A DNA stretch of 64,000 nt. Origin: Streptomyces sp. NBC_01463. Lineage in GTDB: Bacteria; Actinomycetota; Actinomycetes; Streptomycetales; Streptomycetaceae. The stretch is taken from the NCBI GenBank assembly GCA_036227345.1, contig CP109468.1, forward strand, positions 8,184,001 through 8,248,000. The letters are read 5' to 3'. Positions 1-64,000 of the stretch are shown here, one piece after another. The notes below the pieces were generated by a model. The model ran no database searches, had not been told where the DNA came from, and saw nothing but the letters and a program-made list of their open reading frames with translations. Position 1 is the first letter of the stretch, and each line of letters starts with the position of its first letter. The position numbers were made by a program, and so were the translations under genes.

Positions 1-1444
1 CCCCGACGGCGTCGCCTACACCTACGAGGCCAACGACGCCTCCGTCGGCGACCTCGACGGCGACGGCGCACTGGACTTCGTACTCAAGTGGCAGCCCACC
101 AACGCCAAGGACAACTCCCAGTCCGGCTACACCGGCAACACGATCGTCGACGGGATCAGGCTCGACGGCACCCGGCTGTGGCGCGTCGACCTGGGCCGCA
201 ACATCCGCTCGGGCGCGCACTACACCCAGTTCCAGGTGTACGACTACGACGGCGACGGCAAGGCCGAGGTCGCGATGAAGACCGCCGACGGCAGCGTCGA
301 CGGCAGGGGCACGGTGATCGGCAGCGCCTCCGCCGACCACCGCAACTCCGCCGGCTACGTCCTGTCCGGCCCCGAGTACCTGACCATGTTCAACGGGCAG
401 ACGGGCGCCGCCATGGGCACGGTCGACTACGTCCCCGCACGCGGCACCGTCTCCTCATGGGGCGACAGCTACGGCAACCGCGTCGACCGCTTTCTCGCCG
501 GCACCGCCTACCTCGACGGCGCCAGGCCGTCACTGATCATGGCCCGCGGCTACTACACGCGGACGGTGATCGCCGCCTGGGACTGGCGGAACGGGGCGTT
601 CACCCGGCGCTGGACCTTCGACACCACCAGCTCGACCAACTCCGGCAAGGGGTACGACGGCCAGGGCAACCACCAGCTCTCGGTCGCCGACGTGGACGCG
701 GACGGCAGGGACGAGATCGTGTACGGCGCCATGGCCGTCGACGACAACGGCAACGCCCTGTGGACCACGAAGAACGGCCACGGCGACGCGATGCACGTCG
801 GCGACCTGGACCCGTCCCGGCCCGGGCCGGAGGAGTTCAAGGTCGACGAGGACAGCTCGAAGCCCTCGTCGTGGATGGCGGACGCGCGGACCGGCCAGAT
901 CATCTGGTCGACGCCGGCCGCCGGTGACAACGGGCGAGGCGTCAGCGACGACATCTGGTCCGGCAGCGCGGGCGCCGAGTCCTGGTCGTCCGCGGCCGAC
1001 GGGGTCCGCAACCCCAAGGGCACCGTCGTGGCGAGCCGCAAGCCCTCCAGCGCCAACTTCCTGGCCTGGTGGGACGGCGACACCACCCGCGAACTCCTGG
1101 ACGGCACCCACATCGACAAGTACGGCACCTCCGCCGACACCCGGCAGCTGACCGGGGCATCGGTCCACTCCAACAACGGGACCAAGGCCACCCCCGCGAT
1201 CTCCGGCGACCTGTTCGGCGACTGGCGCGAGGAAGTGGTCTGGGCGACGACGAACAACACCGCGCTGCGGATCTACTCCACGCCGTACGAGACCGGCACG
1301 AAGATCACCACACTGCTCCACGACACCACCTACCGCACGGCGCTGGCCTGGCAGAACACGGCTTACAACCAGCCCCCGCACCCGAGCTTCCACATCGGGA
1401 GCGGAATGGCGGCGGCGCCGCGGCCGGCCGTGTCGACGCCATAG
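1..1444 (+). CDS. Rhamnogalacturonan lyase, PL11 family (3' part; start outside window)
   Basis: This is the C-terminal 480 or so residues of a secreted polysaccharide lyase. The family cleaves the rhamnose-galacturonate backbone of pectin (rhamnogalacturonan I) by beta-elimination, outside the cell. Calcium-binding D-x-D-x-D-G loops recur (GDLDGDGALD near the visible start, YDYDGDGKAEV around base 240, ADVDADGRDEI around base 690), as expected for the PL11 beta-propeller. The family-typical stretches KTADG, GNHQLSVADVDADG and the terminal HPSFHIG are present. The frame is open from base 2, so the signal peptide and first blades lie upstream of the window. PL11 enzymes are usually about 600 residues, so roughly the last three quarters is seen. 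No terminator is obvious in the 72 bp before the next gene. Family assignment is firm; endo versus exo action cannot be read. Confidence 0.85.
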   Translation, partial: PDGVAYTYEANDASVGDLDGDGALDFVLKWQPTNAKDNSQSGYTGNTIVDGIRLDGTRLWRVDLGRNIRSGAHYTQFQVYDYDGDGKAEVAMKTADGSVDGRGTVIGSASADHRNSAGYVLSGPEYLTMFNGQTGAAMGTVDYVPARGTVSSWGDSYGNRVDRFLAGTAYLDGARPSLIMARGYYTRTVIAAWDWRNGAFTRRWTFDTTSSTNSGKGYDGQGNHQLSVADVDADGRDEIVYGAMAVDDNGNALWTTKNGHGDAMHVGDLDPSRPGPEEFKVDEDSSKPSSWMADARTGQIIWSTPAAGDNGRGVSDDIWSGSAGAESWSSAADGVRNPKGTVVASRKPSSANFLAWWDGDTTRELLDGTHIDKYGTSADTRQLTGASVHSNNGTKATPAISGDLFGDWREEVVWATTNNTALRIYSTPYETGTKITTLLHDTTYRTALAWQNTAYNQPPHPSFHIGSGMAAAPRPAVSTP

Positions 1445-1516
1445 GCGCGTACACGTAGGCCTGTTGAGGTACCGGGTGCCGCCCCCGTCGCCCCGACCGG
1501 CCGGGCATGCGCGATC

Positions 1517-2230
1517 ATGACCGGAATGAAGGCTCGTTTCCTCGGTATCGATGATCTGACCGACGTTCCCTCCGTGGCGGTCGTGGTCGACGTCATGCGC
1601 GCGTTCACCGTGGCCGCCTGTGCGTTCGCCCGGGGGGCGGAGAAGATCGTGCTCGCCGGGTCGCTGGACGAAGCCCGGGCGCTCAAGGACCGCCACCCGG
1701 ACTGGGTGGCGGTCAAGGACGGTCCGCCCGCGCCCGGGTTCGACGCCGTCAACTCGCCCGGCCTGCTGCGCTCCGTCGACCTGGCCGGACGGACCGTGGT
1801 GCAGAAGACCACGGCGGGGACGGTCGGCGCCCTCGCGGTGAAGGAGTCCGAACTGGTGCTGTGCGCCGGCTTCGTGGTGGCGGAGGCAACGGCCCGGCTC
1901 CTGCGGGCGCGCGGCAGCGACCGTGTCACGTTCGTGGTCACGGGCGAGGACGGGCGGGCCGATGAGGACCTGGCGTGTGCGCAGTACATCGCCGGGAGGG
2001 TCACCGATCCCGCCGGCACGGACGCGGCCGGGTTCCTCGGCCGCGCTGCCCGGTCGCGCGCCGCCGCCGAACTGGCGGAGGGGGTGCGGCAGGGAGTCCA
2101 TCCCGATGACGTCGCGCTCTGTCTGGAGGCCGACCGGTTTCCCTTCGCCATGGTGGCGGCGTCGGAAGGGCCGCTGATGATCCTGCGTCCGTGCGCGATC
2201 CCTCAGGGGCCCGACGGGGACCCGGTCTGA
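1517..2230 (+). CDS. 2-phosphosulfolactate phosphatase (ComB) family protein
   Basis: The 237-residue product resembles the ComB family, whose founding members remove phosphate from 2-phosphosulfolactate in coenzyme M synthesis. Visible family features are the N-terminal [13 protein letters not shown] stretch, the central NSPGLL and QKTTAGT segments, and the late Asp-rich [14 protein letters not shown] stretch. Streptomyces do not make coenzyme M, so the real substrate is probably another phosphate or sulfonate compound and is unknown here. The start is uncertain: two in-frame ATG codons lie at 1517 and 1526, and neither has a convincing ribosome binding site. The gene stands alone, converging on the proline-rich membrane protein that ends 46 bp downstream. 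Confidence 0.75.
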
Positions 2231-2275
2231 TCGGCGGCAGCGTCCGCCTGGCTTCGGGGGTGACGGACGCCGTTG

Positions 2276-3640
2276 CTACGCCGTCCCGTCCGAGGCCCCG
2301 TCACCGGAGGCCGGCGGCGCGGGCGGTGGGGCCTCGGACTCACCGGTCTGCGGGGTCACCGGCTCCGGGGCCGACTCCGAGGTCGGCGGCGGCTCCTCCG
2401 AGGAGGGCGGGGGAGAAGGCGGCGGCTCCTCGGACGTCGGCGGCGGCGAGGGGGGTGCTTCCGTCGTCGGCCCGCCGGAATCCGTCCCGGGTGACGACGG
2501 CTCGTCGGACCCCGGGGAGCGGGAGGAGGAGTCCGAGGGGCAAGGGGCCGCCGTTCCTCCGCCGGATTTCGGCGGACACGGGGAGGCGCTCGCATCGGCG
2601 GGCGGGTCGGTCTTCTTGTCGCCGTCGCCCGTGTCACCGGTGTCCCGTTCGAACCAGCCGTCGGTCTTCGGGTCGAACATGACGAACACGTTCACCGGCT
2701 GCGGAGCGGGCTGCACCACCACGACCTGGCCGGCGCGGTAGCCCGGCCAGGGATCGCCCTTCACCTCGGGCGAGCCCTTCAGCGCAACCGGCGGCAGCAA
2801 GGGGTTGCCGCAGGCGCAGCGGACCCTCGGTACACCGCGGTCGTCGACCAGCACCGCCGTACCGGCCTGGAGCACCGCCTGGTAGCTCGTGGCGGCGCCG
2901 TTCTCGTACCCGTGGTTGGTGACCCGGGTGTCGAGCCGCAGCTGAACCGGTGTGAGCGCGCGCAGGTACGCCGGGACGCCGGACGGGTCGATGCCCTCGA
3001 CCGAGGCGAACGCCTTGTTCTTGGCGGGCTGGTCCGTGAGGGCGGTGATCTGCTTCTCCACGTCGCAGCTGGCGACCTTGCGGGTGCCGCCGTACAGGCC
3101 GGGAGCCGAACCGTCCACGCCCTGGGTGACGTTGTTCCCCGTCCCGGACGCGCTCGCCGACATGCTCGGCACGGGGGTCGGCGTCGCGTCCCCGGGTGCG
3201 CTGCGCGCGGTCGAGCCGGTGAACGGCTGGCGGCCGGCCGAACCGGCTGCCTGGAGGAACACCTCGCCCCCCGCCGATTTCGAGCCGTCCGGCCGGGTGA
3301 GGACGACCGTCAGCACCACTGCCGCCACGAGGGCGACGGCGATGGTCGCCACCTTCGGCACCGACCGCCACCAGGGAGTGCGGGGTCCTTGGCCGGAGCC
3401 CTGCGGGGATTCGCCCGGTTCCACGGGGCCGCCTGATCCGCCCGATTCACCCGATCCGCCGTGGCCGCTGCCCGACGGCGGGCCGGCCGGGGGTCCGGAG
3501 GGGCGTTCGGGCGGCGGCGGGACGGGGCGTTCCTGCGACGGACCCGAGAGCGGTCCGGACGGCGGCCCCGTGGGGCGGCCCGACGACGGCGGCAGGTCGG
3601 ACGACGGCGGCAGGTCGGACGACGGCGGCTGGTCACTCAC
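2276..3640 (-). CDS. Proline-rich, single-pass membrane-anchored protein (DUF6777-like)
   Basis: The 454-residue product starts at GTG 3640, with GAAGAA just upstream, and reads VSDQPPSSDLPPSSDLPP. Residues 1-90 are a low-complexity Pro/Ser/Gly cytoplasmic tail. One transmembrane helix follows at about 96-115 (VATIAVALVAAVVLTVVL), then an extracellular domain of about 220 residues with paired cysteines, and finally a second Pro/Ser/Glu-rich tail (PPPTSEEPPPSPPPS). I recall this layout from Streptomyces proteins carrying DUF6777, but that is from memory. Function is unknown. A proline-rich leader on a membrane anchor is common in proteins around Ser/Thr kinases, and a kinase operon lies 1.4 kb away. 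A longer reading frame upstream of GTG 3640 was not used because it would remove the divergent promoter region. Confidence 0.6.
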   Translation of the reverse strand: MSDQPPSSDLPPSSDLPPSSGRPTGPPSGPLSGPSQERPVPPPPERPSGPPAGPPSGSGHGGSGESGGSGGPVEPGESPQGSGQGPRTPWWRSVPKVATIAVALVAAVVLTVVLTRPDGSKSAGGEVFLQAAGSAGRQPFTGSTARSAPGDATPTPVPSMSASASGTGNNVTQGVDGSAPGLYGGTRKVASCDVEKQITALTDQPAKNKAFASVEGIDPSGVPAYLRALTPVQLRLDTRVTNHGYENGAATSYQAVLQAGTAVLVDDRGVPRVRCACGNPLLPPVALKGSPEVKGDPWPGYRAGQVVVVQPAPQPVNVFVMFDPKTDGWFERDTGDTGDGDKKTDPPADASASPCPPKSGGGTAAPCPSDSSSRSPGSDEPSSPGTDSGGPTTEAPPSPPPTSEEPPPSPPPSSEEPPPTSESAPEPVTPQTGESEAPPPAPPASGDGASDGTA

Positions 3641-3769
3641 GGTTCTTCTTCCCCATGCCAGGGTCGTGATCGAATTATTCCGATATCCGCCATTGTGTGC
3701 CTCGCCCCCGCGCGGCCCGCAAGCCGACGCGGTCGGCCCACCCGAGGGGCGGCCGCCCTCGCGGCTGCC

Positions 3770-3787
3770 TAGCGTGGGTCCGTGAGC
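3770..3787 (+). promoter_or_regulatory. Leaderless-type -10 element for the streptophobe gene
   Basis: TAGCGT at 3770-3775 fits the actinobacterial -10 pattern TAnnnT and is separated by exactly six bases from the GTG start at 3782. Transcription would begin at the start codon. No Shine-Dalgarno sequence is present, which agrees with leaderless translation. Confidence 0.5.
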
Positions 3788-5098
3788 ACACAGGGATCGG
3801 ACGGCGCAGGCCCGACGGAGCGCCGCGTCGCACACGGCTGGGGCGATGCCCTCCTGGCGGTCCTCGCCGCACTCGTGGTCATGGGCGTCACCGCGGCCCT
3901 CGGCCTCTGGGCGGCCGGGGCCACGGATCTGCCCGGCGGTTCGTTCCCCCGGGTGGTCGCGGCGGTCGTCGTCATGGCGGCGGGCGGTTCGGTCGACCTG
4001 TCCGGCAACGCGGGCGAGCTCGCGCAGACGCACGCGGACATCTCGGTGCTGCCCCTCTCGGTCACCCTCGTCGGCGCCCTGGTGCTCGCCGCCGGATTCC
4101 TCCGCCCGCTCAGGCACCGGGCCGTCGCCACCGCCCGCGAACTCGCCGGGTGGGCCGCCCGGATCGCGGTGCTCTGGGCGCTGGTGCTCATCGGACTGTC
4201 CCTCCTGGCCCGGCAGACCTTCGCGATCCCCGGCGCCGACCCGACCGGCGGTGTCATCGGCGACGTGCTCGACGCCTCGCCCCGGGCCGGATTCCGGGCC
4301 GACATCCCGCTCACCGTCGTCCTCGGTCTGCTCTGGCTCGCCGGGGTCCTCGTCCTGGCCCTGCTCGTCTCCCGCGGCGCGCCGCTCCCCGCCCGGCTGG
4401 TGCGCTTCCAGGAGTCGGTGCGGCCGGCCGCGTACGCCATGGTGGCGCTGCTGCTCGTCTGCGTGGCCCTCGGACTGGTCATCGCGCTCGTCGTCGCGGC
4501 GACACGGGGGCAGCCCGCCGCGACGTTCGCGGTGATCCTGCTCGGACTGCCCAACCTGGTCTGGCTCGTCCTCACCCTCGGGCTCGGGGCGTCCTGGGAG
4601 GGGAAGGTGGACGGGCCGTTCGGACTGCCCATGCCGCAGATGCTGGACTCCGTGCTGCGGACACCGGACCTCTCCACGCTCAACGTCGGTACGCTCGCCG
4701 AGCAGGACGGCCGCGCGTGGTGGTGCGTCGTCGTGGCGGCGGTGCTCACCCTGGCGGCCGCGTTCCTGATGGCCGCGCGCTCACCGGCCCGGACGCGCCC
4801 CTGGCAGCACGCCGTGCACATGGCGGTGGCCCTCGCCCTCACCGTGCTCGCCGTATGCCTGCTCGTCCGGATCTCCGCCCACTACGGACTGTCCCTGCTG
4901 GGCCTGGGCGACCTCGGCGGCGGGCTCGGCGGCGAGGTCCTGCTGCGCCCGCGCCTGTGGGGCGCCCTCGGACTCGCCCTGCTGTGGGGGCTCGTGACCG
5001 GATTCCTCGGCTGGCTGCTCGCCGCCCGCGTCCACCGTCGCGGCGAGGTGGACGACGTGCCCGGCCGACCTCAGGGGCCGGACCCGGACCGCTCGTGA
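3782..5098 (+). CDS. Streptophobe family polytopic membrane protein
   Basis: This 438-residue protein is almost wholly hydrophobic, with about ten transmembrane segments separated by short Arg-rich loops. It matches the streptophobe family, membrane proteins restricted to Streptomyces and close relatives and of unknown function. The family-like features are the early GWGDALLAVLAALVVMGVTAAL helix, the L-P-G-G-S-F-P-R loop, and the extracytoplasmic GGSVDLSGNAGELAQTHADISVLPLSVTLVGA segment. Its 3' end overlaps the convergent kinase gene by 28 bp. It starts at GTG without a leader. In related genomes such genes often sit next to zinc-ribbon or kinase genes; here the neighbour is a kinase operon on the other strand, so a functional link is possible but unproven. 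Confidence 0.75.
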   Translation: MSTQGSDGAGPTERRVAHGWGDALLAVLAALVVMGVTAALGLWAAGATDLPGGSFPRVVAAVVVMAAGGSVDLSGNAGELAQTHADISVLPLSVTLVGALVLAAGFLRPLRHRAVATARELAGWAARIAVLWALVLIGLSLLARQTFAIPGADPTGGVIGDVLDASPRAGFRADIPLTVVLGLLWLAGVLVLALLVSRGAPLPARLVRFQESVRPAAYAMVALLLVCVALGLVIALVVAATRGQPAATFAVILLGLPNLVWLVLTLGLGASWEGKVDGPFGLPMPQMLDSVLRTPDLSTLNVGTLAEQDGRAWWCVVVAAVLTLAAAFLMAARSPARTRPWQHAVHMAVALALTVLAVCLLVRISAHYGLSLLGLGDLGGGLGGEVLLRPRLWGALGLALLWGLVTGFLGWLLAARVHRRGEVDDVPGRPQGPDPDRS

Positions 5099-6096
5099 AA
5101 GACCGGCAGCGCCCACCGCGGAGGTGCGGGCGGTGGTTCGGACCCGGACTGCCATCCGGCGATCCGCCGGTCCACCTGCGTCGCCGGATGACCGCCCGCC
5201 GCCCCGCCGCGGGCAGCGGCGCGCAGGGCCGCCACGAACTGGAGGCAGGAGTCGTACCGGTCGTCCGGACTCTTCGACAGCGCCTTCGCCAGCACCGCGT
5301 CGACACCCGCCGGAAGATCGGGGCGCAGAGACGTCAGCGCCGGCGGCGGATCGAACTGGTGGGCCCACAAAAGCGCCATGTCGTCGTCGCGCTGGAACGG
5401 CGGGGCACCGGCCATCGTCTCGTGCACCACGCACGCCAGGCTGTAGACGTCGCAGCGCCCGTCCACCGGGCGGCCCGAGATCTGCTCGGGCGCCACGTAG
5501 TCGAGCGTGCCGACGAACTGGCCCACCGAGGTGAATCCGGTCAGGGAGAGGGACTTCTTCGTCAGACCGAAGTCCGTCAGGTACACATGCTCCGGATGGT
5601 CGCTGTCCGTACCCGCCGCGACCAGGATGTTGCCCGGTTTGACGTCCCGGTGCACCAGATCGTGATCGTGGGCCGCGTCGAGGGCGGAGGCCACCTGCGC
5701 GGCGATCCGGACCGCGGTCCCCAGCGGAAGGGGGCCCTGCCGGTCGATGAGCGCGCGCAGGTCCTGTCCCGCCACGTAGCGCATGGCGATGTACAGGATT
5801 CCTTCCGTCTCACCGGCTTCGAAGACGGGCACGATGTGCGGGTGGTCGATCGCGGCCGCCACCCGTGACTCGTGCGTGAACCGCTTGCGGAAGGTGTCGT
5901 TGCGGGCCAGTTCCGGGGCGAGCAGCTTGAGGGCGACCGTCCGGTCCAGCCGCAGGTCCTTGGCCCGGTACACGACCGCCATCCCGCCGCGCCCGATCTC
6001 GCCCTCCACCAGGTAGTCCGCGATCTGCCGGCCGATCAGGTCGGAGGGCCGCCCGGCGGGCAGCGAGGGGCCGGGGGGAGCCGGGGACGGGCTCAT
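5071..6096 (-). CDS. Serine/threonine protein kinase (PknF/PknB type, soluble)
   Basis: The 341-residue Hanks-type kinase phosphorylates Ser/Thr on partner proteins. The Gly-rich loop GRGGMAVVY lies at about 35-43, the ATP lysine is K57 (VALKLL), the catalytic loop HRDVKPGN has D151, the DFG Asp is D175, and APEQ is near 202-205. The kinase domain fills residues 26-290. The tail is short and proline-rich with no transmembrane helix, unlike most actinobacterial PknB-type kinases. The start ATG shares one base with the stop of the preceding gene (TGATG), so translation is coupled. It is the last gene of an operon led by an FHA-domain ABC exporter. By analogy with mycobacterial PknF and Rv1747, the exporter's FHA domains are the likely phospho-targets. 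The 3' end overlaps the convergent membrane-protein gene. Confidence 0.92.
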   Translation of the reverse strand: MSPSPAPPGPSLPAGRPSDLIGRQIADYLVEGEIGRGGMAVVYRAKDLRLDRTVALKLLAPELARNDTFRKRFTHESRVAAAIDHPHIVPVFEAGETEGILYIAMRYVAGQDLRALIDRQGPLPLGTAVRIAAQVASALDAAHDHDLVHRDVKPGNILVAAGTDSDHPEHVYLTDFGLTKKSLSLTGFTSVGQFVGTLDYVAPEQISGRPVDGRCDVYSLACVVHETMAGAPPFQRDDDMALLWAHQFDPPPALTSLRPDLPAGVDAVLAKALSKSPDDRYDSCLQFVAALRAAARGGAAGGHPATQVDRRIAGWQSGSEPPPAPPRWALPVFHERSGSGP

Positions 6097-6827
6097 CAGC
6101 CGTCACCGCGCCTGGTCGGCGGATGCGTGGGGGAGGGGTCGGGGTCGTTCGGGGGGTGCAGCAGCTGGGTCTCCTCCGGATCGACCGGAGCCGGACCGGC
6201 CGGAGGTGGAGCACCGCCCGCGGTTTCCGGTGGCCGGGGCGCGCCGGCGGCTGCGACCTCGGCGGGGCCGACGAGCCGGGTCGCCTCCGGCCGGGCGGCC
6301 GGAGCCGCTCCGCCGCCGCTCGCCGGGGCGCTGCTCGGGCGGCCGGGGCCGGACTGCGCCGCGTACGTCGTCAGCCGGGTCCCGTCCGTGTACACCCAGC
6401 GCTCGTGCTCCGCGTCGTACAGCCAGACGGCCTCGCCGTCGACGACCACACCGGCCCGGAGCCCCTGGGTACGGCGGCGGAAGGTCTCGCCGTCGATGCG
6501 GCCCCCGATGAGCTCGTCGGACGCCCGGCGGAACCGTTCCAGGGACTCCTGGACCCGGGCGACGAGCGGCCGGGGGTCCGCCGTCCGGGCCATCGGCTGT
6601 CCGGCCTGCGGCGGGTCGTGCGGTACGGGGACGAGCAGCCGCCCGTCGACCCAGGCCGACCAGCCGTTGGCGCACAGCACCTGGCCCCAGTCGCCGCGCC
6701 GGTCGAGCAGCTGGACGGGGAGCAGCGGGTCGAGGGGTTCGGTGGGCCTGGAGACATCCGGAGACTCCCAGGCGGGCAGCCCGTCCCGGGGGACGACGTG
6801 GGTGGGGCGGAAGTCCTCGTTCTCCAT
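6096..6827 (-). CDS. Hypothetical SH3-like protein between FHA-ABC exporter and kinase
   Basis: I do not recognise a named family for this 243-residue protein. Residues 30-70 (PVQLLDRRGDWGQVLCANGWSAWVDGRLLV) look like a small beta-barrel SH3-type fold. Residues about 80-160 form a helical and beta region (VARVQESLERFRRASDELIGGRIDGETFRRR, then VVVDGEAVWLYDAEHERWVYTDGTRL) resembling a WW-like substrate-sensing module. The last 80 residues are Pro/Ala/Gly-rich and disordered-looking, with several Thr-Arg and Glu-Thr-Gln sites. The start ATG has GGAG six bases upstream. It begins 9 bp after the exporter gene and overlaps the kinase start by one base, so the three proteins are made together. A scaffold or regulatory subunit is a reasonable inference; no signal peptide is present. 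Confidence 0.75.
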   Translation of the reverse strand: MENEDFRPTHVVPRDGLPAWESPDVSRPTEPLDPLLPVQLLDRRGDWGQVLCANGWSAWVDGRLLVPVPHDPPQAGQPMARTADPRPLVARVQESLERFRRASDELIGGRIDGETFRRRTQGLRAGVVVDGEAVWLYDAEHERWVYTDGTRLTTYAAQSGPGRPSSAPASGGGAAPAARPEATRLVGPAEVAAAGAPRPPETAGGAPPPAGPAPVDPEETQLLHPPNDPDPSPTHPPTRRGDG

Positions 6828-6836
6828 GGGCCGCTC

Positions 6837-9209
6837 CTACTTCCGCATGATCGCGGGCTCGTGCCGGCGCAGCAGTCTGGCCACCGCCCATCCGAAGACG
6901 GCCGACAGCACCACCAGCATCCCCATGTTCAGGAGCCAGGTCCCGGCGGCGTGCTCGAACAGCGGGTCCGAGGTCAGCTTCCCGGGCACGATCCTGGCCA
7001 GGTCGATCGTCCCCGCCATCGCGCCGAGCGCCCAGCGGGACGGGATCAGCCAGGACAACTGCTCGATGCCGGGCACCCCGTGCAGTTTCAGCAGCGCACC
7101 GCAGAAGACGACCTGGACGATCGCGAGCAGCACCAGGAGGGGCATGGTGACCTCCTCCTTGCGCACCAGCGCGGACACCAGGAGGCCGAGCATCATCGCG
7201 GTGAAGGACAACAGCGCCACCGTCAGGGTGATTTCGGCCAGGGGTGGCAGCAGCACCCCCTTGCCGCCCGGGGCGTTGAGATCGACGCCCACGAGACCGA
7301 CGAGCGTCAGCACGACGGCCTGGAGCACCGTGATGGTGCCCAGCACCACGACCTTGGACATCAGATACGCGGATCTGGACAGGCCGACGGCCCGCTCCCG
7401 CTGGTAGATCACCCGTTCCTTGACCAGTTCCCGTACCGCGTTGGCCGCGCCCGTCAGCACTCCGCCGACACACAGGATCAGCAGCGCGTTCATCGCCGTC
7501 TCCTGCGTCAGCTTGCTCCCGGCGAGAGCCCGGGCCATCGCGCCCATGACGAAGGGCAGCGCGATCATGATGACGAGGAACGTCCGGTCGGCGCTGAGCG
7601 CGGCCGCGTACCGCCGTACGAGGGTCCGCAGTTGGGCACCCCAGCTGCGGGTCTTCGGCGGCGGGGCGACCTCCGCGGCCGCCGCGTGCGGCAGCAGGGG
7701 CTGAGCGCTGGCGTTGGCGATGTACTGCCGGTGGAAGGGCGAGGCGGCGAACTCCTCGGCCCAGGGCCGGTCGCGGTCGTTCTCGAAGGCTTCGAACGCC
7801 TCCGGCCACTGCTCGAAGCCGAAGAAGGCCAGGGCGTCCTCGGGCGGACCGTAGTACGCGATCTTTCCGCCGGGCGCGAGGACCAGCAGCCGGTCGCACA
7901 CGTCCAGGCTCAGCACACTGTGCGTGACGACGATGACCGTCCGCCCGTCGTCGGCGAGGCCGCGGAGCATGTGCATCACCGAGCGGTCCATGCCGGGGTC
8001 GAGGCCGGAAGTCGGCTCGTCGAGGAAGAGCAGCGACGGCTTCGTCAGCAGCTCCAGCGCCACGCTCACCCGCTTGCGCTGTCCGCCGGAGAGACTGTGG
8101 ATCGGCTGGTCGGCCCGCTGCTCCAGACCCAGCTCCCGCACCACTTCGGCGACCCGCTCGCGCCGCTCCGAACCGGCGGTGTCCTGCGGGAACCGGAGCT
8201 CCGCCGCGTAACCGAGCGCGCGGCGCACGGTCAGCTGCGCGTGCAGGATGTCGTCCTGCGGCACCAGTCCGATGCGCTGACGCAGTTCGGCGTAGTCGTG
8301 GTAGAGGTCGCGGCCGTCGTAGAGGACGGTGCCCTCGTCGGCGGGGCGCAGTCCGGTCAGGGCGTTCAGGAGGGTGGACTTGCCCGCGCCGCTCGGTCCC
8401 ACGACCCCCAGCAGACACTTCTCGCCCACCGGGAAGGAGACGTGGTCGAGCAGCGTCTTGCGTCCCTTGTCGACGGTGACCGCCAGGTCCTGCACGTCGA
8501 GCGACACCTCACCGGTGTCGACGAACTCCTGGAGGGTGTCGCCGACCAGGCAGAACGCGGAGTGACCGATGCCGACGATGTCCCCGGGGGCGACCACGGC
8601 CCGGGTGGCCGGCTGGCCGTTGAGGAAGGTGCCGTTGTGCGATCCGAGGTCGACGATCTCGTAGGTGCCGTCGGCGTGGGCCAGCAGTTCGGCATGGTGG
8701 CGCGAGACGCTCAGGTCCTCGACGACGAGGTCGTTCCCGGAACCGCGGCCGATCCGCACGGTGCGCGACGGCAGCGGCCGTACGGTGGTCGGCTGCCGGA
8801 ACGTGCCGGTCGCGGCGGGCACGGAGACGGCCGACGGACGGCCGGGGCCCGGAGCCGCAGGCACCGGGCCGGGCTCGGGTTCCGGCACGGCCCGGCCGCT
8901 CAGCACCGCCCGCGGCCCGTCATCGGGATGGCCGAAACGGATCACGCTGCCCGGACCGATGCCCGACTCATGGATCCGCCGGCCACCGGTGTAGGTGCCG
9001 TTCGTGCTGCCCTCGTCCTCGATCGACCAGTGACCGTCCACGGCCCTGAGCACCGCGTGGTGCCAGGAGACCCGGACGTCGTCGATCACGATGTCGCTCA
9101 AGGGGTCGCGTCCGACGTGGTATTCCCGGACCGGACTCATCACCGTGGGTCCTGCGTCGGTTTCGAGTACCAGCTCGGGCGCCGTCGGCGCGACAGGCCG
9201 CTCTCCCAT
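6837..9209 (-). CDS. FHA-domain ABC transporter, fused ATPase and permease (Rv1747-like)
   Basis: This 790-residue half-transporter has two forkhead-associated domains, an ATPase and a membrane domain. FHA1 is at about 24-100 (VGRDPLSDI, then SWHH and GSTNGT at 67-72). FHA2 is at about 148-215 (IGRGSGNDL, SRHHAEL, GSHNGTFLNG). The nucleotide-binding domain is ABCG-like, with Walker A GPSGAGKST at 271-279, signature LSGGQ at 373-377 and Walker B LLFLDEPTSGLD at 393-404. Six or so helices of an ABC-2 permease follow from about 520. FHA domains bind phosphothreonine, so a kinase can gate or assemble the exporter. In M. tuberculosis, Rv1747 has the same order and is phosphorylated by PknF. The kinase here is two genes downstream in the same operon. 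The start codon is leaderless-type, six bases after a TAGAAT -10 hexamer. Confidence 0.92.
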   Translation of the reverse strand: MGERPVAPTAPELVLETDAGPTVMSPVREYHVGRDPLSDIVIDDVRVSWHHAVLRAVDGHWSIEDEGSTNGTYTGGRRIHESGIGPGSVIRFGHPDDGPRAVLSGRAVPEPEPGPVPAAPGPGRPSAVSVPAATGTFRQPTTVRPLPSRTVRIGRGSGNDLVVEDLSVSRHHAELLAHADGTYEIVDLGSHNGTFLNGQPATRAVVAPGDIVGIGHSAFCLVGDTLQEFVDTGEVSLDVQDLAVTVDKGRKTLLDHVSFPVGEKCLLGVVGPSGAGKSTLLNALTGLRPADEGTVLYDGRDLYHDYAELRQRIGLVPQDDILHAQLTVRRALGYAAELRFPQDTAGSERRERVAEVVRELGLEQRADQPIHSLSGGQRKRVSVALELLTKPSLLFLDEPTSGLDPGMDRSVMHMLRGLADDGRTVIVVTHSVLSLDVCDRLLVLAPGGKIAYYGPPEDALAFFGFEQWPEAFEAFENDRDRPWAEEFAASPFHRQYIANASAQPLLPHAAAAEVAPPPKTRSWGAQLRTLVRRYAAALSADRTFLVIMIALPFVMGAMARALAGSKLTQETAMNALLILCVGGVLTGAANAVRELVKERVIYQRERAVGLSRSAYLMSKVVVLGTITVLQAVVLTLVGLVGVDLNAPGGKGVLLPPLAEITLTVALLSFTAMMLGLLVSALVRKEEVTMPLLVLLAIVQVVFCGALLKLHGVPGIEQLSWLIPSRWALGAMAGTIDLARIVPGKLTSDPLFEHAAGTWLLNMGMLVVLSAVFGWAVARLLRRHEPAIMRK

Positions 9210-9215
9210 GCCCGA

Positions 9216-9221
9216 ATTCTA
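9216..9221 (-). promoter_or_regulatory. -10 hexamer for the FHA-ABC/kinase operon
   Basis: On the minus strand TAGAAT (9221 to 9216) is followed by six bases and then the ATG at 9209. No Shine-Dalgarno sequence is seen. The spacing puts the transcription start on the A of the start codon, so the operon is probably translated as a leaderless mRNA. No clear -35 box is visible. Confidence 0.5.
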
Positions 9222-9317
9222 TCGACCGGTACGGGTATGTGCCCGGCCAGCGCAGTGCGTGCAGGGCCCATGTTCCCGGTCGGAACGGAGCAGGGGAGGC
9301 GGCCTCGCGGCGCGGTG

Positions 9318-10958
<1,641 letters not shown>

Positions 10959-11004
10959 CTGCCACTCCTCCGTATCGGTCGGTCGGTGCGATCTGCCCGC
11001 GTCG

Positions 11005-11742
11005 TCATCTTCGCCGGTCGCCGTCGCGGGCGGCGGGCTGCCCCGCCGCGCGGACCGCCACCGCCGCCGCGTATCCGGTGGGCACCCGGACATCGGTGAT
11101 CGTCCAGCCCGCCGGGCCGGGGCCGGGGCGGGGGCCGGTGCCGACGTGCTCGGCGGCGAGGCCGTCGGCCAGGCCGATGCCCTCACCCTTGAGATAGGCC
11201 TCCTTGCGGGTCCACACCCGGCCGAAGGCGGCCGGCCGCAGCTCCTCCGGAAGCTCCGCCAGCTCGCGGGACTCCGCGGGGTGCAGCTGACCGGCGATCT
11301 CGGACACGACGCCGGTCTTCGGGAGGAGCTCGACGTCCACTCCGACCGGCACGTCCGCGAACGCCAGCAGCGCCACTCCGCGGGTGTGCGACAGCGAGAA
11401 GTGCACACCCCCGCCGGTCGCGGGCCGGCCGTGCGGGCCGCCGCACGACGGGCACGGCTCCCGGGTCAGCGGCACCGCACCGGGAGCGACTCCCAGCCGG
11501 GCGCCGAGCAGTATCCGCAGGGCCACATGCGAGGCGACATAGCACTCACGGTCGGCGTCGACGACCAGATGCGCGGCCCGGTCCAGCTCTCCGGCATCGA
11601 GGATGCCCGGCGCGACCCGCGCCGCCTGCCCGCAGTGCCGTGCGACGTCCACCCGCCACAACGAGAGGACACCGGGCGGGGGGAGGAGGGACGGGCCGGA
11701 CTGTCCCTCCTCGGGGAACGCGAACACGTCGGGCTGGTACAC
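11005..11742 (-). CDS. 4'-phosphopantetheinyl transferase superfamily protein (Sfp/AcpT-like)
   Basis: Enzymes of this family move the phosphopantetheine arm of coenzyme A onto a serine of carrier proteins, activating fatty acid, polyketide or peptide synthases. In the 245-residue product the Mg-binding GVDVELL motif and the later [12 protein letters not shown] motif (W-x-x-K-E-A) are clear, preceded by [15 protein letters not shown]. Several cysteines in [14 protein letters not shown] form a zinc-ribbon-like insert, common in actinobacterial members. The likely start is GTG 11742 ([13 protein letters not shown]) with AAGGA about 12 bases upstream; longer forms starting upstream are possible. 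No carrier-protein cluster lies in this window, so this may be a housekeeping or trans-acting enzyme. Confidence 0.85.
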
Positions 11743-12279
11743 CGTTACGTCGTTTCCTTCGCAGGGCGGGTGGTGAGGGCGTGTCACGGCGGGGCGGCCG
11801 ATTCGCATCCGCTGAGGATCCGGCCGGGGTCCGACGTACGTTCGATCATAGAGCGACGGGATGGCCGTGCTCGTGACCGCGCCCTCGGCCGTGACGGATG
11901 GGCGCGCGGGGGTCCGTGACGGTGGCCCCGCTCCTCGTCGTGCCCGGCGTTCCGCGTCCCGGCCTCCCCCTCCGAGCTGGCACCTTTCAGCGGCTTGCGT
12001 TCTGACGCAAATTCCTTGCGTGGTGGCGGCCGTCCATCCTGTCTGCCTCGCGCATGGTCAAATGCCGCGATTGTCGGGCCAGTTGTGGCGGGATGAAGGA
12101 GTCCGTTTAGCTTCTTTCTTCTGCCGCAACAGTGGACTCGCCCTCAATTCTCTGCAACTCTCTGACCGCAAAACGCAAAAGTCCATCCTGGTGGTGCAGG
12201 AATTCATGCCCCAGCAGGTACGCAGACAGAGCCGCGCCTTGGCCGCGCCCCCTGCGCCGAGGCCGAAGATCGGGGACAT
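11743..12279. other. Long intergenic region upstream of the GH87 gene, with clustered TTGCG/CGCAA half-sites
   Basis: This 537-bp region separates the leftward phosphopantetheinyl transferase from the rightward GH87 gene. I see no credible gene in it. It holds an inverted-repeat operator at 11995-12021 and further CGCAA half-sites at 12124-12129, 12166-12171 and 12173-12178, the last two forming a tandem repeat. The DNA from about 12000 to 12200 is less G+C-rich than its surroundings, as expected of a regulated promoter with a long leader. A consensus -35/-10 pair could not be fixed by eye. Confidence 0.55.
11995..12021. promoter_or_regulatory. Putative operator: TTGCGT-N4-ACGCAA-N5-TTGCGT
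   Basis: A perfect inverted repeat ACGCAAATTCCTTGCGT occupies 12005-12021. An extra TTGCGT at 11995-12000 makes a second dyad with the left arm of the first, giving three alternating half-sites. The same 15-base core recurs upstream of the sugar-binding protein gene at 16623-16639. The symmetry and size fit a LacI-type repressor dimer. No such regulator gene is in the window. Confidence 0.6.
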
Positions 12280-15200
12280 ATGAGAACGCAACGCTGGAGA
12301 CGGCGGGTCCTTTCCACCGCCGTCACCACGAGCCTGCTGATGGTCGGCGGGCCGGTGCTGAACGCGTCGGCGGCCGGCGGGCCCAACATCGCCGCCGGTC
12401 ACAGGACGGCCGCGAGCAGCGAGGGCAGCGGCAGGGACGCCGGGAACATCGCCGACGGAGAACAGTCGACGTACTGGGAAGGGTCGGGCAGTTCCCTTCC
12501 CCAGTGGGTGCAGAGCGACCTGGGCAAGGTCACCCGCATCGACCAGGTCACCCTGAAGCTCCCCGCCGACTGGAAGAGCCGCCGGCAGACCCTCTCGCTC
12601 CAGGGCAGCGCCGACGGCACCAGCTTCACCACACTGAAGACCTCGGCCTCCTACACCTTCGCGCCGGGCAGCTCCAACAAGGTGACGATCTCCGTCCCCG
12701 CCACCCGGGCCCGGTTCGTGCGGGCGAACATCACCGCGAACACCGCGGCGAAGAACGGCCAGCTCGCCGAGCTCGAGGTGCGCGCGGCGGCGGAGTCGTC
12801 GGTGAACCTCGCGGCCGGCCGCACACTCACGGCCAGCAGCTACACCGAGACGTACATCGCCGCCCACGCCAACGACGGCAACGCGGGCAGCTACTGGGAG
12901 AGCCGCAACGGAGCCCTGCCCCAGTGGATCCAGGCCGACCTCGGATCCTCGGTGCGGGTCGACCGGGTGGTCCTGCGGCTGCCGGACGGCTGGGAGACCC
13001 GCACCCAGACGCTGAAGATCCAGAGCAGCACCAACGGCACGGACTTCAGCGACGTGACGCAGCCCAAGGCGTACACCTTCAGCCCCACGGCGGGTGAGAC
13101 GGCGACGGTCTCCTTCGACGCCACCACCACCCGCTACGTACGCGTGCTCGTCAGCGCCAACTCCGTCCAGCCGGGCGCCCAGGTCTCCGAGCTGGAGATC
13201 TACGGGCCCGAGTCGGGCGACACCCAGGCGCCGACCGCACCCTCGCAGCTGGCGTTCACCGAACCGGCCACCGGCCAGATCAAGCTGACCTGGAACGCGT
13301 CGACGGACAACACGGCCGTCACCGGCTACGACATCTACGCCGACAACGCGCTGCTCACCAGCGTGGCGGGCAACGTCACCACGTTCACCGACACCCGTCC
13401 GGCCGGCTCCACCGTGTCGTACTACGTCCGGGCCAAGGACGCGGCGGGCAACGCCTCGGCGAACAGCAACACCGTGACCCGGACCGGGAGCGGCGGCGAC
13501 ACCCAGGCGCCGACCGCACCGGCGAACCTGAGCTTCACCGAGGCGACCGCCGGTCAGATCAAGCTGGTCTGGCAGGCGTCCACCGACAACAAGGGCGTCA
13601 CCGGGTACGACATCTACGCCAACAACGTGCTGCGCAAGAGCGTGGCCGGCGATGTCACCACCTACACCGACACCCAGTCCGCCGGTACCACCGTCTCGTA
13701 CACCGTCCGGGCCAAGGACGCTGCGGGCAACGTCTCGGGAGACAGCAACACCGTCACGCGTAACGGCAGCACGGGCTCGGCGTCCAACCTCGCGGTCGGC
13801 AAGCCCATCACCGCCTCGTCCGTGGTCCACACGTTCGTCGCGGAGAACGCCAACGACAACAGCGTGACCACCTACTGGGAAGGCGCCGGGGGCAGCTACC
13901 CGAACACCCTGACCGTGAAGCTGGGGGCCAACGCCGACACTGAGAACGTCGTCGTCAAGCTCAACCCGGACAGCAGCTGGGGGGCCAGGACCCAGAACAT
14001 CCAGGTCCTCGGCCGGGAGCAGAGCGCCTCGGCGTTCACCAGCCTGGCCGCGGCCAAGGACTACGCCTTCAGCCCGGGCAGCGGCAACACGGTGACCATT
14101 CCGGTCAGCGGCCGGGTCGCCGACGTCCAGCTGAAGTTCAACTCCAACACCGGATCGGGCGCCGGTCAGGTCGCGGAGTTCCAGGTGCTGGGTGCTCCGG
14201 CGCCCAACCCGAACCTCCAGGTCAACTCGGTGACGGCGGCCCCGGCCGCGCCCGTCGAGTCGGACCCGGTCACGCTCACCGCGACGGTGCGCAACAGCGG
14301 TTCGGTCGCGGCACCGGCGAGCAAGGTCGAGTTCCGGCTCGGCGGCTCCAAGGTCGCCACCGCGTCCGTGGGCGCGCTGGCGGGCGGGGCCTCCGCCCAG
14401 GTCAGCGCCGACATCGGTCCGCGTGACGCGGGCACGTACGCACTGAGCGCGGTCGCCGACCCGGCGAACGAGGTCATCGAGCAGAACGAGACCGACAACA
14501 CCTACACGAGCACGACCGGCCTCGTCGTGAAGCCCGTCGCCAGCTCGGACCTGGTCTCCACCGGGGTCAGCACCTCCCCGTCGGCCCCGTCCGCCGGGCA
14601 GAACGTCGCCTTCTCGGTCGCCATCAAGAACCAGGGCTCGGTGGCGTCAGCCGCCGGCGGCCACGCGATCACACTGACCCTGCTCGACTCCAAGGGCGCC
14701 ACGGTGAAGACCCTCACGGGCACCTACACCGGGGCGATCGCCGCGGGTGCGACCAGCGCCCCGGTGAGCCTGGGCAGCTGGACGGCGGTCAACGGCTCGT
14801 ACTCCGTGAAGACGGTGATCGCCGACGACACCAACGAGCTGCCGGTGAAGCGCGAGAACAACACCACCACCAGCTCCCTCTTCGTCGGACGCGGCGCCAA
14901 CATGCCGTACGACATGTACGAGGCGGAGGACGGGGTCACCGGTGGCGGCGCGCAGGTCGTCGGCCCGAACAGGACCGTCGGCGACGTCGCGGGCGAGGCG
15001 TCCGGCCGTAAGGCCGTCACCCTCAACAGCACCGGCAACTACGTCGAGTTCACCACCAGGGCGAGCACCAACTCCCTGGTGACCCGCTTCTCCATCCCGG
15101 ACTCCGCGGGCGGCGGGGGCATCGACTCGAAGCTGAACGTCTACGTGGACGGCACCTTCCTCAAGGCGATCGACCTCACCTCGAAGTACGCGTGGCTGTA

Positions 15201-16569
15201 CGGCGCCGAGACCGGTCCGGGCAACTCCCCGGGTTCGGGTTCGCCGCGGCACATCTACGACGAGGCGAACATGCTGCTGGGCAAGACCGTGCCGGCCGGC
15301 AGCAAGATCCGGCTCCAGAAGGACGCGGCGAACACCAGCACGTACGCGATCGACTTCGTCAGCCTGGAGCAGGCGACCCAGATCCCGAACCCGGACGCGG
15401 CCGCCTACGCCGTTCCCACCGGGTTCACCCACCAGGACGTCCAGAACGCCCTGGACAAGGTCCGGATGGACACCACGGGCAAGCTGGTCGGTGTCTACCT
15501 GCCGGCCGGTGACTACCAGACCGCGAGCAAGTTCCAGGTCTACGGCAAGGCCGTCAAGGTCGTCGGCGCGGGTCCCTGGTACACCAGGTTCTTCGCACCC
15601 TCCGGCCAGGAGAACACCGACAACGGCTTCCGCGCCGAGGCCAGCGCCAAGGGCTCGTCGTTCGCGAACTTCGCGTACTTCGGGAACTACACCTCGCGCA
15701 TCGACGGCCCCGGCAAGGTGTTCGACTTCTCCAACGTCTCGGACATCGTGATCGACAACGTCTGGAACGAGCACCAGGTGTGCCTCTACTGGGGCGCCAA
15801 CACCGACAGCATCACCATCAGGAACTCCCGCATCCGGAACACGTTCGCCGACGGCATCAACATGACCAACGGCTCGACGGACAACCACGTCGTCAACAAC
15901 GAGTCCCGGGCCACCGGCGACGACAGCTTCGCGCTGTTCTCGGCGATCGACTCCGGCGGCGCGGACATGAAGAACAACGTCTACGAGAACCTCACCTCGC
16001 TGCTGACCTGGCGGGCCGCGGGCGTCGCCGTCTACGGCGGCTACAACAACACCTTCCGCAACATCCTGATCGCGGACACCCTGGTCTACTCCGGCATCAC
16101 GGTCAGCTCGCTGGACTTCGGCTACCCGATGAACGGCTTCGGGACCGATCCGACCACGGTCGAGAACGTCTCCGTGCTCCGCTCAGGCGGCCATTTCTGG
16201 GGCTCGCAGACTTTCCCCGGCATCTGGCTGTTCTCCGCCTCCAAGGTCTTCCAGGGCATCAGGATCAACCACGTCGACATCGTCGACCCGACGTACAGCG
16301 GCATCATGTTCCAGACCAACTACGTGGGAGGCCAGCCACAGTTCCCGATCAAGGACACGATCCTGACGGACATCTCGATCTCCGGCGCGCGCAAGAGCGG
16401 CGACGCCTACGATGCCAAGTCCGGCTTCGGACTGTGGGCCAACGAGATGCCCGAGGCCGGCCAGGGGCCCGCCGTCGGTGAGGTGACCTTCAACGGCCTG
16501 AAGCTCAGCGGCAACGCTCTGGACGTGAAGAACACGACGTCCACCATGAAGATCAACATCAACCCGTAA
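12280..16569 (+). CDS. Secreted modular glycoside hydrolase family 87 enzyme (alpha-1,3-glucanase/mycodextranase type)
   Basis: This 1429-residue exoenzyme probably cuts alpha-1,3-glucan (mutan, fungal wall glucan) or nigeran. A Sec signal peptide ends near residue 32 (LNASA-A). Then come two F5/8 type C (discoidin) domains (about 35-165 and 168-305), two fibronectin III domains (312-400, 407-495), a third discoidin-like domain (500-640), two CARDB domains (645-868), a carbohydrate-binding-like segment (about 880-1010) and a right-handed beta-helix catalytic domain to the end. In the helix, D1191 (FADGIN) and D1214-D1215 (TGDDSF) are 23 residues apart. As I recall, this is the spacing of the three catalytic aspartates in Bacillus and Paenibacillus GH87 alpha-1,3-glucanases, which are also decorated with discoidin domains. 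GGGGA lies five bases before ATG. A sugar ABC transporter and a glucosidase follow. Confidence 0.85.
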   Translation: MRTQRWRRRVLSTAVTTSLLMVGGPVLNASAAGGPNIAAGHRTAASSEGSGRDAGNIADGEQSTYWEGSGSSLPQWVQSDLGKVTRIDQVTLKLPADWKSRRQTLSLQGSADGTSFTTLKTSASYTFAPGSSNKVTISVPATRARFVRANITANTAAKNGQLAELEVRAAAESSVNLAAGRTLTASSYTETYIAAHANDGNAGSYWESRNGALPQWIQADLGSSVRVDRVVLRLPDGWETRTQTLKIQSSTNGTDFSDVTQPKAYTFSPTAGETATVSFDATTTRYVRVLVSANSVQPGAQVSELEIYGPESGDTQAPTAPSQLAFTEPATGQIKLTWNASTDNTAVTGYDIYADNALLTSVAGNVTTFTDTRPAGSTVSYYVRAKDAAGNASANSNTVTRTGSGGDTQAPTAPANLSFTEATAGQIKLVWQASTDNKGVTGYDIYANNVLRKSVAGDVTTYTDTQSAGTTVSYTVRAKDAAGNVSGDSNTVTRNGSTGSASNLAVGKPITASSVVHTFVAENANDNSVTTYWEGAGGSYPNTLTVKLGANADTENVVVKLNPDSSWGARTQNIQVLGREQSASAFTSLAAAKDYAFSPGSGNTVTIPVSGRVADVQLKFNSNTGSGAGQVAEFQVLGAPAPNPNLQVNSVTAAPAAPVESDPVTLTATVRNSGSVAAPASKVEFRLGGSKVATASVGALAGGASAQVSADIGPRDAGTYALSAVADPANEVIEQNETDNTYTSTTGLVVKPVASSDLVSTGVSTSPSAPSAGQNVAFSVAIKNQGSVASAAGGHAITLTLLDSKGATVKTLTGTYTGAIAAGATSAPVSLGSWTAVNGSYSVKTVIADDTNELPVKRENNTTTSSLFVGRGANMPYDMYEAEDGVTGGGAQVVGPNRTVGDVAGEASGRKAVTLNSTGNYVEFTTRASTNSLVTRFSIPDSAGGGGIDSKLNVYVDGTFLKAIDLTSKYAWLYGAETGPGNSPGSGSPRHIYDEANMLLGKTVPAGSKIRLQKDAANTSTYAIDFVSLEQATQIPNPDAAAYAVPTGFTHQDVQNALDKVRMDTTGKLVGVYLPAGDYQTASKFQVYGKAVKVVGAGPWYTRFFAPSGQENTDNGFRAEASAKGSSFANFAYFGNYTSRIDGPGKVFDFSNVSDIVIDNVWNEHQVCLYWGANTDSITIRNSRIRNTFADGINMTNGSTDNHVVNNESRATGDDSFALFSAIDSGGADMKNNVYENLTSLLTWRAAGVAVYGGYNNTFRNILIADTLVYSGITVSSLDFGYPMNGFGTDPTTVENVSVLRSGGHFWGSQTFPGIWLFSASKVFQGIRINHVDIVDPTYSGIMFQTNYVGGQPQFPIKDTILTDISISGARKSGDAYDAKSGFGLWANEMPEAGQGPAVGEVTFNGLKLSGNALDVKNTTSTMKININP

Positions 16570-16589
16570 CAGGCACCGCACCCAGGGGG

Positions 16590-16613
16590 CGCCGTCCGGT
16601 CGGCCGGACGGCG
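16590..16613 (+). terminator. Hairpin terminator after the GH87 gene
   Basis: CGCCGTCCGG and CCGGACGGCG form a perfect 10-bp stem with a four-base loop, 21 bp after the stop codon. There is no U-tract, as is usual in Streptomyces. Confidence 0.6.
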
Positions 16614-16622
16614 TTCCGAGGT

Positions 16623-16639
16623 GCGCAAATTCCTTGCGC
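16623..16639. promoter_or_regulatory. Putative operator GCGCAA-N5-TTGCGC, second copy
   Basis: GCGCAAATTCCTTGCGC is a perfect inverted repeat. It shares the central 15 bases, including the non-symmetric ATTCC spacer, with the operator upstream of the GH87 gene. Its centre is 270 bp before the start of the binding-protein gene; the GH87 copy is 267 bp before its gene. Confidence 0.65.
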
Positions 16640-16900
16640 CCCGACGTGCGAAGTTTGCATGATCAGTGCAGCCGCGAGACCGCGAACCGTGCGGAACCCA
16701 CCCTGACGCGCCGTCCCGGCTCCGTGGAGCCCGGGCGGCGCGTCTCTGTGGTGCACGGCATGGCCCGGCACACCTCTGTCAAACTTTTACGAAAACTGCG
16801 CGAGATATTGCGTTCACATGTCGACGCTGGTTGAGTGTGCCTCGCCCCGGCAGAGAGTCGGCCGAGGGCCATCCACGCTCATGCCCAAAGGGGACCATCG

Positions 16901-18325
16901 ATGAGAAGTGCTGGGTTGCGCCGCACACGCCGTATCAGCCGTGCCTCCGCGGCTGCCCTTGTCACCGCACTTGCCCTGACCTCGCTCGCCTCCTGTGGCA
17001 CGAGCAGCAGCAAGGACGAGGACTCGAACAGCGCGTCGAAGGGATCGTCCGACCCTTCCGCCCCGCTCGACCCGAAGGCGAAGGTGACGATCTCGATCGA
17101 CTGCATGCCGCCGGCGGCCAAGGCCGCGGAGCTGCGCGAGTGGAACGAGGACATCAAGACGTTCAACCAGAAGTACCCGAACGTCACGATCAACGGGAAG
17201 TCCACCCCCGGCCAGTGCAACGAGCCGCCCCGCTTCACGGCGATGCTGAAGGGGAAGTCGCAGCCCGACGTCTTCTACGCGTACTTCTCCGACCTCCAGC
17301 AGGTGCTGGACAACGACGGGGCCGAGGACATCTCGGCGTACGTCACGGAGAAGTCCGTGCCCGCGCTCAAGGACATCCAGCCCCAGGTCGTCGACGTGGC
17401 GCGCAAGGACGGCAAGCTCTACGGCCTGCCGACCAGCAACTACACCATGGGCCTGATGATCAACCGGACGCTGTTCACCCAGGCCGGTCTGGACCCGAAC
17501 AAGCCGCCGGCCACCTGGGACGAGGTCCGTGCCGCGGCCAAGAAGATCGCGGGCCTGGGCAAGGGCATCTCCGGCTACGGTGAGTACAGCGCCGGCAACA
17601 ACGGCGGCTGGCACTTCGCCGCCACCCAGTTCGGACTCGGCGGAGAGGTCGTCGACGCCTCCGGCAAGAAGGCGGCCTTCAACGACGCCTCGGGCAAGCA
17701 GGTCCTCCAGCAGCTGCACGACATGCGCTGGGAGGACGACAGCATGGGCAAGACCCAGCTGCTCAAGTGGGGCGACCTCCAGAAGCAGATCGCCAGCGAC
17801 AAGCTGGGCATGTTCCTCGCCGCCCCCGACGACATCGCCTACATGGTGCAGCAGCTCGGCGCCAAGTACGAGACCTTCGGCCTGGGCCCGATCCCCGGCG
17901 CCAAGGGCACGCTGTTCGGCGGCAACAACTACCTGATCAAGAAGGGCAGCTCGCCCGACCAGATCAAGGCCGGCATCGCCTGGCTGAACTTCAAGAACCT
18001 CTCGCCGGGCAAGGGACAGTTCGACTGGGCCCGCACCAAGGCCGACAAGCTCCCCGTCGGCCTGCCGCAGCCGAACTTCTTCCTCAACGACTCCAAGACC
18101 AAGGACGACGCCGCACGCGCCGCCAACGCCTCGATGCCCATCGAGAACTTCAAGGCCTTCATGGACAACCCCGTCCAGGGCAAGGCCGAGCCGCCGAAGG
18201 CGCAGGAGATCTACAAGATCCTCGACAACGCCATGTCCGGTGTGCTGACCAACAAGGACGCCGACATCGACAAGCTGCTCTCCACCGCTGAGCAGCAGGT
18301 CAACCAGGTTCTGGCGAACCAGTAA
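16901..18325 (+). CDS. Sugar ABC transporter substrate-binding lipoprotein
   Basis: This 474-residue extracellular binding protein captures an oligosaccharide and delivers it to the two permeases that follow. The signal peptide carries an Arg-rich start and a lipobox LASC near residue 31, followed by a Ser/Asp-rich linker, so it is membrane-anchored. The fold is MalE-like (SBP_bac_1), with YFSDLQQVLDNDGAEDISAYV and GLPTSNYTMGLMINRTLF as recognisable segments. AAAGGGG lies seven bases before the ATG, which decides the start; an in-frame codon 66 bp upstream lacks a site. A strong hairpin follows the gene, then the permeases. No ATPase is encoded here. As is common for streptomycete sugar transporters, a shared MsiK-type ATPase elsewhere is the probable energy source. 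Position behind a GH87 enzyme suggests nigero-oligosaccharides or other alpha-glucosides as ligand. Confidence 0.92.
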   Translation: MRSAGLRRTRRISRASAAALVTALALTSLASCGTSSSKDEDSNSASKGSSDPSAPLDPKAKVTISIDCMPPAAKAAELREWNEDIKTFNQKYPNVTINGKSTPGQCNEPPRFTAMLKGKSQPDVFYAYFSDLQQVLDNDGAEDISAYVTEKSVPALKDIQPQVVDVARKDGKLYGLPTSNYTMGLMINRTLFTQAGLDPNKPPATWDEVRAAAKKIAGLGKGISGYGEYSAGNNGGWHFAATQFGLGGEVVDASGKKAAFNDASGKQVLQQLHDMRWEDDSMGKTQLLKWGDLQKQIASDKLGMFLAAPDDIAYMVQQLGAKYETFGLGPIPGAKGTLFGGNNYLIKKGSSPDQIKAGIAWLNFKNLSPGKGQFDWARTKADKLPVGLPQPNFFLNDSKTKDDAARAANASMPIENFKAFMDNPVQGKAEPPKAQEIYKILDNAMSGVLTNKDADIDKLLSTAEQQVNQVLANQ

Positions 18326-18332
18326 CGGACGC

Positions 18333-18363
18333 GCGGGACCGGGTCACGCGGACCCGGTCCCGC
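18333..18363 (+). terminator. Intra-operon hairpin between binding protein and permeases
   Basis: GCGGGACCGGGTC and GACCCGGTCCCGC form a perfect 13-bp stem with a five-base loop, eight bases after the stop codon. Such hairpins after binding-protein genes usually lower read-through or protect the upstream mRNA, so that more binding protein than permease is made. Confidence 0.6.
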
Positions 18364-18417
18364 ATTCCGGCCCCGTCCGACTACTGCGCTTCAGTTCACC
18401 GGCACATAGGAGACACC

Positions 18418-19377
18418 ATGTCGGCCCCTACCCTGTCCTCCCACAAGGCGACCAGGCCTCGTCCAGGACATTCAGGCCCGGCTCGCCGGGACTCCGCCCG
18501 CGAGGAGTTCCTGCGTGCCGTGCGCCGCAACATCTCAGCCCACGGCTTCCTCATCGGAGCGGTGCTCTGCTTCTCCTTCTTCTCCTGGTACCCGATGGTC
18601 AGGGAATTCATCCTGGCCTTCCAGAAGACCGAGGACGGCAAGACCACCTGGGCCGGCTGGTCCAACCTGACCTACGTCTTCAACGACCCGGCGTTCTGGC
18701 AGGCCTGGCGCAACACCGTCCTGTTCACCGTGCTCGCGCTGCTGCTCGGCTTCGTCGTCCCGTTCGTCGTCGCCGTCGTGCTCAACGAGTTCCGGCACGG
18801 ACAGGGCTATCTGCGCCTGCTCGTCTACCTCCCCGTGATGCTGCCGCCGGTCGCCTCCGTACTGCTCTTCAAGTACTTCTACGACCCCGGGTACGGCCTC
18901 TTCAACCGCATCCTGGAGATCTTCCACCTGCCCGCACAGCAGTGGCTCCAGGACACCGACACCGCCATGCTCTCGGTCGTCATCGCGGCGACCTGGATGA
19001 ACATGGGCGGCGCCACCCTGATCTACCTGGCCGCGCTCCAGGGCATCCCCGGAGAGCTGTACGAGGCGGCGGAGCTGGACGGCGCGGGGCTGCTGCGCAA
19101 GGTCTGGCACGTCACCATCCCGCAGACCCGGCTCATCCTCTCGCTGCTCCTGCTCATGCAGGTCATCGCGACGATGCAGGTCTTCACCGAGCCGTTCCTG
19201 CTCACCAACGGCGCCGGCCCGGAGGGTTCCACCACCACCGTCGTCTACCTCATCTACCAGTACGCCTTCAACTTCAACAACTACGGCAGCGCGGCGGCAC
19301 TCGGCCTCGTCCTGCTCGTCGTCCTCGCGGGATTCTCCGCGGTGTACGTACGACTGAGCCGCAGCAGCGAAGACTAG
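18418..19377 (+). CDS. Sugar ABC transporter permease (MalF-like)
   Basis: This 319-residue inner-membrane subunit forms half of the sugar channel. About six transmembrane helices are visible, beginning at FLIGAVLCFSFFSWYPMVREFILAF. The cytoplasmic EAA loop YEAAELDGAGLLRKVWHVTIP, which docks on the ATPase, lies near residue 220. The N-terminal 40 residues are Arg/Ser-rich and cytoplasmic. GGAG lies ten bases before the ATG. It is followed 15 bp later by the second permease, and the three transport genes form one unit with the upstream binding protein. Confidence 0.93.
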   Translation: MSAPTLSSHKATRPRPGHSGPARRDSAREEFLRAVRRNISAHGFLIGAVLCFSFFSWYPMVREFILAFQKTEDGKTTWAGWSNLTYVFNDPAFWQAWRNTVLFTVLALLLGFVVPFVVAVVLNEFRHGQGYLRLLVYLPVMLPPVASVLLFKYFYDPGYGLFNRILEIFHLPAQQWLQDTDTAMLSVVIAATWMNMGGATLIYLAALQGIPGELYEAAELDGAGLLRKVWHVTIPQTRLILSLLLLMQVIATMQVFTEPFLLTNGAGPEGSTTTVVYLIYQYAFNFNNYGSAAALGLVLLVVLAGFSAVYVRLSRSSED

Positions 19378-19392
19378 GACGGGAGCACGACC

Positions 19393-20352
19393 ATGGCATC
19401 GAACACGCTAGTCTCCCGGCGCGGGAGCGAGGGGCGCAGAGCGGAACGGCGCAGGGCCGGACGCGCGGCCGCCCTCGGGCGCCAGCGGACCCTCATCTCA
19501 CCGGCCCAGCTCGGCCGGCCCCGCGGCAAGGCCTTCTACTGGATCGTCTTCGCCCTGGTGATCATCCTCTTCACGGTGGTCTTCCTCGGGCCGCTGTACT
19601 GGATGGTCACCGGCGGACTCAAGACCACCCAGGAAGTCGTGCAGAGCCCGCCCACGGCCTTCCCCAGCTCGCTCCACACGGAGAACTACAGCCAGGCCTG
19701 GACCGTGATGGACCTGTCCAAGCTGCTGTTCAACACCCTGTACTACGCCTTCGGCGCGCTCGCCTTCCAGCTGGTCTTCGACGTCGCGGCCGCCTACTCG
19801 CTGTCCAAGCTGCGGCCGGTCTTCGGCAAGGTCATCCTCGGCATGATGCTGGCCACCCTGATGATCCCGGCCACCGTGCTCGTCGTACCCCAGTACCTCA
19901 CGGTCCTGGACGTCCCGATCTTCCAGCGCAACCTCGTCAACTCGCCCTGGGCGATCTGGCTCCCGTCGGTCACCAACGCCTTCAACATCTTCCTGCTGAA
20001 GCGGTTCTTCGACTCCATCCCACGTGAGCTCCTGGACGCCGCGGCCATCGACGGAGCGTCGCCCCTGCGCACGCTGCGCTCGATCGTCCTGCCGATCTCC
20101 CGGCCGATCCTCGGCGTCGTCTCCATCTTCGCCGTCGTGGGGGTGTGGAAGGACTTCCTCTGGCCGATGCTCACGCTGCCCGACCCGAGCAAGCAGACGC
20201 TCAACGTGGGCATCTACTCACTGGCCAGCGGCGTACCGGAGAACGTCCTCATCGCGGCGCTCACCATCGCGTCCATCCCGACGCTGCTCATCTTCCTGCT
20301 CTTCCAGCGCAACATCATGAACGGTCTGACCGCGGGCGGCCTCAAGGGGTAA
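19393..20352 (+). CDS. Sugar ABC transporter permease (MalG-like)
   Basis: This is the second channel subunit, also 319 residues, with six helices starting at FYWIVFALVIILFTVVFLGPLYWMVTGGLK. The EAA motif reads LLDAAAIDGASPLRTLRSIVLPISRP. The Lys-Thr-containing loop after helix 1 and the C-terminal FLLFQRNIMNGLTAGGLKG are typical of MalG-type subunits. GGGAG lies before the ATG. The next gene, a cytoplasmic glucosidase, starts 139 bp downstream behind a long inverted repeat. Confidence 0.93.
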   Translation: MASNTLVSRRGSEGRRAERRRAGRAAALGRQRTLISPAQLGRPRGKAFYWIVFALVIILFTVVFLGPLYWMVTGGLKTTQEVVQSPPTAFPSSLHTENYSQAWTVMDLSKLLFNTLYYAFGALAFQLVFDVAAAYSLSKLRPVFGKVILGMMLATLMIPATVLVVPQYLTVLDVPIFQRNLVNSPWAIWLPSVTNAFNIFLLKRFFDSIPRELLDAAAIDGASPLRTLRSIVLPISRPILGVVSIFAVVGVWKDFLWPMLTLPDPSKQTLNVGIYSLASGVPENVLIAALTIASIPTLLIFLLFQRNIMNGLTAGGLKG

Positions 20353-20413
20353 CCCCCCTCCCGGACCGCGCCCCCGCCCGGCCGGGGCCCCGTCCGGCCG
20401 CCTTCCCCTCAGC

Positions 20414-20466
20414 ACTCCGCCGCCGGCTCTCCCATCCTGCCCCGCTCGCCGGGCCGGCGGCGGAGT
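20414..20466 (+). terminator. Long inverted repeat between MalG-like permease and GH13 gene
   Basis: ACTCCGCCGCCGGC (20414-20427) and GCCGGCGGCGGAGT (20453-20466) are perfect 14-bp arms around a 25-base loop, ending 25 bp before the glucosidase start. It may be a partial terminator or attenuator that sets the level of the glucosidase relative to the transporter. Confidence 0.5.
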
Positions 20467-20491
20467 CCCACCTGCCCGAAAGGAACGCCAC

Positions 20492-22117
20492 GTGGCAGCC
20501 AACCGTCCGTCCGAGGCCACCGCGACCTGGTGGCGAGACGCCGCCATCTACCAGATCTATGTACGCAGCTTCGCCGATGGCGACGGTGACGGCACCGGCG
20601 ACCTCGCGGGGGTCCGGGCGAGACTGCCCTATCTCGTCGAACTGGGCGTGGACGCACTCTGGTTCACCCCCTGGTACCTCTCGCCGCTCGCCGACGGCGG
20701 CTACGACGTGGCCGACTACCGCAGCATCGACCCCGCGTTCGGCACCCTCGCCGAAGCCGAGAAGCTGATCGCCGAGGCCCGCGAACTGGGCATCCGCACC
20801 ATCATCGACGTCGTTCCCAACCATGTGTCCGACCAGCACGCCTGGTTCCGGGCCGCCCTCGAAGCCGGCTCCGGCAGCCCCGAGCGCGACCTCTTCCACT
20901 TCCGCACCGGGCGCGGCGCCGACGGCGAGATCCCGCCCAACGACTGGGTCTCCGAATTCGGCGGCACCCCGTGGACCCGGCTGGACGACGGCGAGTGGTA
21001 CCTCCACCTCTTCGCCACCCAGCAGCCCGACCTCAACTGGGCACACCCCGCGGTCCGCCAGGAGCACGAGGACGTCCTGCGCTTCTGGTTCGAGCGCGGC
21101 GTCTCCGGCGTACGGATCGACTCCGCCGCCCTGCTCGCCAAGGACCCCGACCTGCCCGACTTCGTCCACGGCAGCGACCCGCACCCCTTCGTCGACCGCG
21201 ACGAACTGCACGGGATCTACCGCTCCTGGCGGGCGATAGCCGACGAGTACGACGGCATCTTCGTCGGCGAGGTGTGGCTCCCGGACACCGAGCGGTTCGC
21301 CCGCTACCTGCGCCCCGACGAACTGCACACCGCCTTCAACTTCAACTTCCTGGCCTGCCCCTGGGACGCCGCACTGCTGCGCACCGCGATCGACGACACC
21401 CTCGCGGAACACGCCTCGGTAGGCGCGCCGGCCACCTGGGTCCTGTGCAACCACGACGTGACCCGCACCGTCACCCGCTACGGCCGCGCGGAAACCGGCT
21501 TCGACTTCGCCGCGAAGACCTTCGGGACGCCCACGGACCTGGCCCTCGGCACCCGCCGAGCCCGCGCCGCGGCCCTCCTCTCACTGGCCCTGCCCGGCGC
21601 CGCCTACCTCTACCAGGGCGAGGAGCTCGGATTGCCGGAGGCCGACATCCCGCTGGACCGCATCCAGGACCCGATGCACTTCCGCAAGGGCGGCGCCGAC
21701 CCGGGCCGCGACGGCTGCCGGGTCCCGCTGCCCTGGGCGGCGGCGGAACCGTACGCCGGATTCGGGGGCACCGCCGAACCCTGGCTCCCGCAGCCCGACG
21801 GCTGGGCCTCGTACGCCGCCGACCTCCAGGAAGGAGACCCGGACTCGATGCTCAGCCTGTACCGCGAGGCCCTGCGGCTGCGCCGCACCGAGCCGGGCTT
21901 CGAAACGGCGGGGGAGCCCGGGATCGACCGGCTGGCCTGGCTGGACGCCGCGCCCGGCGTGCTCGCCTTCACCCGCACCGACGGACTCGTCTGCGTCGTC
22001 AACCTGGCCGCCGAGGCCGCCGCCCTGCCCCCGCACACCGCGGTCCTCCTCACCAGTGGCCCCCTCGACGACGCGGGGAGGCTGCCGCAGGACACCGCGG
22101 TCTGGCTGCGCGCCTGA
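20492..22117 (+). CDS. GH13 alpha-glucosidase (cytoplasmic)
   Basis: The 541-residue enzyme hydrolyses short alpha-linked gluco-oligosaccharides. The four GH13 regions are in order: DVVPNHVSDQH, GVRIDSAALLAK (nucleophile Asp), FVGEVW (acid/base Glu) and CNHDVTR (transition-state Asp). No signal peptide is present, so it works on imported sugar. The start GTG 20492 has AAAGGAA seven to eight bases upstream. Length and the early IYQIYVRSFADGDGDGTGDLAGV pattern fit oligo-1,6-/alpha-glucosidases rather than alpha-amylases. Because the operon begins with a likely alpha-1,3-glucanase and a sugar importer, the substrate may be nigerose-type oligosaccharides. That is inference; GH13 specificity cannot be read from these motifs alone. 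Confidence 0.92.
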   Translation: MAANRPSEATATWWRDAAIYQIYVRSFADGDGDGTGDLAGVRARLPYLVELGVDALWFTPWYLSPLADGGYDVADYRSIDPAFGTLAEAEKLIAEARELGIRTIIDVVPNHVSDQHAWFRAALEAGSGSPERDLFHFRTGRGADGEIPPNDWVSEFGGTPWTRLDDGEWYLHLFATQQPDLNWAHPAVRQEHEDVLRFWFERGVSGVRIDSAALLAKDPDLPDFVHGSDPHPFVDRDELHGIYRSWRAIADEYDGIFVGEVWLPDTERFARYLRPDELHTAFNFNFLACPWDAALLRTAIDDTLAEHASVGAPATWVLCNHDVTRTVTRYGRAETGFDFAAKTFGTPTDLALGTRRARAAALLSLALPGAAYLYQGEELGLPEADIPLDRIQDPMHFRKGGADPGRDGCRVPLPWAAAEPYAGFGGTAEPWLPQPDGWASYAADLQEGDPDSMLSLYREALRLRRTEPGFETAGEPGIDRLAWLDAAPGVLAFTRTDGLVCVVNLAAEAAALPPHTAVLLTSGPLDDAGRLPQDTAVWLRA

Positions 22118-22148
22118 CCGGCGGACCCGGGACGCACCTGTGGACGGA

Positions 22149-22175
22149 CCCGGCCGTGCGTGACGCACGGCCGGG
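22149..22175 (+). terminator. Hairpin terminator after the alpha-glucan locus
   Basis: CCCGGCCGTGCG and CGCACGGCCGGG form a perfect 12-bp stem with the loop TGA, 32 bp after the glucosidase stop codon. It probably ends the transport/glucosidase transcript. Confidence 0.7.
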
Positions 22176-22221
22176 CCCGGCAGGATCGCGGGGGAACGAG
22201 GGCTGCGGCACAGTGGGGCAT

Positions 22222-22548
22222 ATGGACGCTCCGAACGATCTGAATGCCCTGGCCGACGAGCACCTGGCCGCGGCCCGCACCTCCCCGCACGGCCGCAGCG
22301 CCCACCTCCTCCTGCACGAGGAGCCGCTGCGCCAGACCGTCATCGCGCTGGCCTCGGGCCGCGCACTCGACGAGCACAACGCCCCGCCCGCCGCCTCCCT
22401 CCAGGTGCTGCGCGGCACGGTCCGGCTCACCGCCGACTCCGGCGACGTGGAACTCGCGGCCGGACAGCTGTACCCGATCCCGCAGGAGCGGCACGGGCTG
22501 CTCGCCCTGGAGGACGCCGCGGTGCTGCTGACCGCCGTCAACGGCTGA
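22222..22548 (+). CDS. Small cupin-domain protein
   Basis: A 108-residue single cupin barrel. The segment ASLQVLRGTVRLTADSGDVELAAGQLYPIPQERHGLLALEDAAVLLTAVNG matches the second half of a cupin, with the motif-2-like P-x-x-x-x-H (PIPQERHG) providing one possible metal His. The first motif lacks the usual paired His residues (DEHNAPPAASLQV has only one), so metal binding is uncertain. The function is unknown; small cupins of this type are often stress or sugar-related. The ATG at 22222 is preceded by GGGG. It sits after the locus terminator and is probably its own transcript. Confidence 0.7.
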   Translation: MDAPNDLNALADEHLAAARTSPHGRSAHLLLHEEPLRQTVIALASGRALDEHNAPPAASLQVLRGTVRLTADSGDVELAAGQLYPIPQERHGLLALEDAAVLLTAVNG

Positions 22549-22599
22549 CGGCCCGGCCGGCCGGGGTGCGCGGCGGTGACCTCTTTGCCGCGCCGTCTT

Positions 22600-22615
22600 G
22601 TGGGAGCGCTCTCAC
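22600..22615. promoter_or_regulatory. CebR-like operator upstream of GNAT gene
   Basis: GTGGGAGCGCTCTCAC is a near-perfect palindrome. Its inner TGGGAGCGCTCTCA differs at one base from TGGGAGCGCTCCCA, the known operator of the Streptomyces cello-oligosaccharide repressor CebR (LacI family). It lies 19-34 bp before the GTG start of the acetyltransferase gene, over the expected core promoter. Confidence 0.6.
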
Positions 22616-22633
22616 GGTCGGCAGGATGAGCCG

Positions 22634-23260
22634 GTGACCCTGCTTCCCGGCCCACGGGCCTATCACCCGGACGACCGTGCCGCCCTCGCCGACATCTGCG
22701 TCCGCACGGCCGACAACGGCGGCGACTCCCGGCACCTGTACCCGGACCACGAGCTGATGCCGGCGATCTTCGCCGCGCCCTACGCCCACCTCGAACCCGG
22801 CCTGGCCTTCGTCCTCGACGACGGGACCGGCCGGGCGGTCGGTTACATCCTCGGCACCGCCGACACCCCGCGGTTCGTGACGGAGTTCCGCACCCGCTGG
22901 CTGCCGCTGGTCGAGGACCGCTACCCGCGGCCGGACGGGCCGCCGCGCAGTCCCAGCGACGAGATGATCGGCCTCCTGCACCACCCGGAGCGGATGATCC
23001 TGCCCGAACTCGCGGACCACCCGGCCCACTTGCACATCGACCTGCTGCCCGACTGGCAGCGCAGGGGGTACGGGAGGGAGCTGATGCGCACCTTCCTCGC
23101 GGCCCTGAACGCCGAGGGTGTCAAGGGCGTTCACCTGTCCATGCTCACCGCCAACACCCCGGCCAGGGCCTTCTACGACCGGCTCGGCTTCACGGAGATC
23201 ACGGTCCCCGACCCCGGACCCGTCACCTACCTGGTGCGCTCCACGGAGGCGGACCTGTAG
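22634..23260 (+). CDS. GNAT family N-acetyltransferase
   Basis: The 208-residue protein has the GNAT acetyl-CoA loop in HLHIDLLPDWQRRGYGRELMRTFLAAL (R-x-x-G-x-G/A pattern) and a C-terminal ANTPARAFYDRLGFTEI strand-helix. The first half (DDRAALADICVRTADNGGDSRHLYPDHELMPAIFAAPY) resembles the acetyltransferase-like domain found attached to O-GlcNAcases and in small actinobacterial relatives. The substrate is unknown. GTG 22634 is preferred, with AGGA about seven bases upstream; an ATG 36 bp upstream would place the CebR-like box inside the gene. Confidence 0.8.
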   Translation: MTLLPGPRAYHPDDRAALADICVRTADNGGDSRHLYPDHELMPAIFAAPYAHLEPGLAFVLDDGTGRAVGYILGTADTPRFVTEFRTRWLPLVEDRYPRPDGPPRSPSDEMIGLLHHPERMILPELADHPAHLHIDLLPDWQRRGYGRELMRTFLAALNAEGVKGVHLSMLTANTPARAFYDRLGFTEITVPDPGPVTYLVRSTEADL

Positions 23261-23361
23261 CCCGTCGCCGGCACCGGGGGTGCCGCGCGGTCCCGCTGGG
23301 CAGGTAGTCCTGGACGAGACCGTGACGGGGGGCGGACAGCCGGTGGTGAGAGGTGTATGAC

Positions 23362-24234
23362 GTGAGTGAGCCGACCGTGTGGCAATTCTCCGACGACCGC
23401 GGACAGGTGTCGACCGCCGGGCAGCGCCCGGAGCGGGTGCTCGCCTATGTCCAGGCCGGTGCGACGTTATGGGATCACGGCATCCGCCCGAGCGCGATAT
23501 TCGGCTCCGGGCACGACGATCCGGTGGTGCCGGACGTGGCGAAGACCGGTTCGCTGCCCCTGGACGGGACCGCGTACGTCGGGGCGGGCCCCGCGCTGGA
23601 CGTGGACACCCTGCTGAGGGGTGAGCCGGACCTCGTGGTGGCCGTCAGCTACGGCGGCGGTCAGGTCTACGGGCTCGACCCGGAGACCGCCAAACATCTG
23701 GAGGGGCACGTCCCGGTCGTCGTCATCGACGTCGGCCAGGCGCGCACCCTCGCCGAGATCGGTGACCGCTTCGCCGGGCTGGCGCGCTCCCTCGGCGCCG
23801 AGGAGCCCGCGGCGGCCACGCGGGAACTGGACGCCGCCCGCGACCGGTTGCGTGCCCTCACCGCGGGGCCCGGCCCCACGAGGGTCCTGGCCCTGTCCCT
23901 GGCCGGCCAGGAGGAGACGCACCTGGCCCGCCCCCGCATGTGGCCGGAACTGCGGGTGCTGGCCGAGCTCGGCGTCGGCCTGGTGGAACCCGCCGACGGG
24001 CCGGGGGCCAACTGGTCCACGGTCGGCTGGGGCCAGGCCGCGGCCCTGCGCCCGGCCGTGGTGCTCGCCGACATCCGGGCCAACGCCACCCCGCTGGACG
24101 AGCTCCGCGGCAACGAGCACTGGGCGTCGGTCGAGCGCTCCGCGCGCGTGGTGCCGTGGAACCCCGAGCCGGTGTGCAGCGCCCGGGCCCATGCGCGGTT
24201 CCTCGGCCTGGTGGCCGACGCGCTGGAGGCGTAG
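23362..24234 (+). CDS. FecB-like periplasmic-binding-protein fold without signal peptide; contains a TTA codon
   Basis: The 290-residue product has the helical-backbone binding-protein fold of siderophore/cobalamin receptors: QRPERVLAYVQAGATLWDHGIRP, then EPDLVVAVSYGGG and a long spacer helix, and a C-terminal lobe ending VLADIRANATPL...VVPWNPEP. It has no signal peptide or lipobox, so it is predicted to be cytoplasmic, or exported by another route. The start GTG 23362 has GGTGAGAGG eight bases upstream; another GTG nine bases earlier overlaps that site. Codon 36 is TTA (23467-23469), the only in-frame TTA I found in the window, so translation would need the bldA tRNA. No permease genes adjoin it, which is unusual for an importer component. 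Confidence 0.7.
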   Translation: MSEPTVWQFSDDRGQVSTAGQRPERVLAYVQAGATLWDHGIRPSAIFGSGHDDPVVPDVAKTGSLPLDGTAYVGAGPALDVDTLLRGEPDLVVAVSYGGGQVYGLDPETAKHLEGHVPVVVIDVGQARTLAEIGDRFAGLARSLGAEEPAAATRELDAARDRLRALTAGPGPTRVLALSLAGQEETHLARPRMWPELRVLAELGVGLVEPADGPGANWSTVGWGQAAALRPAVVLADIRANATPLDELRGNEHWASVERSARVVPWNPEPVCSARAHARFLGLVADALEA

Positions 24235-24363
24235 CGCCCGGCCGGGTGCGAGCGGTGCCCGCCTGACATGCGGCAGGATCGGAACTCCATGTGTCCGCGG
24301 GCCGTTCGCGCACCTCGACGGCGGCTGCGTACACGTCACCGCACTCCAGGAGAGCTCACGCCC

Positions 24364-25296
24364 ATGCTCGACAGACTCGACCTGCTGGTCATCGGTGAAT
24401 GTGTCGCCGACATCGTCCGGCTGCCGGGTGCGGCCGACCGGGTCCACCCGGGCGGCAGCCCGGCCAACGTCGCGTACGGCCTGGCCAGACTCGGGCACGG
24501 CGCGACCCTCCTCACCCAGCTCGGTGCGGACGGGAACGGGCGGCTGATCCGGGACCACCTGACCGGCGCCGGGGTCGACGTCCGTACGGACGGCTCCACC
24601 GCGCCCACCCCGTCCGCCGCCGTGACGCTGGACGGGGCGGGCCGGGCCACGTACAGGTTCGAGATCGCCTGGACGCTCGGCCCGGTCGCCCTGGAGCGGG
24701 CGCCCGCCCACGTGCACACCGGATCGATCGCCGCGGTGACGGAACCCGGTGCGGCCACGGTCCTCGCCGCCGTCGAATCGCTGCGGTCCGCCGCGACGGT
24801 CAGCTACGACCCCAATGTGCGGCCGGAGCTGATGGGGGAACACGAGGCCGCCGTGCGCAGGGTCGAGCTCTGTGTGGCGCTCAGCGATGTCGTCAAGGCG
24901 AGTGACGAGGACCTGGAGTGGCTGTATCCGGGCCAGGATCCCGCGAAGGTCGCGGAGCGGTGGCGGGCCACCGGCCCGGCCGTCGTCCTCGTCACCCGGG
25001 GCGGGGACGGCGCCTTCGCCGTCCTGCCCGACGGGCAGGTGGCCGTCGAGGCGCTGCCGGTCGAGACGGCCGACACGGTGGGAGCGGGGGACGCCTTCAT
25101 GTCCGGCACCCTGCACGCGCTCGCCGCCCACGGGCTGCTCGGGCCGGCCGGCCGGGAGCGGCTGCGGTCACTGGACCGGGCCACCGTGGCCGACGTCCTG
25201 CGGCACGCGGCGGCATCAGCGGCCGTGACCGTGTCCCGGGCCGGTGCCAGCCCTCCCGACGGACCGGAACTCGCGGCCGCACTCGGCCGGGGCTGA
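24364..25296 (+). CDS. PfkB family carbohydrate kinase (fructokinase-like)
   Basis: The 310-residue enzyme phosphorylates a sugar or nucleoside with ATP. The N-terminal LLVIGECVADIVR and the first PfkB signature GGSPANVAYGLARLGHGATLLTQLGADGNG are intact. The second signature DTVGAGDAFMSGTLHAL carries the catalytic base Asp in GAGD. Length and the NPNVRPEL-like YDPNVRPELM are typical of the fructokinase branch, but specificity is not certain. ATG 24364 follows GGAGAG by ten bases; an earlier in-frame ATG gives an unlikely Arg-rich extension. It ends at two tandem hairpins. Confidence 0.9.
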   Translation: MLDRLDLLVIGECVADIVRLPGAADRVHPGGSPANVAYGLARLGHGATLLTQLGADGNGRLIRDHLTGAGVDVRTDGSTAPTPSAAVTLDGAGRATYRFEIAWTLGPVALERAPAHVHTGSIAAVTEPGAATVLAAVESLRSAATVSYDPNVRPELMGEHEAAVRRVELCVALSDVVKASDEDLEWLYPGQDPAKVAERWRATGPAVVLVTRGGDGAFAVLPDGQVAVEALPVETADTVGAGDAFMSGTLHALAAHGLLGPAGRERLRSLDRATVADVLRHAAASAAVTVSRAGASPPDGPELAAALGRG

Positions 25297-25303
25297 ACGC
25301 GGC

Positions 25304-25339
25304 GGTGCCACCGTCACCCCCCACGGGAACGGTGGCACC
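25304..25339. terminator. Bidirectional hairpin between PfkB kinase and subtilase genes
   Basis: GGTGCCACCGT (25304-25314) and ACGGTGGCACC (25329-25339) are perfect 11-bp arms around a 14-base loop, lying between two convergent genes. Confidence 0.75.
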
Positions 25340-25341
25340 AC

Positions 25342-25366
25342 GGACGGCGGCGACCAGCCGCCGTCC
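25342..25366. terminator. Second tandem hairpin, overlapping a third
   Basis: GGACGGCGG and CCGCCGTCC form a perfect 9-bp stem with a seven-base loop. The right arm also pairs with GAGGACGG further right (CCGTCCTC-N5-GAGGACGG at 25360-25380), so two hairpins are mutually exclusive. Confidence 0.6.
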
Positions 25367-25379
25367 TCCGCACGAGGAC

Positions 25380-25412
25380 GGTCTACCAACCGCCCGTTAC
25401 CGAGGCATTACC
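25380..25412 (-). promoter_or_regulatory. SARP-type direct-repeat promoter element, copy 1 (orphan, antisense direction)
   Basis: Read on the minus strand, GGTAA and GGTAA are 11 bp apart (plus-strand TTACC at 25397-25401 and 25408-25412), and the -10-like hexamer TAGACC (25385-25380) follows after exactly ten bases. It sits just past the stop codon of the subtilase and points into the tandem hairpins, not at any gene. Confidence 0.55.
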
Positions 25413-25422
25413 GGCGGCCGGA

Positions 25423-28400
25423 TCAGATAACCGGCACGGCCCGGGGGAGGGCCGAGTCCACGGTATTGCCCTGCCGGTCCTCGGCCGTCACCCGGAAGCC
25501 GAGGAAGCCGCCCTTGACCAGTGCCGTGTGCGGTGCGAGGAAGCGGTACTCGCCGTCGTGCAGCCGCAGGACCAGGACCTGCTTCCAGGTCTTGCCGTTG
25601 TCGGACGTGACCCAGGCACGCACCTTGCTCAGGCCGCCCACCGCGCCCGTGACATCGGCCTTCACGAGAAGGGGAAGCCGGGCACGCGCCTGGTTGAGCT
25701 CGTTCAGCGGTGCGTCGAACGACACGTTGAGGAGGTTCACCGGCGTCGCCGTCTCACCTGTTCCGCCCGCCGTGAAGGTCCACCTGGCGGTCCCCTCCCC
25801 ACCCATCGGGAAGATGCCCGCGGAGGTGAATCCGCGCCGCAGCTCGTACGAGGCCTTTCCGGCGTCCTCGAACGTCTTGTCGATCATCGAGGTCTTGTCG
25901 GCGACGAGTGTGCCGTTGCGGTAGAGCTGCGTGGTGGCCTGGAAGCGCTGCGGAATGTTGAAGTCGGTGTACTCGCCGACGAGTCCCTTCGGATTGACGT
26001 TGTCGTCCAGCCTGAGCTGGAGCCGGGCACCGGTGGCCTGCCCGGTGGCGCGCACGGAGAACGGTCCGGTGAACCAGGTGTCCTGCGTGGAGCTGCCCGG
26101 ACGGTAGGTGTACTGGAGGGGCGCGTAGTCCATCTGCACACCGCTGACGTTGCGGTACGTGAACCGCAGCCAGATCCGGTCCTCGGCCTGGATGTACTCG
26201 GTGCGCTGACGGGGAACGGTCAGGTAGGACGGCGAGGAGACGTTCAGTCCTTCGAGCCCGGTGCCGTAGACCGTGCTGCCCTCCTGGTACCGCAGCTTCT
26301 CGTTCATGCCCCGGTACGTCATGCGGACCTTGGCGAACTTCTTGACCTCGCCGCGCGTCAGCCGCCGCTCGGGGTTGTCGCTGACGTCGTCCTGGGCGTA
26401 GGCCGCGTCGTAGAGGGCCGTCGTGTCGCCCACGGTGATGTCGCTGTCCGCGTCGGCCAGCCGCCAGCGCTCGTTGAACGCGACCTTGCCCAGGTGGGAT
26501 CCGGTCGTCGGGGTGATCCACAGCGCGTCCCGGCCGAAGGCCCCGTAGGCGCCGCCGGCCAGCATGCTGTGCCGGATGCCGAACTGTCCGTCGTCCGTCG
26601 TGCGCGTCAGATTGCCCGCCATGAACTCCGGCCGGGTCTCCTTGCCCTCCATGGACGCCGTCCAGCGGCGCGCCTTGCGGGCGTCGAAGACGATCTCGTC
26701 GGCACCGGGCGCGAGGTCGGCGCTGACGATCGCGATCTGGTACACACCGTCGATGGTCATCGCGATCATGGCCAGACCCATGTACCGGCCCTCCGGGACC
26801 CGGAGGTCACGGGTTCCCTCCGCCCGGACCTCCGCGTTCAGCGCGGCACCGTTGTCCGCGTTGAGGAGGGAGATCTGGGCGGCCGCCGGCTTGCCCGCGC
26901 GGTCGAGCGTGGTGACCTTGAGGGTCTGCGCCCGGTCCAGCAGCAACGGGATGCGCAGCTCCTGGCCGCCGCCGGACGGCACGGCCGTCAGACCGCCGAT
27001 GTACGTACCGGTCGGGGTGCCCGCCGTGTCGACGGTCAGGGTCACATCGGTGGACTCGCCCGCCGCCAGGGTGACCACGGAGGCCGACAGCTTCAGCAGA
27101 CCGGCGGGCGGGGTCGAACCCGTCGCCGCCAGCGAGCCCTTGAGGGCGAGGGTGACCGGGGCGTCCGCCGTGTTGGTGAGCTTCACGGTACGGGTCGCGG
27201 TGCCGTCCGACACGTCGAGCCGGCCGAAGTCCACGGCGCCGGTGTCGGCCACCACGGACTGCTTCAGCGCCGCGGGGAGGTTCACCACGCCGGTGCCGAC
27301 GTCATACATCGTCTGACCGGCCTGCGGGGCCGTCGTGGTGCCCATCAGGGTGTGCTTCAGCTGGTCGGCGGTCCAGTCGGGGTGCTCCTGGGCCAGGTCG
27401 ACGGCGGCGCCCGTGATGTGCGGGGCGGCCATCGACGTACCGCTCAGCGCGGTGTAGGCGGGATCGGCCTGCGGCGTCCCGATGTTCGTACCCGTGGCGC
27501 GTGCCGCCACGACGTTGACACCGGGGGCGGCGATCTCCGGCTTCACCGTGCCGTTCATCGACGGTCCGCGGCTGGAGAACGAGGCGGTGCCGCCGGCGAA
27601 GTCCACCGCGGCGACGGACAGGGCGTGCGGGGCGATCGATGGCGCGGACACCGTGCCGATGTTCGGCCCGGTGTTGCCCGCCGACACGACGAACAGCGTG
27701 CCGGATGAGGTGGCCAGTGCCTCCAGCGACTGGGTGACCGGGTCCATGCCGTTCGTCGGGCCGCTGCCCAGCGACATGTTGACGACCTTCGCGCCCTGCG
27801 CGACGGCCCACTCCATCCCGGCGATGACCTGCGAGTCGGAACCGGAACCGTCGTCGCCGAGCACCTTGCCGACGATCAGGTCCGCGTCCGGGGCGACACC
27901 CGAGCGCACTCCCGGCGCACCGGCCCCGCTGCCCGCGACGGTCGCCGCCACATGGGTGCCGTGGCCCACCTTGTCGAGCGTGTTGCCGGTGCCCGAGAAG
28001 TCCTTGGACTCACTGATCCGGCCCACGAGGTCGGCGTGTGTCCGGTCCGCGCCGGTGTCCAGCACGGCCACCTTCACGCCCTTGCCCGTCCGGCCGGACT
28101 GCCAGGCCGTGTCGGCGCCTATCTGCGTGAGGTTGCGGTCCAGGGCGTCGGCGTGGACCCTGCCGTCGAGCCAGATGCTCTGCACGCCCTCGATCGCGCC
28201 CTTGGCACCCAGGGCGTCACCGACCTCGGACGCGTCGTCCTTGTCCAGCACCGCCGTGCTGGCCCTCAGCGAGCGGAAGTCCCGCTTGGCGGGCAGCAGT
28301 CCGCCGGCGGTCAGGGCCTGCGGCCGGGCGGCACCGGTCCGCCGCACGATCAGCGGGAGCGATCCGACGCGGGCGTCGTCGTAGCCGTCGCGGACCAGAC

Positions 28401-28743
28401 CGTCGACGTTGAACAGCTGCGGGTCCAGCACCGAGCCGACCTTGCCGATGACGTCGCTCGGGTAGAAGTACGCGTCGCCGTCGATGTCCGTCCGCATCAG
28501 GACGGTCCCCGGCCGCGAACCGGCCGCCGGAACCGCGCTGTACGACTTCCTGCCGTCCGGGGTGGTGGTGACCGTCACCCGGTCACCCGTGATGAGCGTG
28601 ACGGTCCGGTGCCCGGCCTTTCCCGAGGCGTTCGACGAGGGCACGGACACGGGGCCTGCGGCCGCCGACGGCACGAGCGTCGGTGAGCACAGTGCGGCGA
28701 CGGCGAGTGCCGCCACGATTCTGGCGCGGGCGAGAGGTCTCAT
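25423..28743 (-). CDS. Secreted subtilisin-like serine peptidase, S8 family (1106 aa)
   Basis: A Sec signal peptide (to about residue 29, PSAAAG) and a long propeptide region precede the catalytic domain. The triad is D229 (AVLDTGAD), H261 (GHGTHVA) and S436 (SGTSMAAP), with oxyanion N356 (SAGNTG). The domain spans about 215-480. The remaining 620 residues hold beta-rich domains that probably bind substrate or surface, similar to other 1100-residue streptomycete subtilases. The enzyme should act outside the cell on proteins. ATG 28743 overlaps the stop of the small TusA-like gene (ATGA), and GGAG lies five bases before it, so the two are translated together. Likely control is by the SARP-type regulator upstream, through the repeat element at 29124-29156. 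Confidence 0.93.
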   Translation of the reverse strand: MRPLARARIVAALAVAALCSPTLVPSAAAGPVSVPSSNASGKAGHRTVTLITGDRVTVTTTPDGRKSYSAVPAAGSRPGTVLMRTDIDGDAYFYPSDVIGKVGSVLDPQLFNVDGLVRDGYDDARVGSLPLIVRRTGAARPQALTAGGLLPAKRDFRSLRASTAVLDKDDASEVGDALGAKGAIEGVQSIWLDGRVHADALDRNLTQIGADTAWQSGRTGKGVKVAVLDTGADRTHADLVGRISESKDFSGTGNTLDKVGHGTHVAATVAGSGAGAPGVRSGVAPDADLIVGKVLGDDGSGSDSQVIAGMEWAVAQGAKVVNMSLGSGPTNGMDPVTQSLEALATSSGTLFVVSAGNTGPNIGTVSAPSIAPHALSVAAVDFAGGTASFSSRGPSMNGTVKPEIAAPGVNVVAARATGTNIGTPQADPAYTALSGTSMAAPHITGAAVDLAQEHPDWTADQLKHTLMGTTTAPQAGQTMYDVGTGVVNLPAALKQSVVADTGAVDFGRLDVSDGTATRTVKLTNTADAPVTLALKGSLAATGSTPPAGLLKLSASVVTLAAGESTDVTLTVDTAGTPTGTYIGGLTAVPSGGGQELRIPLLLDRAQTLKVTTLDRAGKPAAAQISLLNADNGAALNAEVRAEGTRDLRVPEGRYMGLAMIAMTIDGVYQIAIVSADLAPGADEIVFDARKARRWTASMEGKETRPEFMAGNLTRTTDDGQFGIRHSMLAGGAYGAFGRDALWITPTTGSHLGKVAFNERWRLADADSDITVGDTTALYDAAYAQDDVSDNPERRLTRGEVKKFAKVRMTYRGMNEKLRYQEGSTVYGTGLEGLNVSSPSYLTVPRQRTEYIQAEDRIWLRFTYRNVSGVQMDYAPLQYTYRPGSSTQDTWFTGPFSVRATGQATGARLQLRLDDNVNPKGLVGEYTDFNIPQRFQATTQLYRNGTLVADKTSMIDKTFEDAGKASYELRRGFTSAGIFPMGGEGTARWTFTAGGTGETATPVNLLNVSFDAPLNELNQARARLPLLVKADVTGAVGGLSKVRAWVTSDNGKTWKQVLVLRLHDGEYRFLAPHTALVKGGFLGFRVTAEDRQGNTVDSALPRAVPVI

Positions 28744-29060
28744 GAGGACTCCGGGTTCTGGAGGGGGGACGGATGCGGCGTGCCCGGCGCGGGGGACGGC
28801 AGCGCGATGCGGTAAGCACTGCGCTCGCCCGTCGCCTCCTCGCCGAGGAGCCTGGAGCCGGTGAGCCGGCACCAGGCGTGCAGCGAGGCCCGGACCAGGG
28901 GATTGGCGCTGTGCAGTTCCAGGACACTGCCCGCCGGCAGGTCACGGCAGCGCCGCTCCAGCAGTCCGAGGATCCGGTCCCACGGTTCGCCGCCCGCGTC
29001 GACGACGGCACGGACCGCGTCGTCCGGGCCTGGCGATGCGGGCAACGAGACAGCACACAT
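28740..29060 (-). CDS. TusA-like small protein lacking the catalytic cysteine
   Basis: This 106-residue protein has the beta-alpha-beta-alpha-beta-beta layout of TusA/SirA proteins: AVVDAGGEPWDRILGLLERRCRDLPAGSVLELHSANPLVRASLHAWCRLTGSRLLGEE. In true TusA sulfur carriers the N-terminal loop reads C-P-x-P; here the equivalent reads E-P-W-D, so the sulfur-carrying Cys is missing. Two other cysteines are present in helices. It may be a regulatory or partner protein rather than a sulfur relay enzyme. The ATG at 29060 follows GGAAG by eight bases. Its stop overlaps the subtilase start, and a regulator-type direct repeat lies about 65-95 bp upstream. Confidence 0.7.
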   Translation of the reverse strand: MCAVSLPASPGPDDAVRAVVDAGGEPWDRILGLLERRCRDLPAGSVLELHSANPLVRASLHAWCRLTGSRLLGEEATGERSAYRIALPSPAPGTPHPSPLQNPESS

Positions 29061-29123
29061 GGGCGGTTCTTCCTCGACGGGAGACACGGGCACGCACACC
29101 CCGGGGTTCCGGGACTGGCCAGG

Positions 29124-29156
29124 ACGGTAGGCAGGTGCTGTTACCCGGGCATTACC
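29124..29156 (-). promoter_or_regulatory. SARP-type direct-repeat promoter element, copy 2 (TusA-like/subtilase operon)
   Basis: On the minus strand GGTAA-TGCCCG-GGTAA gives two repeats with an 11-bp period (plus-strand TTACC at 29141-29145 and 29152-29156). TACCGT, matching TAnnnT, follows after exactly ten bases (29129-29124). The predicted leader before the TusA-like gene is about 57 bases. The upstream repeat overlaps the stop region of the regulator gene. Confidence 0.65.
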
Positions 29157-32100
29157 GCGCCGGCGGTGTGACCCCCCGCGCGGCGCGGACCAGGGCGAGT
29201 TCGTCCGCCAGCCTGCGCATGCCGTCCCGGACCTGCGGGTCCGGCGCCGGTGCCATCGCCTCACCGCACTCCCGCAGCGCCGCCTCCGCCCCGTCGAGCC
29301 GGCCGCGCCTCAACTCGACCTCCGCCAGGCCCACCAACGCGTACGGCAGCGCCCAGGAGGAGCCGAGCGAACGGGCGAGACGGACCGCCGCTGCCGCCAG
29401 TGCGGCAGCCCGCTCGTGGTCGCCCGCGAGCAGTTCGGCACCGGCGAGGTTGCTCCGGTCGAAGGCGAGGACGGTCGGGTCGCCGGTGCGCCGGGCCATC
29501 GACACCGCACGCCGCGCACACTCCCGGGCCGCCTCCCACCTCCCTTCCCTGCGGGCCAGTTCGCCGACGACGGACAGCGCACTGGAGACGAGTGCCGCGT
29601 CGTCGGCGCGCTCGGCCGTGCGCAGCGCCTCTTCGGCGGCCTCGCGGCTCTCGCGGAGGTGCCCGGAGACCAGCAGACAGGCCGCTCGGATCGTGCTCAG
29701 CCGGGACAGGAGCGGCAGCCGGGCGGAGTCCGTCATCCGGGCGGTCTCCAGCTCCGCGCGGTGCAGCGCCGCCATCGCGTCCGGGTAGCGACCCGTCTGG
29801 AAGCCGAGCGCGCCGACGGCCAGGTGCCGGGCCGCCCGGTCGGCCGCGGCCGACCGGCTGTGCACCCGGGCGGAACGCAGCACGTCGAGCCCCTCGACGG
29901 GGCGCCCGGCCCGGCCGAGCACCTCGGCCAGGCAGGTCGCGGCGCGCAGCGCCGCCGGATGACCGCCGTCGCGTACGAGCTCCGCCAGGGCCCGCCGCAG
30001 CACCTCCTCCGCCTCCGGATAGCGGGCGGCGCGCCGCAGTACCTCACCCCAGGCGAGGCGGGCCTCGGCGGCAGCCGTCGGGTCCGCCGGTTCGAGCTGC
30101 GCGACCAGCTCCCGGTAGTAGTCGCAGGCGCTGTCATTGGCGAACAGGGCGGCGGCCCGGTCGGCGGCCGCGCGCAGGAAACCGGGCGCGCGCACATCAC
30201 CGGCGACCGTGAGATGGAAGGCGATCATGTCCACCGCTTCGGGGCGCAGCCGCAGCACCGTGTCCGCGTACGCCTGGTGGAGCCGCCGCCGCGCCGCCCG
30301 GCTCAGCCCGTCCGCGCACGCCAGCCGCACCAGCGGATGGCGGAAGGCGTGGCCGAGCACCGGCCGGCCCCCGACGACGACGTCACGTTCCTCCACGATC
30401 CCGGACAGGGCCGCGGTGTCGAGCGCCGCCGTGACGGCCGCCGCGTCCACCGGCGGATGCAGTCCGCCGGCCGCGACGGCCTCCAGTTCGGTGAGCGGCA
30501 CGGCCGCCCCGCCCGCCACGGACAGTGCGGCGAGGACGCGCCGCGCCTGTGCGGGGAGCCGGGCGAGCCGGCCGCCGACCAGCCGGCGGATGCTGTCCGG
30601 CACGGCGTCCCCGGCCGGTTCGGCGGTCGTGCCGCGCCACGGTCCCATCCGTTCCAGGTCGGGCTCGGGACTGCTGGTCAGCTCGATCGCGAACAGCGGG
30701 TTCCCGAGGGACAGGCGGAAGATGCGGGAACCGGTGCGCGGGCCCTTCGCCCCGGCCGCCGCCGCGAGCGCCGCGCAGTCGGCGCGGCTCAGACGCAGGA
30801 GGTCGATCTCCACGGCCATCCGCTGCCGCAGGATGCCGTCGAGTATCTGCCGTCGTGCGTCGTCGGGTTCCAGGCCGTCGTCACGGAAGGTGGCGATGAA
30901 CCGCCACCGCCTGGCCTGGGTGGTCCGCACCAGGTGATGGAGCAGCCCGAGCGAGCCGGGGTCGGCCGCGTGCAGGTCGTCCAGCACGACCAGGACGGGC
31001 CGGGACGCCGCGAGGTCGGTGAGTACCCCGGCGACGGCACGGAACAGCCGGGCGCGTTCCTCCTCCGGGCTGGCGGCGGCGGGCGGTCCGCCGCCCAGGG
31101 ACGGCAACAGGGCGGCGAGCCCGATGTGTTCGGCACTCACCCGGGACCGCTCCTCGGCGTCGCACCCGGCCAGATGCCCGTCGAGCGCGTCCGCGAACAC
31201 CCCGTACGGGGTCTGCCCCTCGGCCTCGTGGCCGGTACCCCACAGCACGCACACGCCCTGTGCTGCCGCACGCCGGGCCGCCTCCGCGACCAGCCGCGTC
31301 TTGCCGATGCCCGCCTCGCCGCGCACCACGACGAACGGGGCGCCGTCCCCGGCCGCCGTCGCGTGTCCGGTGAGCAGGTCCAGTGGCCGCTCCCGGCCGA
31401 ACAGCGGGAACCGTTCGGGCCTGCGGATGGCGGGCGGCAGGGCGGCGGGCTCCGCTGTCCGCCGGGACGGCGGCGGGGCACCCAGGGCGTCCAGCGCCGC
31501 CAGCGCCGTGCGGTGCAGCGCCTCCAGCTCGGCCCCCGGCCGCACACCCAACTCGTCGTCCAGCGCCTCGCGGCAGGCGTGGTACTGGCGGATGGCCTGG
31601 CGCGGCCGGCCCAGATCGCACCAGATGCGGGCCAGCAGCAGATGGAGGATCTCGTCGGCGGGGGAGCGGTCCACCGCACGGCGCAGGACGGCCACCGCGT
31701 CATCGGTGCGGTCCGACGCCAACAGCCGCCCGGCCAGGGCCGGTACGAGCTGTTCGCGCAGCACCTCCAGCCGGCGGCGTCGTTCGCCGGCCCACTCGGC
31801 GAACCGGTCCTCGGGCAGCAGCTCCCGCTCCAGCGGGGCGAGCGCCGCCCCGAGCGCGTCGGCGTCCCGGGTGACGAGCGCGGCACGGGCGGCGTCCTCC
31901 GCCTCGTCCGCGTCGACGCGGACCCGTTCCGGTGACAGGAACAGCAGATGGCCTTCGGCCACCAGGTAGGAGGACGGGGCCCGCGGTGCCAGTTCGGGTT
32001 CCAGGGAGTGCCGGGCGGCGTGCAGCGTGACCCGCAGGTTGCGGACCGCCGTCTCCATCGGGGCGTCGGGCCACAGCAGGTCCATCACCTGCTCGCGGTG

Positions 32101-32274
32101 GCGCCGCAGCCCCGGAGCGACGGCGAGCAGCTTGACCAGGGTCCGCGCGGTGCTGCGGCGCCAGCGGCGCGCGATGACCACCCCGTCGTCACGCTCGGCG
32201 GCGAACCCGCCGAGCAGCTGCAGCGACAGCCGCCCCGCGCGCGGCGGTTCCCCCGGTCCGGACATGCCGCACAC
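29152..32274 (-). CDS. AfsR/SARP-type transcriptional activator with BTAD, AAA ATPase and TPR domains
   Basis: This large 1040-residue regulator has four parts. Residues 16-100 form an OmpR-like winged helix (REQVMDLLWPDAPMETAVRNLRVTLHAARHSL). Residues about 110-255 form the bacterial transcriptional activation domain (RRAVDRSPADEILHLLLARIWCDLGRPRQAIRQYHACREALDDELGVRPG). From about 285 to 600 there is an AAA-type ATPase with Walker A GEAGIGKTRL and Walker B VLVVLDDLH. The rest is tetratricopeptide-like helical repeats. Proteins of this family bind 11-bp-spaced direct repeats next to the -10 box and recruit RNA polymerase. Such repeats lie before this gene and before the TusA-like/subtilase operon. 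The start is GTG 32274 or the in-frame ATG nine bases later. No biosynthetic cluster adjoins it, so the protease operon is the likeliest target. Confidence 0.88.
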   Translation of the reverse strand: MCGMSGPGEPPRAGRLSLQLLGGFAAERDDGVVIARRWRRSTARTLVKLLAVAPGLRRHREQVMDLLWPDAPMETAVRNLRVTLHAARHSLEPELAPRAPSSYLVAEGHLLFLSPERVRVDADEAEDAARAALVTRDADALGAALAPLERELLPEDRFAEWAGERRRRLEVLREQLVPALAGRLLASDRTDDAVAVLRRAVDRSPADEILHLLLARIWCDLGRPRQAIRQYHACREALDDELGVRPGAELEALHRTALAALDALGAPPPSRRTAEPAALPPAIRRPERFPLFGRERPLDLLTGHATAAGDGAPFVVVRGEAGIGKTRLVAEAARRAAAQGVCVLWGTGHEAEGQTPYGVFADALDGHLAGCDAEERSRVSAEHIGLAALLPSLGGGPPAAASPEEERARLFRAVAGVLTDLAASRPVLVVLDDLHAADPGSLGLLHHLVRTTQARRWRFIATFRDDGLEPDDARRQILDGILRQRMAVEIDLLRLSRADCAALAAAAGAKGPRTGSRIFRLSLGNPLFAIELTSSPEPDLERMGPWRGTTAEPAGDAVPDSIRRLVGGRLARLPAQARRVLAALSVAGGAAVPLTELEAVAAGGLHPPVDAAAVTAALDTAALSGIVEERDVVVGGRPVLGHAFRHPLVRLACADGLSRAARRRLHQAYADTVLRLRPEAVDMIAFHLTVAGDVRAPGFLRAAADRAAALFANDSACDYYRELVAQLEPADPTAAAEARLAWGEVLRRAARYPEAEEVLRRALAELVRDGGHPAALRAATCLAEVLGRAGRPVEGLDVLRSARVHSRSAAADRAARHLAVGALGFQTGRYPDAMAALHRAELETARMTDSARLPLLSRLSTIRAACLLVSGHLRESREAAEEALRTAERADDAALVSSALSVVGELARREGRWEAARECARRAVSMARRTGDPTVLAFDRSNLAGAELLAGDHERAAALAAAAVRLARSLGSSWALPYALVGLAEVELRRGRLDGAEAALRECGEAMAPAPDPQVRDGMRRLADELALVRAARGVTPPAR

Positions 32275-32305
32275 CCCAGCGATCAGCCGTCATTCGTACG
32301 GGGCC

Positions 32306-32338
32306 GGTATACCCACTCCGCGTTACTGACGCGTTACC
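32306..32338 (-). promoter_or_regulatory. SARP-type direct-repeat promoter element, copy 3 (regulator gene)
   Basis: On the minus strand GGTAA-CGCGTC-AGTAA repeats with an 11-bp period (plus-strand TTACT 32323-32327 and TTACC 32334-32338). The -10-like TATACC (32311-32306) follows after exactly ten bases. It lies about 32 bp before the regulator start, so autoregulation is likely. Confidence 0.6.
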
Positions 32339-32374
32339 GGTGGCCGTTCCCCGGGGAGGGGTGTGCGAACCGGC

Positions 32375-33691
32375 TCAGGAGCCGCCGATGGACGGCCCGG
32401 CACCCGGCACCGCGAGATGCGGGGTGCTGTCGTCGTCGAGGAACTCGACCACGGCCAGGGCGAACAGGGCGCACAGCGCGATCCACACGGTGACCAGGCC
32501 CGTCGGCCGGTCCCACGCCACCAGCACCGCGACGGCGACCACGACCACCGTCCAGTTCAGCGGACGCCTCGCCCGGTGCACCCACCGGCCGATCGGACCG
32601 CCCGTGAAACCGGCCGCGTCCCGCACGGCGCCGATCCCGCCGCCCCACATCGCCATGACCCGGGTCGCCGCGCGGCCCCGGCCGGTGAGCCAGGCGGCGA
32701 GCGCCACCACCGCGCCCACGGTCACGACCAGCCGTACGCCGGCCCGCACATAGCCGGCCAGGGCGTCGAAGACGGCTCCCGCGGCGGGCTGCGAGACCTC
32801 GGACGGGAGGCTGTCGAGGTAGAAGGCGCGTCCTGCCCAGAGCCCGATCCCGAGCAGCGCGGCGCCCACCGCGACCGCGATCGCCGCGGTGACCAGCGCG
32901 CGCCGGCGGCGTACCGCGAGCAGTACCCCGCCGGCGGCGACCAGCAGCGTGACCACCGGGAGCCAGAAGCCGAGGATCTCCAGGGCCCGGAAGCCCTTCT
33001 TGGCCTTGCCGACCGAGTCCGAGGTCAGCACCGTGAAGTCCGTGTGGATCTCGGGGATCTTGCCGGCGACCGTCAGGCCGCGGTCGACGAGGCGCTGTTT
33101 CACCCGGTCGATGACGGGGGCGAGATCCAGGGTGACGGTGTCGTCGGTCAGTTTCACCGCGCCGCCGCCCTCACCCGTCAGCGCCTTCACGACCGAGGCG
33201 TGGGCCTGCCGGTTCAGATCGCGCCAGAGCCGTTCGAACGCCTCGCTGGTCACGAACCTCTCCACGGTCCCGCGCACGAAGTTCGTGACACCCGTGGTGA
33301 GCGGACCGCCGAGCTTCCCGAGCGCCTTGTCGACGACCGGCCGGTCGGCGGGGGCGACGTCCGCCAGCAGCGCGTCGATGTCCAGACGGGTCATCACGGC
33401 ATCCGTGACCCGGTCGGTCACCGCGTCCTGCACAGCGGGGTCGGAGGCGAGCGGCTCCATCATCGCCACATACCGGTCCGTGTCCCCGGCGACGTCGCTC
33501 GCCCAGCTCGACACGATGCTCAGCGGGGTGAGCACGGCCGCCACCAGGATCAGGACGACCGCGAAGAAGGAACGCGGATGCCGCCGGGGCCGGGCCGGGG
33601 CGCGGGCCTCCAGCTGTGCCACCCGGGCCCGCAGGGCTTCCAGTTCGGTGTGCTCGTCCGGCGCGGCCGGCCGGCCGGGTTCCCGTTCCAT
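32375..33691 (-). CDS. Integral membrane protein of unknown function
   Basis: The 438-residue protein begins with a short coiled-coil segment (TELEALRARVAQLEAR, residues 15-30) and a first transmembrane helix at about 41-63. About 180 extracytoplasmic residues follow, rich in Asp, Thr and Val and organised as helices (DAVTDRVTDAVMTRLDIDALLADVAP, VTLDLAPVIDRVKQRLVDRGL). Two helices lie at about 245-290, with two more near 330-350 and two at the C terminus. The same general plan occurs in many Streptomyces integral membrane proteins of unknown role. Divergent from the acyl-CoA oxidase-like gene. No motif reveals a function. Confidence 0.7.
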   Translation of the reverse strand: MEREPGRPAAPDEHTELEALRARVAQLEARAPARPRRHPRSFFAVVLILVAAVLTPLSIVSSWASDVAGDTDRYVAMMEPLASDPAVQDAVTDRVTDAVMTRLDIDALLADVAPADRPVVDKALGKLGGPLTTGVTNFVRGTVERFVTSEAFERLWRDLNRQAHASVVKALTGEGGGAVKLTDDTVTLDLAPVIDRVKQRLVDRGLTVAGKIPEIHTDFTVLTSDSVGKAKKGFRALEILGFWLPVVTLLVAAGGVLLAVRRRRALVTAAIAVAVGAALLGIGLWAGRAFYLDSLPSEVSQPAAGAVFDALAGYVRAGVRLVVTVGAVVALAAWLTGRGRAATRVMAMWGGGIGAVRDAAGFTGGPIGRWVHRARRPLNWTVVVVAVAVLVAWDRPTGLVTVWIALCALFALAVVEFLDDDSTPHLAVPGAGPSIGGS

Positions 33692-33873
33692 GACCCAAGG
33701 GGATGCCCTGGCCGCCCGCGCAGCGCGGCGGGTTGCTGCAAACAGGTGAACGAGGGCGAGAGGCGGCCGGCTGACCGGCGAGGGCCGCCCCGTTGGTGCG
33801 TACCGGACTCCTGTCCCACCGACGGGCTGGCGCTTCCGGGGTGTCCTGGGCGTTTTCTGATCGTTTCCGTCTT

Positions 33874-35775
33874 ATGACCACCTTTCTTGACAGCTCCGGC
33901 CACGCGGGAGCCGGCACCGAGCCGGTCGTGGACCTGCTCACCTCCGTTCTTCTCGGTACGGACATCCGCCGGGAGCACGGCTTCTGGCGTCGGCTCATTT
34001 CCACAGAACCGTTCCGCCGCCCGGTACGCCCCGCTCCCGGCCCCACGCCCGACGAGCGCCTCGCCCTTGCCCATGCCCGGCTGCGCACCCTCAACGGCGC
34101 ACTCGACAGCGCCGCCAGGCCGGCCGCCGACCCACGCGCCCTGGCGGCCCTGCACGAATGGCTGGCCCCGGTCGACCCGGCCCTGGCCACCGTGGCGGGT
34201 ATCCACTACAACCTCTTCCTCGGCAGCCTCCTGGACCACGACGCCGACAGCCCCCGCGATCTGTCGGACTTCCTGGACCTGCGCCGGATCGGCACCTTCC
34301 TCTGTACGGAGGTGGCGCACGGCAACGACGCGGCCGCCGTGGAGACGACCGCCACCTACGACCCCGCGCGGGACGGGTTCGTCCTGCACACTCCGCACCC
34401 CGGCGCCCAGAAGTTCATGCCCAACACCAGCCCGGCCGGCGGCCCCAAGTCGGGGCTCGTCGCCGCCCGGCTGCTCGTGGACGGCACGGACCAGGGCGTC
34501 TTCCTCCTCCTCGTGCCCCTCACCGACGCCTCCCGCGCCCTGCCCGGGGTGCGGGTACGCCGGCTGCCGGCCCGGATGGGCAGCCCCGTCGACCACTGCC
34601 TGACCTCCTTCGACCAGGTCTTCGTGGCGCGCGGGGCGCTGCTCGGCGGCGTCCAGGGGCGGGTCGGTGACGACGGCGTGTTCCGCAGCGGGACCGAGGG
34701 GCGCAGGCGCCGCTTCCTCGCCTCGATCGGGCGGGTCACGGCGGGCCGGATCTGTATGAGCGCCAGTGCGGTGGGCTCCGCCCGCGTCACCCTGGCCATC
34801 GCGGTCCGCTACGGAGGGCACCGCCTCATCTCGGGCAGCCACCCCGGACCCCGGGTGCCGGTGATCGCCCACCGCAGCCACCACGGCCCGCTCGCCGAGG
34901 CCATGGCCACCGTCTTCGCGATGAGCCTTCTGCACCGGCACGCCCTGGCCCGCTGGGAGCAGGCCGCGGCGGGACCGCCGCAGGAGCGGGAGGCGGCCGA
35001 GCGGCTGGTCGACATCGCCAAGGGATGGATCACCTGGCAGGCCCGGTCCGTGATCGTCGAATGCCGTGAACGGTGCGGCGCCCAGGGGCTGCTGGAGAAC
35101 AACGGGATGACCGAACTCGTCACCGGGGTCGAGGGCGCCATCACCGCCGAGGGCGACAACGTGGCCATCCACTCCAGGGCCGCCGCCGGAATGCTCTTCG
35201 ACGCGGAACAGGACACCGGAGACGAGCCGCCGGCCGGTCCCCTGAGCGGAGACCTCGACGACCTCCGCTTCCTCGGCCGGCTGCTGTACAAGGTGGAGCG
35301 CATCTGGTTCGCCCGGGCGGCCGCGCGCCTCGCCGCGGTACCGGACGACGACCCGCTGACGCGGTGGAACGCGGCCGCCGGAGCAGCGCTGCGAGGGGTC
35401 GAGGCCCACGCGTACCGGCAGGCGGCCGACGCGTACGGGACGGCGCTCGCGGAGCTGCCCGCCGGTGAGGCCCACAGGACGCTGGGCGACCTGGCCCGGC
35501 TGTTCGCGCTCCGCTGGATCGCCCGCAACAGCGGGGACCTGCTCGCGGCCGGCCACCTGACCGCCGGTCAGGCCGACGGACTGACCGACGCCACCGAGGA
35601 GCTCATCGCCGCCGTGAGCGGCCGGCTGCCGGAGCTCGCCGACTCCTTCGCGCTGCCCCCGGAGCTCCTCGCCGACTGGCCCATCGCGGGAGCGCGCTAC
35701 ACCGAGGCCTACGACGACCCGGGCGCCTCCTGGCACCGCGATCCGGCCCGGGAATCCGCCGGGGACGCCCGATGA
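33874..35775 (+). CDS. Acyl-CoA oxidase/dehydrogenase-like flavoprotein
   Basis: The 633-residue product has the peroxisomal-type acyl-CoA oxidase plan: an N-terminal helical domain, a central beta domain (FLCTEVAHGNDAAAVETTATYDPARDGFVLHTPHPGAQKFMPNTSP, with the substrate/FAD-contacting T-E-V/L-x-H-G-x-D), a second helical FAD domain (GRICMSASAVGSARVTLAIAVRYGGHR), and a C-terminal domain (CRERCGAQGLLENNGMTELVTGVEGAITAEGDN, with the base-region Glu). It would introduce the alpha-beta double bond in an acyl-CoA. ATG 33874 has no clear ribosome binding site; the gene may be leaderless. Its stop overlaps a small membrane-peptide gene. No other beta-oxidation genes are adjacent, so the acyl substrate is unknown. 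Confidence 0.85.
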   Translation: MTTFLDSSGHAGAGTEPVVDLLTSVLLGTDIRREHGFWRRLISTEPFRRPVRPAPGPTPDERLALAHARLRTLNGALDSAARPAADPRALAALHEWLAPVDPALATVAGIHYNLFLGSLLDHDADSPRDLSDFLDLRRIGTFLCTEVAHGNDAAAVETTATYDPARDGFVLHTPHPGAQKFMPNTSPAGGPKSGLVAARLLVDGTDQGVFLLLVPLTDASRALPGVRVRRLPARMGSPVDHCLTSFDQVFVARGALLGGVQGRVGDDGVFRSGTEGRRRRFLASIGRVTAGRICMSASAVGSARVTLAIAVRYGGHRLISGSHPGPRVPVIAHRSHHGPLAEAMATVFAMSLLHRHALARWEQAAAGPPQEREAAERLVDIAKGWITWQARSVIVECRERCGAQGLLENNGMTELVTGVEGAITAEGDNVAIHSRAAAGMLFDAEQDTGDEPPAGPLSGDLDDLRFLGRLLYKVERIWFARAAARLAAVPDDDPLTRWNAAAGAALRGVEAHAYRQAADAYGTALAELPAGEAHRTLGDLARLFALRWIARNSGDLLAAGHLTAGQADGLTDATEELIAAVSGRLPELADSFALPPELLADWPIAGARYTEAYDDPGASWHRDPARESAGDAR

Positions 35776-35948
35776 CGGGCGGCCCGCCGCGCGCGGCGCA
35801 CGGCCGGCTGCCCCGGGCGGCGGAGGCGGTCCAGGGGCTGGGCGTCGGTGTCGTCCTGCTGGCGTTCTGGGGCACCGCGGCCGTGCTCTCCCGAGGGCGC
35901 GAACGGCTGCGCACCCAGGGTGGCGAATCGGTTCGCCGCAAGGCGTAG
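35772..35948 (+). CDS. 58-residue single-pass membrane peptide, coupled to the acyl-CoA oxidase gene
   Basis: The ATG at 35772 overlaps the upstream TGA (ATGA), the arrangement used for coupled translation. The peptide starts MTGGPPRAAHGRLPRAAEAV, has one hydrophobic helix at about 24-42 (GLGVGVVLLAFWGTAAVLS) and ends in a basic tail (RGRERLRTQGGESVRRKA). Positive residues flank the helix on the C-terminal side, predicting a cytoplasmic C terminus. I do not recognise a family. It may anchor or regulate the flavoenzyme at the membrane; equally the overlap could be fortuitous. Confidence 0.55.
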   Translation: MTGGPPRAAHGRLPRAAEAVQGLGVGVVLLAFWGTAAVLSRGRERLRTQGGESVRRKA

Positions 35949-36029
35949 CCGGGCCGGCCGGTGGCATGCGGGCAGGCCCCGCACCACCGGCCGCACCGCC
36001 GCTGAGCTGCACGGAGGCTCGTGGTAGCG

Positions 36030-36200
36030 TGCCGGAGCCAGTCGAACTCCACGTAGGGGTCAGGGAATCCGGTGCGAATCCGGAACTGACGCGCAGCGGT
36101 GAGGGGGACGGGCGGGGCCACGGCCACTGGGAGACCCACGGGTTCCCCGGGAAGGCGCCCCGTCCGCATGAACCCGAGTCCGAAGACCTGCTGGCACCCG
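36030..36200 (+). ncRNA. Cobalamin riboswitch
   Basis: The conserved core appears in order: GGGAATCCGGTGCGAATCCGG (36063-36083) with ACTGACGCGCAGCGGTGA after it, GCCACTG at 36123-36129, GGGAAGGCG at 36149-36157, and CCGAGTCCGAAGACCTGC at 36174-36191. These are the hallmark blocks of the adenosylcobalamin aptamer. It precedes a B12 uptake operon, so binding of cobalamin should shut the operon off, probably by masking the start region. Confidence 0.95.
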
Positions 36201-36272
36201 CGGTCCGGGACCGGATCGCGGCACTCCGTACACCGGGCCCCGCGCATGGGCCCAGAGACGCCGAGGTACTCC

Positions 36273-37313
36273 GTGCCGCCCATAGCCGGCCACGCCCGCT
36301 CCGCCGCCCTGCTCACCGCCGCACTCCTGCTGCTGACGGCCTGCGGCGGCGGCGGGGACAGCTCCGCCGCCAAGTCCGGGGGAGCCGACGGCTATCCGGT
36401 GACCCTGAAGAACTGCGGGCGCACCGTCACCGTGCCCGCCGCCCCCCGGCGTGCCGTCCCGGTCGACCAGGGGTCGACCGAGATCCTGCTCTCGCTCGGG
36501 CTCGCTGACCGGCTCGCGGCCACGGCCACCTGGACCGACCCGGTGATGAAGGGCCTGGAGAAGGCCAACGCCGAGGTGCCCAGGATCGCCGACAACCGCC
36601 CCTCGTCCGAGAAGGTCCTCGACCAGGAGCCCGACTTCGTCAGCGCCTCCTTCGAGTCGACGCTCGCCAAGGGCGGTGTCGCCCCCCGTGAGCAGTTCGA
36701 GAAGCTCGGCGTCCCCACCTACGTCTCGCCCGCCGACTGCACCGCCAAGGACAACAGCAAGGACGGCGACGGGGTCCGCACCGGCGCCCTGACCATGGAC
36801 AGCGTCTACACCGAAGTACGCGACCTGGCCAAGGTGTTCGGCGTCCCGGAACGCGGCGAGAAGCTCGTCGCCGCCTTGCGCACCCGGGTGCGCGGGGCGA
36901 CGAGCGGCATCGACGCCTCCGGCACGTCCCTCCTGTACTGGTTCGCCAACTCCGAGGCCCCGTACCTGGCCGGCTGCTGCGGTGCGCCCGGCATCATCAC
37001 CCGGGAGCTCGGCGCGAAGAACGTCTTCGACGACACCCACGAGGAATGGCCGCAGATCAACTGGGAGACCGTCGCCGACCGCAACCCGGACGTGCTGGTC
37101 ATCGGCGACCTGACCCGCAAGTCGCAGACCGCCGAGAGCGCCGCGAAGAAGATCGCCTTCCTGGAGTCCAACCCCGCCACGAAGAACATGGACGCCGTCC
37201 GGCACAAGCGCTACGTGCTGCTCAGCGGCCAGGCCATGAACCCGTCCATCCGGACGGTCGAGGGCCTGGAGCGCGTCGCCGCCGCGCTGCGCACCTTCGG
37301 GCTCGCGGGGTGA
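36273..37313 (+). CDS. Cobalamin ABC transporter substrate-binding lipoprotein (BtuF-like)
   Basis: This 346-residue lipoprotein should capture corrinoids for the permease and ATPase that follow. The lipobox LLTAC is near residue 24, followed by a Gly/Ser linker. The fold is the helical-backbone type (FecB/BtuF): AVPVDQGSTEILLSLGLADRLAATATWTDP and DVLVIGDLTRKSQTAESAAKKIAFLESNP. GTG 36273 is preferred because GAGG lies six to nine bases upstream; ATG 36246 is an alternative without such a site. A cobalamin riboswitch lies 80 bp upstream. The end overlaps the permease start by four bases (GTGA). Confidence 0.9.
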   Translation: MPPIAGHARSAALLTAALLLLTACGGGGDSSAAKSGGADGYPVTLKNCGRTVTVPAAPRRAVPVDQGSTEILLSLGLADRLAATATWTDPVMKGLEKANAEVPRIADNRPSSEKVLDQEPDFVSASFESTLAKGGVAPREQFEKLGVPTYVSPADCTAKDNSKDGDGVRTGALTMDSVYTEVRDLAKVFGVPERGEKLVAALRTRVRGATSGIDASGTSLLYWFANSEAPYLAGCCGAPGIITRELGAKNVFDDTHEEWPQINWETVADRNPDVLVIGDLTRKSQTAESAAKKIAFLESNPATKNMDAVRHKRYVLLSGQAMNPSIRTVEGLERVAAALRTFGLAG

Positions 37314-38398
37314 CGGACACCGGACAGGCCGTGGCGCCGCCCGGGGACGCGGCTGTGCGCGCCCGCCCCGGCCGGCGTGGCGGCAGCGGCATCCGGGCCG
37401 GCCTCCTGTGGACCGGCGGGCTGCTGCTGCTCGCCCTGTCCGTCGCCGTCGCCGTCACCATCGGACCGGCCCGGATCTCCGTCGCCGACGTCTGGTCCGT
37501 GGTCGCCGCCCACCTCGGTATCGGCGAGTCGGGGCTCAGCCCGATCCGCGACGGCATCATCTGGAACCTGCGGATGCCGCGGACCCTGCTCGCCGCCGTG
37601 TGCGGCGCGGGGCTCGCGGTCTGCGGCACCGTGATGCAGTCGCTGCTGCGCAACCCGCTCGCCGACCCCTTCGTCCTCGGGGTCTCCTCCGGGGCGTCGA
37701 CCGGTGCGGTCGTGGTCGTCGTCCTCGGCGTCGGCGGGGGAGCGGTGTCCCTGTCGGCCGGTGCGTTCATCGGGGCGCTGTGCTCCTTCGCCCTGGTCAT
37801 GCTGCTCAGCCACACTCTCGGGGGCAGCACCGACCGGGTCGTCCTGTCCGGGGTCGCCGCCATGCAGCTCTTCTCCGCGCTCACCTCCTTCGTCGTGATG
37901 ACCGCGGCCGACGCCGAGCAGACCCGCGGGGTGCTGTTCTGGCTGCTGGGCTCGCTCGGCGGCGTCGGCTGGACCGATGTGTGGACCTGCTCCGCCGTGC
38001 TCGCCGTGACGCTGCTGATCTGCCTGGGCCACGCCCGTACGCTCGACGCCTTCGCCTTCGGCCAGGACGCGGCCGCCACCCTCGGCATCCACGTCGGCCG
38101 GACCCGGATCGTCCTGCTGTGCACGACCGCGCTGCTGACCGCCGCGCTGGTGAGCTCGGCCGGCGCCATCGGGTTCGTCGGGCTGGTGCTGCCGCACGCG
38201 GCCCGCGCCCTCACCGGGTCCGGGCACCGCAGACTGCTGCCGGTCACCGCGCTCGCCGGAGCCGTCTTCCTCGTCTGGGTCGACACCCTCGCCCGGACCG
38301 TCCTCGACCCGCAGGAGGTCCCGGTGGGTGTCGTCACCGCCCTGATCGGGGTGCCCGCCTTCGTCCTCGTCCTCTACCGCACCCGGCGGGCCACATGA
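37310..38398 (+). CDS. Cobalamin/iron-type ABC transporter permease (BtuC/FecCD family)
   Basis: The 362-residue protein has about ten helices and the FecCD signatures RMPRTLLAAVCGAGLAVCGTVMQSLLRNPLADPFVLGVSSGAS near residue 85 and GAIGFVGLVLPHAARALTGSGHRRLLPVTALAGAVFL near 290. The latter includes the ATPase-coupling loop. It is coupled to the binding-protein gene through a GTGA overlap and to the ATPase gene through an ATGA overlap. The riboswitch upstream supports cobalamin over siderophore transport. Confidence 0.93.
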   Translation: MTDTGQAVAPPGDAAVRARPGRRGGSGIRAGLLWTGGLLLLALSVAVAVTIGPARISVADVWSVVAAHLGIGESGLSPIRDGIIWNLRMPRTLLAAVCGAGLAVCGTVMQSLLRNPLADPFVLGVSSGASTGAVVVVVLGVGGGAVSLSAGAFIGALCSFALVMLLSHTLGGSTDRVVLSGVAAMQLFSALTSFVVMTAADAEQTRGVLFWLLGSLGGVGWTDVWTCSAVLAVTLLICLGHARTLDAFAFGQDAAATLGIHVGRTRIVLLCTTALLTAALVSSAGAIGFVGLVLPHAARALTGSGHRRLLPVTALAGAVFLVWVDTLARTVLDPQEVPVGVVTALIGVPAFVLVLYRTRRAT

Positions 38399-39183
38399 CC
38401 GCGACCACCCCCGGCGGCCTGCGGGCCGACCGGGTCAGCCGGCAGGCCGGCGGCCGCCTCATCCTGGACGGTGTCTCGCTCGCCCCGCCGCCCGGCGCGA
38501 CCATCGGGCTGATCGGCCCGAACGGCTCCGGCAAGTCCACCCTGCTGCGGATCCTCGCCGGGGTCCTGGCCCCCGACGCCGGTCTCGTCACCCTCGACGA
38601 CGACCCGCTGGCCGCCGTCGGCCGGCGCACCGTGGCCAGACGGGTCGCGGTCGTCGACCAGCACGCCGTCACCCAGGTCGAGCTCAGCGTCGTGGACGTC
38701 GTGCGCCTGGGCCGCATCCCGCACCGCCGCGCCTGGTCGGCGCCGACGGCACAGGACGAGCGGGCGGTGGGCGAGGCCCTGGAGCGGACCGGTCTCGCCG
38801 GCCGCCGCGACCAGTCCTGGCACACCCTCTCCGGCGGGGAGCGCCAGCGTGTCCAGATCGCCCGCGCACTGGCCCAGCAGCCGCGTGAACTCCTGCTGGA
38901 CGAGCCGACCAACCACCTGGACATCCAGCACCAGCTGGAGCTGCTGTCCCTGGTCACCTCGCTCCCGCTGACCGCGGTCGTCGCCCTGCACGACCTCAAT
39001 CTCGCCGCGATGTTCTGCGACCGGATCGTGGTGATGAACGGGGGACGGGTGGTCGCGGGCGGCACCCCCGCGGAGGTGATCACCGAGGAGCTCATCGCGG
39101 ACGTCTACCGGGTACGGGCCGTCGTGACACCGGACGGCCCGCAGGGGCGCCCCGCCGTGCGCTTCCGCCCGGAGCGGCCCTGA
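38395..39183 (+). CDS. Cobalamin ABC transporter ATP-binding protein (BtuD/FepC-like)
   Basis: The 262-residue ATPase has Walker A GPNGSGKST (about 41-49), the signature LSGGERQRVQIARALAQQP, Walker B LLLDEPTNHLD and switch His in ALHDLNLAA. It drives uptake through the permease encoded just before. The start ATG overlaps the permease stop. A strong hairpin closes the operon 38 bp later. Confidence 0.93.
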   Translation: MTATTPGGLRADRVSRQAGGRLILDGVSLAPPPGATIGLIGPNGSGKSTLLRILAGVLAPDAGLVTLDDDPLAAVGRRTVARRVAVVDQHAVTQVELSVVDVVRLGRIPHRRAWSAPTAQDERAVGEALERTGLAGRRDQSWHTLSGGERQRVQIARALAQQPRELLLDEPTNHLDIQHQLELLSLVTSLPLTAVVALHDLNLAAMFCDRIVVMNGGRVVAGGTPAEVITEELIADVYRVRAVVTPDGPQGRPAVRFRPERP

Positions 39184-39220
39184 CGTCCGCGTACGGACCC
39201 TCGTGCCGTGCCGCGCGAAA

Positions 39221-39248
39221 GGGCGGACCCCTGTGTGCGGGTCCGCCC
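39221..39248. terminator. Bidirectional terminator hairpin
   Basis: GGGCGGACCC and GGGTCCGCCC form a perfect 10-bp stem with an eight-base loop between the convergent ATPase gene and the PRC-barrel/DUF2382 gene. The flanking AAA and CTC give weak U-rich character only on the minus strand. Confidence 0.7.
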
Positions 39249-39291
39249 CTCGCCGGGTGCCGTACGGCCGTCCGCCGCGATGTGCGGGGGG

Positions 39292-40359
39292 TCAGCGGCG
39301 TCGGCCCTGACCGAACTCGCCGCCCATGTCCTTGCCACCCATGTCCTTGCCGCTCTTGGTGGTGCCGTCCGCGTAGTCGATCTGCTCCTTGCGCAGTTCG
39401 GCGGAGACTTCCTTCTGCTCGGTCACCTTCTTCGTTTCCATCCGCACCCGCTCGACCGGCACGGTCTCCTTGCGCATCGTGGCGCGTTCGGCGTGCAGGG
39501 TGACCTCCACGTCCTGTTCGTTGATGTCCGTGCGGCCGGCCGCCTTGTCGCCCGGCTTGAGCGGCTCACGGATCACCCGCACCTCTTCGTGCGTCACGGG
39601 CACGGTCCTGGTGACGTTCTCGGTGACGACGTACTTGTGGAGGCGGGCCTTGCCGCTCTCGAACTCCTCGGTCCCGATGTGCAGCTGCTCCTCGGAACGG
39701 ATCAGTTCCTCCTTGCCGTCGAGGCCGGCCGCCGCGGAACGTTCGGCGCCCGCTCCGGCTCCGACCAGCGGACGGGCCGTGCCCGAGGTCTCGGTGTCCC
39801 GGTGCTTTCCGGTACCCGCGCCGGCCATGCCGGCCGCCGGGGTGCCGGAGGTGGTGCCGGCCGACGTCGTCCGGTCGGTGCCCGAGGTGCGTGCGGCGCC
39901 CGCGGCGCCCGCCGCTCCGGCTCCGGCCGCCGCGCCCGCTCCGGCCGCGCCCATGGTGCCGGTACCCGTCGTGGTCGGCGCACTGGCGCTCGTGGTGCCG
40001 CCGGCCCCGGCGCGGTCGCCGAGATTGGCGGTGGTGTTCCTGCTCAGGCCGTAGTGCCGGTAGAGCTCCTCCTCCTCGGAGACGGACAGATGGGCGTCCG
40101 CGTCCACCCGCGGGGCTTCCTTGACCCGGTCCTTCGGATGCGAGATGTGCAGGTCGGAGCCCACGCGACGGGCTCCGTCGAGCGGCACGAAGCTCTCCTT
40201 CATGCCGAACAGGCCGGTCTTGACCGTGATCCAGTCCGGCCGGCCGGTGGTGTCGTCGACATACACCCGGCCCACATTGCCGATCTTCTCGCCCGCGGTG
40301 TCGTACACCGTCAGGCCGTCGAGCTCTCCGGAATCCGTGAAACCGTCAGCGGCTCCCAT
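39292..40359 (-). CDS. PRC-barrel and DUF2382 domain protein
   Basis: This 355-residue cytoplasmic protein has an N-terminal PRC barrel (about 14-85, LDGLTVYDTAGEKIGNVGRVYVDDTTGRPDWITVKTG). A Gly/Ala/Thr-rich linker of about 110 residues follows, then a C-terminal DUF2382 (about 225-335, EEQLHIGTEEFESGKARLHKYVVTENVTRTVPVTHEEVRVIREPL). Such proteins occur widely in actinobacteria and deinococci and are linked to stress, but no activity is established. The start ATG has GAGGAGGA about nine bases upstream. The linker carries repeated AGAGAAAGAG and TTSAGTTSG patterns. A sigma factor of the stress-type SigB/SigF family is encoded 9 kb away, but no matching promoter could be seen. Confidence 0.9.
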   Translation of the reverse strand: MGAADGFTDSGELDGLTVYDTAGEKIGNVGRVYVDDTTGRPDWITVKTGLFGMKESFVPLDGARRVGSDLHISHPKDRVKEAPRVDADAHLSVSEEEELYRHYGLSRNTTANLGDRAGAGGTTSASAPTTTGTGTMGAAGAGAAAGAGAAGAAGAARTSGTDRTTSAGTTSGTPAAGMAGAGTGKHRDTETSGTARPLVGAGAGAERSAAAGLDGKEELIRSEEQLHIGTEEFESGKARLHKYVVTENVTRTVPVTHEEVRVIREPLKPGDKAAGRTDINEQDVEVTLHAERATMRKETVPVERVRMETKKVTEQKEVSAELRKEQIDYADGTTKSGKDMGGKDMGGEFGQGRRR

Positions 40360-40845
40360 GACCGATTCCTCCTCGCCCGGGCGCGTCCTGTGGGTGGGTC
40401 CACCAGGGGAGGCGCGTCCGGATTCCATCGCGCCTCACCCGGATGGACGCTGCAACCGCCCGGCGCCCGGCAGCCGGGCGCCGAACCGTGCCGCGTCGGT
40501 GCAGGCCCCGTGCGATGCCGCTGCGGGGTCGGTGCCCCGGTTAGGCCAATCGAGTGAACGGGGCTCGGGAGTGCCCTTCCGATCCGGCCGCCGCCGGCGG
40601 AGACGGCGCGCCGGATCGGGCCGCACCCGGCGGAGGCCGGTTCCCGGCCACCGTGACACCGGCTGCGGCGAGGGTGTGCTGCCCGCCCGTCACCACCTCT
40701 GAACAGGCCGTTCCCGATGCGCGTGAATTTCCGGGAAACCCTTGACACCCGCTGGGTCCAGCCGCATCCTTTCGCCAGAAATCGCAACGGCGTTGCGATT
40801 TCCGCACCGACCTACGGACGACGTGGACGAAGGAGGCCCGGCCCC
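40360..40845. other. Divergent intergenic region between PRC/DUF2382 and IclR genes
   Basis: This 486-bp region contains no credible gene. It holds a compact hairpin at 40461-40483 (CGGCGCCCGG-CAG-CCGGGCGCCG, 10-bp stem) about 100 bp upstream of the leftward gene, where it would lie in the 5' leader or promoter. On the right side it holds a TTGACA box (40742-40747) and a 25-bp palindrome (40778-40802). The -10 partner of the TTGACA box is weak (CATCCT, 17-bp spacer). Confidence 0.5.
40778..40802. promoter_or_regulatory. IclR operator: 25-bp perfect palindrome
   Basis: The arms GAAATCGCAAC and GTTGCGATTTC are perfectly complementary over 11 bp around GGC. The site lies just downstream of the TTGACA-N17-CATCCT promoter and 43 bp before the IclR start. 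IclR-family dimers bind such palindromes next to their own genes, so it is the probable autoregulatory and operon-control site. Confidence 0.7.
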
Positions 40846-41646
40846 ATGGCTGAGCACGGCACGGACACCAGCACCCCGGCCCCCGCCGGACAGCAGGCCC
40901 CCGCAGTCCTGCAGACCGTGGACCGGGCCCTGCTCGTCCTGCTCACGTTCACCGAGCAGCGCCCGGAGTGGGGCGTCAGCGAACTCGCCCGCCACCACGG
41001 CTGGGACAAGGCGGTCGTCCAGCGCCTGCTCACCACCCTGAGCGCGCGCGGCTTCCTGCTCTGCGACGACAACAGCCGCCGCTACCGCCCGGGTCCCGCC
41101 CTCTCGCGCCTGGCCCGGGTCAGCGAGCACAGCGGAGTGCTGTCCTCGATCTCCCGGCCGATACTCGCCCGCCTGCTCCGCGAGACCGGTGAGAGCGTCG
41201 TCCTCAACGTCCCGCACGGCGGCAGCTACCGCTGCGAGGCCGCCGTCGACGGCACCGGACCGGTCCGCTACACGGCGATCATCGGCGCGGTCATGCCCGG
41301 CCACGCCGGAGCGTCCGGCCACACCCTCTTCGCCTACCACCCCGAGGGCGAGATCCGGCAGATGTTCGGCGCCACCGGGCTGACACGCTTCAACGACCGC
41401 ACCATCACCGACCTGGACGCGCTGCTCGCCTGCTACGCGCAGGTCCGCGCCGACGGGTACTGCATCAGCCACGGCGAGTACGACGAGGCCGTGACCGCGG
41501 TCTCCGTCCCCGTCTTCCAGGGGAACGGCGTCCCCGCCTCCCTCACCGTCATCGGCCCCTCCCACCGCGTGGACCGGGCCGCCGACACCCTCGTGACGCT
41601 GGTACGCGCCGGAGCGGCGGAGATCACCGCCGCCCTCGGCGGCTGA
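40846..41646 (+). CDS. IclR family transcriptional regulator
   Basis: The 266-residue protein has the IclR winged-helix N terminus (about 20-85: TVDRALLVLLTFTEQRPEWGVSELARHHGWDKAVVQRLLTTLSARGFL) and the C-terminal ligand-binding domain (about 95-260: ARLLRETGESVVLNVPHGG, GHTLFAYHPEGE, GYCISHGEYDEAVTAVSVPVFQ). AGGAGG lies ten bases before ATG 40846. It reads in the same direction as the OPT transporter genes 84 bp downstream and probably controls them through the palindrome in its promoter. The effector is unknown; a small peptide or an organic acid is plausible. Confidence 0.92.
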   Translation: MAEHGTDTSTPAPAGQQAPAVLQTVDRALLVLLTFTEQRPEWGVSELARHHGWDKAVVQRLLTTLSARGFLLCDDNSRRYRPGPALSRLARVSEHSGVLSSISRPILARLLRETGESVVLNVPHGGSYRCEAAVDGTGPVRYTAIIGAVMPGHAGASGHTLFAYHPEGEIRQMFGATGLTRFNDRTITDLDALLACYAQVRADGYCISHGEYDEAVTAVSVPVFQGNGVPASLTVIGPSHRVDRAADTLVTLVRAGAAEITAALGG

Positions 41647-41729
41647 ACCGCGCACCGGCCTCTCCGGCGCAAGCCACCGGGGGACACCCCGACCTCACCC
41701 ACAGCCCTGCTCACCGAAGGGGGTGCCTC

Positions 41730-43403
41730 ATGGCGCACCACGTCTCCGCGCCGCACCCTGCCCCACCGCCGGCCGGCCCCGACGAGCCCCGGTCCCACCC
41801 GCGGGTGATGGAACCCGTCCTGCTGGTCATCCTGGTGGTGCTCTCCGCCGTCGGAGCTGTCATCGGCATCGACCTGGTCTCCAAGCTGGGCATCTCCGCC
41901 AACACCTCGGTGGTCGGCGCACTCGTCGCGATGCTGATCGGCCGCATTCCGCTGGGCTTCCTGCGCCGGATGCGATCCGTGCACCGGCAGAACCTCGCCC
42001 AGAGCGCCATCTCCGCGGCGACCTTCGCCTCGGCGAACGCCCTGCTGACCTCCGTCGCGGTGCCGTACGTCTTCGGCCGCAAGGACCTGGTCTGGCCGAT
42101 GCTCGCCGGCGCCTTCATCGGCCTCGTCGTGGACGCCTGGGTCCTGTACCGGGCCTTCGGCTCCCGGCTGCTGCCCGCCGACGCGGCCTGGCCGCCCGGC
42201 ACCGCCGCGGCCGAGACCATCAAGGCCGGCGACCGGGGAGGACGCCGGGCCCTGATCCTGGCCGGCGGCACCGCGGTCGGCCTCGCCGGAACCCTCTTCA
42301 GCCTGCCGCTCTCCGCGGCCGGCGTGGCCTTCCTCGGCAACGTCTGGGCACTGATGATGTTCGGCATCGGCCTGATGCTGCGCCAGTACAGCCCCGACGT
42401 CTTCCACACCGATCTCGGCGCCGGCTACATCCCGCACGGCGTCATGGTCGGCGCGGGCATCGTCGCCCTCGGCCAGGCCGTCCATCTGCTGATAGGCCGC
42501 CGCGAACGCAAGCGGAAGGCCGCCGAGGCGGAGGCCGAGGCCACGAGCGCCGCGACGCTGGTGCAGACGGACCCCAGCACCGCGTACACCGTCGACGAGC
42601 GGGCCCTGCGCCTCTCCCTGATCCGCGGCTACGCGCTGTTCACCGCGGGCGCCGTCGTCCTCGCCGTGCTCGGCGGGCTGATCGGCGACATGAGTCCGCT
42701 CGGCATCGTCGGCTGGGTGCTGTTCGCCGCCTTCGCGGCCCTGGTCCACGAACTGATCGTCGGACTCGCCGCCATGCAGTCCGGCTGGTTCCCGTCCTTC
42801 GCCGTCACCCTGATCTTCCTCATCCTCGGCCTGGCCATCGGCATCCCGTCCGTGCCGCTCGCCCTGCTGGTCGGGTACGTCTCCGCCACCGGACCCGCCT
42901 TCGCCGACATGGGGTACGACCTCAAGGCCGGCTGGCTGCTGCGGCGCGAGCACCGCCCCTGGGACCCCTTCGAGCGCGAGGGCCGCCGCCAGCAGTTCAT
43001 GGCCGCCCTCATCGGATTCGCCGTCGCCCTCGCCGTCGTCGCCCTGGCCTGGCGCTCCTACTTCGGACAGGGACTCATCCCGCCCGTCGCCAAGGTCTAC
43101 GCCGACACCATCAAGAGCGGTCTCAGCGACCCCGACGCGGTACGCACCATGCTGCTGTGGGCCATCCCCGGCGCCGCGATCCAGCTGCTCGGCGGCACCC
43201 GCCGGCAGATGGGCGTCATGCTCGCCACCGGCCTGCTCATCCTCACCCCGCAGGCCTGCTGGCTGGTCCTCGGCGCCCTCGTCGTCCGGGTCGGCTACCG
43301 CAGGCTGCGCGGCCCCGCGGCCGACGAGGAGCTCAACCTGGTCGGCGCCGGACTGATCGCCGGCAGTTCGCTCGGCGACTCGGCCCAGATCCTCAAGACC
43401 TGA
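41730..43403 (+). CDS. OPT family oligopeptide transporter
   Basis: The 557-residue integral membrane protein has about 14-16 helices and the OPT-like segments RMRSVHRQNLAQSAISAATFASANALL and LVGYVSATGPAFADMGYDLKAGW. OPT carriers import oligopeptides or metal-chelating peptides with protons. AAGGGGG lies seven bases before the ATG. The next two genes encode a metallo-enzyme of the M29/NicX type and an S33 peptidase-like hydrolase. The three could together import a peptide or amide and degrade it. Control by the adjacent IclR protein is likely. Confidence 0.88.
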   Translation: MAHHVSAPHPAPPPAGPDEPRSHPRVMEPVLLVILVVLSAVGAVIGIDLVSKLGISANTSVVGALVAMLIGRIPLGFLRRMRSVHRQNLAQSAISAATFASANALLTSVAVPYVFGRKDLVWPMLAGAFIGLVVDAWVLYRAFGSRLLPADAAWPPGTAAAETIKAGDRGGRRALILAGGTAVGLAGTLFSLPLSAAGVAFLGNVWALMMFGIGLMLRQYSPDVFHTDLGAGYIPHGVMVGAGIVALGQAVHLLIGRRERKRKAAEAEAEATSAATLVQTDPSTAYTVDERALRLSLIRGYALFTAGAVVLAVLGGLIGDMSPLGIVGWVLFAAFAALVHELIVGLAAMQSGWFPSFAVTLIFLILGLAIGIPSVPLALLVGYVSATGPAFADMGYDLKAGWLLRREHRPWDPFEREGRRQQFMAALIGFAVALAVVALAWRSYFGQGLIPPVAKVYADTIKSGLSDPDAVRTMLLWAIPGAAIQLLGGTRRQMGVMLATGLLILTPQACWLVLGALVVRVGYRRLRGPAADEELNLVGAGLIAGSSLGDSAQILKT

Positions 43404-43480
43404 CGGCCCGCCACCCCCAGAACCACCACCCGCACCACCGCACCACTCAGCTCCACCCGCACGGCAAGGAGAACCACCCC

Positions 43481-44545
43481 GTGGACATGTACAGCAGGCT
43501 CGAACCGCGTCCCGAGTACCTCAGCTTCGAACTCGCCCTGGCCGCCCGCAAGCTCGTCGAGGAGGTCATGCTCGTCGAGCGCGGCGAGCACGTCGTCCTC
43601 ACCGGCGACACCAGCAGCGACCGCCGCGTGATCGAGGCCACCGCCCAGGCCGTCGCCGCCGCCGGCGCGCACCCCGTCGTCGTCTGGTACGAGACGCTGC
43701 CCGGCGCCTCGATGGAGCCGCCCAGGCCCGTCGCCGGAGCCATCGCCGACGCCGACGTGTGGATCGAGTTCGCCGTCTCGTACCTGATGCACTCCGACGC
43801 CTTCCGCACCGCCATGGCGAACGGCTGCCGCTACACCAACCTCACCGCGATGGACGTCCAGATGCTGGTCGCCACCGTCGGCCGCCCCGACTTCCAGGGC
43901 GTCATCCGCCTCGGCAAGGCGCTGGTCGCCCTCCTGGAGGCCGCCGACGAGGTACGGATCACCTCCGCCAACGGCACCGACCTGGTCGGCCGCAACGGCG
44001 ACCGGCCGATCAACCTCCGCGGCAAGCCCGCCGAGAAGCCCGGCGAGACCGTCATGCTCTCCGGCCAGATCTCCTGGAACCCCCTGGAGGAGACCCAGGA
44101 CGGCGTCCTCGTCTTCGACGGCGCCCTGTGGCCGCCGGACGAGCTCGGCCTGCTGCGCTCGCCGGTCCGCTGCACCGTCGAGAAGGGCGTCGTCACCAAG
44201 ATCGAGGGCGACGCCGACGCGGACACCTTCCGCCGCTGGATGGAGTCCTTCGACGACCCGAACATGTTCCGGATCGCGCACTGGTCGCTCGGCTTCAACC
44301 CCGGCGTCCTCGCCCCGACCGGCCGCATCGTCGAGGACGAGCGCGTCTTCGGCTGCGTGGAGCTCGGCATCGGCACCAAGGGCGCCTGGATCGGCGGCGA
44401 ACCGTGGGTCGCCGCCGCCCACACCGACGGCAGCGTCCTCGGCCCGTCCATCTACCTGGACGGCGTCGCGATCGAGGAGAACGGGCGCTACGTGCACCCC
44501 GAGCTCGTCGGGATCTGCCGCGACCTGGGCGTCGCCGGCTACTGA
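43481..44545 (+). CDS. M29 aminopeptidase/NicX-like metalloenzyme
   Basis: The 354-residue protein belongs to the fold shared by M29 leucyl aminopeptidases and the 2,5-dihydroxypyridine dioxygenase NicX. The H-x-D metal motif is present as AAAHTDGS near residue 310, with the acidic CVELGIGTKG upstream. Where M29 peptidases usually have a Glu before the A-L-G-x-N stretch, this one reads AHWSLGFNPG with a His. That departure, and the length, may point to the NicX-like branch, but assignment as peptidase or ring-cleaving dioxygenase stays open. The start GTG 43481 has AAGGAG nine bases upstream. Its neighbours are an OPT carrier and an S33 hydrolase, which favour peptide metabolism. Confidence 0.7.
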   Translation: MDMYSRLEPRPEYLSFELALAARKLVEEVMLVERGEHVVLTGDTSSDRRVIEATAQAVAAAGAHPVVVWYETLPGASMEPPRPVAGAIADADVWIEFAVSYLMHSDAFRTAMANGCRYTNLTAMDVQMLVATVGRPDFQGVIRLGKALVALLEAADEVRITSANGTDLVGRNGDRPINLRGKPAEKPGETVMLSGQISWNPLEETQDGVLVFDGALWPPDELGLLRSPVRCTVEKGVVTKIEGDADADTFRRWMESFDDPNMFRIAHWSLGFNPGVLAPTGRIVEDERVFGCVELGIGTKGAWIGGEPWVAAAHTDGSVLGPSIYLDGVAIEENGRYVHPELVGICRDLGVAGY

Positions 44546-44552
44546 GCCGACC

Positions 44553-44594
44553 GCCGGGCGGGCCCGCACCCTCGGGGGTGCGGGCCCGCCCGGC
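44553..44594 (+). terminator. Very strong hairpin between the M29-like and S33 genes
   Basis: A perfect 19-bp stem with a TCGG tetraloop (44553-44571 and 44576-44594) lies eight bases after the stop codon and 37 bp before the next start. It could end transcription or be a processing and stability element between two genes that otherwise look like one operon. Confidence 0.75.
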
Positions 44595-44631
44595 ACCCGT
44601 GAAACCGCACCGAGACGCGCAAGGAGCGCCC

Positions 44632-45933
44632 ATGACCACCCCCGCCCCCGTCTCCTACCGCCACGGCGGCCTGGTCTGCACCGACCACACCCTCGACGTG
44701 CCGCTCGACCACTGCACCCCCGGCGGACCGGCCATCGGCCTGTTCGCCCGCGAGGTCGTCGCCGAGGGCCGCGAGCACGAGGACCTGCCCCGGCTGCTCT
44801 GGCTCCAGGGCGGCCCCGGCGGCCGCGCCGAGCGCCCCAACGCCGCGGGTGCCTGGCTGCGCCGTGCCCTCGCCGAACACCGCGTCGTCCTCATGGACCA
44901 GCGCGGCACCGGCCGCTCCACCCCCGCCGACCGCGTCACCCTGGCCCGCTTCGGCACGGACGCCGAGGCCGCCGCCGGGTATCTCGCGCACTTCCGCGCC
45001 GACTCGATCGTCCGCGACGCCGAACTCCTGCGCCGCCGCCTCCAGGGCGACCGGCCGTGGAGCGTCCTCGGCCAGAGTTTCGGCGGATTCTCCACCCTCA
45101 CCTACCTCTCCCTCGCCCCCGAAGGACTCACCCGGGCGTACATCACCGGCGGGCTGCCCACGCTCACCGGCCACGCCGACGACGTCTACCGCGCCGCGTA
45201 CGCCCGGACCCTCGCCCACAACGAGCGCTACTTCGCGCGCTACCCCGGCGACCAGGCCGTCGCCGACGCGGTCGCCGCACACCTGGACACCCACGACGTA
45301 CGGATGCCGACCGGCGAACGCCTCACCGTGCGCCGCTTCCAGACCCTCGGCATCACCTTCGGCACCGCGTCGAAGTTCGACTCGCTGCACTACCTCCTGG
45401 AGACCGCGTTCACCGAGGGCGCCGACGGGCCGGAGCTCACCGACACCTTCCTGCGCGGCGTCGACGCCGCCGTGTCCTTCGCCGAACGCCCCCTGTACGC
45501 CGCGCTCCACGAGCCGATCTACGCCCAGGGCGGCCGCCCCACGGACTGGTCCGCGCACCGGATCCGCCAGGAGTTCCCCGCGTTCGACGCCACCGCAGGC
45601 GGCCCGCTCCGGTTCACCGGCGAGATGGTCTACCCGTGGCAGTTCGACGAGGACCCCGCGCTCGTCCCGCTGCGCGCCGCCGCCGAGGCGCTCGCCGCCC
45701 GTACCGACTGGCCGGCCCTGTACGACCTCGACCGGCTCGCCGCGAACGAGGTCCCCGTCGTCGCCGCCGTCTACCACGACGACATGTACGTGGACCGGGA
45801 GCACGCCCTGGCCACCGCCGACGCCGTACGCGGCCTGCGCACCTGGGTCACCGACGCCTACGCCCACGACGGGGTCCGGGCCGACGCCGCCGTACTCGAC
45901 CGGCTGATCGCCATGGCGCGCGGCGAGGCCTGA
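44632..45933 (+). CDS. S33 alpha/beta hydrolase, proline iminopeptidase-like
   Basis: The 433-residue enzyme has the oxyanion-region WLQGGPGGRAERP (HGGPG-type in relatives), a nucleophile elbow GQSFGG, and an acid/base part with the acid in YHDDMYVD and a His in AHDGVRAD. These are the S33 prolyl aminopeptidase features. It would release N-terminal Pro or related residues from small peptides in the cytoplasm. AAGGAG lies seven bases before ATG 44632. A strong hairpin separates it from the upstream metalloenzyme gene, so its expression may be offset from the transporter. Confidence 0.85.
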   Translation: MTTPAPVSYRHGGLVCTDHTLDVPLDHCTPGGPAIGLFAREVVAEGREHEDLPRLLWLQGGPGGRAERPNAAGAWLRRALAEHRVVLMDQRGTGRSTPADRVTLARFGTDAEAAAGYLAHFRADSIVRDAELLRRRLQGDRPWSVLGQSFGGFSTLTYLSLAPEGLTRAYITGGLPTLTGHADDVYRAAYARTLAHNERYFARYPGDQAVADAVAAHLDTHDVRMPTGERLTVRRFQTLGITFGTASKFDSLHYLLETAFTEGADGPELTDTFLRGVDAAVSFAERPLYAALHEPIYAQGGRPTDWSAHRIRQEFPAFDATAGGPLRFTGEMVYPWQFDEDPALVPLRAAAEALAARTDWPALYDLDRLAANEVPVVAAVYHDDMYVDREHALATADAVRGLRTWVTDAYAHDGVRADAAVLDRLIAMARGEA

Positions 45934-45947
45934 CCCGCCGCGGCGAC

Positions 45948-45975
45948 GGGCGGGGCGCTCCGGAGCACCCCGCCC
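45948..45975 (+). terminator. Hairpin terminator after the S33 gene
   Basis: GGGCGGGG pairs with CCCCGCCC, and an inner GCTC-GAGC pairing extends the stem with one mismatch. It begins 14 bp after the stop codon. Together with the -10-like TATGAT at 45984-45989 it marks a transcription boundary before CbiZ. Confidence 0.6.
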
Positions 45976-45984
45976 GCGGCACCT

Positions 45985-46710
45985 ATGATCGACAGGTCCG
46001 TGCCGACCGCCGAGCTGCACCACCGGGGGTGTCCCATCCGTTCCGTACGCATCGGACTGCCCGGTCAGCGCGGCGAACTGCTGGCCCGGAGCGAGGACGG
46101 ACAGGACCTGCACCACCTCGTGTGGCGGCTGGGGCCCGGATGGCGGGTGTGCAGCAGCGCGGTGCTCGGCGGCGGCATCGGCCCGCGCGGCTGGATCCTC
46201 AACGCCCAGGTGCCCGGCGGCTATCCGCGCATGGACCCCGACCGCCACCTCGCCGAGATCGCCGCCGCCGAACGGCTCACCGGACCCGGCGCCGGACTGA
46301 TGACCGCCGCAGACGTGACCGCGTACACGGCCGCCGCCGACCAGGGCGTCACCGCGACCGCCACCTGCGGCCTCGGCGTACGCGGCTGGGCGGCGACACC
46401 GGCCGAGGGAACCGGCGGACCGCAGCGGCCGGGGACGGTCAACATCGTCGTCACGCTCCCCGTGCCGCTGTCCGACGCGGCACTCGTCAACGCCGTCGCC
46501 ACCGCGACCGAGGCCAAGGTGCAGGCACTCCTGGACGCCGGCCTCGACTGCTCCGGCACCCCCACCGACTCCGTCTGCGTCGCCGCACCCGCCCCCTCGC
46601 CGGACACCGGCGCCGGTGAACCGTTCGCGGGCCCCCGCTCGCGCTGGGGAGCCCGGCTCGCCAGGGCCGTACACACCGCCGTCCTCGAAGGCGCGCTGCG
46701 ACAAGCCTGA
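45985..46710 (+). CDS. cbiZ: Adenosylcobinamide amidohydrolase (CbiZ family)
   Basis: CbiZ cleaves the aminopropanol side chain of cobinamide to yield cobyric acid, part of corrinoid salvage. Visible family features are SSAVLGGGIGPRGWILNAQVPGGY, the Cys-containing ATCGLGVRGWA, VNIVVTLPVPLSDAALVNAVATATEAK and the late TDSVCVAAP. At 241 residues the length is usual. ATG 45985 lies inside a -10-like TATGAT (45984-45989), so transcription may begin near 45996-46000 and the true start may be the GTG at 46000, without a leader. A riboswitch-controlled B12 uptake operon lies 7 kb upstream, which gives it a pathway partner. Confidence 0.85.
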   Translation: MIDRSVPTAELHHRGCPIRSVRIGLPGQRGELLARSEDGQDLHHLVWRLGPGWRVCSSAVLGGGIGPRGWILNAQVPGGYPRMDPDRHLAEIAAAERLTGPGAGLMTAADVTAYTAAADQGVTATATCGLGVRGWAATPAEGTGGPQRPGTVNIVVTLPVPLSDAALVNAVATATEAKVQALLDAGLDCSGTPTDSVCVAAPAPSPDTGAGEPFAGPRSRWGARLARAVHTAVLEGALRQA

Positions 46711-46765
46711 GTATCCGAAGCGCCGCGCGCCGAACCGGGCGCGGCCGACGAAGGGAATCGCCCTC

Positions 46766-47671
46766 ATGACCCCAGCAGCCGACATTGTCCGGGAGCGGCC
46801 GGCCGTCGCCGTGCTCGGCACCGGAATCATGGGCTCGGGCATGGCCCGCAGCCTGCTCAGGGCCGGTCTCGACGTCCGCGTCTGGAACCGCACGCACGAG
46901 CGGGCCGTCCCGCTGGCCGCCGACGGCGCCACCGTGGCGGAGACCGCGGCCGACGCCGTCCGCGGCGCCGACGTCGTGCTCACCGCGGTCAACGACAGCA
47001 CCGCCGTCGCCGCCGCGCTCACCGCCGCGTCCGACGGGCTGCACCGCGGCCAGGTCCTCCTGCAGAGCTCCACCGTCGGGCCCGAGGCGACCGCCGAGCT
47101 CGCCCAGCGCGCCGCCGACCTCGGCCTCGTCTACCTCGACGCCCCGGTCTCCGGCACCAGGCAGCCCGCCGAACAGGGCACCCTGACCGTCTTCGTCTCC
47201 GGACCGTCCGCCGCCCGCACGGTCACCGGACCCGTCCTGGACGCGATCGGGCAGCGCACCGTCTGGGTGTCCGAGGAGCCGGGCGCCGCCTCCCGGCTGA
47301 AACTCGTGGTCAACACCTGGGTGATCACCATGGTCGGCGGTGTCGCCGAATGCCTGAACCTCGCCGAGGGGCTCGGCGTGGACCCGCAGACCTTCCTCGA
47401 CGTGATGAAGGGCGGCCCGCTCGACTCCGCCTATCTGCAGGGCAAGTCCGCCGCGGTGCTCTCCGGCGACCTCACCCCGAGCTTCGCCCTGTCCACCGCC
47501 CTCAAGGACACCCGGCTCATCCTCGAAGCGGCCGAACGGTCCGGCGTCCGGCTGGACCTGACCGCCGCTTCGGCGGCCCGCTTCGAACGGGCCGAGGCGG
47601 CCGGGCACGGCGACGAGGACATGATCGCCACCTACTACGCCGGCCGCCCCACGGAGACGGACGGCGGCTGA
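46766..47671 (+). CDS. NAD(P)-dependent beta-hydroxyacid dehydrogenase (3-hydroxyisobutyrate dehydrogenase family)
   Basis: This 301-residue Rossmann-fold oxidoreductase carries VLGTGIMGSGMARSLL with WNRTHERA for NADP-type binding, DAPVSGTRQPAEQGTLTVFVSG, and the catalytic Lys region ASRLKLVVNTWVITMVGGVAECLNLAEGLG. It oxidises a 3-hydroxyacid or reduces the semialdehyde; the substrate is unknown. AGGGA lies nine bases before the ATG. It begins 55 bp after CbiZ and its end converges on the sulfite oxidase gene with a 26-bp gap. Imine reductases share this fold, but the Lys indicates the dehydrogenase branch. Confidence 0.85.
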   Translation: MTPAADIVRERPAVAVLGTGIMGSGMARSLLRAGLDVRVWNRTHERAVPLAADGATVAETAADAVRGADVVLTAVNDSTAVAAALTAASDGLHRGQVLLQSSTVGPEATAELAQRAADLGLVYLDAPVSGTRQPAEQGTLTVFVSGPSAARTVTGPVLDAIGQRTVWVSEEPGAASRLKLVVNTWVITMVGGVAECLNLAEGLGVDPQTFLDVMKGGPLDSAYLQGKSAAVLSGDLTPSFALSTALKDTRLILEAAERSGVRLDLTAASAARFERAEAAGHGDEDMIATYYAGRPTETDGG

Positions 47672-47697
47672 CCCCGGCCCCCTGGACCGTCACCCCG

Positions 47698-48966
47698 TCA
47701 GACGACCTGGACCTCGTGCCGCACCACCGCGTCGAACAGATAGCCCTGGGTGTTGGGGACGGCGACCTCCGGCTGGGTGCGGCCCGACCGGTCCGTCGCC
47801 CGTGCCAGCAGGACGGCGGGACCGCGGTCCCGGGGAACCCAGTCGGCCGACCAGCGGACCCAGCTCCCGCTGCGCGGCTCGTCGCGCAGCCGGGCGCGAC
47901 GCCACCGCACACCCCCGTCGGTGCTGACCTCGACCCTGCGCACCGGCGCCCCGCCCGACCACGAACGCCCCGTCAGCACCTGGCGCCGGCGGGCGGGGAA
48001 CGCGGCCCCCGGAGCCAGTTCGAAGGCGCTCTTGAGCGTCTGCCGGGTGAGCGGCGCACTGCCCTCCGCCGGGTAGCCGGGGCCGAACAGCCGGTAGAGA
48101 CCGGTGTTCCACGGGGAGACCAGCGGCTGGGCACTCACCTCGATGTCGCCCACCCACTTGATGTTCGCGATCCCGACCCAGGACGGCGCGATCAGCCGCA
48201 CGGGAAAGCCGTGGTCGGGCGGCAGCGGCTCGCCGTTCATCTCGTACGCGAGCAGGACGTCGTCCAGCGCCTTCGCCACCGGCAGCGGCCGGCGCACGTG
48301 CCCGAGGTTGATCCCGTCGCTGATCACCTCGTCGTCCAGGCCGCGCGGCAGCACGTCGACCGCTCCCCGCGCGATGCCCGCGCGGTGCAGCACATCGGCC
48401 AGCCGCACCCCGCGCCAGCGGGCCGTACCGATCGCGCCCAGCGTCCACGCGGTCCCGGTGACCTGCTCGTTCTGCTGCGTCGTGTAGTAGCTGCGGGCAT
48501 TGCCCGCGCACTCGACGAACGCGGTACGGGTCACCGAGGGCAGGGCACGCAGCTCGTCGTACGTGAACTCCACCGCCGGACCCCTGAGCCCGTCGCCCCA
48601 CACCCGCAGCCGCCAGCCGGCCGCGTCGATCCGCGGGGTGACGGTGTGGTTGCGCACGAAGAAGCGGTCGGCCGGGGTGAGCAGTCCGGTCGTCCGCAGC
48701 GCGGCGAAGTTCGTCTCCGCGTTGGTGCCGCGCACCGTGAACACCTCGGGCGGCAGCGGCTTCACGATGCCCGGAGCGGCGGTCGCGGCCCCCTGCGCCG
48801 CGTGGGCGGGAGCGGCGAGCCCGGTCAGCGGGCCCGCCACGGAAGCCGCCGCGACCAGCCGCAGCAGATCGCGCCGCTCGATCCCCGCGGAGCGCGCGGC
48901 ACCGCGCGACCACTGACGCAGCCGCATTCCGTCGTAGGCGGCCTCGGACGGCGGGACGGGTCTCAT
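47698..48966 (-). CDS. Molybdopterin sulfite oxidase family protein, Tat-exported
   Basis: The 422-residue protein has a twin-arginine signal (ERRDLLRLVAAASVAGPLTG, Arg31-Arg32) and then the oxidoreductase molybdopterin domain. The molybdenum-ligating Cys is in FVECAGNARS, with substrate-arginine segments GHVRRPLPVAKALDD and HGFPVRLIAPSWVGIANIKWVGDIEVS. A C-terminal dimerisation domain follows (VRRVEVSTDGGVRWRRARL). The first Met was chosen at 48966, with GGAG six bases before it; a TTG six bases upstream has no site. No partner cytochrome is next to it, so electron transfer is unclear. It probably oxidises sulfite or a related S- or N-oxide outside the membrane. Confidence 0.88.
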   Translation of the reverse strand: MRPVPPSEAAYDGMRLRQWSRGAARSAGIERRDLLRLVAAASVAGPLTGLAAPAHAAQGAATAAPGIVKPLPPEVFTVRGTNAETNFAALRTTGLLTPADRFFVRNHTVTPRIDAAGWRLRVWGDGLRGPAVEFTYDELRALPSVTRTAFVECAGNARSYYTTQQNEQVTGTAWTLGAIGTARWRGVRLADVLHRAGIARGAVDVLPRGLDDEVISDGINLGHVRRPLPVAKALDDVLLAYEMNGEPLPPDHGFPVRLIAPSWVGIANIKWVGDIEVSAQPLVSPWNTGLYRLFGPGYPAEGSAPLTRQTLKSAFELAPGAAFPARRRQVLTGRSWSGGAPVRRVEVSTDGGVRWRRARLRDEPRSGSWVRWSADWVPRDRGPAVLLARATDRSGRTQPEVAVPNTQGYLFDAVVRHEVQVV

Positions 48967-49312
48967 GGGCAACTCCAGGTACGAGCGGACGGGGAGAGGT
49001 GAACGAGGAGCAGCCCGGACCGGTTCGGCGCAGCGGGGAGGAGCGCCTCGGTCGCGGGCATGCGGGCGAGCGTGTCAGCGGCCGGGGGGAGCGTCAACAG
49101 CGTCCCCGTGCGGCAACGGGCCCGCGGGAAAAGGGCGAAGAGCGGCCCGCCGGTCTGCCGGGCGCCGCCCTGCGGCCCCTGGGCCTGCGGGGACGCGCCG
49201 CGCGCGGGGGAGTGCGCGAGGCGGTGTGCGCGGGGGCGGACGGGGTCGCGGGCCCGCGCGAATTCATCGGGCCGCAATGTACGGGCGCCGGGTGTCACGG
49301 GTGCCCGGAAAC
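48967..49312. other. Promoter-side region of the sulfite oxidase gene, no gene seen
   Basis: These 346 bp contain only high-G+C open frames without start sites or family-like sequence. A leftward frame ends by overlapping the sulfite oxidase start (TGA at 48963-48965), but it has no ribosome site and no recognisable product. No clear promoter or operator was found. Confidence 0.4.
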
Positions 49313-49355
49313 GACGAAGGGGCTCCCGGCCGTGACGGCCGGGAGCCCCTTCGTC
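49313..49355 (-). terminator. Strong hairpin terminator after the sigma factor gene
   Basis: A perfect 20-bp stem (49313-49332 and 49336-49355) with the loop TGA lies immediately past the stop of the sigma factor gene. It is the longest perfect stem seen in the window. Confidence 0.85.
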
Positions 49356-49360
49356 CCCGC

Positions 49361-50323
49361 TCACTCCTCGACGAACATCCCGTCGCGGAGCTTGTGCAGA
49401 ATCCGGCTGATCAGCCGCGAGACGTGCATCTGCGAGATGCCGAGCTCCGTGCCGATCTGTGACTGCGTCATCTCCTGACCGAACCGCATGTCGATGATGC
49501 GCCGCTCACGGTCGTCGAGATCGCCCAGCAGCGGCGCCAGCGTGTGCAGGTTCTCCACCGTCTCCATGGCCGGGTCCGGACTGCCCAGCACATCGGCGAA
49601 GGTGCGCCCCGCCGCGCTGTGCTGACCCGCGTCCGCCGGAGCGGCCGGCATGTCCAGCGAACCCGCCGTGTAGCCGTTGGCCGCGACGATGCCCTCGGTG
49701 ATCTCGTCCTCGCTCAGCCCCAGCTGCTCGGCGAGTTCGGAGACCGTGGGATCCCGGTCGAGTTCGGTGGCCAGGGTCTCCTTGGTCTTCGCGATGTCGA
49801 CGCGCAGTTCCTGGAGCCGGCGCGGCACATGGACCGCCCAGCTGGTGTCGCGGAAGAACCGCTTGATCTCCCCGGTGATGTACGGGACCGCGAAGGAGGT
49901 GAACTCGACCTCGCGGGACAGGTCGAACCGGTCGATGGCCTTGATCAGCCCGATGGTGCCGACCTGGACGATGTCCTCCATGTCGCCGCTGCCCCGGTTC
50001 CTGAACCGGCCGGCGGCGAACCGGACGAGGGAGAGGTTCATCTCGATGAGCGTGTTGCGCGCGTACTGATGGGCGTGCGTGCCCTCCTCCAGGACCTGGA
50101 GGCGGTCGAAGAACAGCCGGGACAGCTCCCGTGCGTCGGTGGGGGCCACCTTGCCCGCGTCCTCGATCCAGGGCAGATCACCGAGGTCACCGGGGGCCGG
50201 TGCGGACCCGATGCGCTCCTCGCTCCCGGCGGCAGCCGCCAGGACCGTCCCGTGGCCGGCGGGCGCCGACCCAGCACTCTCCGCTCGCTCCGCACCGGCA
50301 GTCCGCGCAGTGTGCGTCGTCAT
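49361..50323 (-). CDS. SigB/SigF/SigG family RNA polymerase sigma factor
   Basis: This 320-residue alternative sigma factor probably directs stress or differentiation genes. Region 2 (RNTLIEMNLSLVRFAAGRFRNRGSGDMEDIVQVGTIGLIKAIDRFDLSREVEFTSFAVPYITGEIKRFFRDTSWAVHVPRRLQEL), region 3 (DRDPTVSELAEQLGLSEDEITEG) and region 4 (RRIIDMRFGQEMTQSQIGTELGISQMHVSRLISRIL) are intact. The N-terminal 70 residues are Ala/Gly-rich, longer than in Bacillus SigB. GGGGAG lies nine bases before ATG 50323. No anti-sigma or anti-anti-sigma gene adjoins it; the nearest PP2C phosphatase is 12 kb away. Confidence 0.93.
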   Translation of the reverse strand: MTTHTARTAGAERAESAGSAPAGHGTVLAAAAGSEERIGSAPAPGDLGDLPWIEDAGKVAPTDARELSRLFFDRLQVLEEGTHAHQYARNTLIEMNLSLVRFAAGRFRNRGSGDMEDIVQVGTIGLIKAIDRFDLSREVEFTSFAVPYITGEIKRFFRDTSWAVHVPRRLQELRVDIAKTKETLATELDRDPTVSELAEQLGLSEDEITEGIVAANGYTAGSLDMPAAPADAGQHSAAGRTFADVLGSPDPAMETVENLHTLAPLLGDLDDRERRIIDMRFGQEMTQSQIGTELGISQMHVSRLISRILHKLRDGMFVEE

Positions 50324-50634
50324 CTCGTCACGCTCCCCTGGTGGTAGGCCATGAGGTCTAAGCGTGTGCCCCGTCAGAACGCTCCCATGCACACAACCGG
50401 AAGTCGATCATGTCGCGGCAGGCCAATGGCCTGGATGTGACGTGATCCTTCGTCATATACGTGCGGTACCAGGCGTACCGGTACGAAGAACCGCCCCACC
50501 GGTACGGGGGAGCCCGGTGGGGCGGTCGTCTCCAGAGTGCCACAGCCACCGCGGCCGGGGGGACCGGGCGACGCATATCCGGCGGTAGTTGAGTCAAAAT
50601 CGACGGTGCCCCGATGTGGCCCCGCCTGCGGAAC
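50324..50634. other. Region between the XRE-cupin and sigma factor genes
   Basis: No gene is credible in these 311 bp. A 12-bp palindrome CGTACCGGTACG (50474-50485) and a terminator hairpin (50490-50526) are present, with two further GGTACC/GTACCG-like pieces. The DNA at 50380-50490 is A/T-richer and should carry the sigma gene promoter, but no -35/-10 pair could be fixed. Confidence 0.45.
50490..50526 (-). terminator. Hairpin terminator ending the peptide-transport operon
   Basis: ACCGCCCCACCG and CGGTGGGGCGGT form a perfect 12-bp stem with a 13-base loop, about 110 bp beyond the XRE-cupin stop. On the minus strand it is followed by TTCTTCG. Confidence 0.65.
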
Positions 50635-51249
50635 TCAGTCGCGCGGATAGCCGACGACGGTGTGCGTCACCGCGGGCGAGTCCTCGGTCGTGTAGTAGTG
50701 GCTGCACTGCGCCGAGAACCGGGCCGTGTCGCCCGCCTCCAGCAGATACGGGACGTCGTTCACCACCAGCGTCACCCGGCCCGACATCACCAGCACGTAC
50801 TCCACCGAGTCCGTGCCGTGCGAGCTGACCTGACTCTGCGCGTGCGGGTGCAGCCGGGTCCGGTAGATCTCCATGCGGCCCTGTTCGTGGCCGGCGTAGA
50901 GCAGGCTGACCGTGGTCTCGTCCGCGGGTTCGTCCAGCGACGCGGCCCGGATGATCTCCGGCTCCAGCAGCGGCTGGCGCAGCAGATCCGTGCAGTTGGT
51001 GCCCAGCACATCGGCGATCCGGACCAGCACGTCGACGGTCGGATTGGCCTCGGCCCGCTCTATCTGGGACAGCAGCCCCTTGCTGACCCCGGTCGCCGCC
51101 GACAGTTCGCGCAGGCTCCAGCCACGGGCGAGGCGGCGGCGGTTGAGGTTCCCGGCCAGGGACGCCCGCACACCGGAGGCGCCGGACTGCTGGGCCTCCG
51201 GCGGACGCGCGGCCGCGGGCGGTCCGGCGCTGGTGGTCGGCTCGGACAC
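50635..51249 (-). CDS. XRE family transcriptional regulator with cupin sensor domain
   Basis: The 204-residue protein has a helix-turn-helix (about 30-85: NLNRRRLARGWSLRELSAATGVSKGLLSQIERAEANPTVDVLVRIADVLG) and a C-terminal cupin (about 125-200: SSHGTDSVEYVLVMSGRVTLVVNDVPYLLEAGDTARFSAQCSHYYTTED). Such regulators sense a small molecule or metal with the cupin. GTG 51249 is preceded by AGGAGG. It is the last gene of the peptide ABC operon, 57 bp after the ATPase, so it probably controls that operon. The likely operators are the TGTCC/GGACA repeats upstream of the binding-protein gene. Confidence 0.88.
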   Translation of the reverse strand: MSEPTTSAGPPAAARPPEAQQSGASGVRASLAGNLNRRRLARGWSLRELSAATGVSKGLLSQIERAEANPTVDVLVRIADVLGTNCTDLLRQPLLEPEIIRAASLDEPADETTVSLLYAGHEQGRMEIYRTRLHPHAQSQVSSHGTDSVEYVLVMSGRVTLVVNDVPYLLEAGDTARFSAQCSHYYTTEDSPAVTHTVVGYPRD

Positions 51250-51305
51250 CGCTCCTCCTCGCTCTCGGTGGTACGCGCAGGTCAGCGGCACACTCTACCC
51301 GCGTG

Positions 51306-53258
51306 TCAGTGGCCCGGTCCGGGGTTCGGGTCCTCGTCAGCGGCCCGGGGCAGGGCATCGATCATGCGGCGGGTCCAGGAGTGCCGCGGCGCGTCCAGCA
51401 CCTGGGCCGCCGCCCCCTGTTCGACGATCCGGCCCCGGTGCATGACCACCACCCGGTCGGCGATCTGCCGCACCACCCCCAGGTCGTGCGTGATGAACAG
51501 GACCGCGAAGCCCTCCTCGCGCTGAAGGGCGACGAGCAGGTTGAGCAACTGCGCCTGGACCGACACATCGAGAGCCGCCACCGCCTCGTCGCAGATCAGC
51601 AGCCGCGGCCGGGCCGCGAGCGCCCGTGCCAGGGCCACCCGTTGACGCTCGCCGCCGGAGAGCGCGGCCGGACGGCGCGAGGCGTACGAGGCGGGCAGGC
51701 CGACCTGTGCGAGCAGGGCGTCCACCCCGGCCGCGGGCGGGCCGCCCTTCCCGCGCCCGCCCGAAGCGGCGGCCAGCGCCTCGCGCAGCGTCGCGCCCAC
51801 GGTCCGCAGCGGGTTGAGCGAGGAGTACGGGTCCTGGAACACGATCTGCGCCTGTCCGGCCAGGCGCCGCCGGTCGGCGGTGCCCGGACGGCGCCCCGCG
51901 GGCAGCGCGATCCCGCCCACGGACACCGCGCCGCGGTCGAACGTCTCCAGGCCGACCGCGATCCTCGCGAGCGTCGTCTTGCCGGAGCCGGACTCGCCGA
52001 CCAGGGCGACGACCGTGTTCCGCGGAACCGTCAGACTCACGTCGAGCAGCGCGGTGTGGTCCCCGGCCGACGAGCGGAACGTGCGGTCGACGGAGGCCAC
52101 CACCAGCGCCGCTTCCGGCTCCGGCCGCGTGCCGGGTTCCTGGCCGTGCTCCGGTGCGGCCGCGGCGATCTCGCGGGCCGCCGGCGCGGAGAGCACGCCG
52201 GCGATCTCGGCGATCCGCACACAGGCGGACCCTCGGTCCGTGTCCCCGGCGGCCGCCCCGGATCCCGCCGCCGGTGGCGGCAGCAGCTCGACCGCTGCGC
52301 TGCGGCACACCTGCGCCGCATGGGCGCAGCGGTCGGCGAACGGGCAGCCCGGACCCCGGGATCCCGGCGCGGGCACGGAGCCGGGGATAGCCGGAAGCCG
52401 CGCGAACCGCTCGCGCACGGACGGTTCGGAGGCCAGCAGTCCCGCGGTGTACGGATGCCGCGGCCCGGACTCCAGCTCCCGCGAGCGGCCGTGCTCCAGC
52501 ACCTGGCCCGCGTACAGCACGTACACCCGGTCGCAGGCGGAGAACGCGACCCGCAGATCGTGGGTGATGAGGACCAGGCCCATGCGGCGGCTCTGCTGCA
52601 GACCGCGCAGCAGGTCCAGCACGGCGCGCTGATTGGCCGCGTCCAGCGCCGTGGTCGGCTCGTCCGCGATCAGCAGTTCGGGGTCGCCCGCGAGCGCCGC
52701 GGCCGCGGCGACGCGCTGGCGCATCCCGCCGGACAGCTCGTGCGGATAGCGGTCGGCGACATCGGGGGAGAGCCCGACCTCGGTCAGCCGCCGCTCCACC
52801 TCCGCACGCCGGGCCGCCCGGTCGCGCCGCAGCCGCCCGCCGTCGAGGCCGCGGAGACCGTCCGCGATCTGGCGCCCGCAGGTGAGCTGCGGATGCAGCA
52901 TGGTGAACGGATCCTGCATCAGCAGGGTGACGCGCCGGCCGCGCAGCGCGTGCCGGTCGCGCGGCGACAGGGTCAGGACCTCCTGGCCGTCGATGCGAAC
53001 GGAACCGCCCGTCACCCCGGTCCCCGCCGGCAGCAGCCCCGCCACCGCCCGCATGGCCAGGGACTTGCCGCTGCCGGATTCGCCGACGATGCCGATGCAC
53101 TCGCCGCGGCCGACGGCCAGCGAGATGCCGTCCAGGATCGGGACCGGGCCGCCCGGCGCGGCCGTCGCCGCCACGCGCAGACCGTCGACGGCGAGCAGGG
53201 GCACGGTGGCCGGTGCGGCGGGGGCGGGACGGCTGTCCGTCGCCGGGTGCGCTGCCAT
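51306..53258 (-). CDS. Dipeptide/oligopeptide ABC transporter, fused double ATPase (DppD-DppF type)
   Basis: The 650-residue protein has two ATP-binding cassettes. The first has Walker A GESGSGKS, signature LSGGMRQRV and Walker B LLIADEPTTALD, followed by a Cys-rich oligopeptide-transport tail (GPGCPFADRCAHAAQVC). The second has GESGSGKTT, LSGGERQRV and a Walker B of LLICDEAVAALDVS, in which the usual E-P is E-A; the catalytic Glu is retained. The fused form powers the two permeases encoded before it. Its ATG shares one base with the stop of the permease gene (TGATG). Fused GsiA/DppDF ATPases are common in actinobacteria. Confidence 0.93.
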   Translation of the reverse strand: MAAHPATDSRPAPAAPATVPLLAVDGLRVAATAAPGGPVPILDGISLAVGRGECIGIVGESGSGKSLAMRAVAGLLPAGTGVTGGSVRIDGQEVLTLSPRDRHALRGRRVTLLMQDPFTMLHPQLTCGRQIADGLRGLDGGRLRRDRAARRAEVERRLTEVGLSPDVADRYPHELSGGMRQRVAAAAALAGDPELLIADEPTTALDAANQRAVLDLLRGLQQSRRMGLVLITHDLRVAFSACDRVYVLYAGQVLEHGRSRELESGPRHPYTAGLLASEPSVRERFARLPAIPGSVPAPGSRGPGCPFADRCAHAAQVCRSAAVELLPPPAAGSGAAAGDTDRGSACVRIAEIAGVLSAPAAREIAAAAPEHGQEPGTRPEPEAALVVASVDRTFRSSAGDHTALLDVSLTVPRNTVVALVGESGSGKTTLARIAVGLETFDRGAVSVGGIALPAGRRPGTADRRRLAGQAQIVFQDPYSSLNPLRTVGATLREALAAASGGRGKGGPPAAGVDALLAQVGLPASYASRRPAALSGGERQRVALARALAARPRLLICDEAVAALDVSVQAQLLNLLVALQREEGFAVLFITHDLGVVRQIADRVVVMHRGRIVEQGAAAQVLDAPRHSWTRRMIDALPRAADEDPNPGPGH

Positions 53259-54082
53259 CAGGACCTCCCACGGTCGGAGAACGCCTCGAACAGCCGGTCG
53301 CCGAGGAGGTTGAGGGCCACGGCCGCCGCGACGATGAGCACCGCCGGAGCGAGTGCCGCGGACGGGTTGTCGTACAGCAGGGTGCGGTTCTCGGAGAGCA
53401 TCCGGCCCCAGTCGGGGGCGCCGGGCGGCACCCCGAGGCCGAGGAACGACAGGGAACTCAGCGCGACGATCGCACCGGCGAAGTTCAGCAGGGTGTTGGC
53501 CACCACGACGGGCAGCACATTGGGCCAGATGTGGCGGGTCATCACCGTGAGACGCGAGAGCCCGAGGGTCTCCGCCGCCTCGACGTACGCCCGGTGCCGC
53601 TGCTCCAGCACGGCGGACCGGACCAGCCGGATGTCGGCGGGCGACGTCAGCACGACGAGCACGCCGACGGCCAGGGCGTAGCCGCCTCCGCCGATTCCCG
53701 CGACGACGATCGTCACCAGGAGCGCGGGCAGGGCCAGCAGCAGATCGGCCCAGCGCCGCACGACGGTGTCGATCCAGCCGCCCCGGTACCCGGCGAGGAG
53801 CCCGAGGACGTTGCCGATGACCATCGACCCGATCGCGACCAGCGCCGCACCGGCGAGGGTGGACCGTGCGCCCGCGACGACCATCCGGGCGATGTCGCGG
53901 CCGAGTTCGTCGGTGCCGAGCGGATGCCCGCCGCCCGGCATGGCGGCGCCGGTGGCGAGATCCTGCGCGTCCCAGTCCGGCAGGACCAGCTGGCCGACGG
54001 CCGCGGCCAGGGCGAACAGCGACAGCAGGACGGCGCAGGAAACGGTGAGCGGGGAGAACCTGCGGGAGGTGCGGGTCTTCAT
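53258..54082 (-). CDS. Peptide ABC transporter permease (DppC-like)
   Basis: The 274-residue subunit has the N-terminal DppC segment HPLGTDELGRDIARMVVAGARSTLAGA, the coupling loop YVEAAETLGLSRLTVMTRHIWPNVLP and SFLGLGVPPGAPDWGRML. Five to six helices cross the membrane. It overlaps the DppB-like gene by four bases (ATGA) and the ATPase by one base, so the transporter is made as a unit. Confidence 0.93.
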   Translation of the reverse strand: MKTRTSRRFSPLTVSCAVLLSLFALAAAVGQLVLPDWDAQDLATGAAMPGGGHPLGTDELGRDIARMVVAGARSTLAGAALVAIGSMVIGNVLGLLAGYRGGWIDTVVRRWADLLLALPALLVTIVVAGIGGGGYALAVGVLVVLTSPADIRLVRSAVLEQRHRAYVEAAETLGLSRLTVMTRHIWPNVLPVVVANTLLNFAGAIVALSSLSFLGLGVPPGAPDWGRMLSENRTLLYDNPSAALAPAVLIVAAAVALNLLGDRLFEAFSDRGRS

Positions 54083-55119
54083 GCGTTCTCCTCCTCACGG
54101 TCGCCGGACGCCGGCGCCGCAGCCGAGGTCCTCGCCGCGGGTGCGGTCCGGAGCCGCGGATCCAGCAGGGGTTGTACGAGATCGGTGGCGAGGCCGGCCA
54201 GACAGACCAGGGCGGCGATGAGCAGCGCCTCGGCCTGGACCACGGGCACGTCCCGGAAGGTGACCGAGTCGACCAGCAGGGAACCGAGCCCGGGCAGTGC
54301 GAAGACCTCCTCCACCATGACCGTGCCGGCCAGCAGGTAGGCGAGGACCAGCCCGATCCCGGTGAGGACGGGGACGACGGTGCCGCGCAGCACGTACCGC
54401 AGCAGGATGTCCCGCTCCCGCACCCCCCGGGCGCGGGCGAACGTGACGTGTTCCCGGTCGAGTTCCCGGATCACGGCCGCCCGGGTCAGTTTCAGCAGGA
54501 CGGCCGTGACGGCGAGGCCGAGCGCCAGCGCGGGCAGCACCAGATGGCTCAGCCGGTCGGTGCCCGCCCCCTCGCCCGGTCCGTATGCGGGGAACCAGCC
54601 GAGCATCAGCGCGAAGACGTAGATGAGCACCAGCCCGCCCGCGAACGCCGGCGTGGACAGCGCCACCACGCCGAGGCTCTGCACGGCCCGGTCGGTGGCC
54701 CGCCGGTTGCGCAGGCCCGCCAGGACGCCCAGCGGCAGTCCGACGAGCAGCGCGACGGCGAAGCCCAGACCGACCAGCTGGCCGGTGAGCACCAGCCGGT
54801 CGCCGAGTGCGGCGCCGACGCTCTCGCCGGTACGGATCGACGTACCGAGATCGAGCCGGACGGCGTCGCTCAGCCAGTACCAGTACTGCACGGCCATCGG
54901 GCTGTCCAGGTGGTGGCGGGCCCGGACGGTGGCCAGCGCCTCGGGGGTGGCGCTGCGGGGACCGAGCAGCGTCTGGGCCGGATCACCCGGTGCGGCCTGG
55001 AGCAGGGCGAACACGGCGACGGACAGCACGACGAGGAGTCCCAGCGTGCCGCCGAGACGGCGCACCACGAGCCGGGCGGGGAGCGCGGACCGCAGCCGCG
55101 CCCGCCGGGTGACGGTCAT
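54079..55119 (-). CDS. Peptide ABC transporter permease (DppB-like)
   Basis: The 346-residue subunit starts with a membrane helix (RRLGGTLGLLVVLSVAVFALLQAAPGDPA) and carries LDLGTSIRTGESV, the coupling loop FARARGVRERDILLRYVLRGTVVPVLTG and the C-terminal EEVFALPGLGSLLVDSVTFRDVPVVQA. ATG 55119 overlaps the stop of the S9 peptidase gene (ATGA). It pairs with the DppC-like subunit to form the channel. Confidence 0.93.
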   Translation of the reverse strand: MTVTRRARLRSALPARLVVRRLGGTLGLLVVLSVAVFALLQAAPGDPAQTLLGPRSATPEALATVRARHHLDSPMAVQYWYWLSDAVRLDLGTSIRTGESVGAALGDRLVLTGQLVGLGFAVALLVGLPLGVLAGLRNRRATDRAVQSLGVVALSTPAFAGGLVLIYVFALMLGWFPAYGPGEGAGTDRLSHLVLPALALGLAVTAVLLKLTRAAVIRELDREHVTFARARGVRERDILLRYVLRGTVVPVLTGIGLVLAYLLAGTVMVEEVFALPGLGSLLVDSVTFRDVPVVQAEALLIAALVCLAGLATDLVQPLLDPRLRTAPAARTSAAAPASGDREEENA

Positions 55120-57224
55120 CGCCCGCCTCCAGCCGTCAGGGGTACGGCAGGACCGGACGGCTTCAGGGGGGTGTCGCCGGCCGGTCCTGCCGCGGGAGCC
55201 GTGCCGGGGATCGGCTCGGGGGAAGCGTCCCCCGGCACGGCGGTCTGTGGGGCGGCCGCGGGACGCGGCGCCAGGTGGGTGGCGAGCCACTGCTCGGTCC
55301 GGGCGGCGGCGTCGAGGAGATGGCCGCCGTCGGTGAACTCGTGGCCCTCGTCCGGGTACACGTACAGCTCGACGGGCGCGCGGCCGGTCCGCAGCAGCGA
55401 CCGGTACAGCTCGTGGGCCTGGCCGACCGGGGTGACCCGGTCCGCGGAGCCGTGGACGATCAGTGTCGGCGTGCCGCTGCCGCCGCGGGCGAAGACCGGC
55501 GAGCGCCGGATCAGCCCTTCCGGGGCGTCCGGGCCACCGATGCCGTAGGTGCGGTCGTAACCGCCGCCGATGTTGCTGGTGTGCGTGAAGCTCAGCCAGT
55601 CGGTGGGCGCGGAGACGACGACCGCGGCGCGGAAGACATCGGTGCGGGCCGCGGCCTGGGCGGCGAGGAAGCCGCCGTAGCTGTGGCCCAGGACGGCCGT
55701 ACGGTCCGGGTCGGCGAGCCCCGAGTCGACCAGGTGGCGCACCCCGGCCAGCACGTCGTCCAGGTCGGCGCCGCCGACGTCACCGACCACGGCACGGGCG
55801 TGTTCGATCCCCCGGCCGTTGCTGCCGCGCGGGTTGGGCAGCAGCACCAGGTATCCGGCGGCGGCCAGCGCCGGGGCGAGACCCAGTACGTCTCCCGGCG
55901 CGTATCCGGCGGACCAGAGCCAGGCGGGGCCGCCGTGGACGAGGACGGCGAGGGGCCGGGGCCCGGTGCGCTCCCCGCTGGACAGGACCAGCCCCTGCAC
56001 GGTGCGGCCGTCGGGCGCGGACCAGAGGGTCTGCGCGGTGCGGACACGGGCGAGCACCGGGTCGGGCGTGTTGAGCGCGGTGACCGGCGCCCAGTTCCAG
56101 GCGTCCGGTCCCTCGGTGCGGGCGACCACCGCTTCGGGTGGCCTGCCCGGTGCGTCGAGCACGGTGGCGGCCAGCCGTCCGTCGGCGCTCAGCGAGAGTC
56201 CGGGCTGGTAGCCGGCCCCGCCGAGCGTCACCGGCCCCGACCAGCAGGTGCCGGCGGGCTGTCCGGTGCGGCCGACGCGGGAGCCCGTCCCGTCCCAGCC
56301 CGCGAACCACAGTGCGCCGGGCGCGTCGTCGTCGAACCGCAGCCAGGTCGCGTCCTCGACACCGGGCACCACGGAGCTGTCCCCGGTCGTCAGGCCGACC
56401 ACGACGGGGCGTCCGGCGACGATGGAGATGCCTTCGCAGACCGCGGCGGTCCGGCCGTCGGCTGCGAGCGCGGGGGCGCCCAGCTGCCCCTGCGGCGTGT
56501 ACACGGTCCTGGCGGTGCGGGCGTCGAGGTCCAGGGCGGCGAAGCGCGCGCCGTAGTACCCGGCGGGCAGCGTGTCCTCGCAGACCGTGGCCGCGGCGGT
56601 CGCCCCGCCGCGCCAGGCGACGTTCCACACGGTGAGCCCCGCGGGCCCGGCCTCGCGCACGGAGCCGTCGGCGAGGCCGACGAGATGCAGCGAACGGCGG
56701 CCCGTGCCCCGGGCGAAGTGTTCCGGCGCCGGTACGGATCCGAGGCGTACCGGCAGCCCGAGGTGCATGCCGTCGCGCTCGGCGCCGTCCGCCGCACAGA
56801 GCAGCAGGGCCTGGCTCCCGTCGTCGGACACCAGCAGCTCCTCCACCGCGCCGGGGGCCGTCGCGACCGTGCGGACGGTGCCGGAGACGGTGTCCAGGGC
56901 CGCGAGCCGCACCTCGGTCCCGGCCGGGCCCTCGCTCTGCGCGATGTGCAGCAGGGTGCGGGAATCCGGCAGCCAGCGCGGACTGTGACGGTCCGTCGGG
57001 GCGTCCGGCCCGGACGGTGCGCGGAGCGCGGGCGTCCCCGGGTCCGCTCCGCCGTCCCGCGCCCCGGCCGGGACCGGGGCGAGGACGAGTGCGGCATGCT
57101 CGGGACCGGCCGCCGCCACGGCGACGGCGCGGCCGTCCGGGCTGATCCGGGCCTCGACCGGGTGGACCAGGCGCAGCATCGCCTCGCGGGCGCGCCGCAC
57201 GACGGTCGCAGCGGTACTGGGCAT
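55116..57224 (-). CDS. Prolyl oligopeptidase family (S9) serine peptidase
   Basis: This 702-residue cytoplasmic peptidase has an N-terminal beta-propeller (about 1-420) and a C-terminal alpha/beta hydrolase domain. The triad is Ser in GHSYGG, Asp in HGSADRVTP and His in DEGHEF. LVHGGPAWLWSAGYAPG supplies the oxyanion-side motif. It should trim small peptides brought in by the transporter encoded around it: the binding protein is 36 bp upstream and the permeases follow by a four-base overlap. Having a peptidase inside the transport operon suggests that one imported peptide class is broken down at once. The tail after the catalytic His is Pro/Ala-rich. Confidence 0.92.
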   Translation of the reverse strand: MPSTAATVVRRAREAMLRLVHPVEARISPDGRAVAVAAAGPEHAALVLAPVPAGARDGGADPGTPALRAPSGPDAPTDRHSPRWLPDSRTLLHIAQSEGPAGTEVRLAALDTVSGTVRTVATAPGAVEELLVSDDGSQALLLCAADGAERDGMHLGLPVRLGSVPAPEHFARGTGRRSLHLVGLADGSVREAGPAGLTVWNVAWRGGATAAATVCEDTLPAGYYGARFAALDLDARTARTVYTPQGQLGAPALAADGRTAAVCEGISIVAGRPVVVGLTTGDSSVVPGVEDATWLRFDDDAPGALWFAGWDGTGSRVGRTGQPAGTCWSGPVTLGGAGYQPGLSLSADGRLAATVLDAPGRPPEAVVARTEGPDAWNWAPVTALNTPDPVLARVRTAQTLWSAPDGRTVQGLVLSSGERTGPRPLAVLVHGGPAWLWSAGYAPGDVLGLAPALAAAGYLVLLPNPRGSNGRGIEHARAVVGDVGGADLDDVLAGVRHLVDSGLADPDRTAVLGHSYGGFLAAQAAARTDVFRAAVVVSAPTDWLSFTHTSNIGGGYDRTYGIGGPDAPEGLIRRSPVFARGGSGTPTLIVHGSADRVTPVGQAHELYRSLLRTGRAPVELYVYPDEGHEFTDGGHLLDAAARTEQWLATHLAPRPAAAPQTAVPGDASPEPIPGTAPAAGPAGDTPLKPSGPAVPLTAGGGR

Positions 57225-57260
57225 GGGGGTCCGTTCCCTGGAAGTGGCAGTGGCGGCGGG

Positions 57261-58907
57261 TCAGGCGGACTTGCGGATGCGGGTCGCCCACGGGCCGATG
57301 AACGCGAACGGCCCCTGGTCCAGCAGCACGAACTCCTCGGAGAACGCGGACGCGGTCTGTGCCCACCACAGGGGCAGGTAGGGGAGTTCGGCGCCCGCGG
57401 TCCGTACGGCCTTCATCAGTTCCCGGGCGCGGACGTCCTTGTCCGTCGCGGTCTTCGCGGTGTCCAGGGCGGAGTTGACCGCCGCGTTGTCGTAGTGCGC
57501 GATGTCCGTCGCGGTGGCCGCCGCGTTGAGGTACGGGTCCGCGAGTTCGGCCGGGTCGCCGGTGACGGGGAAGTACCACAGGAACTGCAGGGGCTGCTTG
57601 CCGGAGCCGAGCTCCGCCACCCACTGCTCCAGGGTGATCTCCTTGACGTTCAGCGTGATGCCGATCTTCTTGAGCGAGGCGGCGAGTGCGAGCGCCGCCT
57701 TGCCCAGCTGGGGACCGCTGTTGGGGTAGTGGAGTTCGGCCGTGAAGCCGTCCTTCGCCGAGGACCTGGCCAGCTCGGTCCGTGCGGCCGCCAGGTCGAA
57801 GTCCGGGGAGGGGATCGCGTCGTAGCCGGCGCGGACCTCGTCCGCCGGCAGCAGATCGCCCCACATCTCGCGGGAGGGCAGCGCGTCGGCGACCTCGGCC
57901 TTGCCGTGCAGAATGCCCTTCACCATGCCCGTGCGGTCGGCCGCGTGGGCGATGGCGCGGCGGACGTGCACGTCGTCGAACGGTGCTCGGGACGTGTCGA
58001 ACGCGAGCGACACCACGGAACGGTCGCCGGTGTACGTGACGCGCGCGCTCGACTCCCAGCCGCGGGCCTCGTCCGACGCGAGGCTCAGGGCGCCGTCCAC
58101 CGCGCCGGACTTCATCGCGACCAGCCGCGTACCCGCGTCCGGCACGAAGGAGAGCTTCAGCTTCCGCACGGCGGGCCTCTCGCCCCACCAGGCGTCGTTG
58201 CGCTCCAGCAGGACGTGGTCGTCGGCGGCGAACTCGGTGATCCGGTACGGGCCGGTCCCCAGCAGCAGCGTCTTCGACGTACCGATCCGCCCCTGGTTGC
58301 GGGTGAGGAAGGCGCGGCTGCTCACGAGGAGACCGCCCGCCGTCGTCGTCCAGGCAAACATCGCGTCCGGGGCCTTCAGCCGGATGGTGACCTCGTGGTC
58401 GCCGGAGGCCCTCACGGACTCGACGCCCGCGTAGGCGTAACCGAGGGCGGAACCGTTCTTCGGGTCCCTGATGGCCTCGACGGAGGCCACCACGTCGTCC
58501 GCGGTGAACGGGCTGCCGTCGGTGAACGTGACCCCGCGGCGCAGGGTGTACACATACGTCCTGGCGTCGGGCTGCTTCCACGACGCGGCGAGTCCCGGCC
58601 CCAGCTTTCCTGACGGGTCGACCGACAGCAGGGACTCCTGGGCGAGCACCGCGACCAGGTAGTTGAGGACGCCGGACTCGCGGCCCACGTCGAGGCTGGA
58701 GAGCGACGACGGCAGAGCGAGCGTGAGGGTGCCGATCTGCGCGTCGGCGCCCTGCGCACCGGTCCCCGAGCCTGCCGCGCCGTCCCCGGAGTCCTTCGCG
58801 GGCGGGGGCGCACACGCGGCGAGCACACCGGACGCGGCGAGGGCGCCCATGCCGGCGAGGCCCAGCATTCGGCGTCGGCTGAGAGTGCCACCCGGTTCCG
58901 AAGTCAT
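57261..58907 (-). CDS. Peptide ABC transporter substrate-binding lipoprotein (SBP family 5)
   Basis: The 548-residue protein opens the operon. Its signal has twin arginines (SRRRMLGLAGMGALAASGVLAAC), so it is probably a Tat-exported lipoprotein anchored at Cys32. Family-5 features are LVAVLAQESLLSVDPSGKLGPGLAASW, YTLRRGVTFTDGSPFTADDVVASVEAI and PFDDVHVRRAIAHAADR. It would bind peptides or related compounds outside the membrane. The promoter region holds TGTCC/GGACA dyads. The remaining transporter genes and an S9 peptidase follow in the same direction. Confidence 0.92.
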   Translation of the reverse strand: MTSEPGGTLSRRRMLGLAGMGALAASGVLAACAPPPAKDSGDGAAGSGTGAQGADAQIGTLTLALPSSLSSLDVGRESGVLNYLVAVLAQESLLSVDPSGKLGPGLAASWKQPDARTYVYTLRRGVTFTDGSPFTADDVVASVEAIRDPKNGSALGYAYAGVESVRASGDHEVTIRLKAPDAMFAWTTTAGGLLVSSRAFLTRNQGRIGTSKTLLLGTGPYRITEFAADDHVLLERNDAWWGERPAVRKLKLSFVPDAGTRLVAMKSGAVDGALSLASDEARGWESSARVTYTGDRSVVSLAFDTSRAPFDDVHVRRAIAHAADRTGMVKGILHGKAEVADALPSREMWGDLLPADEVRAGYDAIPSPDFDLAAARTELARSSAKDGFTAELHYPNSGPQLGKAALALAASLKKIGITLNVKEITLEQWVAELGSGKQPLQFLWYFPVTGDPAELADPYLNAAATATDIAHYDNAAVNSALDTAKTATDKDVRARELMKAVRTAGAELPYLPLWWAQTASAFSEEFVLLDQGPFAFIGPWATRIRKSA

Positions 58908-58929
58908 CGGGAACCATCCATTTCGCTTC

Positions 58930-59019
58930 GTCCACTGTTGCTGCCCAACTGGGCGTGGACAGTATCCGAAGGCTTTGAGGGCGTCAAAGGGTGGCTAATA
59001 ACTGTCCGAAACGTGGACA
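58930..59019. promoter_or_regulatory. Candidate operator region of the peptide-transport operon
   Basis: TGTCC-N7-GGACA (59003-59019) is an inverted repeat, and GTCCAC (58930-58935) and GTGGAC (58955-58960) form a second, wider one. They lie 23-112 bp upstream of the binding-protein start, across the expected promoter. The XRE-cupin regulator at the end of the operon is the likely binder. Confidence 0.5.
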
Positions 59020-59185
59020 TCGGATCGTCACTTATGCGATGAAAGGGGTGTAGAGCTCTCCGTGTTCTCGACGGGTGGATATGGCCGTCGGATGGTGACC
59101 GCACAGAGCCGGCGTGCGCGCCGGGCCGCCCGGGCGGCAGCGAAAACGACGTGCGCACGGCCGGGGGCGCTGTCAGGCTGCGCCG

Positions 59186-59923
59186 GTGAACCATGACCAC
59201 ATCTCCGCGCTCGCCCATGCCGCCCACCCGGTCAAGGCCCCGCTCGACGACGACTCGGTGACACGGCTTCTCCGCCATGCCGTCCCGCACGGTGACGCGC
59301 GGGCGCTCGATCTGGGCTGCGGGGGAGGGGAATGGCTCCTGCGCGCCCTGGACGGGCACCCCGGCCTGCGGGCCGAGGGCGTCGACATCTCCGAGGGCTC
59401 CCTCCGGCTGGCGGGCGAGGCCGCCGACCGGCTCGGTGTGCGCGGGCGCCTCGTGCTGCACCAACAGGACGGCGCCGCTTTCACCTCCCAGGACCCGTTC
59501 GACCTCGTCCTCAGCGTCGGGGCCGCGCATGTCTTCGGCGGACTGCTGCCGACCCTCGCGGCCGCCCGCGAGCACCTCGCTCCCGGCGGCCGCGTACTGA
59601 TCGGGGACGGCTACTGGGAACGCGAACCGGCACCGGAGGCCGTCGAGATGCTCGGGGACTTCTCCGACCTGGCGACCACCCTGGACCTGGTCGCCGCCGA
59701 CGGCTGGACACCCGTCCACGGCCACATCAGCTCGCGGGGCGAACTGGACGCCTACGAGTGGGCCTGCTGGGGATCCCTCGCCTCCTGGGCACTGGACAAC
59801 CCCGCCCACCCGGACAGCGCGGAGGTGCTCGAAACGGCGGCGACCCGCCGCACCGAGTGGCTGCGCGGCTACCGGGAGACATGGGGCTTCGTGACCCTGG
59901 TGCTGCGCTCCACCTCCGGCTGA
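59186..59923 (+). CDS. SAM-dependent methyltransferase, class I
   Basis: The 245-residue enzyme has motif I ALDLGCGGGEWLLRAL (about 32-47), acidic loop end EGVDISEGSLRLAG, motif II-like FDLVLSVGAAHVFGG and LAPGGRVLIGDGYWERE. It resembles small-molecule methyltransferases. The substrate is unknown. GTG 59186 is chosen; CAGGCT six bases upstream resembles a -10 element, so the transcript may be leaderless. It stands alone between the divergent peptide-transport operon and the oxidoreductase gene. Confidence 0.85.
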   Translation: MNHDHISALAHAAHPVKAPLDDDSVTRLLRHAVPHGDARALDLGCGGGEWLLRALDGHPGLRAEGVDISEGSLRLAGEAADRLGVRGRLVLHQQDGAAFTSQDPFDLVLSVGAAHVFGGLLPTLAAAREHLAPGGRVLIGDGYWEREPAPEAVEMLGDFSDLATTLDLVAADGWTPVHGHISSRGELDAYEWACWGSLASWALDNPAHPDSAEVLETAATRRTEWLRGYRETWGFVTLVLRSTSG

Positions 59924-60075
59924 CTCCGGCCCGCGCCCCGTCGCACCCGCGTGATCATTGCGGCCCTGTGAACACACCCGCCGCCGGGAATACGTGCGAG
60001 GGGAACGGACTTGCTGCTGTCGGGGCGTCCGGTGTCCGGCCCGGGTGCCCGTGCCCGAACAGAGAGAGGCAGACC

Positions 60076-60996
60076 ATGTCCAAGGCGTACGTCTTCACCC
60101 GCAACGGCGGACCGGAGGTGGAGGCCCTCGTGGACCAGGACACGCCGGTGCCCGGCCCCGGGGAACTGCTCGTCGCCGTCAGGGCGGCGGGGGTCAACCC
60201 GGTGGACTGGAAGCTGCGCGCGGGCTACACCAGGCCCGGCAGCGAGCCCCAGCCGTTCCCCACCGTGCTCGGCAGCGAGGCCGCGGGGGTCGTCGAGGCG
60301 GTCGGCCCGGGCGTCGAGGGATTCGCGCCCGGCGACGAGGTCTTCGGCAACCCGGTGACCGGCGGGTACGCCGAACACACGCTGCTGCCCGTCTCGGTGA
60401 CCGCGCACAAGCCGGCCGGGCTCCCGTTCGCCGACGCGGCGGTGCTGCCGGTCGCGGCCGCCACCGCGTACGACGGGGTGCGTCAGCTAGGCCTCGCCCC
60501 GGGGGCCACGCTCCTGGTCACCGGCGCCGGCGGCGGTGTCGGCACCGCCGCGGTCCAGCTCGCCCGCCACGCGGGGGTGCGGGTCATCGGCGCCGCGAGC
60601 GCGGCCAAGAAGGACTTCGTCGAGTCGCTCGGCGCCGTGCACGTCGCCTCCGGCCCCGGACTCGCCGACCGGGTCCGGGCGGCGGCGCCCGACGGTGTCG
60701 ACGCGGTCTTCGACCTCGTCGGCGGTGACACGCTGCGCGAGGTGGCCCCGCTGCTCTCCGACCCCGCCACGCTGATCAGCGCCGGCGGCAAGCCCCTCGC
60801 GGTGGAGCTCGGCGGGGCGGCCGTCGAACGGGCCAGGAACGCGGCCGTGCTCGACGAGGTGGCGAAGCTCGTCGCCTCCGGTGTCCTGCGCACGTTCGTC
60901 ACCCGGACCTTCCCGCTCGCCGGCGCGGGCGAGGCGCTGCGCGCGGTGGAGAGCGGTCATGCGCTCGGGAAGATCGTGATCGAGGTGACCGCGTGA
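60076..60996 (+). CDS. NADPH:quinone oxidoreductase-like medium-chain reductase
   Basis: The 306-residue zinc-free medium-chain reductase has the QOR pattern: AAGVNPVDWKLRAGYT, GSEAAGVVEAVGPGVEGFAPGDEVFG and the nucleotide loop LLVTGAGGGVGTAAVQLARHAGVRVIG (about 145-170). It would reduce quinones or activated alkenes with NADPH. GAGAGAGG lies before the ATG. Its stop overlaps the start of an acetyltransferase gene (GTGA), so the two are co-expressed. Confidence 0.9.
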   Translation: MSKAYVFTRNGGPEVEALVDQDTPVPGPGELLVAVRAAGVNPVDWKLRAGYTRPGSEPQPFPTVLGSEAAGVVEAVGPGVEGFAPGDEVFGNPVTGGYAEHTLLPVSVTAHKPAGLPFADAAVLPVAAATAYDGVRQLGLAPGATLLVTGAGGGVGTAAVQLARHAGVRVIGAASAAKKDFVESLGAVHVASGPGLADRVRAAAPDGVDAVFDLVGGDTLREVAPLLSDPATLISAGGKPLAVELGGAAVERARNAAVLDEVAKLVASGVLRTFVTRTFPLAGAGEALRAVESGHALGKIVIEVTA

Positions 60997-61769
60997 GTCC
61001 CGAACGAATCGACCCGGCCGGCGCCGGCGGGGGTGCGCATCCCCTGGACGACCCGGTGGGCACCGCGCTGAGGGGGCCGCACGCCCACTTCGCCGAGCGC
61101 CGCGGCCGCATCCTGCGCTACCCGCCGGACGTCACCCCCTGGATCGCCCTGCCGGACCGCCCGGAGGCCGCCGACTGGGCCGACGCCGCGGCACTCGCCG
61201 GACCCGGCGGCTCCGTCACCATCACCGCGTTCCACGAGCCGCCGCCGGACGACTGGGAGGTCGTCTTCCACGCCGAGGGCGTCCAGCTCGTCGACGCCGG
61301 AGTGGACGCCGCCCCGTTCCCGGAGGCCGTACGGCTCGGACCCGCCGATGTGCCGGAGATGCTGGGCCTCGTCGCCCGGACCCGGCCCGGCCCCTTCGAG
61401 CGCCGCACAGTCGAGCTCGGCACCTACCTCGGTGTGCGGCGCGACGGTGTGCTGGTCGCCATGGCGGGCGAACGCATGCGCCCGCCCGGCTGGAGCGAGA
61501 TCAGCGGCGTCTGCACGGACGAGTCCGTGCGCGGGCAGGGGCTCGCCGGCGGACTCGTGCGGGCCGTCGCCCACGAGATCAGGGAACGCGGCGAGACGCC
61601 GTTCCTGCACGCCGCCGCCTCCAACACCAACGCCGTCCGGCTCTACGAGGCGCTCGGCTTCGCGCTGCGCCGCCGTACGCCGTTCCTCTCGGCGCTCGTA
61701 CCGGAGCACCCGCCGGTACGCCGGTCCGGCACCGTCCGGGACGACGTCCGTGAGGCAGCCACCCGCTGA
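60993..61769 (+). CDS. GNAT family N-acetyltransferase (FR47-like)
   Basis: The 258-residue protein has a variable N-terminal half (RILRYPPDVTPWIALP, AFHEPPPDDWEVVFHAEGVQLV) and a C-terminal GNAT core: GVCTDESVRGQGLAGGLVRAVAHEIRERGETPFLHAAASNTNAVRLYEALGFALRRR. The acetyl-CoA loop is R-G-Q-G-L-A. This layout fits FR47-type acetyltransferases. The substrate is unknown. GTG 60993 overlaps the stop of the quinone reductase gene. Confidence 0.88.
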   Translation: MSPERIDPAGAGGGAHPLDDPVGTALRGPHAHFAERRGRILRYPPDVTPWIALPDRPEAADWADAAALAGPGGSVTITAFHEPPPDDWEVVFHAEGVQLVDAGVDAAPFPEAVRLGPADVPEMLGLVARTRPGPFERRTVELGTYLGVRRDGVLVAMAGERMRPPGWSEISGVCTDESVRGQGLAGGLVRAVAHEIRERGETPFLHAAASNTNAVRLYEALGFALRRRTPFLSALVPEHPPVRRSGTVRDDVREAATR

Positions 61770-61774
61770 CGGCC

Positions 61775-61853
61775 GGCCCGGGACCTCCGGCTCCCGGGGG
61801 CCCCGGGCCGTGGCCTTCGGCCGGGGCCCCGGACCCCGGCCCGGGACCTCCGG
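61775..61853. repeat. Two copies of a 16-bp direct repeat flanking a terminator hairpin
   Basis: GGCCCGGGACCTCCGG occurs at 61775-61790 and again at 61838-61853, 63 bp apart, on either side of the hairpin at 61797-61830. A degenerate third copy (CCGGGACCTTCGG) follows near 61890. The role is unknown. Confidence 0.5.
61797..61830 (+). terminator. Hairpin terminator after the GNAT gene
   Basis: GGGGCCCCGG and CCGGGGCCCC form a perfect 10-bp stem with a 14-base loop, 27 bp after the stop codon. Confidence 0.6.
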
Positions 61854-62010
61854 GCCGCCGAGCCCGGGCCGATGGCTGTTGCCGAAGCCGGTTCCGGGAC
61901 CTTCGGCGCGACGGCTGGGGCCGTAAGCCTCGTGTGCCGACCGTGGCGGCTCGGGTGCACTGGGAATGAACGCCGGCAGCGGGCCGGCACATCCCAGGGA
62001 GGACACCGCC

Positions 62011-63222
62011 GTGACGATCGGGCTTCAGCACCAGCCGAAGACACGGGAACCCGTGCTCCCGGGGCTGGACCCCGGAGAGGCGGCCGTGCTGGCGCCGAGG
62101 GTCGGCAACCGGGCGCTGTTCGGCGGTCTGGCCCTGCTCATCGCGGTGATCGTCCTGCTCGACATGGGCTCGGGCGACGAACTGCGCATCGTGCCGCTCC
62201 TGGTCGTCGTGCCCGCGCTCGTCTCCGTCTTCGGCACGGTCCGGCAGACCGTGGGCGTTGCCTCCTGGATCATGGTGGTGGCCGTCATCTCGCGGCTGAT
62301 GTCCGGCGGGACGTTCTGGGACATCACCAGCAGCGTGCTGTTCACGGTGCTGGCGTGTTTCCTCGGCGTCGGCGCCTGCAAGCTGCGCATCCGCCACGCC
62401 ACCGAGATAGCCAGGCTGCGCTCCGCCGCCGTCGCGCTCCAGCGCCAGATCCTGCGCCCGCTGCCCATCCTGACCGACCAGGTCGCCGCCCACGGCACCT
62501 ACGCGCCGATCGAGGAGGACCGCCTGGTCGGCGGTGACATCTACGAGGTCGTCCAGTCGCCCTACGGGACCCGGGTGATCATCGGCGACGTCCAGGGCAA
62601 GGGGCTCGCCGCTATCGGCGCGGGCTTCGCCGTACTCGGCGCGTTCCGCGAGGCGGCCATCCGCGAACCCACCCTGACCGGTGTCGTCGACGCCCTGGAG
62701 GACGCGGTGGCCCGGCACAACGCCTTCTCCGCCCAGACCGGCGAGATCGAACGCTTCGTCACCGCCCTGGTGCTCGGCCTCGACGGCGCGGGACGCGTCC
62801 AGGCCGTCAACTGCGGCCATCTGCCGCCCCGGCTGCTGCACGACGGAGTGGCGGGCCCCGTCCCGCTGCGCCGCACCTCGGTGCCGCTGGGCATGGCGGA
62901 GCTCAGCAGCGAGGCGCGCGTCACGGAACGGCTGGACTTCCCGCCCGGTGCGACGCTCCTGATGTTCACCGACGGAGTGACCGAGGCCCGGGACGCCGCC
63001 GGCACCTTCTACCCGCTGGACACCCGGCTCGACCGCTGGGCGGGCCTGGGTCCCCGGGAACTGCTCGACGCGCTCCACGCCGACCTGGAGGAGTTCTCCG
63101 GAGGAGTGCGCCGCGACGACATCGCCGTGCTCGCCCTGCGCCGGACGCCGTCCGGCGTGCACCGCTCCGCCCTGCCCGGCCGGGGCGCACAGCGGGCCGC
63201 CGAGGTGTTCAGCGGCCGCTGA
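62011..63222 (+). CDS. Membrane-anchored PP2C (SpoIIE-type) serine phosphatase
   Basis: The 403-residue protein begins with about four transmembrane helices (residues 35-125: ALFGGLALLIAVIVLLDMG, IVPLLVVVPALVSVFG and so on). A short linker follows (ATEIARLRSAAVALQRQILRPLP), then a PP2C/SpoIIE domain from about 150 to 385, with DRLVGGDIYEVVQSPYGTRVIIGDVQGKGLAA (metal Asp residues), VNCGHLPPRLL and MFTDGVTEARD. Such enzymes dephosphorylate anti-sigma factor antagonists. GTG 62011 is preferred, with GGGAGGA eight bases upstream; ATG 61966 lacks a site. A SigB/SigF-family sigma factor in the same window could be its downstream branch, but no link is shown. Confidence 0.9.
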   Translation: MTIGLQHQPKTREPVLPGLDPGEAAVLAPRVGNRALFGGLALLIAVIVLLDMGSGDELRIVPLLVVVPALVSVFGTVRQTVGVASWIMVVAVISRLMSGGTFWDITSSVLFTVLACFLGVGACKLRIRHATEIARLRSAAVALQRQILRPLPILTDQVAAHGTYAPIEEDRLVGGDIYEVVQSPYGTRVIIGDVQGKGLAAIGAGFAVLGAFREAAIREPTLTGVVDALEDAVARHNAFSAQTGEIERFVTALVLGLDGAGRVQAVNCGHLPPRLLHDGVAGPVPLRRTSVPLGMAELSSEARVTERLDFPPGATLLMFTDGVTEARDAAGTFYPLDTRLDRWAGLGPRELLDALHADLEEFSGGVRRDDIAVLALRRTPSGVHRSALPGRGAQRAAEVFSGR

Positions 63223-63280
63223 CGGCGCTGCCCCGTACCTCCAGGTCCTGCCGGAGACCGAGCCCCCGTGCACCCTCCCT

Positions 63281-63314
63281 ATGTCCCGATGCGACTTATG
63301 TCGCGCCGGGACAT
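63281..63314. promoter_or_regulatory. Nested symmetric operator upstream of the TetR gene
   Basis: Outer arms ATGTCCCG and CGGGACAT and inner arms GCGAC and GTCGC share one centre (TTAT), with two-base gaps on both sides: 34 bp in all. The site ends 22 bp before the TetR start and overlaps the likely -35 region. Its length suits two TetR dimers. Confidence 0.65.
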
Positions 63315-63335
63315 TTCTGGGTGTACGGTGCATGT

Positions 63336-64000
63336 ATGAACGCGGAACGGAAGACACCGGAGAGGCGGAGCCGCAAGGCCCGCCGGACCCGGGACACGCT
63401 GGCCCAGGCCGCGATCGAGCTCGTGCTCGACCGGGGTCTGAAGGACGTGACGGTCGAGGAGATCGCGGAGCGCGCGGACGTCGACCGCCGCACGTTCAGC
63501 CGGTACTTCGCGAGCAAGGAAGCCGCCGTCCTGGACTCGGTCCGCGGCGACGGCGACCGGATCAACGACGCCCTGCGGGCCCGTCCCGCCGGCGAACCGC
63601 CGCTCACCGCGTACCGCCGGGCCGTTCTGGACTGGCTCGCGGACCCCGGGGCGCAGGCCTGGCACCGCCGACCGAGGATCTTCGAACTGCTGGTCCTCGC
63701 CCAGCGGGAACCGACCCTCTACGCGGCGTTCCACCACATCCGGGTGGACGCCCAGGAGGACTCGGTCACCCTCATCGCCGACCGGCTCGGCGTCGACCCG
63801 CGGCAGGACATCCGCCCCGCCGTCACGGTCGCCGCCGGAGCCGGAGCGCTCCTCGCCGCCCAGGCCGCCTGGGTGCGCGGAGGCTGCCCCGAAGAGCTGC
63901 CCCGGCTCGTCGAGCAGGCATTCGACGTCCTTGCGGCGGACCTGCTCACACAGCCGCCCGCCGGACCGGCGTCACACAGCACCACGGAAGGAAACGGAAC
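63336..64000 (+). CDS. TetR family transcriptional regulator (3' end outside window)
   Basis: The frame is open from ATG 63336 to the end of the window, giving 221 residues. The N terminus has the TetR helix-turn-helix: RTRDTLAQAAIELVLDRGLKDVTVEEIAERADVDRRTFSRYFASKEAAVLDSV (about 17-67). The C-terminal ligand-binding part (AWHRRPRIFELLVLAQREPTLYAAFHHIRVDAQEDSVTLIADRLGVDP) resembles other streptomycete TetR proteins controlling efflux. TACGGT upstream is a possible -10 element and there is almost no leader. An ATG four bases earlier is out of frame. The nested operator just upstream implies autoregulation. The target gene is not in the window. Confidence 0.88.
   Translation, partial: MNAERKTPERRSRKARRTRDTLAQAAIELVLDRGLKDVTVEEIAERADVDRRTFSRYFASKEAAVLDSVRGDGDRINDALRARPAGEPPLTAYRRAVLDWLADPGAQAWHRRPRIFELLVLAQREPTLYAAFHHIRVDAQEDSVTLIADRLGVDPRQDIRPAVTVAAGAGALLAAQAAWVRGGCPEELPRLVEQAFDVLAADLLTQPPAGPASHSTTEGNG

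Follow-up and report, generated by a model that had tools for sequence, protein, structure and literature searches.

SARPs have so far been studied as antibiotic activators. The cluster-situated SARPs ActII-ORF4, DnrI, PimR, SanG and PolR have a SARP domain and direct-repeat operators, and the targets described for them in the available sections of PMC10972967 are secondary-metabolite clusters. AfsR of Streptomyces coelicolor (cryo-EM structures 8hvr, 8jke and 8k60) has the domain order SARP-NOD-TPR and a pair of 11-bp direct repeats immediately before the -10, and its targets are afsS and antibiotic genes. The AfsR repeat is given as CGTT(T/C)ATCGNN in the same sections of PMC10972967, and the available part of PMC10936776 places contact T-38 at the T in repeat position 3, with a short gap to the -10.

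A related arrangement is seen in the window, the 64,000-nucleotide stretch of Streptomyces sp. NBC_01463 DNA analysed here, where a large SARP gene adjoins genes for a TusA-like protein and a secreted subtilase. The predicted targets depart from the usual SARP role in antibiotic or secondary-metabolite clusters, and are instead secreted proteases, FG-GAP proteins and regulators. From sequence comparisons it is very probable that large AfsR-like SARPs of one clade act as activators of a secreted-protease regulon, and we put the probability of the whole model, with the window as one node of a regulon run by this clade, at about 0.83.

The SARP gene (29152..32274, minus strand) encodes 1040 residues, although translation may begin at an alternative ATG nine bases downstream. 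Its product has the features of a large SARP (SARP-NB-ARC-TPR, about 1000 residues), with an N-terminal SARP domain that includes BTAD (1.4e-14), an AAA/STAND ATPase (AAA_16, 9e-26) containing the Walker A motif GEAGIGKT at residue 319, and TPRs (TPR_12, 4.1e-13). Pfam Trans_reg_C gives no score on the protein itself and a single-sequence PDB search matches the TPR part only, to designed proteins; the family profile instead finds AfsR, with an alignment that spans the HTH and BTAD (positions 7-360 to 8k60, E=1.3e-20). Its assignment to the SARP family is borne out, and the domain order is that of AfsR. It is not an AfsR orthologue (NCBIfam NF053617, 50.6 bits against a cut-off of 1430). The HTH tryptophan and R94 of AfsR are conserved in all seven aligned members, whereas the base-contacting T88 and R92 are replaced by V82 and A86 in the window SARP, so DNA recognition would differ in detail from that of AfsR. 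The repeats differ too, being RGTAAY in this clade and CGTT(T/C)ATC for AfsR, while the geometry of the box, as read from its sequence, agrees with AfsR in its 11-bp repeats, the T at repeat position 3 and the short gap to the -10.

The subtilase gene (25423..28743, minus strand) encodes a 1106-residue secreted S8 protease (Pfam PF00082, E=1.1e-57) with a signal peptide-like N-terminus and an Asp-His-Ser triad in catalytic-type motifs (DTG at 229, HGTH at 261, GTSMA at 435). Its start codon is overlapped by the end of the 106-residue TusA-like gene (28740..29060, minus strand). The TusA-like label fits the fold but not the motif. The product shares the beta-alpha-beta-alpha-beta-beta fold of the TusA/SirA family, the best PDB match being E. 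coli TusA (3lvj_C, TM 0.82 by target length), and there is a sub-threshold match to the TusA profile at positions 19-66. The CPxP motif of TusA, with its catalytic cysteine, is absent: all 16 proteins in the alignment (the window protein and 15 of 16 database matches) have GGEPW in its place, and the Pfam matches begin after the CPxP position. This replacement suggests that the protein is not expected to carry persulfide in the manner of TusA.

Three minus-strand elements, each comprising two repeats, ten bases and a -10 hexamer, are present where the initial annotation placed them, at 25380-25412 (GGTAATGCCTCGGTAAC-N10-TAGACC), 29124-29156 (GGTAATGCCCGGGTAAC-N10-TACCGT) and 32306-32338 (GGTAACGCGTCAGTAAC-N10-TATACC); they are real and more than chance. 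Only the element at 29124-29156, the putative promoter of the TusA-like/subtilase operon, is typical and conserved. Its RGTAAY repeats are spaced by 11 bp, its first TAA is the SARP stop codon, and it scores 44.6 bits with a PWM whose training set includes it (43.0 bits leave-one-out). It is kept in the related loci L045, L046 and L048, and a counterpart precedes TusA-like genes in L095, L120 and L122. The element at 32306-32338, upstream of the SARP gene, is of the RGTAAC subtype with a weak -10 (TATACC). Autoregulation of the SARP, as originally proposed, may apply in that the repeats are present in three of five relatives compared (L045, L121 and, less well, L047), but they were not found in the other two (L046 and L048), the -10 hexamer at ten-base spacing is not conserved in the relatives compared, and the element is the poorest of the set, with 4.5 bits leave-one-out where the other own-genome sites tested, three in number, reach 41.5-43.0. 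The element at 25380-25412 (31.3 bits; 26.6 with own-genome sites left out) lies upstream of none of the three genes that it was said to accompany. It sits past the subtilase stop (25423), is directed at the 3' end of a PfkB kinase gene convergent with the subtilase (24268-25296, plus strand), has no gene on its own strand to face, and is absent from L045, L046 and L048; a role as promoter of the protease operon is not supported.

The consensus first proposed, tested as GGTAAYGC-N3-GTAAC, has zero matches, being one base short; its correct form is GGTAAYGC-N3-RGTAAC. Searches of the 9.07 Mb genome return few sites. The pattern GGTAAYGCNNNRGTAAC-N10-TA has four exact matches and none in the reversed control, the fourth lying some 200 bp ahead of a SARP paralogue (genome 7,116,070-7,119,033); with up to two mismatches there are seven matches and one in the control, including one two-mismatch site (genome 6,497,370, L034) with no SARP or subtilase nearby. 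RGTAAYNNNNNRGTAAC-N10-TA has five exact matches, namely the three window elements, one before the SARP paralogue and one before another subtilase, and six with up to one mismatch (control, two). Within the window, the repeat motif alone with two mismatches is not significant (seven matches against 3.45 expected; 10 of 100 shuffles reach seven). Elsewhere in the genome, at distances of 4.2 Mb and 0.57 Mb, two more subtilase genes have a site in front of them, the second site with one mismatch; the single protease operon first envisaged is retained as a target, but the regulon is wider.

The site before the paralogue scores high, at 43.6 bits (41.5 leave-one-out), while that before the window SARP is weak, and small SARPs in L093, L098 and L121 also come after boxes. 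The boxes might then be used by the paralogue or by a small SARP, with the window SARP a co-regulated target or a relic. We consider this unlikely, as the window SARP has its full length and an intact Walker A motif, it adjoins the TusA-like and subtilase genes in L045, L046 and L048 as it does here, and it shares recognition-helix residues with the paralogue.

Among 392 genus genomes, which are related and whose counts are not fully independent, RGTAAYNNNNNRGTAAC-N10-TA has 44 exact sites in 25 genomes, compared with four for the reversed pattern. Unlike the targets of cluster-situated SARPs, 31 of the 44 have directly after them, in the same orientation, subtilase, TusA-like plus subtilase, FG-GAP, M4-protease or SARP genes. 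These linked sites have 11-bp direct repeats beside the target -10, as in the SARP family; the spacing belonged to the search pattern, and loci fetched by protein show the same spacing. The sixth -10 base, which lay outside the pattern, is T in 30 of the 31. Six of the 44 are RGTAAC-type sites (L092, L097, L107, L117, L118 and L125) that we regard as chance, having 16-21 bits and no protease linkage, and a site in L100 (20.7 bits) is probably chance too. When loci totalling 977 kb, some of which overlap, are reversed in sequence, the PWM gives no match at 13 bits. A strict scan across the class (394 genomes) gives seven matches against two in the control; the four within the genus are all linked and the three outside it are not. 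For other genera the argument therefore depends on loci that were retrieved through protein similarity. Thirteen loci were retrieved with only the SARP protein as query, of which six lie outside Streptomyces, and all have a best site of 23-51 bits, although the sites of L046-L048 also belonged to the PWM training set. The best site precedes a subtilase or TusA-like gene in 12; in the thirteenth (L047), which ends at a contig edge, it precedes a small SARP.

The site distribution, spacing and conservation are observed directly, as is co-occurrence with the SARP clade. In a sample of 61 of the 392 genomes, scored on 18 (one run) or 50-55 (the other) first-look candidates per genome, the clade (E<=1e-60) occurs in every one of the 19 genomes that have an RGTAAT-type site and in 2 of the 36 without sites (Fisher p about 7e-13), with the division into RGTAAT and RGTAAC types chosen after the data were seen; for all 25 site genomes the ratio is 19/25 against 2/36 (p about 9e-9). 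The six site genomes lacking the clade are those of the six chance sites, and carry only RGTAAC-type sites; in one of them, G023, the window SARP has a match (1.8e-43) that is interrupted. As for the two site-less genomes with a SARP, G329 has a 37-bit TGTAAT site (L137) and in G293 the SARP match is interrupted by an internal stop. Together with the recurrence of the boxes before secreted proteases, this upholds the earlier proposal that SARP-type promoter elements are tied to the protease operon.

Another regulator of 11-bp direct repeats, such as PhoP or AfsR, might bind the boxes with the SARP a mere neighbour, which we regard as very improbable. On its reverse strand (GTTACC...) the box loosely resembles a PHO box, which counts in favour of such a regulator. 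PhoP and AfsR also have common direct-repeat sites at afsS, according to the available sections of PMC10972967. These sections likewise report AfsR homologues in all tested Streptomyces species, yet the RGTAAT-type boxes follow the SARP clade; moreover the AfsR repeat differs in sequence from the box, and two own-genome sites precede SARP genes of this clade. That the boxes are functionless repeats, arisen by chance or copied along with genes, is scarcely credible even though the L045-L048 loci are clearly homologous by descent, since the repeats, spacing and unselected -10 T are fixed while spacer bases and flanks vary, and sites precede genes as unrelated as those for S8 and M4 proteases, FG-GAP proteins, SARPs and an HTH regulator.

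The favoured scenario for regulation by the SARP clade is that the regulators, each with a SARP domain, STAND ATPase and TPRs, recognise the operator/promoter RGTAAY-N5-RGTAAC-N10-TANNNT, on which two SARP protomers, one beside the other at the 11-bp direct repeats, would keep RNA polymerase with sigma-HrdB at a promoter with a -10 but without a good -35, as solved for AfsR. We infer binding, activation and these polymerase contacts, and also a signal sensed by the STAND/TPR part. Targets would be secreted S8 subtilases, either alone, after a TusA-fold gene or in an operon with an FG-GAP protein and a SARP, together with an M4 peptidase and regulators, SARPs included. In this genome the window SARP, its paralogue or both would drive the TusA-like/subtilase operon and both of the other subtilase loci, and probably genes for SARPs as well.

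Among the literature titles and abstract openings covered, none is about a SARP controlling proteases, which is weak evidence as most subscription journals lie outside the coverage; the available part of PMC3992018 names subtilase just once, where a table of expression lists a protease inhibitor. If correct, the model would give the SARP family a second role, in extracellular proteolysis, through a large-SARP clade with a readable operator. It would make SARP DNA-recognition specificity testable, AfsR architecture and geometry being combined with other base-contact residues and another repeat, and would provide a small set of targets from which to learn what signal reaches the STAND/TPR half of a large SARP. 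The box sequence alone is enough, in practice, to list candidate target promoters.

Directly after the orphan box at 25380 are two predicted hairpins (25300..25372, minus strand). The promoter-distal hairpin (GGTGCCACCGT...ACGGTGGCACC) forms the PfkB/subtilase terminator and is present in L045; the promoter-proximal one (GGACGGCGGC-TGGTC-GCCGCCGTCC) is not in L045, where the orphan box is also absent. Stronger folding after orphan sites in general is unconvincing (means of -33.5 for orphan, -26.6 for linked and -25.6 for chance sites), and a small-RNA reading therefore rests on a shared loop and not on energy. In the genomes of three relatives a strong box, of 38-49 bits, lies 1.8-5 kb past the end of a SARP gene of the clade, on the same strand and with no evident gene after it, and a hairpin lies about 65 bp from the box start. 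The loop and 3' stem are found nowhere else in the 392 genomes with up to one mismatch. We raise only tentatively the somewhat doubtful idea that a small non-coding hairpin RNA is likewise driven by the protease SARP; the orphan box and its hairpins may be a diverged counterpart, and the C-rich loop of such an RNA might base-pair with Shine-Dalgarno sequences and adjust the translation of proteases. The loop, TCATCCCCCGTGAC, is identical in all three relatives, one copy having different neighbours.

The minus strand of the window encodes a large SARP (29152-32274; BTAD, AAA_16 and TPR domains) and a 106 aa TusA-like protein (28740-29060), followed by an S8 subtilase (25423-28743), the start codon of which overlaps the TusA-like stop. 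The three minus-strand elements that the initial annotation placed around these genes, each with two 11 bp-spaced repeats, ten bases and a -10-like hexamer, are present at exactly 25380-25412, 29124-29156 and 32306-32338. The second is upstream of the TusA-like and subtilase genes, its first TAA being the SARP stop codon, and the third is upstream of the SARP gene, whereas the first lies past the subtilase stop, is directed into a convergent PfkB gene and is absent from the related loci L045, L046 and L048 by locus comparison.

Genome-wide scans of the kind proposed with these elements yield few matches, and more than the reversed control. The pattern GGTAAYGCNNNRGTAAC-N10-TA has four exact matches in the 9.07 Mb genome (none for the reversed pattern), comprising the three window elements and one lying approximately 200 bp before a SARP paralogue with 50% identity to the window SARP. 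RGTAAYNNNNNRGTAAC-N10-TA with at most one mismatch gives six matches against two for the control, and the two additional ones (L033 and L032) stand upstream of further subtilase genes, with the L032 start codon about 70 bp past the box start. A match to the GGTAAYGCNNNRGTAAC pattern with two mismatches at genome position 6,497,370 is unlinked.

Across 392 Streptomyces genomes a relaxed pattern identifies 44 sites in 25 genomes, with four for the reversed control; surroundings were examined for all 39 sites outside the genome studied here, some of them cut by contig ends. At 31 of the 44 the first recognised same-strand gene is of protease, FG-GAP or SARP type: subtilase (18), TusA-like plus subtilase (six), large SARP (two), small SARP (three), FG-GAP protein (one) and an M4 thermolysin-family peptidase followed by a subtilase (L121:5286-7961, minus strand), so the predicted targets are not S8 proteases alone. 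The order subtilase, FG-GAP, SARP is seen at many of the genus loci. The other 13 sites include six with RGTAAC-type repeats, taken as chance as they lack a link to target genes, the orphan in the window, three associated with hairpins, and one each in L100, L099 (at 17002, adjoining a divergent subtilase that has its own box) and L104. At L104:6942-7952 (minus strand) the box is upstream of a 336 aa protein identified by Pfam as an HTH regulator; weak boxes at L120:8084 and L122:8084 (both plus strand) precede another 336 aa protein that looks similar, divergent from a TusA-like/subtilase operon. Genomes G221, G292 and G265 are probably those of L046, L047 and L048, respectively.

In the motif built from the 31 linked sites the repeat positions and the TA were preset by the search pattern, but three unselected positions are also conserved: T as the sixth -10 base (30/31), C before the first repeat (26/31) and G after the second (26/31). 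A weight matrix of these sites finds a 23-51 bit site in each of the 13 loci that were retrieved through their SARP protein alone, the sites of L046-L048 having been part of the training set; 977 kb of reversed sequence has no match at 13 bits. Agromyces, Krasilnikoviella, Cellulosimicrobium, Isoptericola and two Microbacterium are among these loci, and in all six loci outside Streptomyces the box is upstream of a subtilase. In L049, L051 and L056 a subtilase is followed by a second large protein and then the SARP, the second protein of L051 being FG-GAP. Among the best 120 of 2358 protein matches, Streptomyces and Micromonospora contain the nearest relatives of the SARP. A strict class-wide scan gives three matches outside the genus, none linked, and two control matches. 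We also note a 29.7 bit box at L109:9296 (minus strand) ahead of the gene for a small protein (about 116 aa) that looks secreted.

The boxes co-occur with the SARP clade (paralogue as query, E<=1e-60): 19 of the 25 genomes with sites encode it, compared with two of 36 site-less genomes (p about 9e-9; only some of the first-look candidates entered the scoring). The six site genomes lacking the clade are exactly those having only RGTAAC-type sites, and the comparison therefore becomes 19/19 versus 2/36 for RGTAAT-type genomes (p about 7e-13, the split by site type being post hoc). One of the two site-less SARP genomes has a variant site of 37 bits (L137), and in the other, G293, the SARP match contains an internal stop (G293:C119:9960-11330). 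Stop-interrupted SARP-like matches are seen in two genomes without RGTAAT-type sites, G293 and G023 (L035, L002).

A very probable scenario, inferred from sequence, is that SARPs of this family bind the boxes and activate the genes that follow. AfsR binds two 11 bp repeats from -40 to -19, inserting one helix per repeat, and touches sigma-HrdB and core polymerase (PMC10936776). The alignment of the window SARP family with AfsR covers profile positions 7-360. R88, which does not vary among seven aligned members, is the counterpart of the AfsR backbone contact R94, and R81, which varies, that of R87; the AfsR base contacts T88 and R92 are replaced by V82 and A86, neither of which varies in the seven. 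From sequence comparison, this agrees with a common geometry but a different repeat.

Control of the SARP gene by itself, also suggested by the initial annotation, fares less well. The repeats of the 32306-32338 box recur in L045 and L121, less well in L047, and were not found in the relatives L046 and L048; the hexamer ten bases beyond is not conserved in relatives, and the leave-one-out score is 4.5 bits, compared to 43.0 for the TusA-like/subtilase box. Another TANNNT-like element near the SARP start codon looks more conserved in the relatives.

Strong boxes with a hairpin and no evident gene following are present at L094:10627-10720 (plus), L102:8118-8215 (plus) and L115:7930-8029 (minus), each with a same-strand SARP gene 1.8-5 kb upstream. 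The C-rich loop TCATCCCCCGTGAC is identical in all three, and the loop together with the 3' stem, with up to one mismatch allowed, matches the 392 genomes at exactly three places, all of them at these loci. In L102 and L115 the hairpin is found just beyond a convergent subtilase gene's stop codon, and a transcription terminator is therefore the plain alternative; in L094 an opposite-strand frame of a transporter-like protein continues through the hairpin.

The use of a large SARP for secreted proteases, as predicted from these genomes, appears to be newly described here. No SARP-protease regulon was found in the literature searched, a coverage outside which most subscription journals lie, and the main text of a 2024 review of SARPs in secondary metabolism does not contain the word 'protease' (PMC10972967).

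The window subtilase has the triad motifs, and its N-terminal start resembles a signal peptide. For the TusA-like protein the match to the TusA profile is sub-threshold; its predicted structure (mean pLDDT 77) is TusA-like, with E. coli TusA (3lvj_C) as the best PDB match, but CPxP was not found, and GGEPW occupies what we take to be its place in 16/16 aligned proteins. The SARP gene is immediately preceded by a 438 aa open frame (32375-33691, minus), for which neither Pfam nor NCBIfam gives a match. The plus-strand genes at 16835-25296, preceding the convergent PfkB kinase gene, are apparently unrelated to the protease operon, and that at 20492-22117 (plus) encodes a glycoside-hydrolase-like enzyme with best NCBIfam matches under cut-off.
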